Source of the DNA: Agarophyton chilense
Lineage: Eukaryota; Rhodophyta; Florideophyceae; Gracilariales; Gracilariaceae
Assembly (NCBI GenBank): GCA_030374765.1
Contig: JARGXX010000075.1
Coordinates: 1,612,001-1,676,000 of the forward strand
Direction: 5' to 3'
Length of the DNA: 64,000 nucleotides
In this document: positions 1 to 64,000 of the stretch, one piece after another
How the letters are laid out: each line of letters begins with the position of its first letter
How positions within the stretch are numbered: position 1 is the stretch's first letter
Position numbers and translations under genes: made by a program
Notes under the pieces: model-generated
Databases searched by the model: none
What the model saw: the letters and a program-made list of their open reading frames with translations, nothing else
What the model was told of the DNA's origin: nothing

Positions 1-2
1 TC

Positions 3-170
3 CCTATGAACGGTGGTAACAATCCCCGCCGGGGTTACTTGCCGAGCCGATCCCGGGGTCCCGTTGAAGCTTCAAGGCACATCACTCCTGCGGAGGACAC
101 CTGGCCCAGTTACGACGAACTTGTCGGGTTAAACCCGCGTCAACATGTATTATTTAGTAATTTTTAGTGT
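3..170 (+). CDS. C-terminal end of an unrecognised ORF cut by the left edge
   Basis: An open frame of 55 codons enters from the left edge and stops at 168-170. The peptide is polar, with a basic Arg-rich stretch followed by an acidic and aromatic end (TWPSYDELVGLNPR). I do not recognise the family. Because it is followed by LTR-like sequence and decayed retroelements, it may be the tail of an element ORF, but that is inference. Confidence 0.3.
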
Positions 171-880
171 TTATTTAGCTACGCTATCGCTATTTAGTGT
201 CTATTTTTCGGGCGCGCGCCCACTGTCAGGGGCCGCGCGCCACACTACTTAGGAGGTTGAGCACTGCTTCCCAGTAAACACCCTCTTGAGAGACCAAGGA
301 GGGAGCCTTGGCTCTGAACTTTTCGCCTTCGGCGCGTCTTCACCGCATACTGCGTGAGCGCCCGTTGCACGTTAGTTCATCCACCCCTCTGTCGACCAGA
401 GTGCTACCACCACCGTGGGTTTATATTTAATCGCCGACACTTGTCGTAGTCTCGCCCCTGTATAGGGTTTCGCCCCCGTTTTCCTCTTTTTCTCCTTTTT
501 GGCTCTCGTGAGTGGCCGCCTCACTCACCCCGCTCGTCCACCTCATACGAGTGTTTCCTCGCTCCTTTTCCGATAATCGCCGTGGTACCGCTCCGCCTAG
601 GATTGATCACACCCCGGACTGTGCCGTGCTCACCTAAACAATCTAGGTATATCCCGCCGGATTGGCCTTGGTCTTGCACCCGACTCCGTCGTGCCTTTCC
701 AGAGTGGCTCTGTTCCTGTGCTTTGCTGGGACGCGTCTCCTCTGCCTGAGGCGTGTCTCTCAAGAAAGGAAGATCCCAAACATCTTCGTGGTGTCTCCGC
801 TCCCAAGCGTTGTCCTACAGGTAGGACAGAGGCAGTAGTGCTAAGCTGAGGAGAGGTCAAGCCGTGCTATGATAGAGACG
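171..880. other. Non-coding, LTR-like sequence
   Basis: No convincing gene is present. The stretch holds a perfect 12-bp GC palindrome (GGGCGCGCGCCC, 210-221), a TATA-like tttatattta near 420, and short inverted words. This composition fits a retroelement LTR or promoter, but no second copy is in the window, so the ends cannot be set. Confidence 0.3.
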
Positions 881-1289
881 AAACAGATGACCTACATCCA
901 CCTCTCAGTAGCATTGCATCTATTTGGTTCTTAAGAAGATACATCGAAAGCGCTGTAGAGTACATGAAAACGAGCACACTAGATATGAATCATGTAAGTA
1001 GTCTAATGGTAACATAAAATTGTCGCAAGAGTTTTATCTTTTCTCGCTGCCGCATTTACTAACTGGGACATTTTGAACTACACTATTAGCTACTTTTTTC
1101 AGCATTAACGGATTTATTCAGACGATAAAGTTAATTTTTGGCATTCTTTTAAAGTATTGTTGCACATTGCCATCGTCACTGGTGGTGGGTGCACTAGTGA
1201 ACAAAATCATCTCAGCGTCTGCCTGCATATTTTATTACAGTGGTTTTGTGCAGCCAAGATATTTTCTGTTCCTTTTAGTTTTTTCCGGG

Positions 1290-2654
1290 CTATCTCGTCC
1301 GTTCCATTAAACTCTTCGCAGTCTTACAAGAACCGACAGGACGAGAGAATGGCTTAATATTCTCCACCTTGTCCGATTCCGCAAAGTCTTCTGACGACAA
1401 ATTGCCGACGTTATCGCTTGTCACCACCACTGCGCTGGTCGCCTTTGTGTCCAACACAGGCATAAACGTAGGGCGTTTCTTAAGCCCCCCACCCCACCCA
1501 TAGATAAATTTGAACTCCGGTTTGCAGTCGTCTGTTGGAGAACTAACATTTACTTCATTGTATAGTACGGTATCCAGATTAAAGTCATATTGATGATTAG
1601 TCTCGCTTAGGTTTTCTCGCGCAATGTGTACAACACAGCCGACAAAAGCAAGACACTCTTTGGTCACCTTCTATGCACTCTTTTTGTAGCATCCTTGATG
1701 CCCCTGAGTTCGACCGATCGAAATACTACGAAGTCGCGATACGGCATTCATAAGCTATTGCTTGGGTTCTACTCGATTTTGAGAAGTTATGAGAAGAATT
1801 ACTTCGTGGAAAGATTGGGACAGGAGAAATTTAATTAAGAAGTAATGTGTTTAGTATACACTGTAAAAGGCCATCACGAAATTTTTTATTTGGTATTATT
1901 TAGATAATTATGTAGTGGCACGACACGTGTATGACTTACTGTACAGTACTTACTTTGCCTCTTGGCACATTAAAGGGCGCAAGGCCCAGGTGAGGACGGC
2001 GAAGGGCAACCAACAACCACGAACGAACTAAAACACCATCTTGGTGAGTCCTAGAAATCCAAAAGTGGTTTACCACAAAGGGGCACGTATAGTATCAGTT
2101 CTTAACGGTTCTGATCTATAGCGCTCGTTCCGAGGATACCCTCCACTGTTGCGCGTTTACCGCCCTTTTTCTATAGCTTTCTCTGTGTGTGTGTGTGTAT
2201 GTGTTGTTTTCTCTACTGTGCCCTGCTTATTTATGGTGTCACAAGGGTTGTCGAGCCGATCTCGTGTGCATTACGTCCCGCCGCATCTGGACATCCGCTT
2301 CGTGAATACACGTATTTCCCCCATCGTTCAGGCACACCTGGCTGCCTTCCGCACACTCTTCTTATCTTAAAACTGTCGCTCGCAAGGCGACACCCGCTCT
2401 TCGTGGTTATTTCTGTGGATACCCACTGCACCGAGACCTCTACATTCTTCAGTGGAATACCACACTTTTTCATGGGCTCCATGCCCCAATAAGAGCGGGG
2501 GGCAGGCTTGTACTTCGCGTTGTAGATTTCGGCAGTATCTTGAAGAAAAGGCCTTGCCCTTCTGCTCACTTCCGAGAAGGGCATCGTTCGATACAGCCAC
2601 CCATGCCTTAGCTACGGCTGCATCTTCAGTGGTATTAAACCCGCACCCTTCCAT
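1290..2654 (-). pseudogene. Broken Harbinger-type Myb/SANT-like accessory protein
   Basis: Two minus-strand pieces look like the halves of one Harbinger accessory (Myb/SANT, trihelix-like) protein. The N-terminal piece starts at 2654 and contains EDAAVAKAWVAVSND followed by a GSEQKG motif, typical of the first helix of these domains; it changes frame near 2,540 and ends at 2231. The C-terminal piece (1667-1290) contains a FKFIYGW motif and a final RPVGSCKTAK motif, the usual tail of the family. The roughly 560 bp between them holds a Copia-like fragment on the other strand. In live Harbinger elements this protein helps the transposase enter the nucleus and bind DNA. Family assignment rests on motif memory only, and a host Myb-like gene is possible. 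Confidence 0.45.
1660..1850 (+). mobile_element. Short Copia gag-like fragment
   Basis: The encoded peptide resembles one encoded at about 4,770-4,870 in the larger Copia relic (shared KSRY, a Leu/Phe-rich stretch, then YEKN). It is a fossil fragment of the same family, apparently lodged inside the Harbinger accessory gene. Confidence 0.35.
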
Positions 2655-4586
2655 TGCCTTTTTCTGCTTTCTTCCTGTCGGCAGGTCAGAACCAAGATTA
2701 GCCTTATTCTTGGGCTTAATACAACTCTGCGCATCTACCTGAGAAAACTCGGACCCAGCAGCTGCAGTTCAATTAGAGGCTGTCACGGGGGGCGCTTTCG
2801 CACAGTGCGCATTTCGTTCCGCGGGCCCTTGCTCAGCGCTAACGTACAGCACTAAGGGTGCAAAATCAGTACGCACGTCGTCTACTGGTGGCAGGTGCGG
2901 AACGTTTTGCGCCGCGGGTGCTCTCGGAGTTCATATGTCGTGTACTGGGGCGGATTGCGCTGCGTGCAGGTTCGATGCCGGTTGTGTGCGCAGAAACTGA
3001 GATGCCGCGCCGCGCTGCGTTTGTGACACATATTCGTATTGATGATGGGCTGATGCGAGATGCGCAATTTGCGCTGGCTTCGCGAAATCTGGCGCCGCGG
3101 GAGTGCACTTACGGCGCACCGTCAAGCGCGGCTGTTGGGTCGCGCGGAAATTTCATCGACGGGATGAGCTGAAGGTGGACGTGCTTTTGCCTTTTGCGGC
3201 GGTTATGTCGGATGAAAGGGAGTTGAAGTTTGGATATAGATAGTTTTACGGGAACTTGTGGCCATTCTGGCAAATAGAACACCATAATTTGTTTTGCGGA
3301 TTTGATGCATACCCTCACTTTTCTGGGCTATTTTGTGGCCATTTGGGTCAAAAATTTGGCCCGGGCTAAATGTTTTGGTCGAAATCACTACGGGTGGGAA
3401 CTTTCTGCGTTAATCGATTTACCAGATTGGCAATTTTAAGCAGTTTTGTTTGACCGGCATACACAGCTTCAAATTTTTTTTAGAGTGCAACCAATGCTTT
3501 TGCACCCAAAAAGGCATATATTCTAATATAAAAACTAGCATGCGAATCAGGTAAACATATATTCTTTATTATTCTGTTACTCGAGATATACTCTTTCAAA
3601 AGAAGCAGTTTCTTGAAGCGCATAGTTTTTTAGAGCAAAATACAGTCTCTACTGCTCTAAGGACAAAACACGAAAAAATTCAGGTAAAAGAAACTAAACA
3701 TCAGCCCAAAAATTTACAATTTGATCTCAAATGAGGTAAGCGATCGAAGGAACACTAGCTAAAGGCGTCATAGGCTTCTTATTTGACAAATGCGGTATCA
3801 GTTATAATTATGTTCATAAGTGATTGAGGAGATATCGAATCACGACACGGTAGTTTATAGAACCAAGCCGAAGGCAACGCCCCCATTTTGCCGTCGAGTG
3901 ATATGATAGCTGGTGCACGAAAATGGTGCATATTAGTCCGTGGGTTGCAAGCACCGAACAAAAAACTATTAAAGAGCTCAACGAATTTTTTAGATTTGTT
4001 TTGAAACAATTATAACACTGTTTTAAAATCTACAAAAATGAAGACTACTCTCAAGGAGTAGCAAGCAATGTAAACTCTCGCGGTTTGACGAGTGTGTCAA
4101 TTAAAAAGTGTTCGCATCTTCGTCGGTGACAGCAACAAACGCAACTGTCTCCTTACGCTGAGGTGGGCAGTTGTATCGCAGGAAAAACAGAGCACGCCAC
4201 TATACTCTGTAGACTACCTTCACTGCCTTCCTTCGATACGGGATTACGGTTTGGGAGTTTTCTCAAAAAAGACAGCACACCAACAGCTTAGGCTAAAGCG
4301 CGAGATTTGAATAGTATACGTACCACTCGAAAAGATCGCGCAATTCAAAGAAGCACTCTTAGTGTGCGTTTCTTTTGAGGAACTACCCTTCAATAGAAGA
4401 AACGACGTCTTTTGGATTTGTACGATCAAAGTGCGAGGAAGTTGTCTGGAAACGGACTTGCGAACCCGCCACCCAACGTTTTGACTTTCAAACAGTTTGA
4501 AGACTCCAAACAGGCCGCTGAGTCGATAAAAGAAGACTTGCGACTTGCTGGGCGAGAAGTGGCTATAAGGATGATAAATTGAGACT
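2655..4586. other. No recognisable gene
   Basis: The part before about 3,170 is GC-richer and includes a 104-codon open frame (2858-3172, +) with no recognisable motif. The part after 3,200 is AT-rich with short runs of A and T. I see no repeats long enough to name an element. Confidence 0.5.
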
Positions 4587-4617
4587 GAAACATGTTCACG
4601 CGAGGTGAACATGTTTC
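4587..4617. repeat. Perfect 13-bp hairpin with 5-base loop
   Basis: GAAACATGTTCAC is followed by GCGAG and then by its exact reverse complement. It lies at the left side of the Copia relic. It could be an element end or a junction, but no protein or RNA role is evident. Confidence 0.8.
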
Positions 4618-4619
4618 GC

Positions 4620-7352
4620 TGAGTTACTTGGATTTCTTAAACTCGTTCCCTACCGCTTTCTCTGAAAAGCTCAAATATATGGATAACTGTTTACTAAAGA
4701 ATGATAATACATCACCTGTACCGGCTTATTTATATGTACTATTTGAGATGCATATGGAATCGAATAAGCTTAACGTATCAAAGTCGAGATACGACTCTAA
4801 TGAGCTATTCTTGGTACTCTACTCGGCAATGAGATATTACGAGAAGAATACTTCAGGGAGAGATTGAAAAGTAGGATGAGTTCAATAGCAACGTATCTTC
4901 TGTACACGTATACGGAGTAGTTGTTTCTTCCCAAGCTTGTGACAAAAAGATTTGATCCCTGTCGACGGATTTAGAATCCTCTCCCAACTCTCTTCAGAGT
5001 TGCATTTGGTGCCAAGAACATTCGTTTCAATGACAAGAGTCTTCTAGATATCATTTATCTGCATTGAAAACTTGTCCTAAACATAGTCGACGAAAGAAAT
5101 CATTTCTCTGACACCTGGCTTTCCCTGATTTATTCACGAAAACAATCTCGTAGAAAATAACCTTATGTTGGGCAGCCATGTACACTGAACTTTCGAGCCA
5201 GATGTTAGTCGACCAAGGAATTCTTTTCATCAATATCGCGGCACTCTTTAATTTCTATTTTGCCAGAACCGGAATAGAAACCCGCCTAAGTCCTGGTATC
5301 AGTAAACGATATCACAGGCCCTGGCAACAGACGTAAATGAAAATTGGTGCTCAACATTCTACTACAGACCTGGAAATTGGTCTTAGTGTTGCCGTCAAAG
5401 AAATGAACGATACTTTAGGACCTAAAACACTTAATCCTTCTGTACTAGTTTTTGGGGAATACGCAAAGCTTTGAGCCTCGGTCTGATGTAGCATACCAAC
5501 ATGAAACGCTGGCAAGTAGGGCCAAAATGTCCAAGGCGGCAAATGAAGAAATGGGAAAGATTATGGCAAAGCTCCGTATTGACCGGGCACCGAAGCACAG
5601 AAAATCTTCTGCAGCTAACCGAATGTATAAAACTGAAAACATGGTCTTAGTTTGGCGAAAATGAGTCATAGACAGTCTTGTCGCAGAGGGGATTGGCCCT
5701 TTCAAATAGAGCACTGTCGATGAGTCTAAGCGACTTGTCTTCATTCAAGACGTTCAAGTTGGGGCAGCTAAGCCATTTTCCCCTTGCACAAGTCAAGAGG
5801 TACTATGAACCCAAAACATTGGCGCAGTCATTCTTCAAAGAACTGCGACAAATTCTATGTTTCTTCTCTTCCCTAGATGAAACTGAAGTTGATCTGACGG
5901 AGATTTTAGAAAAAACGACCCAAGGGCAACTTCACAAGACATGACATCTGCAAAGCAGAAAGAGATCATGGAGCTCTTGGACAGGGCAACTTTTAGGATC
6001 TTACTGAGAGAGGATACAAATACAAGTGCTTAAGTTCTACCTGGTAAATTTGTACTTGCGATGTAGTCTACCGACGATGAAAAAGTGAAGTAAAAGGTTA
6101 GATATGTCATTGGTGGACATCGTCAACGAGTGAAAAACATGATGATGCATTCAAGAACTACCCTGAATCCACCTTCGATCAGACTTGTACTACCTGTACG
6201 GCTATATATGGGTTCGACTTCCGAACTTCTGATATTAGTCCAGCGTACCATCAATCACCGGAACTTAGTCTACGCGAAGTATTTATCAGAAGTCCCGTTC
6301 CAAAGTTTCAACTGGACTCTTCATAATCTCTGCATCTGCTGAAACCTCTATATGCTCTGTGTGAATCTAGAGATATTTGGTACAAAACGATGGACAATAA
6401 CCATACCAAAATCTGGGAACGATACGAACTCGATCGGACCAGGCTCTTTACGTCCTCACGAAAGACAGTAATGGAAAGAAAATCTCACTTGCTTGTGTAG
6501 ATGATCATCTGCGATGTCGTGACTCTTTTTTAAAAGGACACTGACAAAAGACAAAGAGAAAGATTTGAAATAACGGAAAAGATTCATGTACCCTGCACCT
6601 TCAAAGGGTTTTTGCTCAAACGGGAAAGCGATATAGAACAATTATACAACATCAGCATGTGTATCTTAAGAAGCTTGAAGAAGTATCCAGTAATGTTTCG
6701 TTCTATGTATTCCGGTCATTGCGCGAGAGACTTTCTTGGCTTTCAAACACCAGGCCAGATTGACAGTTCCAAAAATCACAACTTGCTCGAGTAACAGAGG
6801 AATATTCGAGCAGGAGAAAGCGAAAACTTTCAATCAGCTGAACCGAGCTGTCTTGTATGAAAAATCGAACCAAGTCTCTCTTCTTATTTTCCCACTCCAG
6901 CTGGACGCATACAAGTTGTCGCTTTTTCACACTCATCTTTCGCCAATAACCGTGACTTGTTTTTTCATCTAGGTCACATTTGTTTCTTAAGTGATGATAA
7001 TGGGAAGGTAGCCCCCCTCCATTTTAAGTCCTACAAGTTCAAAAGAGTAACCCTCTCAGCTATGGCGGTTGATGTGATTACTTTTAGTGACTGATTCGAT
7101 GTGGCAGCGACATTGGGATATGAAATCAGCCGATTTCGGGAAAATGAATCCCAGTGTACTTGTTCACCGACAGAAAATCCCTTTTTTATTTTGTATCTAA
7201 AGGATCGCGCACACTAGAAAAGAGAACGATGTTTGACATCACTGCTGACAGAAAAGTTTTCAAAGAAAGTGTTTTCTCCAACATAAGATTTGACAGAAGC
7301 TTGGAGAATTTAGCCGACAGTCTCCCATAATGTATGCACCAGACAGCTCTAC
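4620..7352 (+). mobile_element. Ty1/Copia retrotransposon fossil
   Basis: Plus-strand fragments occur in the standard Copia order. A gag-like piece lies at about 4.6-4.9 kb. The end of the integrase region lies at about 5.39-5.67 kb, with a NDTLGP...LVFG motif of the kind seen in fungal-type Copia elements. Reverse transcriptase lies at about 5.9-6.7 kb, with a VDDH motif in the YVDD position near 6,490. RNase H lies at about 7.03-7.35 kb, with KRVTLSAMA and FDVAATL. The element is old and badly broken, with more than ten interruptions. Its LTRs were not found. Its 3' end runs into the chromovirus LTR at 7,353. Confidence 0.8.
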
Positions 7353-7891
7353 TGGGGTATAAACCATAACGGTAGCAAGGGTATGAGATCTGTCGGTTCT
7401 AGTGAGCGCAGGAGGTGGTCGACCTAGAAGGCGGAGATTTAGGATACCTATAAGGTGTGGCACCACCAGCCCCTGAAGGGTTCAACGGGAACGGCGGGCT
7501 TACTAAAACCACGATGTTACATAGTGATGCAGAGCGCATGCGGGTCCGGAAAACCGTGAGGACACTGAGCTGACCTCTATGGTCGACTTTAGAAACAAAA
7601 AGAGGTAGAAGTAGCCCAGTAGGAGCTTGTCTTTACCATAGTGATAGGATTAGCTATGCTTTGTTAAGGTATATATCTTACCAGCCACCCGACCTACGGT
7701 GGTGGGCCTTGCCACGTTGCCACCGGGTGTTGCACTTGAAGTACGCCTCGCTATCTACTTACTCTTATTTAAATAACACTAAAATCGAGAAAATACAAGC
7801 TAATTGCGAACCAAACCACTGTAGTACATGGCCCATGCAGGCAACCATCCCGCTCCACCACGTGGCATAATTACCCCATCAGTAAAGCTCA
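7353..7891 (-). repeat. Chromovirus LTR, left copy
   Basis: This 539-bp TG...CA repeat aligns along its whole length, in the same orientation, with 32,107-32,645, at roughly three quarters to four fifths identity by eye. It is either the 3' LTR of the minus-strand chromovirus to its right or a solo LTR. CTAC lies directly on both sides (7349-7352 and 7892-7895), which favours a solo insertion. The position and spacing favour a 3' LTR. Confidence 0.75.
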
Positions 7892-10800
7892 CTACACCAC
7901 AGATATCCTTTCTAGCGACCACCACGCCTCGTAGCTGTGCTTTTGTTCGTTAGCCAATGCGATGCACTACAGTGCATCAACCGCCTGTGCGGGATGCACC
8001 ATACCGTTCAATAGTGCTGCGCGATGGGCCGAACGGTTTCGACCACCGTCTTGGTGCTTGAGGTTTATCCTCTGTGGTTGTTCGTAATGGCTTAGAAATT
8101 AAGCTTTCCGTTATGGTTGCCAAAATTGGTTGGGATTTCGTGTGCTAATCGGTTTTGCCGCGTTCTCTGTTGCCTGTTTCGGGTGCGTTCCTTGCTTTGC
8201 AATCGTTTTACCTTGCTGGTGTCTTCTCCACTTCTTTTCCTTCTTTAAGCTGGATCTTTTTGGATTTATCGTTCTCGTTCGTCTTCTTTTTCTTCGGATA
8301 CCACAGGTCTCCCGCCGTGGCCTCCAACTCCTCAGATTTCCGCTCCCCCAATGGTTTAGTACGGGCTTACAGTCCCACACTTTGAATCTCCCTGGCACTA
8401 ATTCTGGGCTTTCTGGAGAACCTTCTACCACTTCTAGTGCGGACAGCTTCCTGGAGTGGCCAGTTAAAGTTTTTTACCTAGTGTGGCTTACAATGAACTT
8501 GTGATCTCTTTTTTTGCTACATTTTTCATTTTCCTTTGCACCGATCAATTGCATAGCCAATGTCTCACCTCGTCCTCCTTAGTGGCCTGCATTAGTGTAG
8601 GTCCTTATCCATGGGTCGGTGGATTTCATTGCGCCTGCGCCATTATCTTAATCAGCAGTTGCGTGTTATGTAATGAGGAAATTCCAATTTGTCATCTCCA
8701 GGGCCATAGCAATTCCACCGGACGTAGTAAGGAAGACTTGCTGGTGTTTTTTTGTGACGTACAATGGTATCGATCACGCATTTAAAGGCTGGCACCTCAG
8801 GATGCCCGCCTAATTGAGGTCCGGGGCCCTGCTCTTCGGCACCATGCGTGGAAATCGATTGCGGGTATGAGGGTGTCGTGGCAACGGTTCGGTTCGCTGT
8901 ACCTTGCGGTTCAGATTCAGCTTGGATGCCCTCAGAGCCATTTCGGGGAACACTGTGCGCCATAGTATTACCTTTCTTAGGGTCTACTGAGACCAGGTCT
9001 ACCGATACGGTGTTTTGGTGTCTATCCATTCGAACCGTAATGGTGTGCTCATTCCCATAAAGTACCTCATATGGTCCTGTGGTTTTGAGGAGTTGCTTTG
9101 GTTTGATGTCAGCATCATTACAAATATCGTCCATTTTCTCGGATGGTGTCGGTCGCTACCCACTGGAAGGGATATCAACGAAGACATAGTCACAATTTCC
9201 ACCTTGGGAAACCTCCTCACCCCTTTGTCGTAGTAAGCTTTGTCCCCGTTTTGGGATACTATCAAGTTTGAATTGGCTTCTTTTAATGTTGTTCTGAGCT
9301 TGTCGTGTATATTCTTCTTGATCTGAGCAGAGGTAAGTGTACCAGCTTCTCCATAGTTCTCGGTTCCTTGTTGAAGGACCATACCATGAAGTGTACGAGA
9401 GAGAATCACGTCCAAAGATGTAGTCTGCGTAGATCTGTGTACCTGAAGATTGTATGCATGTGTTAGGGCTGTACATAATCATCCCATCCAGCTTGGTGTT
9501 CTTCTACATACTTTCGCAGTCTGGCCACGAGGGTTTTGTGAAAGCGTTCCACTTGGGGATTCATCTGCGGATGGTACGCCGTAGTGAAGTAATGCTTCAA
9601 CCCAAGCATTGTACAGACTGCTTCAAAGAACCTGGGTGCTACTTTTGAACCATTGTTGGTTGGTAGGTACATTGGGGGACCGTACAGATATATCCCACTA
9701 TTAAGGAAGGATCTCTCCAAGACAGTTGAGATTGTGCTCTTCATGGGTATGACCTTTGTGAGTTTGGAGAACCGATCGGAGATAACCACCACGAATCGTT
9801 AAAACTCTGAGGCTTATCGGCAGTGGGCCTAGAATGTCGATAGCTATAAATTCCAAAAGCCCAGCCGCGAGGAAAAGCTTCAGTTACTTCCTGTGACTTC
9901 GCAAACCACCTCAAGTCTTCAAATAAGAAGGGCAGCGAGCCACATAGGTATAAATATCGTATGTTTGGCCAGTAGAAGTGTTTCCTAAACGTATAATATA
10001 ACCGTAGGGCTCCTGGACGACATGCCCGTCTTGGGTAATGCCCTAAGTACAATACCTACGGGCGTAGAGACTTTGGTAACACCTTTTTGAGTGCTTTGTC
10101 TAAGGTAGAACGACGCACTAGGTGACCTTCTTGGTCTATATCGAACTGTACTCCTTTGATGGCAATTTAGTTGCTCAATGCCCTGCAGTAGATGTCCATA
10201 ATTTGGGCTCGCAAGAATTCCCCTCGGGTTATGGTATCGCTCTTTTTTTCTTCGATGGATCCTACCATTTCAGGTGATTTCATTTCAGGGATTTCCTCCC
10301 TCCATCCTTCTTCTTCATTCCGTAGTCGTTTTTGTTCGTCCTTATCATAGGGTTCTGCCAGCTAATTCGTAAAGAAAGGTAGATCATCTTCTACCGGTTG
10401 GGTTGGCAGCCAATCGGTATTTAAACGATACATCGCATCAGCTATGTTCTATTTTTAAACCAAGGCGGTATTTTACTTCATAATCAAACTCTGATAGTCG
10501 AATTCTCCATCGAGCTAACCGTCCATAAGCGTCTTCCAGACCTAATATACTCCTTTAGGTTTCATGATCCGTTCGTACAGTAAAACGGGCAACATATTTT
10601 TAAGGTCGCAGCATCAACATGCTCCACACCACAGCGAGCTATGTCTTCTCCGTGACGGAGTAGTTTTGTTCCGTCTGTCTCAGCGCTTGGCTATAGTAAC
10701 CAAATGGTGCTTTTGTTCCATCGTTTTACTCTTGAATTAGAGGGCAACCAAGTTCGGCCTCCGAGGCATCAGTATCCAATGTGCATGGCTTTCCAGTCCT

Positions 10801-13800
10801 CGGTATTGCCAATATAGGAGGTGAAAGCAGCTCCGCTTTCAAGAGATGAAAGGCGTCCAGCTCGTCGTATTCTAGATAAGCAAAACTTTCTGGTTTTACT
10901 TCTGGGGGACGTCAGTTTAGAGGGGCTGCTATCTTTGCAAAGCCTGTGATAAACCTGCAGTAGACGTTGCATGACGTTGCATAATCCTATGAAGTATTGA
11001 ATCTTCGTTTGGGTTGATGGGCTTTTCGCTCCTTGTACTGCTCTGAGGTTTCCTTTGTCTACTTCGAGTTTTTCTGGGCTGATTGTAGGCCCGGGGTTCT
11101 CTACCTTCTGGTCGACGAACATGCACTTGATTAACCTCAGAATTGCGCCGCACTTTCTCAATAGATCCAATACAGTACAAAGGTGTTCGTGGTGCTCCTT
11201 CATGGTTTTAGAGTAGATTACCACGTCGTCTATATACACCAATGCGGTTTTACACCTTACTTCTGACAGTATAATGTCCAGAGCCGTTGGGAAGGTTGCG
11301 GGCACATTTCGTAAACCAAAAGGCATCCGGCGGAAGCGGTAGATACCAGCGTGACAGGTGGACGTGATCTAATCTCTGTCCTCCTCGAGTATCTCTATTT
11401 TCCACTACTCACAGATGGTATACAATGTGGTGAATATATTTGTATTCTCTATTGAATCGATGCACACATCCATTTTTGGTATCGGATTCGAGTCTCTTAC
11501 AGTAACGGAATTCATATTCCGATAGTCGATACAGAACTGCATTTGGGTTTCTCCTCGTTTTTGCACAAGCACCATGGGCTTGACCATTCCACGTTGGCGG
11601 GTTCAATCAAACCTTCATGGAGTATTCTCTGCATCTTCGGTCCTTCTACATCACGGGCTTTTGGGCCGGCCGGGATCGGTTGCTGATGGGGAGGCTTGGC
11701 GCCTGGCGCCAGTCTATCCGGTGCTGGGTCGGTGCTATCGCGCCCAGGCGTCCAACGACAATTGTTTGGAACGGTTCCAGTAGGTAAAGTATCCTATTTC
11801 AGTTTCTTTCCTCTTTTAGGCCCTCGTTATTTCTTCTCTCCAATCCTTCACCTCATCCAATTGCATGTTGATGTCGGTCTTCTCTTTGTTTTCCGCTTTT
11901 TCCTTTACCTTCTGTTCTTCATTCGCCCTCACCTCCCCCTCTTTATCGCTTACGTCTACGTAAGGCCATGCTGGTTTCATTGTGAAGATGTGAACTGGCG
12001 CCGGAGAGCTAATCCAAAACCGTTTTTTTGGGGAGCTTTAGCATGTGATTGCTGAAGTTGCTGATGTATACCTTGAACGGTTTGTTCGGTATATTCTCGA
12101 CAATTCTACTTACCATCAAGTTCACATGGTTCTGAATGGATACAATACCTGTTCGCAAGGATGTGATTTGTTCTACCAATTGGTAGGAAGGTGGAATGGA
12201 TAACCTCTGCGGTAACCGGACCTTATTGGATATTGTACGTACTGGTTGGTTTGCACTCTGGCTCCTGGTGTTTTGTTTTCTGGGGTCCTCTGCGCTTACC
12301 AATTATAGAAATACGTGGTCCATCGTTGAAAAATACTGTATGGGATCTGGGGAAAATACCCCGGATGTGCCGGCCGATGAACGATGTTTTCCGAATGCAG
12401 TCCGTTGCCAGTTGCTTGATCAGAATAAAGCGGACTTTTACCGCCAGGGTTGTAAATATGACCATGAAATAAGATAAGCATGGAATGAAAGAGGTTTATA
12501 TTTAGCATTTACTAGTGGGTTCTGCAATGTGCAGGGCTTTAATCTGTCCAAAATTCTTGGTGGTAATACTTTTACATTCATCAGATTGGGTCCCGCTCCT
12601 GTATCCAGGACGGTAATAAATGGAACCAAATGGTTAGTAGTAAACCTAAGGGTGGTGTTTACCTTATAGTTATTGTGTTTTAGTGAGCATATAGTGATTA
12701 GGTAATCCATAACCACTTTCTCTCCAGTCACCAATGGTTAATCATCCATAAACGAACCAGAGGGTATTGGAAGGCCTTCCGAGTGGGCCTGGTTAGGGGT
12801 GGTCTTAACTCCAAACGGCTGGAGTTTTTCGTCTTGGGCACGGGCTCAGTCTTTTGAATTCCGTCGGTGACCAAATTGACCTATTGATATGCAATGGGGC
12901 GCGCACTCGTGTTCCTTTTAGGGCGAGCCGCTGCGGGTTGGAAACCGAAAACTTCCCAATTAATCTGCCGCACCGGTAGGAGCATGGATCGTATTTGGGG
13001 ACCCATGTTCGTACAATGCCACGCCAAATAGTGGGAGGATAAACAAAAACCAGCAAAAGCGGTTGCCTGTTGCGGGGTCTCTTAACGCCATTGTGGTTGG
13101 TCTTTGTTGAACCTCATTGGGGTATGGCATTACCGTTCTGTATGAGGGCTGCCCACCATCTCAGATAGCATATGGTACTGCACAAAACTGGTGGTGTGTG
13201 GCGGATACCATACTTGAGGAAGTCGACGGTGGTTCCGACGGTGACATACTAGATACTGAATTTGACCAGTTGGAACTGGGAAGCGGATGTTCCCCAACCT
13301 GAGAGGTTTCGATCAGATGAATCGATTTCCTATGAGGTGTGTGCCCAGCTGATCCATAATCTGTTGTTAATGCTTCTTCGATGCCGAAGACTGACTGTTT
13401 CGGTTTATCCATTGTCTCTTTCGGTGTGGGGGCCACTGTCTACTTCCCCATTCGTAACGTATCCCCTAGGCCCTGTGCATAACGCGCGGGTGCGTTGTAA
13501 TCCTCTTCATGGGTTGTATCAAAGTAGTTCTTTACCCGAGACCTTATTCGTTTGTCAATGTCATCAGTATATAATGACTTTAAGCTTGAGGTAGTGGAAA
13601 CACTACCGCATCGGGAAGACGTTGCCCAAAACGAGCGTGCGTAATCCAATTTGGTTTGTCCTACTCCTTCACGGTGTGTGAGCACCTCAGATTAGGCCTC
13701 CTAAATCACCTCATCGGTTGCATAGGTTTCCAAAAGAAAATTCACCCCCTGTGGGTATGCAATCAGCATCTCTGTCTGTTCAGCATCCACCGCCGAGGTA

Positions 13801-14443
13801 TTGACCTCAAAGCGGCTGTGTAACATGTCAGCGGCCTATTTCTTGAGGTAAAACTGAAATAAACACATGGCGGCACCCTCTGAAACCCCATTTTGGTCAC
13901 ATGCTATTTTGAATCTCTGGAGGAAGGCTATGACAGTGATTGGGTCATCTCATAGAAAATGGGTATCTCCCATCTGGAAAATTTGCTTCCGGTGATGGTT
14001 ATTTATCTTCTGAGAAACCTCTTTGGTATACCCAGAGCTCTCATTCTCTAAGCTATAGGTGTGATAGTCAACCGCCTTTGTAAAAACGGCGTTCAACGAA
14101 ACGATCACCTGTATGCCGAGATCGTTGCCGGAATATTATCCCAACGAGTCATACCGTTTGGTCTCAACGTTACGGTTTTTTCCATTCTTTACGACAATAA
14201 TCCTTCCTTTGTTTTCGCGAACCCTTTTGGTTGTCGTCAGTTGACAAACCCGAATCAGTTTCCGAACTCCAACAGTCAGGGTCTGACCGGTGCCCTTTTC
14301 TCTTTGCCTTTTTGGTTTTCTTTTTTTTCTTACCAAATGGTCGTCGTTGTCGCTTCTCTTCCGAGCTCGATGATCCCTCTTTACCACCAGGGTCTCCGGC
14401 AATGGTTCCCTGCGCAGCACTACGAACAGGTTTCCGTAGGTAA
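7892..14443 (-). mobile_element. Ty3/Gypsy chromovirus fossil, gag to chromodomain part
   Basis: Read on the minus strand, this holds part of gag (about 14.4-13.2 kb), an aspartic protease region (about 12.7-12.0 kb), reverse transcriptase (about 11.6-10.8 kb), RNase H, integrase (about 10.1-9.1 kb, with a YHPQMNPQVERFHKT motif) and a C-terminal chromodomain (about 8.78-8.65 kb, with YYVRWNCYGPGDD). The chromodomain places it among chromoviruses, which use it to choose insertion sites in chromatin. It is old and heavily broken, with well over ten interruptions. It stops at 14,443, exactly where a DNA transposon begins; matching gag sequence and a 5' LTR resume at 31,392. No polypurine-like tract is obvious next to 7,891. 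Confidence 0.85.
14440..14443. repeat. Left target-site duplication GTAA
   Basis: GTAA abuts the left inverted repeat of the 16.9-kb transposon, and the same four bases follow the right inverted repeat at 31,392-31,395. A 4-bp duplication is within the range known for the CMC superfamily. Confidence 0.7.
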
Positions 14444-14464
14444 GTCTGTGTTTTCGGAAAGCTA
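14444..14464. repeat. Left terminal inverted repeat
   Basis: It begins GTCTGTG and ends GGAAAGCTA, and matches the reverse complement of 31,371-31,391 at 19 of 21 positions. Confidence 0.75.
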
Positions 14465-15202
14465 GTATTGGGTTCTAGATTTTTAGACTGGGTGTGCTAG
14501 AAAGTCTATGGTTAGCATTCATAGATTCGCAGTTTTTTTATTCCAGAATTTCTAGCACAAAAATACTAGTCCAAATGAATTTTGGGGAGAATGTAGAAAA
14601 CTAGCAAACATCCGTACTAACACTGTCACACTAGGAAGAATGGAAAAGAACTTGGGAGATATATCTCGATACTCATTAATCCTAGACCATGAAATCTACC
14701 GACAATGAAAGGAATACTGAACGCTATCTAGCGCAAGATCATTCATTTCGCGCAGGTATCGTAGCTAGTATGAGACGTTCAAATACCCTGAACATTCAAT
14801 TTAATGTCCTCCAATGACCCTAATGGCCAGTGCATAATACGGCGATCCTGCAACTGAGACCCGAAACGGGTCCTCGTTGCACGTGAAATGAGATCTTCCC
14901 AATTCGTATGCGGTGAACCGCTTTGCATCACGTCCCCCGATCGTTACGCTTCACCTCGCGTCGCGCTTCGCGCGACGCGAAGAACCCTCCATTCTCCGAG
15001 AACCGTCCAAGCAGTACACCAGTTCACCCTTCATCAATCCCAAATTCCTACCTAAGTAGGTAGAAATCACAAAATCATACAAGTTAGAGCCCAATTCCTC
15101 GCTTCATGCAAGCACATTCTATATAAACAAACTTACCTCTGTCAATAATGTGCTCCTTGTATTGCCTCCACTTTCTTCATTCGCATCAATAAATAGAAAA
15201 AG

Positions 15203-15994
15203 GTCAGATCTCCGTCACAAAACAAACCCAAACCACATCAGCACGCTACTCACCTATATAGCTACCACTTATCCCATCTCTTGTCCAATCTTGCCCCCTC
15301 TTCTCTTGCAGCAGCAAACAACGACAAGTCAGATCTCCTTCCCCAACGGCAAGTCAGATCTCCTTCCCTAACGCATACCAGATACGATGGAAGCTCGCAC
15401 TTATGATGCCACCATTTCCCGATCAACCATTGTCTTAACAAGAAAGAAATATAAGTCAGACTTCCACCAAAAATCGAAACCAAATTACTTCAATGACGCA
15501 CTCAACTCCTAAGAAACTTGCTCGGCCCAGTCCTTCTAGAATATCTCCCTCCTCACCCAATCGCTCCTTTCTGTCGCTTCGCAGCAGCAAAAAGTAACAT
15601 GTCAAAACTCATTCCAAAAACAATACCAGACACACGTAGCACTCGCACTTACCCGCACTTCCATCATTTTCCCTTTATACAACGTCGCCCGCACTTTCGT
15701 AACAATAAAAAAATACAAGTCAGATCTCCGTCAATAACAGAAAGAAATTCCTCAGCGACGCACTCACCTCCTAAGCCGCTTGTTTGATTCACTTCCTTCA
15801 AAGAGGTTCCCCTCCCCACACAATCTTTGCTCTCCGTCGCTTCGCAGCAGCAAACAAGAACATGTCAGATATCCTTCCTAAATCTCTACGAGACACCAGT
15901 ACCACTCCCACTCACCTTTAACTCAACGAATCCTGGCCCCCCATTCCAATTTTCTGTCGCTTCGCAGCCACAGTCAAAAATATGTCAGGTCTCC
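15203..15994 (+). repeat. Sub-terminal motif array and imperfect tandem repeats
   Basis: GTCAGATCTCC or a close variant occurs at 15203, 15328, 15353, 15455, 15719, 15864 and 15984, always in the same orientation. Several copies are preceded by CGCTTCGCAGCAGCAAA (about 15,574, 15,834 and 15,956 in variant form). Larger units of roughly 260 bp can be aligned between about 15,482 and 15,740 and after 15,740, and weaker copies continue to about 16,360. In CACTA elements comparable arrays bind the element's accessory protein; that role here is inference. The rest of 14,466-16,786 shows no gene. Confidence 0.6.
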
Positions 15995-16786
15995 GTACAG
16001 ATTGCAGGGCAGAACACGTAGCAAACTCACCTGTTCATCATGATGAGGGCCGCTGAAATAGGATTCCCATGTTTGCAACCAGAAGGAGAAGAAAGACACC
16101 AGGTCAATGTAGCGCGCCGCGTACCTCCAAATCGCAACCCACTCACCCGCCTACCCTCCACCCCACGCTGCATCACCCATCGCTCCCGTCGCTCGTCGCC
16201 CGCTTGCGCATGACCACAAACAGTTTCAAGGCCACAGATCAACACAGACGACGTACATCTCAATCGCAAGCTGATCAACCCGTCACCCCCCACACCTCAC
16301 CCCATCACTAAACGCCCCGGTCGTGCTCCGCCCGCTCGCGCAAAAATAGAAACAGAGTCAGCACTTGTGAAACGCAAGCGCAATACCGCTTCTGACGCAC
16401 CTAGAAACCGCAGAAGGTCCACAAGGTCCAGAAGTCATCATATCACAGGATCTCAAGATCCAACAACCGCTCATCCGGCCAATACTCACAATCAATACAA
16501 GTACACGCCGCCGCTCAAAAATATACAACTTTGAATATTTTCATTCCAACCCACTTTCCAAGCCACATATGCGCCGTTTCTGTCTTGCCGCACGACTTGT
16601 GGGTGTCTTTGGCGCATCACTTGACCTTTTTGAGTACGCCTCATAAGTTTAAACTCTCCCCACCGCCCTCGTCGTGCATCTTCTTCACCTCCAGCCTGTA
16701 TATAGTATCCCCCTCTCTCCTCGTCCTACGTCTTTTTCACCTCCCCGATTTACTTTCCGAGATCGCGCGCAGGCACCCTCCACCAC

Positions 16787-19416
16787 ATGCAGCCTTGTCG
16801 CTTCCCAAGGTGCACCTTCGAGACAAAAGGTCATACCTCCCTTGTCCAACACCAGCGCCGGTGTCGCTACCGCACCACCCGCAACGCCTTCGTCGCCACC
16901 ACCCCAAAAGATGGAACTCAATTCCCACCACGCACGAAGCGCCCACGCGTCCAGACCGCAGACACCCGCTCCGTTGGCATCTCCAACCCCCTTTCCAACA
17001 TCGATCCGCTGGTAGAAGAAGACGAGTACCATTCGAGCCAGCTCGCTCTGGCCATACGCTCCGCAGACGCCGCCCACATTCTCAACGCTTCTCTTCGCTC
17101 CCCTTCTCCCAGCCCTCGCCCACTCGTGAAGCTCCATCCCATCGTCTCCTACATCTCATTCATCGCCACCAAGCTCGGCAAACGCAAAGCCGACGAACTC
17201 ATTACCCTCCTCAAGGACCCCAATTACTCCCAAACACTCATTCAACAGGTTACCTCCGTCTCCCACTGCCTTCAACTTCATTCCAAACTATTCGAAGACA
17301 CTGTCGGCTCCATCGGCTTCAAATCCACAACCGTTCGTCACAATCCCTCAAACATCACTGCAACTCTCTACCTCAAAAACCCCGTCGATGTCCTTCTCCA
17401 GCAACTTCGCTACGCCACTCGCGCTAACACCTTCTTCCACCCCGTCAGACAGTGTTCTTCAAATGGTTCTCCTGCACTCGCTCATCCCATGGCTTCAAAA
17501 CTCGGCAGTTGTGTTTATCCAGACCTCAAACACCACATCCTCTGTTCTCAAGACCCAGATGTTATTTGGCACAACGTGGACATCACTAGCATGGAATCTT
17601 TCATCGGCTTCATCCAGCTCTACTCGGACAAGTCTTCCACCTCCCTGAAAAGCTCCTCTATCACCTCCTACCCCCTTCACATCACACTCCTCAACTTTTC
17701 AGACTCCTTCCGCCGCCATTGCATCTCCCGCAACTACACCCTCCTTGGCTACTTCCCCACCTCGTTCGACGCCCCTTCCTCCCCATCCGACGAGGAATCC
17801 ATCGAAGGCCACCTTCTTTCTTCAGCCCTCAGCCGCACCACCCGAATGGAACTCATCCAAGAATCTCTACAAACCATCCTCGAACCCCTCGCTGCAGTCG
17901 CCCTCAAGGGTTTCCCTTTCCGTGATGAAGACCAGGTCATTAGACAGTGCCACCCAGTCATCGCAAACTATGCTGCAGACATCCCAGAAGCAAAAGACAT
18001 CCTCGCCATCCTACACGGCACAAACCCATCCAAGCCGTGCCACAGATGCCTAACACCTCGCTCCGACCTCAACCTCCACCTCACTTCCGTATCCCCTCGA
18101 ACTATTTCCCACACCCGTCGCACCAGATCCGCACACGACGCCCTTCTCAAGGATGCCAACGACGCCGAACAACTTCGCCGACCGCGCGTAGCAAAAACTC
18201 TCAGAGACCAAGCAGCATCTCTCCTCCCCACAAACTCCCTCTCCGCGTACCACTCCTTCTTCGAAACATACCCTCTTCTTAATATATCCCCACTCCTCAC
18301 CCCTTACTCCATCTTCTCCTTCGAACCCCTTCACAATTTCCATCTGGGTATCTCCAAGCTCGTCAAACTGGCAACCATCGAACGCTTGAAGTCCGACAGC
18401 CTCTTCACCACTCTCGCGTCCTCCAACGGCTCCTCGAAATCCTTTAATTCCATCCGAAGCTCCCTTCTCACCCAAGCAAACAACATCCTCGCAGATATCG
18501 AAGCCAACTTCTCCGCACCCGGACTGCACATCGACTTTTACACACCCGAAAAGGGTACATACCTAAACGGGTTCTTCACCTTGGACGGCATCAAATGTAT
18601 GCTCGAGGCCAAAGACTACCGCGCTGTAGACATGGTCTTCCCCTTCATAGGTGCCTCCTTCGACCTTTGTTGCGGTGAAGTTGACACAGCTCCCATCACC
18701 TCCATCTTCACAGCATACGCAGACCTCTTCATCGCCGCACTCCACCACAACACCACCTCAGAATGGAGAGACCAACGACTTTGCGCCCTCCAGGAACCCA
18801 TCAAGCACTTCAAGTCTCTCTGCGTCTCCGTCCTCGCCCATTTCCAAGCTTCTCACTTCGGAACACTGAATTCCACCTTCTGGACCACATCATTGCTGAT
18901 ATATATCTATACTAAGGTCTTCGATTCTCTGACTCCGGCATCTACGAACATGCACACCTCCTCTTCAGAAACCACTATCGACACACATCCCGAAGATCTT
19001 CAACCGCTCACAGAGAAACAGTCGACGCAATCCAGCTCACAGAAGGCTTCCGGAACTCAACCGCCATTCCCCACCACATTTCCTCCTTCTCAAACTCCTC
19101 CTTCCGTCGTGCTCGGCGGTTTCCCATGGTCGGCGACGGTACCACCGTGCTCTTCCGCGACATCATCACTGCAAAGAAGTACCTCCGTGCAAACCGAAAC
19201 TGCTCCAATGCCACTCTCTCAAACATGTTCACCTCTTACACCCTTTCTTTCATTACCCAAATCTCACGCGACGCCATTTCACCCTTTCACGACCTGTGCC
19301 TCGACGCTCTCGGACTTTCTTCATCTTCCCTGTCTCTCTCCTCTCTTACCTTCTCCCTCGTCAACTACGCCTTCATCCCCAGCGGGTTCACCCCCGGTTT
19401 GCGAGACGTCGACTGA
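16787..19416 (+). pseudogene. CMC superfamily (CACTA/Plavaka-like) transposase, frame broken
   Basis: The frame starts at the ATG at 16787 with a C2H2 zinc finger at residues 3-26 (CRFPRC...HQRRC). About residues 260-330 hold LYSDKSS followed by PLHITLLN...LLGYFP, the layout of Plavaka-type transposases around the first catalytic Asp. About residues 385-425 hold a HPVIANYAADIPE stretch and a CHRC motif. Near residue 505 is FSFEPLHNFHLGISK, the usual LHQ/LHN-type block. The frame changes near 18,865. The downstream frame, with a FHLLDHII block, a TAA at 18,913-18,915 and then a long open stretch, ends at 19,416. The original frame runs on to 19,693 with Ser/Pro-rich sequence that looks non-coding. 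The intact protein would cut and rejoin the element's ends. It is likely inactive in this copy, with one frameshift and one stop seen. Confidence 0.75.
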
Positions 19417-20002
19417 ACATTCAACTGCATCCGCTTCAGAGAACCACCAGTCCCCGTCACACAGCGCATATTTGCCACCTCCACCTTCGGTCCTTCAAAA
19501 CTTCCAAAGTTCTCCCACATTCTCGTCTCCGGTACTCCACCACCTGACTGCAACTTCCCCACTGTTTGGGTCTGCAAGCTCCTCGCCCTTCTTCGCTTTC
19601 CCAAAAAAGATGAAAATCCTGACGAACGCGAATACGCTTTCGTCCGCCTCTCCGAACTCACAACTTCCCTTGATTACGCGGATGAAACCCTGAAGTGCAT
19701 CACCCTCCGTTGGTCAACGGACGATGAACAGGACCACACCATCCCCCCCGCTGGAAACAGATAACAACGGTCTGGATCCTATGTCACACCTTGGTTCGGT
19801 CTCGATCCCTTCTCCGCCATCCTCAGCTCTGTCCATATTGTCCGCCAGAACTGCCTAGCACGCCCTTTCTTCCAGCCCCTCCCCTGGCATGAAAATCGCT
19901 TCTATATCAACATATTCTACCGCGACCCACGAGCGAGAGCTGGTTTCTCTACAAAAGAATCAACTTGAAGCAAATGACACGCATCTTCTGATAATAAAGT
20001 TA
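19417..20002. other. Short non-coding stretch between convergent transposon genes
   Basis: This lies between the 3' ends of the transposase (+) and the accessory gene (-). It contains AT-rich sequence around 19,990-20,010 (aataaagtt) that could serve as a polyadenylation signal. Nothing else is recognisable. Confidence 0.4.
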
Positions 20003-22829
20003 TCACTCATCAAAAATATCTTGTTCACCTCCGCCTTCCACCCCCACCCCATCTCTCTCCTCGCCTTCCTCTTTCACCTCCCACATTTCTTCCTCCTCCC
20101 CTAACAACTCCCTAAACTCGCGTTTTTCAGGCACACAACGTCCGACGTAGCAATCAAATACATACCCGAGAAAAGTCGTCATCTCCTCCGAAAACACCTC
20201 GTAATGAACACCGAGATAGATCAGCTGGTTTGAAGGCATCCAAAACGCAACGGTCCCTTCACGTTCCTCATTTCCCAGCACTTCAGTCGGGTCCTCATCC
20301 TTCACACCAGGGTTTACCAGCTCCTCTCCGTACTTCTCTTCCACCTTCCTTCTCGCTGTCCGTAAGATATCCTCCACAGCAACCGGCAGATGCTTCGCAT
20401 ACAGTTTCGAAAACAGCATCTGTCGCTCCCCTCCTCCACCCATCTCCTCATCCAACGCCTCTACCACAGATGCAATCTAAGCATCCAAGCGGGCCAGATG
20501 CATCACACTTCCATCCACATACTGTGTCTCTCCTTCCTTCCACGGTTGCTCTACATCGTACCCCATAGACTCTCTCAACACCTCCACACTCAATCCGTTC
20601 TTGAAGTACAAGTCATCAGTTTCATCCTCATACTTTGTCTAGTTCACATCGTACCCAGAAAAACATAGGTTCTCCAGCTTGTCCAACCTCCACGCAGATA
20701 TGACGGGCTCCCCATTCGCGTCTTTCGGCAACAACTTTTCCCGAGCCTCCATCTTCTGCTCTTTATAAAACACATTCAGTTCTTCATCATCCTCGTTAAG
20801 AGGTTTTCTAGCAAGTAGAGAATACCCCAGACCCAAAATTATCCTATCCCTCGCATTCCTTTTCCGCAACCCCACAGCATCACTGAGAGCCTGTTTTATC
20901 CGCCTCCTCAAACACGTATCCCTCCTCAACTCCTCTTCACACAGCTTCTTTATCCCCATCCCCGCAAATTTTCTCCATATTGGATTCTCCAACTCCATCC
21001 GCACCACATGCAACAATATCTCATCACTCCCCCCCTGAAAAGGCGGAGAGTAGGCCTTCGGTGCCCACGACTTTCTTCCTGTTGCCAGCTCCATAGGATC
21101 TAAAGGCACCATCTCCTTTTCATTTATAATCAGAATAATCTGATTCCTTCCCGCCCTCACTTCATCTGCACGGTTTCACCAGTTTCGCTCCGGCTCCTTC
21201 TTTCCGAAGCACAACTCACTCGTCTCCTCCTTTTCATAACGCAATATGTTCTCGTAAACTCTCGAGGATACTCCAATAAATCGCATATCCACTTCAATTC
21301 CATACCGTTTCCGACCCCCCTTCCCTTCTTCGCCACCCACTTGTCCTGGTCGACCACGAAGAGTCTCTCGCAATGACGTCAGCAGCATTTCCTTTTTCCT
21401 ATCTTCGCCCTCCAGCCTCTTCATATCCCTGTGTGCGAGTTTCAAGCTTAGTTGCAAACTTGCATTGTCATCCCTTGCCCTTTTAAGCTCCCCCTTCATG
21501 TCTCCAAGCTTGGCCAACAGCTGATTCCGCCCCATAAACTTCGTTTCTGCATACGTCATCCCCTTTTTTCGCCTTCCTTCCACGGGCGAATTGCATCCTC
21601 ATCCTCCTCATCCCCACCCCAGAGTCCATCTCCTTTTCAACCTCCCCTCCCTTCCTCCACTCCCTCACACTCTGGTTTCTCGGAGGTCTCCCCGCGCCCA
21701 CTCGGTCGTTTGACCCCTCAGCGTCCCCTTGTTCGACACTCCTCACTGCATGATCCGGGGTCTGTCGATAAGAAGACCGTTGTATTGATGTGCATTCCGG
21801 AACTCTGCGAAACTGCACCCCCTTCCTTCCAACCACGACTCCTTTTCCCTTAGGCTCCGTCCCTACACGTTTCTCCCCGCTCTCGCTTGGTATGGCCCTT
21901 GAAAAAAGGAACTTGGCCTTTATTTCGTCCCGCACTCCCACCTGGAACAATTTCGTCCTTTGATTCGTCAAAAACGTGTTCTTTGAAACAGCAGTGCCTC
22001 CGCGTACCTCATTCATTCCTCAACCATGCCCCCTCTGCCTCATTGCCTTCTCCCTTTACATGGAAGTTAACACCATGGGAAGCACTACGCCGTCGCCTCT
22101 CAGCTTCTCTCTCGGTCCCATTCTCTTCGTCACTAGCTAAGGTTGAAATGTCGTGAACGGCTCGATTACGAGTCACCGGACCTCCCGAATTTCTTTCGTT
22201 CCTCCTCACCACCTCGCTCACCGTACCTTCCGTCGCAGACGACGAACCTCTTTCTTGCTCCTTTTCCTTCACCGTCTTAGCAGACGGCTTCTTGGATGAA
22301 AGTGCAGACGGAGTGGAGAACGGTGTCTGTGGAAGAGTCGCCGCTTCGCCAACATAAACTTTCATCATTTTCACGTCCCAGCAATAGGAAGAGTTGCTCT
22401 CCATATCTCCCATACCGTTCGGTACGGTATCGTATCTGTAGTTTTGAACGGATAAGGATAATCCATTTCTTTCTCATCCTAAATCAACACCTTCCATACC
22501 ACCACGGGTTTCTCCTTCGCCTTCCCGACCAGTTTGTGACCATGCCACTCTCTCACCAAATCTCCCGTAAGCCTCCCCGTCGCATCAACCGCACCCCTTA
22601 CAAATGCCTTCCCCACTACTTTCTTTTCGCCGTTCGGCGTGGTCAACAACAAAGTCACCTGCTCGTCAGGTTTCGGCTTCCATGGTGGGGTTCCTACCTT
22701 ATTCGCCGGCGTTGCTCCGCTGCGCGTTGTAGGCATCGCTTCCTTCCTGCTAGAAGCCGTAACAGGCTGCTTGGGTTTCCGAGAACTCCGAATGAGCCTC
22801 CTGTTCTCTGCGTTTTTGTGCCGCATCAT
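20003..22829 (-). pseudogene. Transposon accessory gene, TNP1/EnSpm-like start
   Basis: Minus-strand open pieces follow one another: 22829-22479, 22413-22009, 22016-21483, 21583-21176, 21160-20639 and 20467-20003. The first piece (116 codons) contains PNGEKKVVGKAFV and ends KPVVVWKVLI. This resembles the small beta domain of the second protein of En/Spm (CACTA) elements. The 21.5-kb piece has a predicted coiled coil rich in Lys, Arg, Glu and Leu, and the last two pieces look like folded acidic protein. The pieces abut but change frame, so the gene is either intron-containing or broken by about five interruptions. In En/Spm the partner protein binds sub-terminal motifs and helps excision. A related domain occurs at 29,041-29,392 on the other strand. 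Confidence 0.45.
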
Positions 22830-23085
22830 GTGAACCTTTCTTTAAGCGCCTCGGAATCTCTCGTAGACCGTCACGAAAAGCAGGGCGCGCTGACAACGTA
22901 AATGAACACTCGTTGCGGTTCGATAGGGATCACGGGCTTGCTTGACCTCTCGCCGACGATGGCGAACAGAAACGCGTGCAGACAAAGGGAATGAAAGCTG
23001 CTTGAAATCCTCTTCACGTCCAAACGAATGGATTTCTTCGGGTTCGTGATCTGAATGTGTTCCCTTCGAGGACAAAGGTCTGCAA

Positions 23086-23576
23086 TTACAATTTGCACAC
23101 CTGGTACAAGCAGCGTAAGAAACGGAAAAAGCGTGTGCGACTCGAGCCGTGCAATAAGAACATCTGCCTCAAGATGATTGACTGCGAAAATACCTTTTTT
23201 TGCTGCTGCGCTATTTGGCGAGCTGCTCGATACCCAACGCAGAGACAAATCTCCAATGCGGGTCCCATAGTAGCTACGAGGGCGTCTAAATCTGTTTCGC
23301 ATAGCTTTGAGTCATCAAGTGCCTGACTACTCACTTTATCAATGACAGCAACATGTGCATCTCAACGAATGATATGTTCTGACTCACATTCGGTGTTTCA
23401 ATTCCGTCATTTCGTCGAGTTGAAGCGATTCGACCACGTTCGCGCCGTCGCGGGATTTCATCCGGGAAGGTAATAGGAGTTGTTGTCTCCTCTGTACCAA
23501 GCCACTTCTCAGCGCTCAATGACCTATGAAGATCGGCTCTCTTTCGTAACAACCTCTCTGTTGAATCCCATTGCAT
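23086..23576 (-). CDS. Possible two-exon gene of unknown function
   Basis: The ATG at 23576 opens 63 codons (to 23388). These are followed by a candidate 65-bp intron, 23387-23323, with GTGAGT at its start and GTAGTCAG at its end, in phase 0. Exon 2 (23322-23086) continues for 78 codons. The joined 141-residue product would be basic, with an Arg-rich middle and a helical second half (ALDDSKLCETDLDALVATMG). I do not recognise it. It lies downstream of the DCP1-like gene on the same strand, so both may come from one captured host segment. The splice model is a guess from consensus alone. Confidence 0.3.
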
Positions 23577-23899
23577 TCACAACATGTTTTTACGGCTAAT
23601 GCTTTGCCTCTCGTACTCTTTGACCGCATCTACTGTACTGTCTTCGGTCTCAAGAGCGCACAGGGTGGGATGAGTTTACGGATTATCGAGGCCGAAAACC
23701 AGTGGAGGCGATGGATTTACCGTCGAGCAATTGGAAAAAGTGAATTCAGAGCCCTGAGTAATTCTTTTTCGCATACCGCGGTCACTCGAGCGTCGACCAT
23801 TGCGACTAGAGGTTCGGCTTTTGATGTTGTAAATCGGGCTTATTCACGAGTTCGTTTGCAAACTAAATGCATTCTTCCATTCTTCATCATTCGAATCGT

Positions 23900-24751
23900 T
23901 CAGTGGCGGGTTGTTTCTTTGATCCAACGTTGTATAGTTGCTGCGACACTTTCCATCACGGAAGAAGTGTTCACATCTGGCGGCAGAGTGGCACCGGCTA
24001 CGCCGTGAATATGCTTCAATCCGGGAAAGAAGCGCTCTGGTGAATTATCTTGCACACTAGACGCCTCACTCGGTGTGGGGGTTTGGATTGGTTGCAAGCG
24101 TGCATCGATGGGCAGTTTCTGAGGACGCGGGTTGGAAATTTGAGGACGGGTCTTTGCGTTCTTGATATTGGCTTTACGTGGGGCGCGCTTTTGTGGATGT
24201 TGAGTGCGTGGGGAGGTATCGAGAAGGCGGGCAGATTGGATGGGTTGTGATGCAGACATTTCGGAGGATTGGGAGGTGGAGGGCATCGCGACGGGCGATG
24301 ACTGAGTCGCAGAGAGATTTCTCCCTTTTAAAAGAATCTGGAGAAGTTGAATCACGGAAGAACCCTTGGGTTTTTGATAAAACCAGATTCCGATTGTTTT
24401 CTTTTTGGAGTTTGTGTAAGTGATCATCTGGTCTTGAAGCTCGATCTCCTTGTTTCCAGTGACGAGGTCATCGGAATTGTTTTCAAGACTCTTGTGATTT
24501 ATGGTGAAAATGCGGTGGCGAGCGCGGGCGGAGTTGTTCGGATGGTTCAGATAGAGCTCGACGACAAAGAGAGAGCCTTCGATATCCAGTCGACGCCACG
24601 CTTGGTTGTCGTCGAGCTTATGGAGACAGAGGTGCGAGGCAAGTTTGAGTAACTTTGTGACAGCTGGGTTGGCCCTTTGAAGCACGGACAAGTTCATTTT
24701 AGCGGCGATAGCACCACGACGTACAGGGTTGAAATCAATACCAGCCGTCAT
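23900..24751 (-). CDS. DCP1: DCP1-like mRNA decapping subunit, inside the transposon
   Basis: The 283-residue product starts at ATG 24751; a second in-frame ATG at 24697 (MNLSVLQR) lies closer to the usual DCP1 start. Residues about 19-145 match the EVH1 domain of DCP1: NLSVLQRANPAV, then a W-RRLDIEGSLFVVE block, then a stretch ending IGIWFYQ, which corresponds to the conserved IWFY of the family. A Ser/Pro-rich linker follows. The last 25 residues (SVMESVAATIQRWIKE) may be the C-terminal oligomerisation helix. DCP1 activates the decapping enzyme DCP2 in cytoplasmic mRNA decay. The frame is uninterrupted. Its position within a 16.9-kb transposon is odd: it is either captured cargo or the host's own gene carried along. 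Whether another copy exists elsewhere cannot be seen. Confidence 0.75.
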   Translation of the reverse strand: MTAGIDFNPVRRGAIAAKMNLSVLQRANPAVTKLLKLASHLCLHKLDDNQAWRRLDIEGSLFVVELYLNHPNNSARARHRIFTINHKSLENNSDDLVTGNKEIELQDQMITYTNSKKKTIGIWFYQKPKGSSVIQLLQILLKGRNLSATQSSPVAMPSTSQSSEMSASQPIQSARLLDTSPRTQHPQKRAPRKANIKNAKTRPQISNPRPQKLPIDARLQPIQTPTPSEASSVQDNSPERFFPGLKHIHGVAGATLPPDVNTSSVMESVAATIQRWIKETTRH

Positions 24752-25511
24752 ACTCACGGAAAGCACGAGACCGTTCGGGGCGCGAGATGGATCTCACGGA
24801 GACGCGCTTAAGAGCCGAACGGGAGAAAAAGGGGAAGCGGCGAGGTGGGGGGGGGGGGATTGGATGGTAGACATGGTCGCATTGTTTCGCAAGGCGCAGC
24901 TGTGAGCCGGTTCGGCAAGGATTTTCCAGCTCGAAAATTGTCTGTTCACAAGGGCTTGCTCGCGACATGGGGAAGGCGGGAGGGAAGCGAAGGGATGAGG
25001 TTGACCATTGGGAGTTGAACAGGGACCGCAAGATGCAACGCGACAGCGCATATAGAGAAGATACACAGGAGTGGGGGGAGCAAGTGCAGCGATCGCGACT
25101 GTTAGAGGAGCTGGACGTAATCAGCCGCGCACCGCGTTAGGCCATCGGAAAAGAGGATGACGATTCGGCTGCGCGGTTCCGCGATATTGTAAAATACTAC
25201 CGATGTATTCTGCCACAGATGATTGGCTTATGTATGCAGCAAGGTTACGTGAAAGAAGGAAATTCATTGAACGAATGAGGTTACGTGAAAGAAGTAAATC
25301 CATTGGTTGAATGAGGTTACGTGGAAGCAGTCTCAAGTTGTAGACACCCGACCGGTAGCTTTTCATATTCGACGGCCATAATCACGAGCTCTTCACCCGC
25401 ACATGACTGAACTTTGTTGAAATTACCTAGCAGTTCTGAGATCTTCCAGACATTGCGAAGCAGTTTTTCTGCATTAAAAATAAACGAAAGAAATGTCAGG
25501 TAAAGGACGGA
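24752..25511. promoter_or_regulatory. Upstream region of DCP1-like gene and of the following ORF
   Basis: This interval separates two divergent open frames. It has a run of 12 or 13 G near 24,848 and a short direct repeat of gaggttacgtgaaagaag around 25,240-25,300. No TATA element is clear. Confidence 0.35.
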
Positions 25512-25859
25512 GTGATCGGCTCTGATCCTAATCATTATTGTCTCATATGCAAGGAACCAATTCACGTCATTTGTGGCACATCACCGGTGAAACCGATAAT
25601 GGAAAAGTATGGTTCAGACAAGTACTTAGAGGGCTGCGTCGTTTGCAGTGCATATAAAAATCCAGGCGGCGCAAGTGGCGGAGCGAGAGGTGTGTGCAGT
25701 GCCACTGAGGGGAAGCAAAGTCGAGACAAAACTGATGATCAGAACTCAATTAAAGTCGTTGGAGAACTAATTTCATCCGATGTGAAGGCATTGGTATATG
25801 TTGAAACTCAAGACTCTCCGGAGAGGAGAGTTTTCAATGAGCATTTGCACTACATGTAA
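25512..25859 (+). CDS. Small Cys-rich zinc-ribbon-like ORF
   Basis: The 115-residue frame begins MIGSDPNHYCLICKEPIHVICG and later has CVVC, giving a CxxC...HxxC...CxxC pattern that could bind zinc. A similar head (C-x2-C-x3-H-x2-CG) is common in transposon-derived and ubiquitin-related proteins. The rest is polar. It may be the start of a longer broken gene, since frames to about 26,400 also look partly coding. No function is assigned. Confidence 0.35.
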   Translation: MIGSDPNHYCLICKEPIHVICGTSPVKPIMEKYGSDKYLEGCVVCSAYKNPGGASGGARGVCSATEGKQSRDKTDDQNSIKVVGELISSDVKALVYVETQDSPERRVFNEHLHYM

Positions 25860-26946
25860 GTTGCTGGGAATCCTCGTGCCGAAAGCTCTGAATGTGATCG
25901 TGCTCGCTTAATTCTCCCAAGAACTCCGCACAAGGTATACTGCACCGACACTCAGCTTGTGATTTGATAAGCGTCTAAAAAATGCGAAGAAGGTCCGCAA
26001 ATACCGTGCCAGACACATAGGAAGGGATACCAGCAACGCACGACGTCGATACCAGGAGAAGAGAGATCAACGCGATAGTGAGTCTGCTAGCAATGCCACC
26101 TCAAAAAGTAGATCTACGGGACAAACCCAAAGACCACGGGTATTTACTACACCTGCTGGAAGCAGACCAAGCATGGCTGACGCTCACCATCTGCAAGGTG
26201 TATATCACGTTCACACGGTTACCGACCTCTATGAAGTTCGGCGAAGCTTTCATAAATACACTGCATCGAAGCTTCCTGAACACGAAAAGAAGAAAAACGT
26301 TGAGTTGCAGGCCGACGGGGATAGGGGACGTCAAATAATGTTGGTAACCGAAGAAATCAAAGCGACTGATGCCAGAAAAATGCCGTAGAATTGTAAATGA
26401 TACGGCAAAGCGAAACAATCCATCACATATGTCGAGCAATACTGACGGTCATTCCGAATCGATGAATTGAGCCAGCCATAGTACGGTTCGGATCATTTGA
26501 AGATCGAAGGTCGGAAGAGGATGCCGTGAGTACAATCGAGCACATGCCCTTTGTTGAAGACATTAATTTCAATCTCGGATGGTTCACGAGAAAGAACACA
26601 CCTGCATCTCATTCTTGTTTGTTTCTTGCATCGCGTTTGCCAGACGTACCTCCTCGGCGCGTTTGTTGCATTTCAGCCTTTTTGAAGGATAAGAACATGG
26701 TGACATTCGGGAAATCTCTTGAAAAGAATGAAGGCTCGGCGTTTGAGAATAAAGAGACACATTTTCCGTGACTCTTGTCAAGTGAACGGAGTGGTTACAT
26801 TCTTCGTCCGTTTCTTTTCTGCTTTCCTTGTTCCCTTCCTTTTCTATCCGGAATTGCTGTGGGACGAGGTCTCGTTTCTTCTAGCACTGTCTGTGAGAAA
26901 TTTATGATTGGTGATTCTTCGACAAGCCGGGTGCGGGGTTAGTTGG
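25860..26946. other. Decayed coding-like sequence, no gene called
   Basis: Short open pieces (for example 26,173-26,388 and 26,526-26,771, both +) lack recognisable motifs and change frame repeatedly. They may be remnants of transposon cargo. Confidence 0.35.
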
Positions 26947-27170
26947 GGACAGGGTTGCGGCGGTGGTGGAGGGGAAGTTAGGGCGGGGGTTCGTTGCGGA
27001 CGGGGTTGCTGCGGTGGTGGAGGGGAAGTTGGTGCGGGGATTAGTTGCGGACGGGGTTGCGGCGGTGGTGGAGGGAGAATTAGTGCGGGAGCTAGGTGGA
27101 GACAGGGTTGCGGCGGTGGTGGAGGGAACCTTGGTGCGGGGGTTAGTTATGGACGGAGTTGCAGACGAGG
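26947..27170 (+). repeat. 51-bp minisatellite, about 4.4 units
   Basis: Units start at about 26,947, 26,998, 27,049, 27,100 and 27,151. The core is gggttgcggcggtggtgg followed by a more variable half. The 51-bp period equals 17 codons and one frame stays open through it (repeating VADGVAAVVEGKLVRG). A looser duplication of about 140 bp (about 27,172-27,300 against 27,315-27,480) follows directly. Confidence 0.7.
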
Positions 27171-29040
27171 TAGCGGCGGTAGGTGATGTTTTGGTTGTGG
27201 TTATACAAATGTTGATTGTGAAGATGGAGTTCGGTGTGGCATTGTATTTAGCAGGAATTCGGGGAAGGTATGTCGCACTGAGAAAGGAAGTGGAGAGGAA
27301 ATGGCAATGTTATGGTTAGTTGCGGACGGGGTTGCGGCGGAAAATGATGTTTTGGTAATGGTGGTACAAACGGGGGTTGTGAAAGCTGAGTTGGCGTTTC
27401 CAGTGGATTCAGCAAGAGATCGGGGAAAGGGTGTTGCCCTGAGGAGGGCGCTGGAGAGAACGTGGATCACGGTGACGACGGTTGAGGCAAAGTAATATGA
27501 AGTTTGGAAGGAGTCGGTGCGCGGATCCCAACAAGATGGCGAGTTCGAGGGTTGCCTTTCAGAAGGTGGGTGCGTAACGTGCAGCGTTGGATGCACCCTC
27601 GGTGAAAGCGCTGAGGGAGAAGGGAGGAGGGGAATCCAGGGCTGCGGGGATGGGGATGGCGGGGTGCGGCTGTATGGAGGGGCGCGAGCAGCGCGGTAAA
27701 CGTTTGGTGCGCGGCGAGCTGGGGCTTAAGGATGACTAGGGTTGAGAGAGAGGGAGAAGGAGGGTCCAGGGAAGGGGAGGGATGGGGTTCGTGGTGGTTG
27801 TGGAGGTGGTGTGAGCATCGCGGTTGCCGGGTGTTTTGGACCTCCACAAAGAGCCGTGCGGGTATGCAGTGAAACCGGGACATCGGTTCTCTTTTGAAAC
27901 AACAGCGCGCGCCCCATTTTGGACGTACAAGGCACAAAAGCGACGTGCGCGCTGCAAGTGTGCGACGTGTGGCGCACCCAAATCGCAAACGCCATATCCG
28001 GTTGGCTTTTCGCCATCAACTTGATGGACCCTGGTCTTTCGAGCAAGCCACGCGCCAGTGAATTTCGCTGTGCAGACTCTTCAGCGGTTTCGGCCCGCAC
28101 CGTCTCTCCGAACGCGTTTTATTCGTTCCTTCTTCCAATCCCGAGGCCAACCTCTCTCGTCATCGCCGAAAGAACACTCGCCGCTTGGCTCGCTCCCTTT
28201 CGCGCCAATTCCACCTCACGCCCCCAGACCTCAGCATCTCGCTTCTGGATATCCAATCGCCTCAACCTCTTGTGAAGCTTCGACAAAGTGCCAAACACAC
28301 TATTCTCTCTCTCTAAGATGCGGCAACCTCAGAAGACGTAGATCCGCTGCCTGTCATGCTGTCTCTGGCGGAGGTTGTGCTTTGTGCAGCTGTACAAAGT
28401 GAGAAGAGAGATCCTTTTATTCAAGCAGTACTCACACTACCACCGCACCACCAAGATGCCCTGGCTACTTCCATTTGCCGCAGAACCGTCGAAAAGCCAA
28501 AGGAAACGCGCGTGCTAGGGCATTTCGTAATTGACAGAGGGCGATGACTCAACGCGGAGCGAAAGTCACATGACGGCGGGGAGCCTCTTAGGAAAAGAAA
28601 AATGGTGTGCAGGGCGTGGAAAGAATGGGTGCGGATAACGGGCAGTCAACAAAATCGGACTCTCTGTAATGACCGAGGGGGGTTGGGAGCCCCACGGAGG
28701 ATCGCCTCAACGTCACCTGTAACCCACATCCGCGCTTCAGAAAGCACCTATTGCCCGATTAGGAGGTTTGAAATCACGCGGAAGAGTACTGTGTGCCTGG
28801 CGAGAGCTGTAAAGCTGTTGTTTCGAATTCAGCTAGGGATTGTTGCGCTCGATAGGTGTTTAGCGACTGTTAGCGCGTTTCGAACAGCTGACGATCGCCT
28901 TTACGTGCTAAAATGCGCCGCAGTGGCCTGAGGCAAACCCGGAAGTCGAAGGGTAACCCTTCCGGCTGGAGTCAAGGCAGCGTTAAAAAGCGGAACGTAG
29001 CGAGATGGCGATAACGAGATGAGGTGCGAAAGAGGCAAGT
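27171..29040. other. No recognisable gene
   Basis: Apart from the duplication next to the minisatellite, this is GC-rich sequence with short open frames on both strands. A plus frame at 27,824-28,024 has a CKCATC cluster but no identifiable domain. Confidence 0.4.
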
Positions 29041-29392
29041 GAAGTGAGTTGGACACTGGAGGCTGAAGAGAGAGTGAAGCTTCTGGTGCAGGGACCGAGT
29101 CGGACGAAGAAGGTGGTTGGTACGGCGGTGGTAGTGTCGTTGAAGCTCCCATCGGGAAAAAATTGTTGCAGGAATACTTCGACTGCAGTAAAGTTGGAGT
29201 CAGGATCTGGTGGCGATCTACAACGCAAGAATGACAGACGAAAAGGGGTTGAATGTATCCCTTTCGTTATCTCGATTCAGGTTCTGTGCCGAAAACGCTG
29301 GGAAATATCGACGAAAAGAATCTGTTCACTTGGAAGACGAAGTTCATGGCAACCTTCCACCTGTGACAGCCGCGAAGATCACCGCTACCTAG
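29041..29392 (+). pseudogene. Second copy of the accessory-protein beta domain
   Basis: The plus-strand translation contains EERVKLLVQGPSRTKKVVG and, after a frame change near 29,200, AIYNARMTDEKGLN. These match, in order, DEQVTLLLTTPNGEKKVVG and the region around VVVWKVLI of the minus-strand accessory gene at 22,829-22,479. It is a diverged, interrupted homologue in the opposite orientation. Confidence 0.4.
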
Positions 29393-29518
29393 ACCCACCC
29401 ATCCCGAACGCGAGGACGAAGCCAAAGCCGCAGCCGAAGCCTAGCGCCACGCGCTGAGAACCCTTCTCAGACTCAGTCGTGATGAGAGGACATCAGGCAG
29501 AGGGGTACGATTGGCAAC

Positions 29519-29827
29519 GTGAAGACTGGGACGAAGCATGGGAACCAAAACACCGTCACTTTGAAGGGTCCCAAGGGCAACCAGATCGTTGCATCGAATC
29601 GTGCGATGTTGGATAAACGAATGGGACAGATATGTGTGTGCTCGGGTTCAGAAGATAACCGAGGCGCGGTGATGAAGATGTACGCTCCAAACAATAGGGT
29701 AATGGTGTTGTGTACTGGGAATGGATGCCCGCGGAAAGAGCTACATGCTGACTTTCAGACGTTGACGAACCGTGACAAGATGGATGGGAAGAACCCGGGC
29801 TATTTCATGATGGCAACTGAAAGGTAG
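29519..29827 (+). CDS. Unrecognised 102-residue ORF
   Basis: The frame holds four Cys in two pairs (ICVCSG and LCTGNGC) separated by about 30 residues, compatible with a small zinc or disulfide unit. It follows the accessory-like copy and may be its C-terminal continuation in another frame. Function is unknown. Confidence 0.25.
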   Translation: MKTGTKHGNQNTVTLKGPKGNQIVASNRAMLDKRMGQICVCSGSEDNRGAVMKMYAPNNRVMVLCTGNGCPRKELHADFQTLTNRDKMDGKNPGYFMMATER

Positions 29828-30888
29828 TAGTTTCCAATGTGGGTGTGTGTAAGATCTCATACCCCTTACGCAAAGAGCAATGCGGAGTTGGAGTGGGTCG
29901 CGCAACGGATGTATGTGAAAAGTACACGATACCGCCGATGTCGATATTCGTTGGGAGGGGTGATTTCTTTCATACTGGAGCGGGAAGAGCGGACAGTGTC
30001 ATGTCGGATTAGAAGCTGTTTCGTTACCATATGTACGTGGTTCCGGAGAACCAGAACTTGCCTGATGGGGTGCAACTGAAAGCCAAGGTTTAGGAAGGAC
30101 TTTGCGTTTTGAGAGAGAATGGCGTGTATGAATAGGAAAAAGATATGGAAATGGATGTTTAAGTCCGAGAGGATGAGGAGGGAGTGATTGAGGTGGTAGA
30201 CGAATGAAAAGAAAGGGGAGATGAAGAGGGTGGGAGCTATAAACCTTTGAAAGGGGTGAATGCGGGGGATGATGACGAGGGGAACTGAGTTGTTAAGTGA
30301 AGAGTTTTTTTATTTATTGTTCACTTGGCCATAAAGAATAAAGTCTGTCATTTTTCTAGTGTAAGTGTTAGTGCTATTCGAAGGGAAGGAGGTGTCTTAT
30401 ACGTGATAATGGGTATACCCCGAATGCGGAGATGTAGCTCTTGAATTTGTATTCCAGTTCGTAGTTGACGGCAGCAGAGGATATGAAGAGTGTGCTGAAG
30501 AGGGTGTTGGTGATTAGGGGAGGGGCGGCTGTGGAGGAGGTCAAAGATGAGGGCTTGGAACCTTCCAGGAGGAAGTGAGCGAAGATGACGGATACGACTC
30601 GGTCGACCAATGTTCGAATGCAGAGAACGATGTCGCCGACGAATTGAGCCCGACGTAGAGATTTGGAGACGGTGGTGTAAGAGATGTAGAGAATCCGTTG
30701 GGGGTGGCGGGGGGTGTTGAGGAGGAGAAGTAGATGGTTGAAAGTATTCACGGCATGGAAGTCATTCCTGGAGACGCCCACTTAGCCGCCACCGGGTTGG
30801 GAGTGCTTCGGAAGGGAAGAATGGTAGGGATGTAGTGCCGATGGTAGGATGCTTGAAGAGTTTATTGGTGGTTGTTAAAGGTAGATAA
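29828..30888. other. Mostly non-coding right flank of the transposon
   Basis: A 135-codon minus frame (30,781-30,374) with hydrophobic patches is open but has no recognisable motif. Sequence around 30,305-30,350 is AT-rich. Confidence 0.35.
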
Positions 30889-31360
30889 ACTAGCGTTTCA
30901 CTTCCATCGAATGAGATGAAAACTAGCGCTTCAGTGCATTTCTGTTCTCCATGCTTCACTCCTAGTATTTGCGGGAATGCCTGAAGGTGTGGTATACGAA
31001 AAATCTGAATTAATTGCTTGCACATTGCCGATTCTTCATTTTTGGCAGATTTTTTGACGATTTTCTTTGCCCCCCACGCTTCTAGCACCTGGAACTAGCC
31101 TTCCGAGAACAACAAGTTGGGGTGAGGGTGTTGAGCCAGGCTTTTGTCATTCACATCTAGCGTTTGGCATCCAAACATAGACGGTAAACTAGCAGGGGCT
31201 TTTGCATTCGTTTCCCATTCATAATGTGCAGGATGTTGATATAGAATCAAAAGCCAAAACTAGCTGGCACTCTAAAAAATTAACAGAAATTACCTCTGCA
31301 TCCGCGATCCGTCATTTTTCGCACATTTTTTGCCGGATATCTTCCCGCATACTAAACTAG
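30889..31360 (+). repeat. Right sub-terminal AAACTAGC motifs
   Basis: AAACTAGC or a near form (AACTAGCC, AAACTAGA, TCTAGC) occurs around 30,889, 30,920, 31,081, 31,094, 31,159, 31,186, 31,258 and 31,354. The left end has similar CTAG words between 14,461 and 14,636. Short motifs clustered at both ends fit sub-terminal binding sites. Confidence 0.5.
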
Positions 31361-31370
31361 AGGCTATTAA

Positions 31371-31391
31371 TAGCTTTCCGAGGACACAGAC
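31371..31391. repeat. Right terminal inverted repeat
   Basis: This is the inverted partner of 14,444-14,464, followed at once by GTAA (31,392-31,395). Confidence 0.75.
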
Positions 31392-32106
31392 GTAATAATA
31401 CCCTGGGCCCTCAACCGCTGGAGGCGCTGTCCTTCTCCGAGTTCGGTCGTGTGGCTTCTCAATATTTTGGAAAATAGAAGGTTGGTTTCGGCATCACCGA
31501 AAACATCATGAAGTTTCTGAGAGGTGGCTTGGGCCTCCACTTTGACGGTATTTGCTTTCGCTTTTACTTCGGGTTGGCACACGCCATGATTCTGTAGGAA
31601 CAACGTCTCCAACTGGCCCATTTGTTCTCTTACCTCGTTCTCGAGGTACTTGATGATAAATACGGAGACAGGCTCCATCACTTCCTGATAGGCCCAATCA
31701 ACCACCACACGGGTAATAGCATCAATATCCAGACGGAGACCAGGGGGTCCTTCCTTTTGTCTAACCACATTGCTATGTCGGGCTTCTATCGAGGGACTTC
31801 CTGTCTGTCGACCTACCGTTTCGACCTGAGTTCTTTTCGGCTTTTGAAAAAGTTCCTATGGGTTGTCCAGGATTGGTCGTAGAAGTCTTCCCCGGGGGGA
31901 GGGGGGGTAGATCACCAACTAGTGCACTAGGCGCCCTAGTGACACGCCTTGTCGCGTTTTTAGATGATTGGTCCATTGAGATAAACTAATGAGTCAGTAG
32001 TTGCTGTTTCAGTGAATATTTCACCAAATAATAGGGATTTCACTCCAAATCCTCCCTTTCAATTCCAAACGTGGTAAATACCAATTCCTATGTCTGGGGA
32101 CCAAAA
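31392..32106 (-). mobile_element. Ty3/Gypsy chromovirus fossil, 5' gag part and primer site
   Basis: The minus strand holds a gag N-terminal region (about 31,980-31,392) whose LDIDAITRVVVD stretch parallels MDVDAFTRVLVD of the second chromovirus. A primer-binding site beginning TGGTCCCCAGACA lies at 32,103 and downward, three bases inside the LTR. It ends at the GTAA next to the 16.9-kb transposon and is the other side of the insertion that begins at 14,443. Confidence 0.75.
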
Positions 32107-32645
32107 TGTGGTATAAACCAAAACGGTAGAGGGGGTGTATAACCTGTCGGTTCTAGGGAGCGCGAGATGTCCTCGACCTAAGAGGCGGAGATTGAAAACA
32201 CCTGTAAGGTGTGGCTGCTCCAGCTACTGAAGGTTGCAATGGGAACGGCGGGCTTACTAAAACAAAAATGGTACACTGTGATGCACAGCGCATGCGGGTG
32301 CAGAAAACCATAAGGAAATTTATCTGACATTTTTATTCGGCTTTAGAAAGCAAAAGGGAGATGAGTAGCCTAGTAGGAGCTCGTCTTTACAATGATGATA
32401 GAGGGGGCTATGATTGGTGAAGATACATATCTCACCAGCCAGCCGACCTACGGCGGCGCTTTTTGCCACGTAGCTACAGGTAGGTGCACTTAAGGCTCGC
32501 CTTGCTATCTACTAACTCTTATCTAAATATTACTATATTCACGAAAATCCACGCTTATTGCAAACCTAACTTTCGTAGTACACGGCGCATGCGGACAGCC
32601 ATCCAGGTCCACCACGTGGCATAATTCTCTTATCGGTGTAGCTCA
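32107..32645 (-). repeat. Chromovirus 5' LTR
   Basis: This is a 539-bp TG...CA repeat, the same length and orientation as 7,353-7,891. The primer-binding site just inside it shows that it is a 5' LTR for a minus-strand element. CTAA follows on the outer side. Confidence 0.8.
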
Positions 32646-32903
32646 CTAAAGGTTTTTAATTAAGAAAAAATCTGATAAATCTAAAGGCCGGTATTTCAGC
32701 TGTTCTTATTCCAGAACAACAGCTCGCTAGCAATTTGTACTGGTGTTTTAGAGAGTGTACGCGACAAAATGAATCCAATAACGAGTTTTTCTACCTACCA
32801 TAGACCATAGACGACGACGATATCATAGGCATGGTGCTTATGCAGCAGGCTGCAGCCGTTTCAGGATGCACGGCCCAACTTCTAGCCCATTACTCCTCTG
32901 TTC

Positions 32904-33952
32904 ATGCCACGTGCTGCATTCAAAAGCAAGGGGATATATCGAGTTCAGAAGAAGACCTCTGAGGCCCTAATAGTGGACAAACTGCCGATGGCCACGCGAA
33001 GGCAACATACGCGCGACGCAAACACAGCGCGTTCTATGCGTGAGTGCGAAACGACGATCCTGAAGTGGGTCTCTTTAATAAACTCATGCACGTCATTCGT
33101 GAAGAGTATGAAGACCTTCTGGATCTCATGCGCCATGAACTATAGCAGCCCATGAACGTGCGTCATGAACTAAGCGATGAAGCAAACAGGCTGCGGCGAA
33201 ATCGGAAGCGCAGAATACATACAGAAGAGATACTCCTTCTCTTCCTCTTCGTTGAAGAGACCCCGAACGAAGGCGGTGTTGGCGTAAAACAGGCCGCGAT
33301 GAAGTTCGACGTGTCTTGTGGTACAGTTTTTAAACACTTTCACCATGCTCTCTTCAGCGTATTCAAGGCTTTACGTGCAGTTGATCCCCCTATCATACGA
33401 TGAATCGATTAAAGTGAACGGAAGCAGGCCCGGCGACGACGATGAACAAGAACGCGCATACGACGGTTACAAGCGCAAACACGTCTTTGCACTTCTCGTG
33501 TATTGCGACCGATTCGTCCGCTTTATTCGTCTAGAGATCACGGACAAGGGGGCAGAGAGCGAGCGTACGATCTATTTAGACTCTGAGGTGTACCGAAAAC
33601 GCGACGCATACTTCTCCGAAGGGCAGCACGGTATGGCAGACATGGGCTTTGCTGGTGATGGGGACCTGGTGGAGCCCTTTAAGGCCAACCAGAGCACCGA
33701 GGGGCACTTCAGCGGCGCACACAAGCGCCAAATGAGAAAAAAATGATGGTGAGTGAGTGAGGTATAGGATATATAAGCCATCGGAATAACATCTTCCTCG
33801 GGAGGTGGGCACTGGAAAAACACCTGTTCCCTGCAGCGTTCACTACTGCTACGATGATAACTAACTGTCGATTCGAAAGACTTGGCTACGCCTTGCAGAC
33901 ACTGGAGCGCTACCAGAAGAAGCTGAAACGGGCTGAAAGCAGCAATGGGTAG
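32904..33952 (+). pseudogene. PIF/Harbinger DDE transposase relic
   Basis: A helix-turn-helix region (about 33,155-33,403, with GVKQAAMKFDVSCGTVFKHF) precedes a DDE_Tnp_4-like core (about 33,440-33,700) with YKRKHVFALLVYCDRFVRF and a HGMADMGFAGDG block, the family's G-DSGY position. Frames change near 33,155 and 33,320, and the core runs into a stop at 33,744-33,746. GTGAGT close by and an open tail to 33,952 suggest an intron before the last exon. The live enzyme cuts at 3-bp TTA/TAA-type targets. Terminal repeats were not found. Confidence 0.6.
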
Positions 33953-34137
33953 TTAAATTCGATAAAGTGCTCAAAACAAGATCTATCCCCTCCCTGGTTC
34001 GACCACCTTCACCCCCCCTCAAGTTCCCTGATACGGCCACACGCACATGACAAGATATGAAAACTCTTCGGGGGCTCGTGCCCCCGACCACGCTGGTGCT
34101 CCGCCTCAGACCCCACCGGGCTCCGCCCGAACCCGTT

Positions 34138-34471
34138 TTACTCTTTAGAGGCAAGCGGCTCGTTGGTCGATGCCGCTTCTTCCTCGGTTGGATTCTTGCT
34201 GAGGAGGTATGGGTTCATTTCCAGAAAATCTGTTTTCAACGGCGCAGACAGTATAATCTTCACTGATTCGGAGAGATCCAGCACTGTTGACGCGATATAT
34301 TGCACGTGTGGCTTCTGTGTTCTTGCCATGAGCTACTGACGCCAGAACATCCCAGAATGCTTTAACTGCGATTCGATCACTTCATCTGTGATGTGATGGT
34401 TACGGCAAGCTTGAGAGACTTGTTCGCAAGTAGATTCCAGCGTCTTCATTTTCTGGAGTGGAGCATCGCGG
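34138..34471 (-). pseudogene. C-terminal fragment of an unrecognised protein, cut by an LTR
   Basis: Two consecutive minus-strand pieces (34,471 to about 34,333 and 34,329-34,138) encode polar, helical sequence ending in an acidic tail. The upstream part is replaced by the chromovirus LTR at 34,472. It sits tail-to-tail with the Harbinger transposase, so it could be that element's accessory gene, but there is no motif to prove it. Confidence 0.3.
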
Positions 34472-35105
34472 TGTCGTACCATCACCTCTGGGGTATGCCA
34501 CTTTCTTGTCTCGGGAGCGTAGTGACGCTCAACCGTAGGGAGCGTGTTGACGCTCAACCTTAGAAGGTAGACGTAGTAAACCTCGATGGTAACAGGGCTC
34601 CGTAAAAACCCGCAGGGGCAAATGGCGAGGCGACTAGCCTATACCGTGTAGGTGAACGATGGTAGGCGTCGACGCGCGAGAAAGCCTGTGTGGTAGTTGA
34701 GAAACAATGAACCAAAAGGTATAGTCGTGACCCAAGTGATGCCTGTCTTTATCAGATTAGGATGGGGGAGGTGCAGTTCCTTATATGCAGTGGACTGCAC
34801 TCTCCTGATCACCCAGGAGGTGCCAGCAAGGCACGGTCTCTGACCTAGTGTCAGAGACCTGGCCAACACTGGCTACAGTGCCAGTTGGCCACTCCACTAC
34901 TGTACTAAAATACACATAATTACAATTACTATCACTAACAATTACTCAAACAGAAGGTACATGTCAACACTACACGTGGCTGACAACACCTAGATGGTAG
35001 CTCGCTCGGAGCTGCGTGGCCGATGATTCCTCTCATCCATCACCTACGAGGTCAGAGTAGTATATTGACAACCTCAAAGGTCAGCCCTTCCGCCACTATA
35101 CGACA
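34472..35105 (-). repeat. 3' LTR of the second chromovirus
   Basis: This is a 634-bp repeat bounded by TGTCGTA and TACGACA, a 7-bp inverted end. A pyrimidine tract (the polypurine tract of the minus strand) lies directly inside at 35,106-35,120. The first roughly 80 bp match 43,052-43,132. Confidence 0.8.
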
Positions 35106-35120
35106 GACCCCCTTCCTACC
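35106..35120 (-). other. Polypurine tract of the second chromovirus
   Basis: On the minus strand this reads as a purine run (GGTAGGAAGGGGGTC) touching the LTR. This is the usual position for plus-strand priming. Confidence 0.6.
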
Positions 35121-35784
35121 CGTGAGACACGCCCCGTGTCTCCTTCCATCAAACCATAAAGGTATAGCGAGTGAGAGCCTGCGTCGATACAACCATTGAG
35201 GTCTTGCCCTGGGTCCGTGGTGGAAGCTTCCCGTTGTGAGACCTTATTGGTGTTGAGCGGCTCCGTCGGTAATTGCGCGATCTTTTCCCGGTTTTGCATT
35301 CCGGTTGACCCTCAAGGTGATGACGGGATCGCGCCACCTCCGCACATACGTTTGAATCCATTCGGTACCACGTCGGTGCACGTCGCGCCGCATCGTGGCT
35401 TCTTCACTGATACCTCGAAGGGGTGGGTCGTCCCCACAAGCAGCACCAGCGCTCAAGAGACGTGAGATGCCGGTTACCATTAAGGTCGAAGAAGTTGTTG
35501 ATTCCGAAGGGATTGATACCCCCGCCGATATGCCTTGAAGGTCAGATTGGTCCCGTTCCACGATACCTCAAAGGTCCGGACCCGCTCGCGACCGCACGCC
35601 GACCACTGTTGTACTAGAAAGGTCAGTGTCGGTACTACCGGAAAGGTTAGATCCGTTGGCCGTCTCCTCAGAACGGACCGAGGAGGCTCTACTTCAGAAA
35701 GATGAATACCCGCTGGTGTTCACCGCGGCGGTGGAGGTCGAGTCATCACCTCGGTCGTCGGGTAGACTTACCGCTTTCCCAACC

Positions 35785-36255
35785 ATGTCAGGTAGCGGCC
35801 CATCCGGTGGCCGTGGACGCGGTGGTATTACCAAGAGGGTAACTCGCTCTACTTCGCGAACGCCTACAAACATTGGGTTCCGCAGTATGCCTGTCCCTGC
35901 GACTGAGTTCTCCCCTGGGACTCCGGCCGATCCGTACCGATGCAGTGGTGGACTTCCTTCGACGACCCAAACCAATTGGGCTCACAATCTCGCGTTTGGT
36001 GCGGCGAACCGGACGACGAGGCAGTATGGACCTTTTGGTGCCAGCCTCATACTTGAGGTTTTGCAACCTGCTCCGGCGGTTCCGTTCGGTCATCCTCTTT
36101 TGGTTTCGACTCCTCTCCCCAGTGGCGGGGCTATCGCTCCTTCGTTACCTCTTAGGTCGATGACTCCTAGCATTTCCGCGGGTTTTCCTCCGTGGGTAGT
36201 CAATAACACAGGTCCTCCTGATTCCATTGCTCCTAAACCAACAGGTCCTTCTTAA
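35785..36255 (+). CDS. Antisense ORF between chromodomain and 3' LTR
   Basis: A 156-residue frame runs opposite to the retroelement, starting at ATG 35785 in a good context (aaccATGtc). The product is rich in Gly, Pro, Ser and Thr, with an Arg/Gly head (SGGRGRGGITKRVTRSTSR). The open frame extends upstream to about 35,626 without an ATG. Some plant Gypsy elements carry extra antisense ORFs in this place, but I cannot assign this one to a family. No comparable intact frame is present in the first chromovirus. Confidence 0.4.
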   Translation: MSGSGPSGGRGRGGITKRVTRSTSRTPTNIGFRSMPVPATEFSPGTPADPYRCSGGLPSTTQTNWAHNLAFGAANRTTRQYGPFGASLILEVLQPAPAVPFGHPLLVSTPLPSGGAIAPSLPLRSMTPSISAGFPPWVVNNTGPPDSIAPKPTGPS

Positions 36256-39200
36256 AGTAAATTGTTTTCTCTTCTTGTATCCTCTACTGTTACATTTAGT
36301 TGTTCTTTCGTGGCCTCCCTTGTAGGTAATCTGACACGCATATGCGTCCACCTTCTGCGGAAAACGACGTCTTTTTTCCCCCCTTCCTTAGGCCCGAGTA
36401 CCACGAAGGTCTAACATTAGCCGTCTGCAGGCATCGGCTCCTTGCCACGGCGCCAATTCCTGATACGGAAGTGTGGGGGTATTGCAGCTGGGGGTTCGAG
36501 GGTGTCCCCTTCTGAGCCCCAGCCATACCATCTGACGGTGTACTTCAGACCATTATAGGTTCGCGTGTGGTTTAAAAGACGTTCAACGGGAAATTACTTT
36601 GAGGTTTGGTTTTGATCTTTCGGGGGAACGCTCCCTCGAGGGTTCTTATGTTCCGAGTTTAGAGCTTCGTGCGTGGGAGCCGGGTCGGGAGCTTCCGCTG
36701 TTACCGTGTGAGGTTCCATTCCCGTCCCTGTTGGAGAGATGTAATCTGATCATCCCGTTGTAATTAATCATTCACCTCAATTGGGGTGGGGTCCTCCGAG
36801 GGTCGAGTGCGCAGAGCTACCGCTCTGGGCTCTCGGGCTGAGGTGCCTGCCTCCATGCAATGTTGAATCGTTTCAGGTGCTACCGTAATACGGTCAATTG
36901 ATATCGTATTCGGTATTCTGTCCTGTTCAACCGTAACGGTGTGGTCTGATGCCTTCAATACCTTTTAAGGTCCCAATGATTCGGGTAGAAGCTTCGAATT
37001 GAGATCTATGTCGATAGCTTCATCGTCCGCTTCATCACCCGGTCGGGGTCTTTTACCTGAAGGTGGGTTGTCTATGTAGACATATTGTCCCGACGATATA
37101 GAGACCACTTTGGTTACCCTACGGTCGTAGTCGGCCTTGTACCGCTTCTGGGCTGCAGTGAGGCGGCTCTCTGCATTTTTGAGAGCCCTCCTCAACCTCA
37201 AAAGGGTATTCCACCTGATTTGGGCAAGGGTCAGTGGGCCAGCTGCAGTGCTAGTGGTATGATCTCCCTGCGCTACAATACCTGGGGGGTGTCGCGAAAG
37301 AACCAAGTCAAAGGGAGTGGTCTACGTTGAGCGGTGTATCTGAAGGTTATAGGAGTAGGTGAGCGGTTGCACCAGCTCATCCCACCTAGTTTGGTGCTCT
37401 TCCTTTTAGTGTCGTAGCCTTGATACCAATGTGTGGTTAAAGCGCTCGACATGTCCGTTCGTCTGCGGGTGGTAGGCAGTAGTGAAATAGTGCTTGATAC
37501 CCAAGAGGTTAAAGACTGCTTCGAAGAACTTCGATGCCAAGTTCGAACCATTATCGGTAAGTAGGTACAGTGGTGCACAATACGGGTAGATCCAATTGTT
37601 GAGGAACGCGATCGCCAGCGTGGTTGACTTCGTCTCCTTTAAAGGTATCTCTCTCGTGAGCTTCGAGAACCTGTCGGTGATCACTAGAATGTACTGATAC
37701 CCATTCTCGGTTTTGGGAAGTGGTCCTAGGAGGTCTATCACAGCAAACTCCAGTGGACCGGCTGCAGGAAACAGCTTGAGGTACTTTCGATGCTTTTGAT
37801 TACCACCGCGGGTACGAACACAAGAATCTCATTGATCTACAAAGGTAAAGACATCATGGGCCATATGAAGCCAACAGAACTGTTGCCTCAAGGTATAACA
37901 CATCCTGGCGGCACCGGGGTGTCCCGATAGTCGCGGGTAGTACACGAGATACAAGATTCTCGGTCGAAGCGCCTTCGGAACACCCTTTTGAAGGCTACCA
38001 TACAAGTTTGACCTTCTCACGATGTACCCATTGTGGTCCACATCGAACGGTGATCCTTTGAAACCAATTTGGTCAGCCAGGGTTCTGAAGTACGCATTTT
38101 GGGCCTGTTCTCGTAGAAATTCCTCTCGGGTTACGGGCATGGCGTTCTTTTCCTCTAGGGTCAGTATCTGCGTTGCCATGTCGGTGTTCCGCAAAGCACC
38201 TTCTTCAGGTAAGTCTCAACATCCTTCTAAGTGTTCGCCGGTACCATTTTGGTTTGATGACACCTAAAAGCAAGGGATATCATCGTCCACAGGTTCTGTC
38301 TCTAACCCTGAGGTGTTTAAGCGTGACACAGCATCAGCTATGTTGTGCTTGATACCTGGACAGTACTGTACGTCGTATTCAAACTCCGAACCTCCAACGG
38401 GCAAGTCTACCAGACGCATCTGCGAGTCCGAGGATCTACCTAAGGGCGTCGTGGTCCGTGCAAAACGTAAAGCGCTCACCACAAAGGTAGGGACGGAGAA
38501 TCAACATCCTCCACACTACTGCTAGACATTCCTTCTCGGTTACCGTGTAGTTCTGCTCCGCCTCATTCATAGCGCGGCTCCAGTACCCCGTAGGTAATTT
38601 GTCTCCGTTCTGCTGCTCCTGCATGGGACAACAATCAATTTGGGCATGGGATGCATCTGTATCCAGCGTGTACGGTAGACCTGTTTTTCGGTAACGCTAA
38701 GCTTGGCGGCGACAACAGCGCTTGTTTCAATTCCTCAAAGTTATCCATTTCGTCGTTCGATAGATTCTCAAACCGTTCAGATTCACCTTTCTGGGGCTTC
38801 TTGTTGAGGGGAGCCGCTATTTTCGCGAATCCCATCACGAAGCGACGATAGACGTTGCATAAACCTATAAAGGATCTTGCGTTTGTATGGGATCGTGGCA
38901 ACTTGGCGTCCTGTACGGCTCTAATGTTGCTCGGCGCAACCTCTAGGGTACCAGGGCCTATGATGTGGCACAGTTATTCAACCGTTCTGGTAAAGAAGAC
39001 GCATTTTCGTAGCTTCAGCGTCACCCCTACTCAGCTAGGAGGGTTAGAACGGTGCATACGTGAGCAAAATGCTCTTCTACCGATCTGGAATAGATGATTA
39101 CATCATCGATGTATACCAAAGCGGTTGTCCATTTAACCTTCGAAAGGATGATGTCCAGCGCCCTTTGAAAGGTGGCTGGAGCATTGCGCAACCCGAAAGG

Positions 39201-42200
39201 CATCCGCGTGAAGCGAAACAAACGTGCATGGGACGTGAAGGTCGTTTTGTATCGATCTTCCTCACCTACAGGTACCTGCCAATAACCACAATTGGCATCC
39301 AACTTGGTAAATATCTGCGCATCTCCCAAGGAGTCGATGCACTCATCCATTCTTGGAATCGGGTACGAATCCCTGGTGGTCAAGCTATTGAGCCTCCCAT
39401 AGTCCACACAGAACTTCATACTGTTATCCCCTTTCTTCTGAACCAGAACCACGGGACTAGCCCAATCTGAGTTGGCTGGGTCAATTACCCCTTCGTGGAG
39501 CATTCGTTTCACTTCTTTGAGTTCTATATCTCTCGCCTTCGGATCTGCTCGGTATGGTTGCTGGCAAATCGGATTCGAGTCAGGGAAGAGCTCCATGCGA
39601 TGCTGTGTGGCCTTAATTTGGCCCAGATGGCCTTACCACATGGTTTCGAACTCCTCCAGAAGGTCGATAGTAAGGCCCCGCAGTTGGCCGTTTTCTTCAC
39701 CGATCTGGAATGTATCTTGCCATTGCCTCTCAGGGTCCGGTTTCTCTTCTTTGTCTACCGATGCCTTATCGGTCACCTTCGCTTCCCAGTTGGTATTTAT
39801 CGATACCTTTGTGGTTGTGGACGCATTTGCGCACCCCCCTTCCTTATCGAAGGCGACCTCGCCGAGATCTCTGTGAGCTACGGTGGAGACACCTTGTGGT
39901 GCCGGTAGTGGGATGCCAACATTGGTATTTTTCGGCAACTTCACGTCATGACTGCTGAACTTGCAGAGACACACCTTAAAAGGTTGATTTGGGATGTTGT
40001 CGACAACCCCGTTGGCCATCAAGGTGAGGTGTGGATGCGCTAACCTCGGATGTTTTTGTAGTATGACCAGCCCGGGGGTCGCACACGACACCGGTACCAA
40101 TATTTGGTGCATTGGCGGGATAATAACCTGTTTGGTAATGCGCACTTTGTTGGAGACCGTTTCGGTGGATATTATCTTCTTCGGTTTGACGAACCATCCC
40201 CGTTTGGTTTCCGTATTACCTATAATGGCAATTCGTCCCCCTTGACGTAGGGCGACGGTACGGGAACCAGGAAGGATTGCTTTGACATGTCTGCCAATGA
40301 AGTTCGTACCTAGTAGGTAGTCTGCTGGTAAACGGTCGACAACAAAGAATTGCAGTCTTACCTTGAGGTGTCCGAGCTGCACCACAGTGGTGAGCATACC
40401 TCGAAGGTTTAATGGGCCCACATTTGCACCCACAAGCGGGTTGTTGTCGGGAGGTCGCCTCAAGTTCCGAAGTACCGCCTCAGGTATGACGCGGGAGTTG
40501 AGCACGTTTGGGCCGGCCTCCGTATCCAACACGTAGGTGACCGGAACCGCAAGGCGATCGGAGAAACACATTGAAGCACGTACTTTATAGTTGTTGTACT
40601 TCATATGACAAACCGGACCTGGTTGTGACGTGTTATCTTCCACTTTCAAGGTTCTGGGTATCGATTGGCCTTCCGATTGCAGGTTGGGTTCAGCCATTAT
40701 GCCAACCGTTCGGTATTTACCTCCTGTACGGGAGGGGTTGAGTCCAAGTTTGGTGTTTCCTCGATGGTATTGACCTGTACCGGTGTACGGGGTTGGAACC
40801 TATTTGGTGCTCGCGTTGATGACCCATAGAGGCGTTGGTGATTATGCATGAGAGCCTGAATCAACTGGTCTCTCATCGCTGGAGGTAAGTTAGCGCAATT
40901 GTTTGCCAAATGGTCTGTCGCGAGACAAAACCAGCAAACGAGGCCTCCAGTTTGAGGGTCTCGCGTCACCATTGAGGGAGGCTTCGAAACCTGGTCGGAA
41001 GGAGCAGTGGCGTAGGATGTGGGTGGCGACGTATGGGAGCTCGCTCCTGGCATCATATGCGAGCTCACCGAACTTGGCGGCTATTGTACCGAGTTTGGTG
41101 TACGCGTTGACGACCAATTTCCTACCGTCGAAGGTTTCGAGAACCGCCCCTGGGGTCGCTACCAAGTGGATAGCGGTCCCTGTAGGTACTTCGAGGTGCG
41201 AGCTACCCTCTGAGGTTGTTGTGGCTTCAATTTACAAGACCGACCTTTTCGGTTTACCCTTCGAGGTTGGAGGCAAGGCTTGTCTCTTTCCCAGCTGAAG
41301 GGTATCTCCAAGTCCCTGGGAGTACCGAGCCAGCCCATTGTAGTCTACCTTTCGGTTAGTGGCCAGGTAATTGCGTACCTGGGCACGGATCGCTTTGTCG
41401 ACATTGTCGGCAAATAGTGACTTTAACCTAGAGGTAGTGAACACATTACCACAACGGGTTGCCAGATTCCAAAGCGCGAGCGAGTACTCCGATTCGGTTT
41501 GCCCAGACCTTTGAGGGTAAGCGAGGACTTCCGAATAAGCCTCTTGCATAACCTCATCGGTGGCGTATGTTTCCAAAAGGAAATTGACCACCTCTGGGTA
41601 TGACTCCAACATCTCTGTGCCATCCTCATCCATCGCTAAGGTATTGCCGCGGAGCCTACCCTGCAGCAAGTAGTATGCTTGCCCTTTCAGGTAAAACTGA
41701 AATAGCCACATAGCAGCGCCCTCGGAAAAACCATTTTGGTCACATGCAAGCTTGAACTTCTGTAGAAACTCAATTACCGAAATAGGATCCGTACCTGTGA
41801 AGGTTGTGTCACCCATTTGGAAGCTGAGCTTCTTGTGGTGCCTTGTAATCTTCTGAGCAACCTCTTGGGTGTATTCAGAAGACTTGTTGATCAACCGATA
41901 AGTCCTGTAATCAACCGCTTTGGTGAACATATCATTCAACGGTTGGTGCACCTCCAGGTCCATTTCGGTGTCCGACCCAGAGCCGGGCGACTCACTGTAT
42001 CGCTTTTTACCGTTTCGGTTCTTTTTCGACAACTTCTTCGTCGACCTGTTCGTTTTCTTCTCCTTCTTACTTTTACGGTCATCATCCGACGATGAACTCG
42101 TATTGGAACTGGAGTCTGACGAGTCGGGGTCTGAATCATCCTCTCAATTCTTTCCCCTTTTCGTCCTCCGCTTCTTACCTTTTCGGTTTCTTCGTCGCTC

Positions 42201-43051
42201 ATCCAACAAGTCAGAAGATTCGTCTTTGGGACCACCTCCATGAGTATCCTTTTGAACGAGACCTGTAATTGGTGGCAGGAAAATGTCTTGAGGATCTACC
42301 TTCCCCGGGATCTCTTGACTCCGCCTTGGACCTTGTAGGTACTCACTATCAGTAGGTAAGTGTTTGGAATGGGTGGAATGACCTATTTGGAACCCTTGTG
42401 GTATGCGCTTTGCGATGTTCACCTGTGTAAGTCGAGATTCTGCGAATCTCTCGGAAACCCAAAGGTCCTGCACAGCGCGGTAAACATGCTCCCTAGCATC
42501 TTTAAAGAGATACTGTTTCACCATTTCATGTATCCTTTCCGACAGCTCGTGAGCTGCTCGGTCAACCAAAACACGGGTAAATGCATCGACGTCCATTGAG
42601 GGCGGAACCATCCGGGTGTCCGACTTCTCCTTTATGGTTAATGCATCCTCGACCGCGAGGGTGACGAGCGCTTTCGCTCGCTTATCGAGCTGAGGCCATA
42701 GCTCCTCCGCTTAAACCTCAATTGGTAATTCCTTTTGAGGTTCCGTTGCCATGGGCGGCGGACATGGAACTTTACGGTTTGGTCTCGAGGGTGCCGGAGC
42801 AGTTTCTCGGGGTTTTTCAGGATCGGTTGAGCCGATGGGGCTGCTTTAAGACCTTTATGGCTTGGCGGGACGCTCGCACCACGCCTATTCCTTTTAGGTC
42901 GTTCCATTTATTACCAATAATGGTATCCTGTATTGATTTGCGGGATTTCCTGAAACCAAATAGGTGTAGAACGTCCAATCCTTCCCGGAGTCTCGTGTGA
43001 ACCGTGAAGGTACGAAAAAACCTAAAAAAATTCTAAATCGGGAGACCAAAA

Positions 43052-43132
43052 TGTCGTACAATCACCTCTGGGGTATGCTACTGTCTTGTATCGGGAGCGT
43101 AGTGACGCTCAACCGTAGGGAGTGTTTTGACC
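43052..43132 (-). repeat. Truncated 5' LTR of the second chromovirus
   Basis: About 81 bp match the start of 34,472-35,105, then identity ends abruptly at about 43,132 and unrelated AT-rich DNA begins. Confidence 0.75.
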
Positions 43133-43875
43133 GACGGCTATCCAATTGAATGCCACGACTTTCATTTTAATTTTATTTGCAACTGATAATGCAACTGAAA
43201 TAAATAAATAATTGTTGGCCTAATTTTGATGAAAAAAGATAGACAAAAGTTTTTGCACGAATACTGACAATTTTGATGTGGATGAAAACGAAACAATTTG
43301 CCGTAAGAGAGCTTATGCTACGTGCATCGGGTCATATATTTATTAATGAAAAACTTGGATGCTTCAAACACAATTTTCAACGGTTCATCGCATTTTTGTA
43401 TTGGCCTTCCGATGACTCGCATTTGTAATGCATAGAGGCGAAATAACAGGAATTTTACGGGAGTTGGATCTCGCAGTTTCACCCCGAACGCTGTATTTCA
43501 CATTTTTCAAACACGCTTTTGAATGGAGTCGATCTAAATACTGAAAATCACTTTTGCCTCGTTTTGGGAGCTTTTCATTGCATAGCTTTTTGAGATAAAG
43601 TTTTATTGTACCGCTACAGATTGGCTGCTTGATGCTTTTTTTGGCTCCATCTTTAATTGGGACAAAAAGTCACCCAAAAAAGTCTAGTCTGCGCCTAGGT
43701 AGGAGCCAAAGACGCTAAACGATAGAAAACGACGCTTGGCGATGGAAAAAGATGCTAAGCGATGGAAAAAAATGCTGGGTGTCGCTGCGGTACGGAAACG
43801 AGAAATGAAGAGTGTCTGTGTGTTGCACGTTCCAAATACAAATCTGTTAGAGTTGAACGCATATCAAGAGATGTA
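43133..43875. other. AT-rich DNA without a gene
   Basis: No reading frame with recognisable motifs is present. A short triplicated phrase (gatggaaaaagatgctaagc-like) occurs at about 43,710-43,775. Confidence 0.5.
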
Positions 43876-45174
43876 CAGTGCGTTTCAAAAACATATCCCT
43901 TTACAAAAACTGCGCCAAAAAGGCATTTCACGTACTGTAGAGCACATTTAACAACAAATAATAGCCACTAAGTCAATAAAACTGTTTCAAAAGTATATCC
44001 TTTATACAATCATTCGCTCAATTATGGCTCGTGGCGCACCTCTGACACGCTCTTAACAGCTGTAAATCATGGAATTAGTAAGTCAGGGTATGATTCCAGC
44101 AGATATAGCCCGAAAACTCAAGCGCAGCCCAAAAACAATGAGCAACTTCATCAAAAACCCCGCTACATACGGAACAAAGCGTTCAACCGGCCGTCCTACA
44201 GCACTATTCCCGGCCGATAAGCGTGGAATTAAGCGAAAACTATGCCGCAACACTTCATCTTGCGGGAAAATTGTCAAAAATCTAAATTTGCCTCTATCAA
44301 GATCTACAATATGGCGTGAAGTCAACCGTCAAAATTTGTTCAAGTACACAAAAATGAGGAAAACGTTTTTTTAAAAGATAATCACAAGAAAAATCGAGTT
44401 GAATGGTGTGCTTAAAAGGCTTATTGGAAAACAGAATGAAATAATGTTATCTTTTCCGATTAAAAAAGGTTTAACCTTGATGGTCCAGATTGCTATAAAT
44501 TTTATTGGCATGATCTACGAAAAGAAAAGAAGGAATTTGTGACCAGGCATTCAGGAGGCGCATCAGTAATGGTTTGGGCTGGAACCTCCACGAAAAGAGC
44601 AACTGATATGGCTTTTGGTGAAACTAAAATGAACTCTGACTAGTATGCTGAGGTTCTAGAAAACTATCTTTTACCTATTTCATACTGTATGCACGGAGAA
44701 GAATTCATTTTTTAGCAAGATAATGCACCTGTGCATAAGTCTAATTCTATGAAACAGTGGTTCAATGATCTAAATATGTCGGTTATGGAATGGCCTGCGC
44801 GCTCTCCTGACCTCAACCCTATCGAAAACATTTGGGGAATGTTGGCCCGAATGGTTTATGGGCAAGGAAGGCAATTTGATACAGTTTTTGATCTGAAAAA
44901 TTGTATCAAAGATTGCTGGGAAAAGATTGACTGTAATGCTATCAATCCTTTTATAGAATCAATGCCAAAGCGTTGTATAAGTGTTATACAGGCTAGAGGA
45001 GCAAAAATAAATTACTGAACTCGCGTTAGAATAAAAAGGATGCAATAAAGGTTATGATTTTGAAACAGTTTTTTTACTTGAAAATTTTTTCACACTGATT
45101 TTGTTTGTTTTACTGTAGCCAAAACGTCGATTTTTGGAAAATTTGCGCGAGGGATATGATTTTGAAACAGACTT
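43876..45174 (+). mobile_element. Tc1-like transposon with paired repeats at each end
   Basis: The 1.3-kb element is flanked by TA (43,874-43,875 and 45,175-45,176). Each end has an outer and an inner copy of a motif of about 27 bp: outer left 43,876-43,904, inner left about 43,980-44,006, inner right about 45,046-45,074 and outer right about 45,147-45,174, with the right pair inverted. Paired repeats of this kind (IR/DR) occur in some Tc1 elements and are bound by the transposase's N-terminal domain. Confidence 0.75.
44069..45018 (+). pseudogene. Tc1/mariner DD34E transposase, broken
   Basis: The N-terminal piece (44,069-44,374) is a paired-type helix-turn-helix (QGMIPADIARKLKRSPKTM) followed by GRPTAL. 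The catalytic half has an Asp in LDGPDC, an Asp in QDNAPVH and a Glu in PDLNPIENIW. The spacing of the last two is 34 residues, giving DD34E, the Tc1 signature. There is a frame change near 44,380, and stops occur near 44,460 (TAA), 44,641 (TAG) and 44,714 (TAG), so this copy is dead. The C-terminus from 44,731 to 45,018 is open. Confidence 0.85.
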
Positions 45175-46960
45175 TATTTTGAAATAATTGTTTTTATTAT
45201 TTTTATCCTTTTGCACGCCGAGGAATAATGTTGGCGAGCAAACGGCACAAGGCATTAAATAAATGTTTCATTAAGCTCCAGGGAGTAACAAACACTGTGG
45301 AGCAAGAAATATATTTGGGTTAAACAAGAAAGCTTTCGTAGTCTTGTTGCAGAGAGCGAAGAGACGCTCTAACCCCAGATTCTCTATCATTCGCCTCTAC
45401 TCGAGTAACGCGCCGCTTTTTACCAGCACTCTGATTGTACAGATTGTTCGAGCTGCGCTGTCGAACATTGTTGTTTGACAACAATATTACTCGCTCATCG
45501 AACGCTGATATAGCTAGTGTTTGGACAGTACCCAACGGTAGCATTATCTGTTATGCAAATATGTCCGTGACATTCGCCTCACAAAAACTAATCAATGAAA
45601 AGTGTGCTGGTAACCGGCTACTAGATTAAAAAACACTGGTTGGAGTGCGATATCGAAGGACCGTTGAGATATCCGAATTCATCACTTTCGCTAAAATGGA
45701 GCTGTGCAGAGCCGAGTTTTCGCCGTAGGGAACATTGGAGGCTGTGCCCCAGGTGCACAGGAGTGACCCCGCAAATGACCTAGTTCCTGTAGATAATGAA
45801 GAGGTTGTCACGGAGGAAATGCGCGCCGTGCATGATGATTCGATTGCAGATGATATTGCGCGCTTGCTGGAGAAGAAGGTAATGATCCCCTTTGCTTACA
45901 GCTCAAGTATGACGCCGCAAAGGTACGCGCTATCACAAGACGCGCACTGAATTGATGTCACGGCGAGATTCGGTGATACCAACCGCTGCATATGCACTTA
46001 TATAATGTTTAGACTCACGTCGATAATCAATAACGTGGACGCTGAAGGCCGAGTGGCAAGAGGGAAATGGCGCAGAAGGGTGATAGAACTTTTTCCACTT
46101 TGTCTTGCTATGGAAAGTGCATTGGTTACCTTTTCGACGACGACATCGCGAACAGCGCAGAGATTCTCGACACGAGTGTTGCAGCGGGCACGGTATTGTT
46201 GATGGCGCACCTCAAGGTGTTGGTCGAAAGCATTGGAAGCTGGTTACTCAATCGGGGAGCTACTTTGCAACTGCGTGCCCACGGCGGCAGGGATGAAGGG
46301 GGAGGATGCACACGTAGCATTTTTAAAGGAGTGTGATAGAAATGGAGCGGAAGTAGAGGGGATGGGGTGATCTTTGGGAGACACGGCTGCCTTCTGCTCG
46401 GAAGAGCCCGGGGCAAATTACCCGTCGGGCCGATGAGTATCGAAGACCTTGACAACCTGTGGGAATTATTAGCGGGACTATGGCGTGAACGAAAGAGGCG
46501 TACCTTGCCTGAGGCACGGCGGGAATGTGGGGGAAATACAAGTGCGAGAGCGGAAGCGTCGTGTGCGGTGTGAATTGGTAGCCCTTTAAATGCACGCGTG
46601 GCGCATTTGGTGCCATCTCTGCATGGAGGTTGGGCGCATGCATGGCTGGACAAGGAGGGTGCACATCCGAGCAGCCATTGGAACACAAATACTCTCACAA
46701 CTGGTGTGTTTAAGGGTTAGCAATCCTAGTAGCACCCAGTTGCTAGCACTCGTTCGGAGCAGTGCTCACCAGTGGAACGAGTCCTTGTGGCGCTCTCGCA
46801 TGCCCCGCATCACTTGCCTCACCACTTTTGGTATCGCGCCTCCGTGCCGAACACTGAGAGCCTCGTGGCCTTTTGGCAGTGCTCCGTGCTCAGCGTGCGC
46901 ACATCCTCCACGCCGCGTTACCATCACAAAAACACCTTCAGCTCGTCACACCTTCACGTT
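45175..46960. other. No recognisable gene; upstream region of the pseudokinase gene
   Basis: Several short plus frames (45,735-45,950 and 46,067-46,336) look protein-like but show no family motif and do not connect. The last few hundred bases probably hold the promoter and 5' leader of the next gene. Confidence 0.4.
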
Positions 46961-49834
46961 ATGGTGTTCGGTCCATTTGGAGTTGATGCATTTGCATTAA
47001 CTGAAGTGCTGTCCGTTCTCAAGGAGATCACCGCACGCTTACAGGCGCCACGCGACATTCATGACGTCGCGTCGTATATGATTGCTCGCGCCCAACGCAT
47101 CGAGCCTTGGATGCACGACTACAACAATCCCGATGTGGAAAACTCCGAAAAGCTTGTTCCCGCGCCTCTTCCTTCGCAGGTATTGCTTAGCCAGCACAAA
47201 TTTCTACTTCCAGAGCATGAGTCTCGTGGTCAACTATCGCTCTTGGAGCATTATATTCGCATATTCCTTCGGAGGGAGGTTTATTCAGACCTTCTCGAAA
47301 CCGCAGCTCGCTATCAAAGTCATGAAATTAATGACCGAATTCTTCGCACAGTTTACGAAGTTAAAGATTCAATTCGCGAGATGAGGAAAGAACACGAGGC
47401 TTCGAGGCATATACAGCCTTGTCTCAACACCAAAGGCGCATTGGACCTGATAAGAGAGCGGCACATTCGATTTCATGGCCTTGACTCGAATCATGACCAA
47501 ATGTCAAAACCAATTCATCGCGTTGATACGCGACTCCGTACGGTTCCCGTATGGGGAACCTGTCCCCCATCTGAGACATTATTTGGAAATGAGCATGACC
47601 TCTCCAGCAGGTTTCACGTTCTCATGAAGGTCGCCGCAGCCTTCACTGTCGCACATCAAGCAGGTTGGTATCATGGCCGTCTCACCCCTGATATGATACG
47701 AATAGTGGAACCCAATGTGCAACGAATGACGAACGTCACCACGCGGGCCGATACCGCTTCATGTGTAGTAGTCCAGCACTTTTTTGATAGCCAGAGCAGA
47801 ATCGGCTGTCGCGTATGCGAGTACTGTTGCTCCAGAGAGAAAGAGCTCGAATCCGAGGCGAACCCTCCCAAAGAAGGCTTTTCATTTAAACATCGACCTC
47901 AGTCAGGACTGATTGCACTGCAACCTGAAGCTGAAGACCGATACATTTTCGGCAACCTTGTCTGCTGGCTATACTCTGGGGAATGTTTTAATTACAACGA
48001 CCCAAACTGTTCGCACAACAACGAGCTTTTACAGCACGTTCCGTGGCCGTTGCGAATGATTGTCGCTGATGCGCCGGATGTGGAAATGCACGCTATTCAT
48101 TTGTGGCTCGATCAACTCCACAAAAAGACCATCGATCCCTTCGTAGACCGACCTCTTTGCAGCTTCCCTTTGCGACGTGGTTCAGTACTCTCAATTTCCC
48201 CGATCAGTATAACGACTATCCAGCAGACGGATGAGGCCGTCAAGTCAAAGGAAGAAGCGATTCTCGAGTGTTCCATACGCGCGGCCACTGTCGCTGCCAG
48301 GGGTAGAGAGCCACAGGCAGTACTGCATCTTGGACTGCTCCTGGAGCTTCGGTACCGGAATCTTGCACAATATTTCCCGCAAGAAACAGAAAAAGCTGCC
48401 GAAGCGCTTCGAACAGCCTACGACTACTACGTTTTTGCAGCCGAGATGCAAAATTCGTCAGCTCTTGTTCACATTGCTCGCTTACTGTGTCAAGCTTTTT
48501 ATGATCGAAACAGTCATTGTTCCATCCCTTTAGTCCCACAGTCTCAAATATTGTCGCTGTTAATAGAAGGCGCACTCCGTCAGAACGTTGGTGCAAATCG
48601 CTCCCTTGAGCTTGTGTGGAAACACGGGCTTCAGAATGCAATGGAGGCATCTTTTCCGGACCAAACTGTTGGGGGATCAGTATTACACAGAACAGCAGAT
48701 GAAGATGATTCACGAATGTTGGAGGCGGATTTGATGAATATGCTGCATCAACTGGGGCTTCAACTGCGGCTCGGAAAGAACGGCATACAGAAGGACGAAA
48801 GGTTTGCTGGTGGATGCTTGTCTATCGCGCGCCACCTTGGGCATCTTGGTTCGTCTTTGGAACTAGGACTTTTCCTTGTGGAGCGAGGAGCCTCGCTGGG
48901 CGACGTGAGACAAGGTATGGACATACTGCAAAGGTTAGCAAATTGGCCTCTCGGTGGTCAGAAAGGATCTGCGGAAAGCTTAGAAGCTTGTTATCGACTT
49001 GGACTCTGGTGCAACTACGGGCTTAGTCATGAGTTTGGCGGACACAACTTTCAAGACAAGCGCAAGGCCCTCATTTACATTGAGACAGCTGCGAAACAGG
49101 ACCATAAGCGAGCAATGGTTCTATACGGCATGAAGTTAATAGGTCGAAATGGCCGGGAAGAGGATGGGAAAGAGTGGATCTTGAAGGCCGGCGACTGCAC
49201 AAGTGCATTCTTGGCAAACGCGAAGTTGGAATGGGGGAAAGCAATGACGATCTGGGACAGCGCCAAGAAAGAAAAGAATATTTGTAATGCTCAAAGCAAG
49301 TCGTTCAGCTCTGGAGCATCGGCTGACAGCCGAGAAAAGAAGGAGAAGAAAAAGGCAGACAGTCGGAAGGTGTCTTTTTTCAATAGATGGCTTGCTAATG
49401 CAGGAGATGGGCGGAGTCAATCGAGTATTAGTAGTGATTCCATGTTGGACTTGAGTGTGCACGACAATGCTGTATTGAAGCTGGCATGCAGGAGAGTGTC
49501 GGAGGGATTCCAAAAGGCAGAAAATATGTTTTACAAATGCCGGCAACGTCGTGACATACTTGCTGAAGAACTTTGCGACCCGTATTATCTGTGCCAGAGT
49601 GCTGAATTTTACAACGCTGTGAAGGACATTTGGGGATGGTGTGACGCTAAAGTGAGCGCGTCTGATCTGGAAGAAAAGGCGAAAACTTCGCTTGTGCAAG
49701 CAATCGAGATAACTTCAAGCAGCAGCAAGAGAATAGAGTGGAAACGTTGGAGGAGGAACTGGATACGTGAAGATGAAAATCAGATACGAAGGGCAAGAAG
49801 GCTGCTTGAAAGCTTAGACGCTCAGCACAAATGA
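46961..49834 (+). CDS. Kinase-like (pseudokinase) and Sel1-like repeat protein
   Basis: The 957-residue product starts at ATG 46961; the open frame extends further upstream without an ATG. Residues about 195-360 look like the C-lobe of a protein kinase. AHQAGWYHGRLTPDMI stands at the HRD catalytic loop, with HGR instead of HRD, and DRYIFGNLVCWLYSGE fits the helix after the activation segment. The Asp of the HRD loop is replaced, so catalysis is doubtful. Residues about 440-750 are helical pairs resembling Sel1/TPR repeats (ACYRLGLWCNYG, ALIYIETAAKQDHKRAM). A Lys/Ser-rich linker and a basic helical tail follow. Such proteins usually act as scaffolds; partners cannot be read from the sequence. 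No introns are seen. Confidence 0.6.
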   Translation: MVFGPFGVDAFALTEVLSVLKEITARLQAPRDIHDVASYMIARAQRIEPWMHDYNNPDVENSEKLVPAPLPSQVLLSQHKFLLPEHESRGQLSLLEHYIRIFLRREVYSDLLETAARYQSHEINDRILRTVYEVKDSIREMRKEHEASRHIQPCLNTKGALDLIRERHIRFHGLDSNHDQMSKPIHRVDTRLRTVPVWGTCPPSETLFGNEHDLSSRFHVLMKVAAAFTVAHQAGWYHGRLTPDMIRIVEPNVQRMTNVTTRADTASCVVVQHFFDSQSRIGCRVCEYCCSREKELESEANPPKEGFSFKHRPQSGLIALQPEAEDRYIFGNLVCWLYSGECFNYNDPNCSHNNELLQHVPWPLRMIVADAPDVEMHAIHLWLDQLHKKTIDPFVDRPLCSFPLRRGSVLSISPISITTIQQTDEAVKSKEEAILECSIRAATVAARGREPQAVLHLGLLLELRYRNLAQYFPQETEKAAEALRTAYDYYVFAAEMQNSSALVHIARLLCQAFYDRNSHCSIPLVPQSQILSLLIEGALRQNVGANRSLELVWKHGLQNAMEASFPDQTVGGSVLHRTADEDDSRMLEADLMNMLHQLGLQLRLGKNGIQKDERFAGGCLSIARHLGHLGSSLELGLFLVERGASLGDVRQGMDILQRLANWPLGGQKGSAESLEACYRLGLWCNYGLSHEFGGHNFQDKRKALIYIETAAKQDHKRAMVLYGMKLIGRNGREEDGKEWILKAGDCTSAFLANAKLEWGKAMTIWDSAKKEKNICNAQSKSFSSGASADSREKKEKKKADSRKVSFFNRWLANAGDGRSQSSISSDSMLDLSVHDNAVLKLACRRVSEGFQKAENMFYKCRQRRDILAEELCDPYYLCQSAEFYNAVKDIWGWCDAKVSASDLEEKAKTSLVQAIEITSSSSKRIEWKRWRRNWIREDENQIRRARRLLESLDAQHK

Positions 49835-50374
49835 AACAAATGATGGAAAAAACAAGGGCGGAAGGATGGGCGACTTGCACTCGCAGATGGTTGTACATAA
49901 CAGGCGCAAGGGACAGATTTGGATTTTTGTGGCGGGGGTGCAAGCTTATTGCAAAGACAAATACCGCAGACACAGACAGTTTGGTGGCGGCGTGGAGTGT
50001 TTGTAATTAGACGGAAATAGAGAACGGAATGTGCGTTTCCATCATAGAGACGCACGTTGGGGATGTAAAGTTAAGCAAGACTTTTGTGTGAGGGCGCGTT
50101 CGATAAACTGGGACGAAGAAGCAATGTTAATGCATGTTGTGCTAACGTACTGTACATGTTGAAAGGGTGGGGGTATCATGCCCGGAATGGATGCATTTTG
50201 CATGTCATCACGGCGGTGATGAGTCTAATGTATGCATTGTCACACTGTACACAAAAGAAGGAAGAGACGCGCAGCTGGGAAGCGAAGGAAAGGGCAATGA
50301 AAGAGCGAGTGTTTTGTTTTGGGGGAGGGGAGGGGCCCGAGGTGACGAAGGCGTGCAGCCGCGGCGCAGGCGAC
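49835..50374. promoter_or_regulatory. Intergenic region before the DP gene
   Basis: This contains the 3' region of the pseudokinase gene and probably the promoter and leader of the next gene. The frame is open upstream of 50,375, but its composition is unlike the GC-rich coding part. No motif is certain. Confidence 0.4.
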
Positions 50375-51070
50375 ATGGCGTTGGCCTCCCCGCCGCGCGC
50401 GGCGCCCACGTGCAGCAGCGACAACGTCAGGATCAACGTCACCGCCACCGTCGGCGACATCACCAACAACAAGGAGCGCGCTGCGCGACGCGCGTTGAAC
50501 CTCCGTCACGTCAGCCTGCAGGTGCTTCACCGTCTGCACACCGCGCGCAGCGCGCCCAGCGCGCAGCAACTGGCCAGCATGCTGCAGAGCGGCGGAGGCA
50601 GCGGCAACGACAGCGGCAACGACAACAGCGGCGGGGGGCGCAGCGCGCGCAACGCGCGCCGTCGCGTGTACGACGCGCTCCAAGTGCTGCGCGCGCTGCG
50701 TCTCATTGCCGGCACGCGACGGTTACGCAGCGCGTCGTCGCAAGCACACAGCGCGCCGCTGCTGCGTCGACTGCTCGTCTTGTCGCGCCGACGAGTCACA
50801 GCGCGCCGCGCGCTTCACGAGCGTCTCTCCAACGCGCTGCAGACGCTTCGCGCCGTCGTGGCGCGCGTTTCCTCGTCATCGCCGCACGCCCCATCGCCGT
50901 CGCCGGTGATGCGCGCGCCCTTCGTGGTGCTGCGCGCGCGCAGCCGCAGCGAGCTGCGGCTGGAGGCCTCGCGCGACGGCCGCTGCGTGGCGCTGCTCGT
51001 CAGCGAGCCGTTCCAGCTCATCAACGACGCCGCGCTCTTCCACCGCGTGCACCACCCCGCGCCCTCCTAA
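50375..51070 (+). CDS. TFDP: DP-type E2F dimerisation partner
   Basis: The 231-residue product starts at ATG 50375. Residues about 42-113 form the winged-helix DNA-binding domain: LRHVSLQVLHRLHTA for the first helix and NARRRVYDALQVLRALRLI, carrying the RRxYD recognition helix shared by E2F and DP proteins (residues 95-100). A low-complexity Gly/Asn/Asp insert separates the helices. Residues about 125-231 fit the dimerisation part and the DP-specific domain (APFVVLRARSRSELRLE, then EPFQLINDAALFHRV, matching the 'pF.iv.t' and 'F.ihdd...l..m' blocks of DP). It would pair with E2F in the nucleus to control S-phase genes. It is shorter than animal DPs. It ends 47 bp from the convergent SPRY gene. 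Confidence 0.75.
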   Translation: MALASPPRAAPTCSSDNVRINVTATVGDITNNKERAARRALNLRHVSLQVLHRLHTARSAPSAQQLASMLQSGGGSGNDSGNDNSGGGRSARNARRRVYDALQVLRALRLIAGTRRLRSASSQAHSAPLLRRLLVLSRRRVTARRALHERLSNALQTLRAVVARVSSSSPHAPSPSPVMRAPFVVLRARSRSELRLEASRDGRCVALLVSEPFQLINDAALFHRVHHPAPS

Positions 51071-51117
51071 ACAGCCCTCCTTAACAAGCACTGCCCCACC
51101 CTTCCACACCGTCATCG

Positions 51118-52755
51118 TCACCGTCCTCCACTTCTTCGTCCGCCTGCCCTACGTCGCGACCCGCCGCGCCCGCAAGCCGCGCGCAGCGTCAGTCCCCCAC
51201 CGCCGGCCGCCACGCGCGCAAAGAATCGCCACTGCGACGCGCAGCAGCGCGCGCGTACGCGCGACCCGCCGCGATACACGCATGCCGCCATCGCCGCCCC
51301 CACCAGACACGTTGGCGCCTCCACGCGCTGTCCAACCGTCCCGTTCACCGCCAGCAGAACGCGGCACGAGCATCGCGTCCTAGTCCTTGTAGACGCGCCG
51401 TTCGACGATCGTGGCGGGCTAACGCCCGGAGTCGCCTTCAGTACCGCCGCCGCGCTCTCTCGTGACGACACCCTCGACAGCGTCGCGCTACCCGGAACCT
51501 CCTCCACCTCTTCCTCGTCGTCACCCGTCTGCGCCCCAACCCCCGCGCACTCGCGCCCCACCAGCGCCACCACCGACACCACGTCACCGGCACCAAAAGT
51601 CCCACCTTCGTACCTCTCCCACACGCCGCGCCGCACCACCCAGCCGTCGCTGTGAAAGCCCACTCCGCCGCTCTCCGCCGTGCCACCCAACAGCCCGTCT
51701 AGCGCGTCGCCGCCTCCGTCTTCAAAGTGCCCCAACCCGACCACAACTCCGCCGCGACACAGCTCCGCCACCTCCATCTCTGTGTATACAGCGCCCGCCT
51801 GCATCATGCGCGCCTTGAACGCCGCCACGCGGTACAATCCGTCCACAGTCTTCACCGCCTGGCGACCATCATCCTCCAGCTGCACATGCTTGTGAGTGCG
51901 ATGCGCGTCAAACGCACATTGTGTCCCTGGCGCCGCCGCCATCCCGCCTCTTTTGACGCGTCGCAGGTCCTCATGCTCTTCATGATACTCGTGCATCACG
52001 CCGTCCATCACGTCCACGTCGCGTAGCGTATCGTCATCGTCATCGTCATCATTTTCATTGTCGTTGTGCTCCTCACAAGCCACCCACGCGCGCTGGTCGT
52101 CGTCGTCAAATCGATCGGGCTCATTCTGCTGCTCGTCCGCATCATCACTATCGCTGCGAGCGCGCCCCCCCGACCACGCCGACCATGACGGCGGCGGCGG
52201 TCGCGCTGCCAAACAAGCGGCAGCGGTCGCCTCGACATCGTCATAAAACCGTTCCATCACGGCGCGGCTCGGCCGCGCCCCTCTCAGCGTAGCGTCAGCT
52301 CCCTCAGCGCCTTCCACGCAACGGTCGGCATTCGCAGCCAAGAAGGCATGCAATCTAGCACATAGGGTCACCACAAACTGTTTCGCTATTGCGGCGGCCT
52401 CAACTTCCATCTCTGTCGTCTTTGCCGCCGCGCCCCGTGTGCGGCGACTGCGCGAAGCGGGCGCGGGCAGCGCGACGGGCGTGCGCGACGTGAGCCAATG
52501 GGCGGCGACATATCCCACTGGCAACGAGAAGGTAGCGGCCAATTCTGTGGCTGAGGCATCCAACTGCACGTGCATGTCGTACAACGTGGGCTCTAGCGCT
52601 CGATGCATGATGGACGGGTCGAACATTTGGTGCGCGTGCTGTTCATTGTTGCAGGTAGGGGCGGTTTGTTGCGTGGCGCGCAGCTGCACGCCCACCAGCG
52701 GCGGCGTGCGGCGCAGCGCGGGCGCGAGCGACGGCACGGTAGTTGCGGTGGTCAT
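51118..52755 (-). CDS. SPRY-domain protein
   Basis: The 545-residue product starts at ATG 52755. The N-terminal third is alpha-helical and Ala-rich. An acidic tract (Asp runs near residues 215-250) separates it from a SPRY domain at about residues 310-515. The blocks are YTEMEVAEL, VVVGLGHFEDG, GVGFHSDGWVVRRG, FGAGDVVSVVAL and VLLAVNGTVGQ, in the standard SPRY order. SPRY domains bind short peptides and occur in RanBPM-like, Ash2-like and ubiquitin-ligase proteins; which class this is cannot be decided. The C-terminal 30 residues are Gly/Arg-rich. It is a single exon, convergent with the DP gene. Confidence 0.65.
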   Translation of the reverse strand: MTTATTVPSLAPALRRTPPLVGVQLRATQQTAPTCNNEQHAHQMFDPSIMHRALEPTLYDMHVQLDASATELAATFSLPVGYVAAHWLTSRTPVALPAPASRSRRTRGAAAKTTEMEVEAAAIAKQFVVTLCARLHAFLAANADRCVEGAEGADATLRGARPSRAVMERFYDDVEATAAACLAARPPPPSWSAWSGGRARSDSDDADEQQNEPDRFDDDDQRAWVACEEHNDNENDDDDDDDTLRDVDVMDGVMHEYHEEHEDLRRVKRGGMAAAPGTQCAFDAHRTHKHVQLEDDGRQAVKTVDGLYRVAAFKARMMQAGAVYTEMEVAELCRGGVVVGLGHFEDGGGDALDGLLGGTAESGGVGFHSDGWVVRRGVWERYEGGTFGAGDVVSVVALVGRECAGVGAQTGDDEEEVEEVPGSATLSRVSSRESAAAVLKATPGVSPPRSSNGASTRTRTRCSCRVLLAVNGTVGQRVEAPTCLVGAAMAACVYRGGSRVRARCCASQWRFFARVAAGGGGLTLRAACGRGGSRRRAGGRRSGGR

Positions 52756-53711
52756 AGTGACAGTAATGTATTAACAAGAAGCAGCAAAACACGAGAGGCT
52801 TGAGAGAGCAGACAACAGAGGCGAGCGAGTGGGGGAGAAAGGGGGAGGATGAGGGGGGAGTATGAGGGAGGATGAGGGAGGATGAGGGAGGAGGTGGGAG
52901 GAGGTGGTAGAGAGGAAGGGGGAAGGAGGAGGGAGAGGCGCGACGAGGTCAAAGGCCTGGGAAGGGCGCAACAGGCAATAAAAGTAATGAAGAGGCACGC
53001 TCTCCACAGCGCTGGGTGGCTGTATCAGCTGTGGCTGCCAGTCGCCACGCATGCCGCAGCAGCGGGCGGCCGCAAAGGCGGCATGCGCGCGTCTGTGGCG
53101 TCGCGCCGCACACGTGTAGCTGCCAAAGCGCCGCCGCCCACCCGCTCTGTGCGTGACCGATGCTTGAACGATTTCACCCCAAAATCGAGCACAGAGCACC
53201 ATTTTGACTGCGCTACATCCGCCACCAGCCAGCATCAAACCGCCACCCTCTTCTTCTCCTCAACTCCCCTCCCACGGGTCCACGTTACTAACGTATCGTA
53301 CGTGTATCCAGCACAACCACGTGTTCTACGCACTCACGTGCGAATGCGCCACGCTGCCGCCCGCTGCCGCGCTGGCGCCCGCTGCCGCGCTGGCGCCCAC
53401 TTGAGACGCATTGCTGTTTTTGTTGTTTTATTCCGCCAGCTCATCGCGTGTTCGCTTTGTGTGGCGCGCGTGCGTATCTTGGCTCTTGGCGCAGCCGTCG
53501 CAGCTTCCACGCTTCGTTAAAATCCCCCGCCCCGCTGCTGTACCAAAGTCGGTCATCACTTGCACCGCGTCGTCACCCCACTCGCCATTCTTCGCCTTCC
53601 CTTCTCATTTGCTTCTTCCTCCTTCCCCTATCTCTCCCTTTCCCTATCCCCGAATCTCCCCGTCTCTCTCTTTTCGTCTCGCTCCATCCCTCCCAAGCCC
53701 CCGCCGCCACC
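52756..53711. promoter_or_regulatory. Divergent promoter region, SPRY gene and PNRC-type gene
   Basis: This is a 956-bp head-to-head interval. A strongly purine-rich plus strand (about 52,825-52,940, GAGGGAGGAT repeats) could form unusual DNA structure. A duplicated GCTGCCGCGCTGGCGCCC lies at about 53,362-53,398. Pyrimidine-rich sequence (53,580-53,700) precedes the ATG at 53,712 and probably includes its leader. Confidence 0.4.
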
Positions 53712-54230
53712 ATGACGCCCGCCCCGCGAACGCTCGTCCCCTTCTTCGTGCCTGGCCAGCACGCCGTCAACGACGCGATGGCGCCGTACGCTGCCGCCGT
53801 CGCCACCCCCACCTCGCCGCTCGCTATCCGCCGCTGGGACGCCGCGTCGGGCTATTTCACCGACGCCGCCCTTGTCTCCCCACCGCAATACCCAAAGCCC
53901 TCATCGTCGTCGCGCGTGCTACCTGCTGCCGCCGCTGTAACCTCCACCCCTACCCTTCTCACCCCCGCCAACATCCGTCGCGCCCGCGCCGCCGCCTCTT
54001 CAACTACCACCTCCTCCTCCTCCTCCTCCTCTCCGCCCTCGTCGCCTCCGCCTTCCCCCCCGTCGGCCCTCTCCTCCGCCCGTTGCCCCGCCCCTCGCGC
54101 CCTTCCTAAAGTTCCCGCTCCATCCATTGCCAAGTTCGCCGGCCTCAACTTCGAGACCGCTAGCCCGCCGCCGGCACGCCTCCCGCTCCCCACCTTTGTC
54201 AGACCCAAGGCCGTCGCCGGCACCGTGTGA
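53712..54230 (+). CDS. Proline-rich protein with PNRC-type decapping motif
   Basis: The 172-residue product starts at ATG 53712 in an ideal context (gccgccaccATGa). It is mostly disordered and rich in Pro, Ser and Ala. Near the C-terminus lies FAGLNFETASPPPARLPLPTF, which matches the YAGxxFxxxPsPxxLPxPxF pattern of the PNRC family. In animals PNRC proteins bridge UPF1 and DCP1, with the proline motif docking on the EVH1 domain of DCP1 to promote decapping; fungal Edc1-type proteins use a similar motif. The likely role here is a decapping activator, an inference from one short motif. The stretch YFTDAALVSPPQYPKP is a second proline motif. Confidence 0.55.
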   Translation: MTPAPRTLVPFFVPGQHAVNDAMAPYAAAVATPTSPLAIRRWDAASGYFTDAALVSPPQYPKPSSSSRVLPAAAAVTSTPTLLTPANIRRARAAASSTTTSSSSSSSPPSSPPPSPPSALSSARCPAPRALPKVPAPSIAKFAGLNFETASPPPARLPLPTFVRPKAVAGTV

Positions 54231-54838
54231 CCTCCCCCTTCCCCTGACCCCCCCCATCGCCTTGACGTGTACCTGCCGCCACTGCTGCTGCCGCCACCAA
54301 CACCGCGGCTCCGTGCCTCTGCGCTCCTCCGTCATTGTGAACCCTTGCGCGTGTACGCGCCCATCCCCCGTCTGCTCGCCCACTCTTGTAGTGCGCAACA
54401 GACGTAACGACAGCCGCCGCATACGTGCGTGTGTGCCAGTCATGCTGCGCCCTGCTGCAGCTTGCTTTCGCTGCGGCTCAGGTCTGCGGCTCAGGTCTGC
54501 GCCTTTTTGGCTTCAGCGCCTTTGTTAGGCCCCTGCCTGCAGCCGCGCTGCCGCCTGCACCTTGTCTTTTGGCAAAACCATTTTAATGGTTGCGTGCGTG
54601 TCTGTGCATCTCGCATTCAAATCCCCTCAATGTCTCTTCTTCTCTCTCTTTCTTGCTCACCCTTGTGTAATCTCCACTGGCACTTGTTGCTGTTCGTCTG
54701 CTTGCCAGCGCTCGCTGAGCGCCACTCAGGCAGCTTTTCAATCGTCATTGCCGTTGTCCTCCTCCCTACCCTTCCTCCTTTCACATACAAAGTCACCATT
54801 TCAAACCAGTCACCTCGCCGCTTGCGCCGTCGCTGCGC
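54231..54838. other. 3' regions of two convergent genes
   Basis: No gene is seen. A tandem CTGCGGCTCAGGT repeat occurs at about 54,470-54,500. Short open frames are Leu/Ser-rich and look non-coding. Confidence 0.4.
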
Positions 54839-55696
54839 TCACGCGCCGACCGCGCCGTCGAGGTGCAGCAGTTGGCTACTCTTCATCGCCAACTCTTGAA
54901 TACTGATCCGTCCCCTCTTCTCAATAAACCGAGCAACTTCTTCCATCTCCTCCCGAGACACGTAGATAAACTTGCCACGATCGTCGAAAAACCCGCTCAA
55001 CTCCCCGCTCTGCTCCAGCCGCGACAGCCGGTCAATCACCTCCTCCGTCTTCATCCCAAAGTGCGCCGCCAAGTCTTCCAACACCACCACTTTTCCCCCG
55101 CGCACAAACGCGCAAAACCTCTCCAACAGCCCCTCGCTCTCCTCCTCTGCTTGCGTCGCCTCTTCGCCCTCATCCGCCACTGAAATCAGGTGTCGCCAGC
55201 TCTCGTACTCCTCTTTCTCCTTCTTTTCGCGCTCGTCGGCGACCTTGCGCGCCTCCTCCTCCTCTTGTGCCCGTGCCTCAGCCGCAGCCTCCTCCTCCTC
55301 GCGCCGTTCCTCGTCCAACTGCGCCTCGCGCTCGCGCATCCGTTCCAGAGCCGCTTGTCGCGCCTGCTGCGCCTCGCGTTTCGCCTCGCGTCGCGCCTCC
55401 TTCTTCTTACCCCCTTTGCTGCGACTCTCCGTCTCGCTGCCCCCAACATCCATCGCTTGTGCTTGTGCTTGTGCAATGTCGCGTTGCATGCGCGCTAGTC
55501 CGCCGCGGCGACGACGCGGCGCTTGTGCGTTTTCGGCTTGTGCGCGCGGCGTTGCTTGCGGTGCCGAGGCTGTCGGCAGCTCGGTGTCGCGCTCACGCTC
55601 CGGGGCGTTTCTTACGCGTTGTAAAAGCCCCACCAGCGCGATCAGGAACATGAATAGCACCGCGAGCGGGAGCAGTTCCACGACGGTTAGCGCCAT
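54839..55696 (-). CDS. DDRGK1: DDRGK1 (UFBP1), ER adaptor of UFMylation
   Basis: The 285-residue product starts at ATG 55696, chosen because a hydrophobic N-terminal segment follows at once (residues 4-26, an ER signal anchor). Residues about 95-170 form a long charged coiled coil. Residues about 185-285 are the C-terminal winged-helix/PCI-like domain with EEVIDRLSRLEQSGELSG and the eponymous DDRGK at 238-242 (FFDDRGKFIYVS). DDRGK1 tethers the UFM1 ligase UFL1 to the ER and is needed for ribosome UFMylation. The size is close to that of animal and plant homologues. The pathway is missing in most fungi, which helps place this genome. Single exon; it points toward the PNRC-type gene. Confidence 0.92.
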   Translation of the reverse strand: MALTVVELLPLAVLFMFLIALVGLLQRVRNAPERERDTELPTASAPQATPRAQAENAQAPRRRRGGLARMQRDIAQAQAQAMDVGGSETESRSKGGKKKEARREAKREAQQARQAALERMREREAQLDEERREEEEAAAEARAQEEEEARKVADEREKKEKEEYESWRHLISVADEGEEATQAEEESEGLLERFCAFVRGGKVVVLEDLAAHFGMKTEEVIDRLSRLEQSGELSGFFDDRGKFIYVSREEMEEVARFIEKRGRISIQELAMKSSQLLHLDGAVGA

Positions 55697-56485
55697 GGCT
55701 TGGTTTTTCTCCCCTCTTGATATGTCGCAGTGCGCTGCAGTGAAATGCGCCTCTTGGGTTGGATTACAGGCCGGCGATCGTGATTCCCGATGCTTATGCT
55801 CAACACTTGACAGGTGAGCACGATGTTTCAAATAGAAACCAAATGCCTTTCTGCCAAACTGCGGCTTGGGAGCTGATATGCTGCTGCTAATCGTTCAGAG
55901 CCTTGTTTGTGGATTGGAGCTGTCCGTGGACAGTGTGAGGTGCTTACGTCTCTCTGACCGTTGAAAGTGTAGCTTCCTGCAACAAAAGAAAGTCTGTCAA
56001 ACAAGAGAGGGAAAGCGAGCAAACAGTAGCAGCAGACTCCGCTCAGCAGAGGTGCGCAGAAAAGAAGCCGGCGGCGGCTTGAAGCACCGTTTTACAACGG
56101 CAAAGACAAAAGTCGGCAGCAAAGCGCGCCATTTCGTTTTAAAATATGCTTTTTCTTTAAACAAATCGTCTTGTTCCTAGCCAGACTGGAGAGAGTTTAA
56201 GAATCGAAAAATGGCCAACCTTTTCTATCTTCGAATAACGTACCCTTCCTAAAACCAATGTTCAAAGTTGTTTGGAATTTAAAGGCCGTACAAGACAAAC
56301 GCTTTTTGTTTACATTTGAGGGCATTGCTCTCTTTGGCATTTCCCCTTCGACCGCTTTGAACGAATAACTAGATTAAATACATGGATTTGGGTATAGACC
56401 ATGTGCCGCAAGTAGCAGCTGTAGTCCACTGTCCAACATCTCGAAAGAAAAGAGTTAGTAGTACTCAAACCACAGATAGTACTAG
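55697..56485. promoter_or_regulatory. DDRGK1 promoter and 3' region of the TRAPPC14-like gene
   Basis: There is no gene in this interval of nearly 800 bp. It becomes AT-rich around 56,120-56,400. No clear TATA box or other motif can be assigned. Confidence 0.4.
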
Positions 56486-58168
56486 TTAGTCTTCGACCGA
56501 AACCACAGCTCCAGCCGGCACGGTGGAAACTGTTTCCGTCACGCGATCTTCTGTGGCTGATTTAGGAGCAGCTTGCTCGCTTTCGACAACCACGCTAAAC
56601 GCGCTTTCCGACGTCCACACGACGCCTTGCTCATCGACAACGCAGACGTTGCCAAAGCTCAATGTGCCAGTGCTCAACGCCACGCACGGCACCTGGAGAC
56701 TCGTCTCACAGCCAGCCAAAATGTCTCCCACAACAATGACGGTCCGCAACGCAAGCAGTTGGTACATGCGCTCATCTTGCTGAAGCTTCACCTTCACGTT
56801 GTGCAAGTTGTCGAGCGTCTGGTTCAAAACGCTGATGGACACGGAAATGCGACTGCCCACAAACACCCGTTCGGGACCGCTGAACGAAACGAGCACTGAC
56901 TTGAGCAACGCGGGTGGGCGCCAGTTTATGCTGGTGACATGCACGGCAACGGTGCTTCGTTTTCCAGCCGCTAGCACGCCGCCGGTCGACATTTGGCGCG
57001 ACGCGTTCTCCTTCACATATAGCGCCAGACTTGCCTCTTCTTCAGGCGAGCAATTCCACGCGACCGCCACGCTCGTCTGAATGCACTGCTCCATGGAGAG
57101 TCGTGGGGGTGTCGGCGCTGGGCGCGCAAGCTTGTTGGCGCGGTCTTGAAAGTCCGTTTGAGAGTTGTCCTCAGCGCGCTTCTCAACGATGCGGTAAACA
57201 AAGTTGTACACTTCTCGCGGCCCGAGGCGGGCGGCGTGGCGAATGAGATGGTTGAACGACGGGATGAACAGGCCGTAATCCTCGGAGGTGGAGTCGCTGC
57301 TGGGATTCCTGGAGAGCGTGATGTCTGGTTCGGTGTGCGTGTTTGTTGAAAGAGTGCTGTCGTCGTCGCTTTCTTCGTCGGTCATCAGCACGAACTCGTA
57401 GTGTCCGTCCAGCGCGGCTGACCGGCCGTGTGCGTTGAAGTCGGCGCCCTCGGACACCACGCGCGATGAGGAAACATTGATGTAGGGCGGCACGACCGAG
57501 ATGTGCGCGTCGCTGGTGGAGTTGCGCGCTGTGACGCTGACCAGTGCCTTGTCAAGGCTGCCGGAAACGGGAAGACATTGGCAAGTGATCTCGATAGGCA
57601 TGGATAGCAGGATGGGTCTGGTGGCGTACAGAGCGACGGTCTTGCCGAAGAGGCGGCTGGCGCGGTCGATGGTGGCCCACACGCTGGAGTTGCGCATGTT
57701 GGACACGGTGATTTCGCGTAGCGAAAGCACAATGTTCTGACGGCCAGCCATGGCCAGCACGCGAGAAGGCTCGGAGCTCTGCGGCGGAGAGCGCACGAGC
57801 ACCCAGAGCGCCTTGCAAACGACGGGCGAAGCGTCCTGCACGGACGGAAGCCAGGCGGTTTCGCGCATGACGGGAAGGCGACACGAGGGCTTTTCGTTGC
57901 TGGCGGCGTGCGGCAGGGCGCCGATGTAGACGTAGGGGTCGTCGCATGTGTGGATGGCGCGTTGTAGCGAGTCGGAGGTTGCGGTGGGGTCCTTTGGCGA
58001 GAGCGTCAGCAGGAGGAAGATGGTCTCGCCAATGTAGGCCTCGGTCTGGTCGCGCGTGGAAGCCAGCGATTGCAGCGCGACCTGCTCGGGCGAGTCGGGC
58101 AGCGGCGCGGGCGGCACTGGGATTCGGATGGAGATGGTGCAGTCGTGCAGCGACAGGCGCGAAGACAT
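56486..58168 (-). CDS. TRAPPC14/MAP11-like protein (tentative)
   Basis: The 560-residue product starts at ATG 58168 (MSSRLSLHDC); an ATG 12 bp further upstream is also in frame. It reads as a string of beta-sandwich segments: YIGETIFLLLTL near the N-terminus, then VSVTARNSTSDAHISVVPPYINVSSS, and a last unit VFVGSRISVSISVLNQTLDNLHNVKVKL. The opening 'Y.GE...fll.l' and the late 'N.l.dl..v.l' blocks recall TRAPPC14 (C7orf43) and related TRAPP-II or arrestin-like trafficking proteins. This would place it at the Golgi or cilium base, but the match is by eye. An acidic Ser-rich loop sits near residues 270-310. Single exon, head-to-head with the Sm-F gene. Confidence 0.45.
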   Translation of the reverse strand: MSSRLSLHDCTISIRIPVPPAPLPDSPEQVALQSLASTRDQTEAYIGETIFLLLTLSPKDPTATSDSLQRAIHTCDDPYVYIGALPHAASNEKPSCRLPVMRETAWLPSVQDASPVVCKALWVLVRSPPQSSEPSRVLAMAGRQNIVLSLREITVSNMRNSSVWATIDRASRLFGKTVALYATRPILLSMPIEITCQCLPVSGSLDKALVSVTARNSTSDAHISVVPPYINVSSSRVVSEGADFNAHGRSAALDGHYEFVLMTDEESDDDSTLSTNTHTEPDITLSRNPSSDSTSEDYGLFIPSFNHLIRHAARLGPREVYNFVYRIVEKRAEDNSQTDFQDRANKLARPAPTPPRLSMEQCIQTSVAVAWNCSPEEEASLALYVKENASRQMSTGGVLAAGKRSTVAVHVTSINWRPPALLKSVLVSFSGPERVFVGSRISVSISVLNQTLDNLHNVKVKLQQDERMYQLLALRTVIVVGDILAGCETSLQVPCVALSTGTLSFGNVCVVDEQGVVWTSESAFSVVVESEQAAPKSATEDRVTETVSTVPAGAVVSVED

Positions 58169-58368
58169 AGTGACGCGCATCCGCGCGCGCGCGTTGCGGC
58201 GGTGCTGTGGGCGTTGAAAGCGGTGCGTGTGTGCTGCTTGCGCCTCAAAAAGGCGCCATTTCCAACGTGTTCCCGTTTGTGAGTGACGCCTCTGCGTTGC
58301 ACTTTCGCGCTTTGTTGCGCTTGATCTTCTTCGCGGTCCTCGTTGCGGCTCTTGGCTGGCACAGCATA
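58169..58368. promoter_or_regulatory. Compact bidirectional promoter
   Basis: Only 200 bp separate the start codons of the TRAPPC14-like gene (-) and Sm-F (+), so both promoters must lie here or overlap the coding ends. The interval has a CGCGCGCGCG run near the minus-strand gene and no TATA box. Confidence 0.6.
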
Positions 58369-58948
58369 ATGGTAAGTGTTCCACCTCTCGTCGTGCTTCC
58401 CCGCGCTCTGGCACGCGTAGCACCGCACTAACAACAGCGCCCCTGCCGCGCTCGTCTTTCTTCGCCCCTCAGGCATCCAAATCGGCGCTCGTCAACCCGA
58501 AGCCGTTCCTTCTGTCCCTCACAGGCAAGCCTGTCATAGTCAAGCTCAAGTGGGGCATGGAGTATCGCGGTAAGCATCCGCCCCCTCCCTCCCCAAACCC
58601 CTTTACCCCAGAAAACGTTCTGACTTTTTTTTTAAACTTGGGCGCGTTTGTTTTGCGTTATGTCGTTGTGCGTTAGGCTATCTCAAGGCGGTGGACAACT
58701 ACATGAACGTTCAACTGGAAAACTCGGAGGAATGGGTGGACGGCGCCCTGGACGGTGAACTGGGCGAAATTCTCATCCGTTGCAACAACGTGCTGTACAT
58801 TCGTCCGGGACTCGCCGCCTCCGACGCTGCTGCTGCTACTGCTACTACTACTTCAGCGGCTGGTGCTGTTGCTGGTGCGGGCGAGCACGGCGGCGGTGAT
58901 GACAACGACGACATGAAGCGGGCGAGTACGAAGAGAGCAACGACGTAG
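58369..58948 (+). CDS. SNRPF: Spliceosomal Sm protein F, three exons
   Basis: Exon 1 is only the ATG (58369-58371), exon 2 is 58473-58569 and exon 3 is 58677-58948. Intron 1 (58372-58472, 101 bp) runs GTAAGT...CCCCTCAG and intron 2 (58570-58676, 107 bp) GTAAGC...GCGTTAG. The 123-residue product has [25 protein letters not shown] (Sm1) and [17 protein letters not shown] (Sm2), nearly the same as human SmF. The C-terminal 45 residues, Ala/Thr-rich and then Asp- and Lys-containing, are longer than in animals. Sm-F is one of seven ring subunits around snRNA in U1, U2, U4 and U5 snRNPs. The intron phases (0 and 1) keep the frame. Confidence 0.93.
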
Positions 58949-58952
58949 ACGC

Positions 58953-58971
58953 GGGGGGGGGGGGGGGGGGG
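58953..58971 (+). repeat. Run of 19 G between convergent genes
   Basis: The run lies four bases after the Sm-F stop codon and 86 bp before the TPI stop. The length may be inexact, because such runs are prone to sequencing error. Confidence 0.7.
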
Positions 58972-59057
58972 AGCGTTTTTTACGTTCTTGTGGAATTCGT
59001 ACGGCACATGGAAAGGGAGAAAATAGGGAAAGCAAAACGGCGTCTAGCAGAGCATGG

Positions 59058-60026
59058 CTAGGCAACTTGACCAGCGCCGGCCAATGTGGTCTTGTACGAG
59101 TCGACAATCTGCAAGAAGGTGGGCTTCATACTGGCGCCGCCAACAAGAAAGCCGTCAATGTTGGGTTGCTTGGCCAGCTGGTGGCAGTTTGCCGGCGACA
59201 CACTGCCGCCGTAAAGAATCCTGGTGGCGTCTGCGACGGGCTGCGAGACATTTGTGGCCAACCAAGCGCGCAGCGCCTTGTGCACGCTCTCGGCCTGTTC
59301 AGGCGTGGCGACCTTTCCGGTACCAATGGCCCACACGGGCTCGTACGCAATGACGACGCGGGACCAATCGGAGATTGCGTCGGCTAGGGCGCGTAGCTGA
59401 CGCTCACACACGACGAGCGTATCGCCTTGTTCACGTTCGTTCAAGAGCTCGCCCACGCAGTAGATGACGCCCAACGAAGCGGTCTGTAGGGCGTAAGCGG
59501 CCTTGGCGGCGATGAAGCGGTCCGATTCGAGCAGCTGCGGCAGGTGACGACGCTCCGAATGGCCCAGGATGACCCATTCGGCACCGACGTCGTGCACCAT
59601 GGTAGCGTCCATCTCGCCTGTGTACGGGCCGCCCGCCGACAGCCAGGCGTTTTGCGCCGAGGTGGCAAAGTCGAGGCGCAATGCGTTGCGCGTGAGGTCG
59701 AGGTAAGGGGCGGGCGGGGCAATGACAACCTCTACGTTGTCAGCATCCAGCGGGGGTGCATCGTTGAAAGCAGCCACCAACTGTGCTATGGTGGCCTTGT
59801 TGAGGTTACATTTCCAGTTTCCGCCCACGAAGAACTTGCGGCCGCTGGGCGAGTCAGCGCCCATGCGCAGGCGGGCGCGACGCGAATCGGGCGCGACGCG
59901 GGGCAAGGGCGAGAGCGGGATAGATGACGGCGGCGGCACGAAGCGCGAGCGTGAGCGCGAGCGCGAGCGCGCGTGTAGCAGCGACGACGCGGCAGACGTG
60001 ACAAAAGCTGGCGGTGACAGCGACAT
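59058..60026 (-). CDS. TPI: Triosephosphate isomerase with transit-peptide-like extension
   Basis: The 322-residue product starts at ATG 60026; the frame is open further upstream but has homopolymer codons there. Mature TPI begins near residue 64. Lys72 (GGNWKCN), His156 (ILGHSERR) and Glu229 (AYEPVWAIGTGK) are the catalytic triad, and GGSVSPAN and GFLVGGAS form the phosphate-binding end. The enzyme interconverts dihydroxyacetone phosphate and glyceraldehyde 3-phosphate. The first 63 residues are Ser/Arg/Pro-rich with almost no acids (one Asp at 47), as in plastid or mitochondrial transit peptides. A plastid Calvin-cycle role is likely but not proven. Head-to-head with HisHF. Confidence 0.93.
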   Translation of the reverse strand: MSLSPPAFVTSAASSLLHARSRSRSRSRFVPPPSSIPLSPLPRVAPDSRRARLRMGADSPSGRKFFVGGNWKCNLNKATIAQLVAAFNDAPPLDADNVEVVIAPPAPYLDLTRNALRLDFATSAQNAWLSAGGPYTGEMDATMVHDVGAEWVILGHSERRHLPQLLESDRFIAAKAAYALQTASLGVIYCVGELLNEREQGDTLVVCERQLRALADAISDWSRVVIAYEPVWAIGTGKVATPEQAESVHKALRAWLATNVSQPVADATRILYGGSVSPANCHQLAKQPNIDGFLVGGASMKPTFLQIVDSYKTTLAGAGQVA

Positions 60027-60131
60027 GATGGGGGACGGGTAGCGTTCGAAGGGCAGCAGCAGCAGCAGTAGTAGCAGCAGCGGAGCTGGGGCTGTCGGAT
60101 GCGATAGAGACGACGACGACGACGACGATGA

Positions 60132-60167
<36 letters not shown>

Positions 60168-60629
60168 TGACGCGAGGGAGCGCGGTGGGGGAGGGGTTGT
60201 GTGAGAAGTGCGCGGAGAGCAGGCGGGAGAGCGGCTCGACGCAGCGGGGTGGTGGCGGTGCTGGGGGCGGTGGCGGTGTGTGGTTGGTGTGGCGCGGGGC
60301 GCCACGCGCCGTGCGATCGCGTGCCACGTGCACATTGGCACGCGTCGTTCACGTGTAATGCGTGGCACACCACGTGTCGTGGCACTCGCCGCTGGCCTCA
60401 TGGCACTCGTGGCACTCGTGGCTGTCCCCGTGGCACTCGTGGCTGGCCCCGTGGCACCCGGAGTCGGGGAGTCGGGAGGCGCGATGCGGCGACTGTGATG
60501 GGCGGCGGCGGGCAACTGAGGTGTGAGCGAAAGAGAGAGAGAAGAAGACGGGGCGAGCGAGCGCGCGCACGTCCGAAAAAGAAAGAAGAGCGCGGAAGAG
60601 CGCAAGCGTGATCAAGGAGAGTGAGAAAG
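60027..60629. promoter_or_regulatory. Divergent promoter region with microsatellites
   Basis: This 603-bp interval lies between TPI (-) and HisHF (+). A GAC/GATGAC microsatellite occupies about 60,108-60,172. A repeat built on CGTGGCACTCGTGG occupies about 60,378-60,465. A (GA)n-rich stretch lies near 60,530. Long frames through it on both strands are low-complexity and are not called. Confidence 0.55.
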
Positions 60630-62384
60630 ATGAGCGTGGCCTTCTTGGCGCCGTCGGCGCTGTCTCCCTTGCGGCGGCGGCAGCAGCAGCAGCGGCGGCG
60701 CGCGGCCGATGAGCGACGACGCGCGGCGCCGCGCGCCAGCAGCGCCGCGCGGCCGCGCGTGACGGTGCTGGACTACGGCGCCGGCAACGTGCGCTCGTTG
60801 CACAATGCGCTGCAATTGCTGGGCGCCGACGTGGTGGTGGCGAGTAGCGCGGCCGACGTGGCCGCGGCCGACCGACTCATCTTCCCGGGCGTGGGCTCCT
60901 TCGGCGCCGCCATGCGCAACCTCCGTCAGCGCGGCTTCGACGATGCGCTGCGCGACTATCTCGCCGACGACCGTCCGTTTTTGGGCATTTGTCTCGGCCT
61001 GCACACCCTCTTCGACGCCTCCGACGAGTCGCCCGCCCACCGCGGCCTCGGCGTGCTGCCCGGTCGCGTGCGCCGCTTCTGCGCCCAGCGCATGGGCGCC
61101 CTCACCGTCCCGCACATCGGCTGGAATACCGTCGCCGTCGACCCCCACCGTCCACTTCACTTGCTTCCTCCGCATCACCCATTCAACCGCTTCTACTTTG
61201 TGCACTCCTTCTGCGTCGATGAGCCCACTGCCGCCGCCCTGCCCCACGACGTGCACGTCGCCCTCACCACCCACGGCGAGCGCTTCGTGTCCGTCTTGCA
61301 GCGCGGCCAGCTATGTGCCACCCAGTTCCACCCCGAGAAGTCCGGCCCCGCCGGTCTCGACCTGCTACGCCGCTTCGTCCACCCTGACAGTCCATCCCGC
61401 GCCCGCGCCCCCGTCCCCACCGCCTCCGCCTCCGCCTCCGCCAGCGGGCTCGCCAAGCGCGTCGTCGCCTGCCTCGACGTGCGCGAGAACGATGCGGGCG
61501 ACCTCGTCGTCACCAAGGGCGATCAATATGACGTGCGCGATCGCTCCGACAACAATGTGCGCAACCTGGGAAAACCCGTGCAACTGGCGCGTCGTTACTT
61601 TGAAGACGGAGCTGACGAGATTTGCTTCCTCAACATCACCTCCTTTCGTGGCGAGCCCGTGTCCGAGGCGCCCATGTTAGAGGTTTTGCAACGAACCTCG
61701 CGCGAGGTCTTTGTACCGCTGTGCGTGGGCGGTGGTATTCGTGACTACACCGACGCTCAAGGTCACTCGCACTCGGCGCTTGACGTGGCTGCAACTTACT
61801 TTCGCGCCGGCGCCGATAAGATCAGTGTTGGCAGCGATGCCGTGTATGCCGCCGAGCGTTTCTGGAAGGCGGGTGGCGTTGCCGACGGCACCTCTTCCAT
61901 CGAGCGTATCTCGCATGTGTACGGCGCCCAAGCCGTCGTCGTGTCCGTCGATGCGCGCCGCGTATTCGTCCAACACGATCACGACTCCGACACCACCCCG
62001 TTCCGCATCGTACGTCTGCCGGACGGCCGTCGCTGTTGGTACCAATGCACCGTCAAGGGCGGCCGCGAGGGCCGTGACATCGATGTCGTGCAGCTCGTCA
62101 CCGCCGTGGAGCGACTCGGCGCCGGCGAAATCCTGCTCAATTGCGTGGACGCCGACGGGCAAGGTCACGGTTTTGACCTCACCCTCATCGCCCTCGTCAA
62201 AGCTGCCGTGCACATCCCCGTCATCGCCAGCTCGGGCGCCGGCTGTCCGGAACACTTTACAAAATGTTTCGATGTCACCGGTGCAGAGGCTGCCCTCGCC
62301 GCCGGCATCTTCCACCGCGGCGAGGTGCGCATTGCTGACGTCAAGGCGCACATGTCCGCCCATGGCACCCCCGTCCGCTTGTAG
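60630..62384 (+). CDS. HISN4: Fused imidazole glycerol phosphate synthase (HisH-HisF)
   Basis: The 584-residue product starts at ATG 60630. The first 45 residues are Arg- and Ala-rich and may be a plastid transit peptide. The glutaminase half (about 46-250) has VTVLDYGAGNVRSL, GVGSFGAAM, the nucleophile Cys in GICLGLH (about residue 120) and the His/Glu pair in HPEKSG (about 234). The cyclase half (about 270-584) has KRVVACLDVREN, CVGGGIRDY, NCVDADGQGHGFD and VIASSGAG, with the two phosphate sites. It makes imidazole glycerol phosphate and AICAR, the fifth step of histidine synthesis. Fusion of the two halves is the rule in plants, algae and fungi. Bacterial HisH usually has CLGMQ where this protein has CLGLH. 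No introns. Confidence 0.93.
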   Translation: MSVAFLAPSALSPLRRRQQQQRRRAADERRRAAPRASSAARPRVTVLDYGAGNVRSLHNALQLLGADVVVASSAADVAAADRLIFPGVGSFGAAMRNLRQRGFDDALRDYLADDRPFLGICLGLHTLFDASDESPAHRGLGVLPGRVRRFCAQRMGALTVPHIGWNTVAVDPHRPLHLLPPHHPFNRFYFVHSFCVDEPTAAALPHDVHVALTTHGERFVSVLQRGQLCATQFHPEKSGPAGLDLLRRFVHPDSPSRARAPVPTASASASASGLAKRVVACLDVRENDAGDLVVTKGDQYDVRDRSDNNVRNLGKPVQLARRYFEDGADEICFLNITSFRGEPVSEAPMLEVLQRTSREVFVPLCVGGGIRDYTDAQGHSHSALDVAATYFRAGADKISVGSDAVYAAERFWKAGGVADGTSSIERISHVYGAQAVVVSVDARRVFVQHDHDSDTTPFRIVRLPDGRRCWYQCTVKGGREGRDIDVVQLVTAVERLGAGEILLNCVDADGQGHGFDLTLIALVKAAVHIPVIASSGAGCPEHFTKCFDVTGAEAALAAGIFHRGEVRIADVKAHMSAHGTPVRL

Positions 62385-62697
62385 CCCCCGCTACGTATTT
62401 CTGCTAAGTTAGTTCCCAACTGGTAGATCCTACCGTTTCTCATCCATTTCTTTCGCTCGCTCTTGAGCCTTTGTTGCCCGCCCCCGTCGCCTGCACCCCG
62501 CCAAACAGCCAACGCAAGACTACTGCGTGTTCGGCCGCCGTCGTCCCCCACCCTCCCGCGTTCTCCACTAATAACCCCTCCCTCGTCATGCGCGCGTCGC
62601 GCTCTCCGATCCGCCGCCCCCTTCTCCACCGCCGTACCCACCGTCGTCCCCACCGTCGTCCCCACCGTCCCCGCCGCCGCCACCCGCGCGCAACGCC
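62385..62697. other. Intergenic region after HisHF
   Basis: This has a pyrimidine-rich plus strand and a triplicated ccgtcgtccccac near 62,640-62,670. It probably holds the HisHF 3' end and the promoter of the next ORF. Confidence 0.4.
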
Positions 62698-64000
62698 ATG
62701 ACTCGCGCCAACTGCGTTCGCTGTGGCGTGGATCCGTCCGCCACACCATGCTGTTGTCGATGCTGCTGCTGCCGCTGTTGCTGCTGTTGCGACCGCCCCA
62801 ATGCCCGTCCTCCTCCCACAAATGATCCCTCCCCCACACCCCCTCCCACCGCCGCTTGCCCCAACCGTCCCGACCGTCGCACACGCTCATTACACGACGC
62901 TGCACGCGCCTGCTATCCATCGCACGTACGCCGCTCGCGCAGCGCCCACGCCGCGCTTCCCCCGCCGCGCGTCCGCGCCGCAGACCCCGCCTCCGCCGTC
63001 GCCCACGCCGCCCGGTCGCGTAGAAAGCGCGATGGCCGTTGCAAGCGCCATAAACGCCGTGCAAAGCGCCGCGTCTCGATGGATGGCGCGGCTGACTTCT
63101 TGAAAGATCCTTCCCCATGGCCGTCCGGCCGTGGGAAACGGCGCTCTGGTGGAGATGGCTTTGATAGTGGTGACGATTGGGGAAGCGACTCTCTGGATGG
63201 CGGGCGCGATGGTGCTCGTCGCCGCAGCGCTTGGACAAGCAATTCGCCGCGACGAGGCTCATCGAGCCGTCGCAAAAAGCGAAACGGCGGCAATGGGCGT
63301 GGTGGTAGTGACAGTGGTAGTGACAGAGGTAGTGACAGTGGTAGTGACAGAGGTAGTGACAGTGGGTGGGCGAGTGATCCGCCGCCGCCGCGTAAGTCGC
63401 GCAGAGACAAGAGGCGAAACCGCAGCACAGGACATGGTGTGGGTGGTGGTAGCGGCGGCTGGACAAACGCCGCCCCAGAAGAGGATCGCGACGATGGAGA
63501 TCGTGGCGGCTGGGCGAGCGATCAGCCGCCAGCGAGACGGTCGAGCCGTGGCAAGAGGCGAAACAGTGCAAATCGGCACGGTGGTGAAGGTGGTGGCTGG
63601 GCGAGCGATCCGCCGTCAGCGAGTAGGTCGAGCCGCGGGAAGAGGCGAAACGATGCTAGTGACTGGGGTGAGGAAGATGGCGGCGGCGGCAAGTGGGAAA
63701 GAAGCTCGCGGAAGAAGGCCAGTGCAGGCACGCGGCGGAGCGCGTTGCGAACAAGCCCGAAGCGCGAGTGGACATCGAGGGGCGGGTGGACGAGCGATCA
63801 GCCGCCAGAAAGATTGTCGAGCGGTGACAAGAGACGAAACAGTGCAAATCGACAGGGTGGTGAAGGTGGCGGCTGGGCGAGCGATCCGCCGCCAGCGAGC
63901 AGGTCGAGCCGCGGGAAGAGGCGGAACGATGCTAGTGACTGGGGTGAGGAAGATGGCGGCAGCGGTGGCGGCGAGTGGGAAAGAAGCTCGCGGGAGAAAG
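62698..64000 (+). CDS. Repeat-rich basic protein, runs off the right edge
   Basis: From ATG 62698 (gccATGa) the frame stays open for 434 codons to the window end. The head has 14 Cys in its first 31 residues (CVRCG, then CCCRCCCCRCCCCC). A Pro/Arg region follows, then Arg/Ser/Asp-rich sequence with GSDSGSDRGSD repeats. From about 63,360 a unit of about 28-30 residues recurs, with core GGWASDPPPASRSSRGKRRN; it is itself arranged as a tandem pair of longer blocks (about 63,508-63,777 and 63,781 to the edge). A start at ATG 63079 would skip the Cys cluster. The composition suggests an RNA-binding or nuclear low-complexity protein, but no domain is recognised. Confidence 0.5.
   Translation, partial: MTRANCVRCGVDPSATPCCCRCCCCRCCCCCDRPNARPPPTNDPSPTPPPTAACPNRPDRRTRSLHDAARACYPSHVRRSRSAHAALPPPRVRAADPASAVAHAARSRRKRDGRCKRHKRRAKRRVSMDGAADFLKDPSPWPSGRGKRRSGGDGFDSGDDWGSDSLDGGRDGARRRSAWTSNSPRRGSSSRRKKRNGGNGRGGSDSGSDRGSDSGSDRGSDSGWASDPPPPRKSRRDKRRNRSTGHGVGGGSGGWTNAAPEEDRDDGDRGGWASDQPPARRSSRGKRRNSANRHGGEGGGWASDPPSASRSSRGKRRNDASDWGEEDGGGGKWERSSRKKASAGTRRSALRTSPKREWTSRGGWTSDQPPERLSSGDKRRNSANRQGGEGGGWASDPPPASRSSRGKRRNDASDWGEEDGGSGGGEWERSSREK

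Follow-up and report, generated by a model that had tools for sequence, protein, structure and literature searches.

The DCP1 open frame in the window (the whole 64,000-nucleotide stretch of Agarophyton chilense DNA that was analysed) is best explained as a captured 5' fragment of DCP1, carried as passive cargo by a Plavaka-type DNA transposon while the host keeps a full-length DCP1 at another locus, on C88; we give this reading a probability of about 0.9. The frame (23900..24751, minus strand) runs from 24751 down to 23900 for 283 codons plus TGA with zero internal stops and contains both IEGSLFVV and IGIWFY. It contains a DCP1 domain of the EVH1 type that scores above the curated threshold of Pfam PF06058 (E 6.3e-25, 87.8 bits against 22.5), with frame residues 17-138 matching profile positions 2-116 of 117, and the solved structures closest to it in sequence are 2lyd (Decapping protein 1, E 1.7e-10) and 4b6h (mRNA-decapping enzyme 1A, E 1.2e-7). 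The profile search proposed in the original prediction therefore bears out its claim of a real DCP1 sequence with an uninterrupted frame and an EVH1 core. Its description of the gene as apparently intact holds for the frame, which is unbroken, and fails for the protein: the host protein has 756 residues, of which about 470 at the C-terminus are absent from the cargo. The window DCP1 is a 5' fragment of the host gene, intact as a frame only.

The prediction left two origins open, a captured duplicate or the host's only DCP1 made mobile, and suggested looking for a second DCP1 elsewhere in the genome. When the 79.8 Mb assembly (135 contigs) was searched with the DCP1 piece at the DNA level, 22 rows were returned, made up of 15 full-length element copies including that of the window, three broken copies (two pieces each, paired by us), and one row that no element copy explains, C88:2348545-2349514. 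At C88, DCP1 lies within a 946-codon open frame and measures 756 aa counted from the start codon that it has in common with the cargo; in alignment to the window, this region shares with the element only the DCP1 piece. The captured piece (23900..24871, minus strand) is 90.6% identical to C88 and comprises about 113-120 bp of 5' flank (~120 bp upstream of the start codon in the window) and a truncated coding part of 857 nt, or about 286 codons. Four long orthologues are 52-64% identical to the host DCP1 in the first 160 residues, and a C-terminal block, FRAVVQRMLTDR or a near match, is common to the host protein and all four. We take C88 to be the host gene because it holds a 756-aa DCP1 with this block, which the cargo lacks. 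Short fungal DCP1 proteins likewise lack a long tail, so the missing block marks a loss relative to the donor rather than exclusion from the DCP1 family. A separate full-length gene from which the element-borne piece derives upholds the captured duplicate and rules out the cargo as the sole host DCP1. A protein search for relatives of the cargo returned one protein (47% identity over 50%); since protein searching missed the host DCP1 too, the lack of a close relative carries no weight as to expression of the cargo.

The element spans 14443..31392 (16,950 bp), as delimited by inverted repeats, ends common to copies, and flank comparison, the last of which also places a TA target-site duplication at 14441..14442 on the left and 31393..31394 on the right. 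Its inverted ends (14441-14481 and 31354-31394) are 41 nt long, 78% complementary and 16,872 nt apart, and no longer inverted-repeat pair was found in 8000-46000. Most copies begin and end with CGTCTGTG..CACAGACG; in the window copy the first base is altered. Ten genome regions around DCP1 matches were fetched, namely nine element copies and C88, and both element ends aligned in eight of the nine (largest block 90.8-95.2% identity). The left end of C75b begins 8 bases in when aligned to the window element, and C97 aligned only from 16952 on, with its left end outside its alignment. By eye, a 2-bp duplication surrounds 9 of 10 assessable elements among 11 examined: TA in the window and C115, AA in C103, C28 and C61, CA in C121a and C21, and CG and TG in two short relatives, L037 and L038. 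The one failure is C3, with mismatched flanks (AA vs CT), and the eleventh element, C75b, has lost its left end and hence could not be assessed. The predicted position of the gene, well within the inverted ends of a 16.9-kb element, is thus confirmed by the ends and the 2-bp duplication (14441-31394), and placement of the gene in normal host DNA is contradicted by the recurrence of these ends in other copies with different flanks. We give next to no credence to the idea that there was no capture and that these are ordinary DCP1 gene duplicates or assembly duplicates near repeats: some copies do lie on short contigs and are mutually close (C60 and C69), so that they could be haplotype duplicates, but homology between copies breaks off at identical terminal bases although their flanks differ, most copies are separated by several percent divergence, and remnants of a second gene lie on both sides of the DCP1 piece.

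If the window flanks are joined with a single TA, a 255-aa frame stays open across the join, and part of it resembles DNA at about 42.5 kb (E 3e-5, 43 residues); by eye, we take both to be retroelement coding DNA. On the minus strand, 10769-11368 and 39027-42710 hold frames that, judged by eye from their motifs, resemble pieces of an LTR-retroelement polyprotein. The element seems to sit within a copy of a related LTR-retroelement.

The element carries its own transposase frame of Plavaka type (16706..19693, plus strand), with 995 codons, no internal stop, and a match to PF18759 at E 4.9e-22 and 79 bits (cut-off 26.3); a single CxxC occurs in it at residue 445, and an HNFH, with H(2)H spacing, at residue 543. 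Pfam searches with seven further element frames returned no family. In its available text, a description of fungal Plavaka transposons reports 2-3 bp target duplications, TET/JBP accessory genes in some families, and termini of TGT..ACA (PlavakaA) or CATCA..TGATG (PlavakaB) (PMC12730594). Our element resembles them in transposase family, in its 2-bp duplications (by eye, as above), and in bearing accessory genes, as some of those families do, and differs in termini and in cargo, which here consists of fragments of host DCP1 and of a second host gene, gene X. Because the termini differ, we file the element as Plavaka-type by its transposase and not as PlavakaA or PlavakaB. There is also a likeness to the giant repeats of Amoebidium, large units flanked by or carrying Plavaka transposase and other genes; these are described, in the portions available, as tandem clusters of up to 50 kb with intron-poor genes and many tyrosine recombinases (PMC11244446), unlike the bounded 17-20 kb element with host-gene fragments seen here. 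When the two element ends served as queries, 116 and 104 first-look candidates came back, of which 40 were scored in either case; the DCP1-bearing elements are therefore a subset of the family. Two further transposase matches, C10:934676-936784 and C117:1464042-1466150, have equal scores, are 53% identical to the window's, and each lie in a 1137-aa open frame without stops; they are possibly a second, younger Plavaka-type lineage.

Gene content and arms vary within the family. The window's right arm (~28.3-31.1 kb; 28314-31117) is unaligned in seven of the eight copies in which both ends aligned, with only C103 aligning over most of it, and it aligns with L037 (C75:1764600-1772760) and L038 (C77:31700-39680), so that two alternative right arms exist within one element family. 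L037 and L038 are 8-kb internally deleted relatives without the transposase and DCP1 region, and they carry about 2.5 kb absent from the window element. We rejected them as pre-capture ancestors since both lack element positions ~711-12409, transposase and DCP1 together, which indicates internal deletions. Inside the element, 26884-27189 is a tandem array of ~51-bp units whose number differs among copies. The right arm of some DCP1-bearing elements holds a broken gene resembling Rieske / pheophorbide a oxygenase (PF00355, PF08417), found at L022:5245-6883 (the element on C21), on C61 and C97, and at C75:831219-831950 and C75:862392-863123, and absent from the window copy; it is likely a third host cargo. 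A 4.2-kb block at C75:861.4-865.6k shares the Rieske-like segment (97.3% to C21, 99.7% to C75b) and may be its donor or another copy.

The surroundings of the DCP1 piece reveal an older capture. On its 3' side, 23359..23896 (minus strand) is 91.3% identical to a host locus on C90, and on its 5' side, 24868..24951 (minus strand) is 91.7% identical over 84 bp to the very same locus, that of gene X. The C90 locus has a 905-codon open frame and is matched at 99% identity by a transcript-derived protein of 897 aa (record GEZJ01001107.1), its next named relative being from Gracilaria domingensis (50% identity), the sole taxonomic evidence within the analysis, which points to a probable red alga; a Pfam search with the N-terminal 712 residues found no family. 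At five places (C34, C2, C92, C68:2820k, and C115:1516k), both flanks are present with ~1.2 kb of gene X where DCP1 would be, and a sixth, C95:1701k, retains part of that stretch. Window 19900-23350 likewise has matches close to these five, although at C92 the match is partial and lies some 11 kb off; C92:283579, which has only the 3' flank in the flank search, was left out of the fetched regions. Since five elements hold gene X where others hold DCP1, gene X was captured before DCP1, and DCP1 replaced ~1.2 kb inside the older gene X fragment in a nested capture. Both captures begin slightly upstream of a start codon, the junctions have no extended homology (by eye), and about 363 bp of the transcript's coding sequence are missing from the elements that carry gene X. 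An in-frame fusion of DCP1 and gene X was considered and rejected: read by eye, the junctions lead neither the host reading frame nor its shifted version into the frame of gene X.

About 18 element-borne copies of DCP1 are present in the assembly, the 18th (C68:618-625k) lying outside the fetched regions. An identical 8-bp deletion relative to the host is found in all 17 element rows that cover the site, and through this deletion a TGA falls in frame at the 3' capture junction, giving the window frame its stop; because the deletion is common to every row that can be checked, we conclude that there was one capture, later amplified. A tree built on ~1.1 kb has a star-like shape, in which the branch to the host measures 0.028 and that to the window 0.053, and several internal nodes are weakly supported. 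In two blocks of 12.7 and 6.6 kb, the elements on C21 and C61 agree at 99.06% and 99.10%, but their flanks differ, hence a recent transposition; codons 21 and 211 of DCP1 are stops in both. This shows that an element with a dead DCP1 has transposed recently at least once. On the preferred reading, a DNA transposon that encodes a Plavaka-type transposase of its own first took up a fragment of gene X. In one such element, ~1.2 kb of this fragment then gave way to ~0.97 kb from host DCP1, made up of 113 bp of 5' flank and the first ~286 codons, and the element afterwards spread to ~18 insertions. Capture probably took place at the DNA level, through faulty repair of gaps or ends: the captured stretch breaks off mid-gene with no poly(A), and its junctions are without extended homology. 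The process is transduplication. From then on, in this reading, the DCP1 piece has drifted without detectable constraint on the protein, and the open frame in the window is a chance survival.

No protein-level constraint was detected on the DCP1 cargo, in tests of limited power, and we rejected detectable protein-level selection on four grounds. First, a stop at codon 21 is common to 12 of the 17 element rows covering that codon, and 12 of the 15 full-length copies have at least one stop, the stop-free ones being the window, C28, and C121a; the only frameshifting indel among the 15 is common to C41 and C70, and this scarcity of frameshifts, like the three open frames, speaks against simple decay. 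A copy that takes up 25-44 changes at random would stay free of stops with a probability of 0.34-0.14, so three open copies need no selection. Second, in the synonymous/non-synonymous comparison among copies that the original prediction proposed, private single-base changes in 17 element sequences number 52 non-synonymous to 16 synonymous, as expected under neutrality (75% non-synonymous, drawn from the spectrum of those very changes, 70 in all; p=0.89); the window alone contributes 6 and 2, and the host control only one of each. Third, 61 sites in residues 1-143 are identical in the host and the four orthologues, and 9 of the 25 differences between window and host fall on them, with 10.7 expected at random, a pattern of no constraint on orthologue-invariant residues; a deficit at these sites appears in none of the 17 element sequences, many of whose changes are common among them (lowest P 0.245). 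Fourth, mean identity along the element is highest in the transposase core (0.955-0.967) and amounts to 0.903-0.912 in DCP1, with only the tandem-repeat segment lower (0.884). Set against nine copies, the window gives pN/pS values of 0.65-1.37 in DCP1; in the transposase, over its first 722 codons, they are 0.61-0.79. The suggestion that the duplicate alters mRNA decay finds no support in these results.

A truncated, EVH1-only DCP1 that works, or at first worked, as a dominant-negative, binding decapping partners and stabilising transposon mRNA, is highly improbable: the piece begins just upstream of the start codon, has the whole EVH1 profile without the C-terminal block, and is open in three of 15 full-length copies, but most rows share the codon-21 stop, transposition went on recently despite that stop, private changes and changes at invariant residues occur at the rates expected without selection, and DCP1 is among the least conserved parts of an element whose transposase is the most conserved. 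Also in its favour, pN/pS between the host and the 17 copies is below 1 in all 17 (0.44-0.97), a value that includes the host's own constrained branch and leaves room for early constraint. That an EVH1-only DCP1 or RNA of the fragment dampened host decapping or silencing soon after capture and so aided the burst of the DCP1 subfamily, with the protein role later lost and an RNA-level role that could persist, strikes us as quite unlikely. The fragment might instead act as a nucleic acid, its likeness to an essential host gene protecting the element against silencing by small RNAs, or small RNAs made from it lowering host DCP1; a conflict of this kind is described for captured essential genes in plants in the available part of a review (PMC13317346). 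This would require no open frame, and it agrees with a donor similarity still of about 90% and with ~18 DCP1-bearing copies against the six gene-X-bearing ones examined, but DCP1 identity among copies falls below that of most of the element, so nothing holds the sequence close to the donor, and we regard it as very unlikely. Drift of a passive, captured fragment remains our preferred reading, and it carries a warning: inside a repeat, the presence of an open, domain-bearing frame says nothing for a functional gene, and an annotation made automatically could list spurious DCP1 paralogues in this case.

Comparable captures are known in other lineages. In plant Pack-TYPE elements (Pack-CACTA, Pack-MULE), as presented in the accessible portions of PMC8903248 and PMC13317346, host coding DNA between terminal inverted repeats is likewise moved and multiplied while the donor stays, and here too a host coding fragment lies between inverted repeats with target duplications and a donor elsewhere. 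Pack-TYPE elements are, however, defined there as non-autonomous, whereas the same element here has the 995-codon open transposase frame; the capture works like Pack-TYPE, and the element is not filed as such. A word search of the available text of these two sources found no alga named. In Pseudocercospora fijiensis, a hAT transposon captured and amplified histone H3 (PMC6710886, in the parts available), which is similar in that a housekeeping gene was captured by a DNA transposon and amplified, with copies inactivated and the original kept. The fungal case involves a hAT element and hundreds of copies inactivated by RIP, compared with ~18 copies of a Plavaka-type element that show ordinary-looking drift and whose cargo is a 5' fragment lying inside an earlier capture. 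Among the matches listed in open-licence literature, we recognised no capture of DCP1 and no Plavaka capture in red algae. The case presented here is a clean, well-bounded Plavaka-type host-gene capture for which a single assembly contains the donor gene, the state before capture, the borders of the captured piece, and the descendants, and the nesting lets the capture process be traced stepwise. Elsewhere in the window, 59058-62384 holds two head-to-head frames that abut at 60611/60612: the minus-strand one is for triosephosphate isomerase, the plus-strand one for a fused glutamine amidotransferase / histidine-biosynthesis protein.
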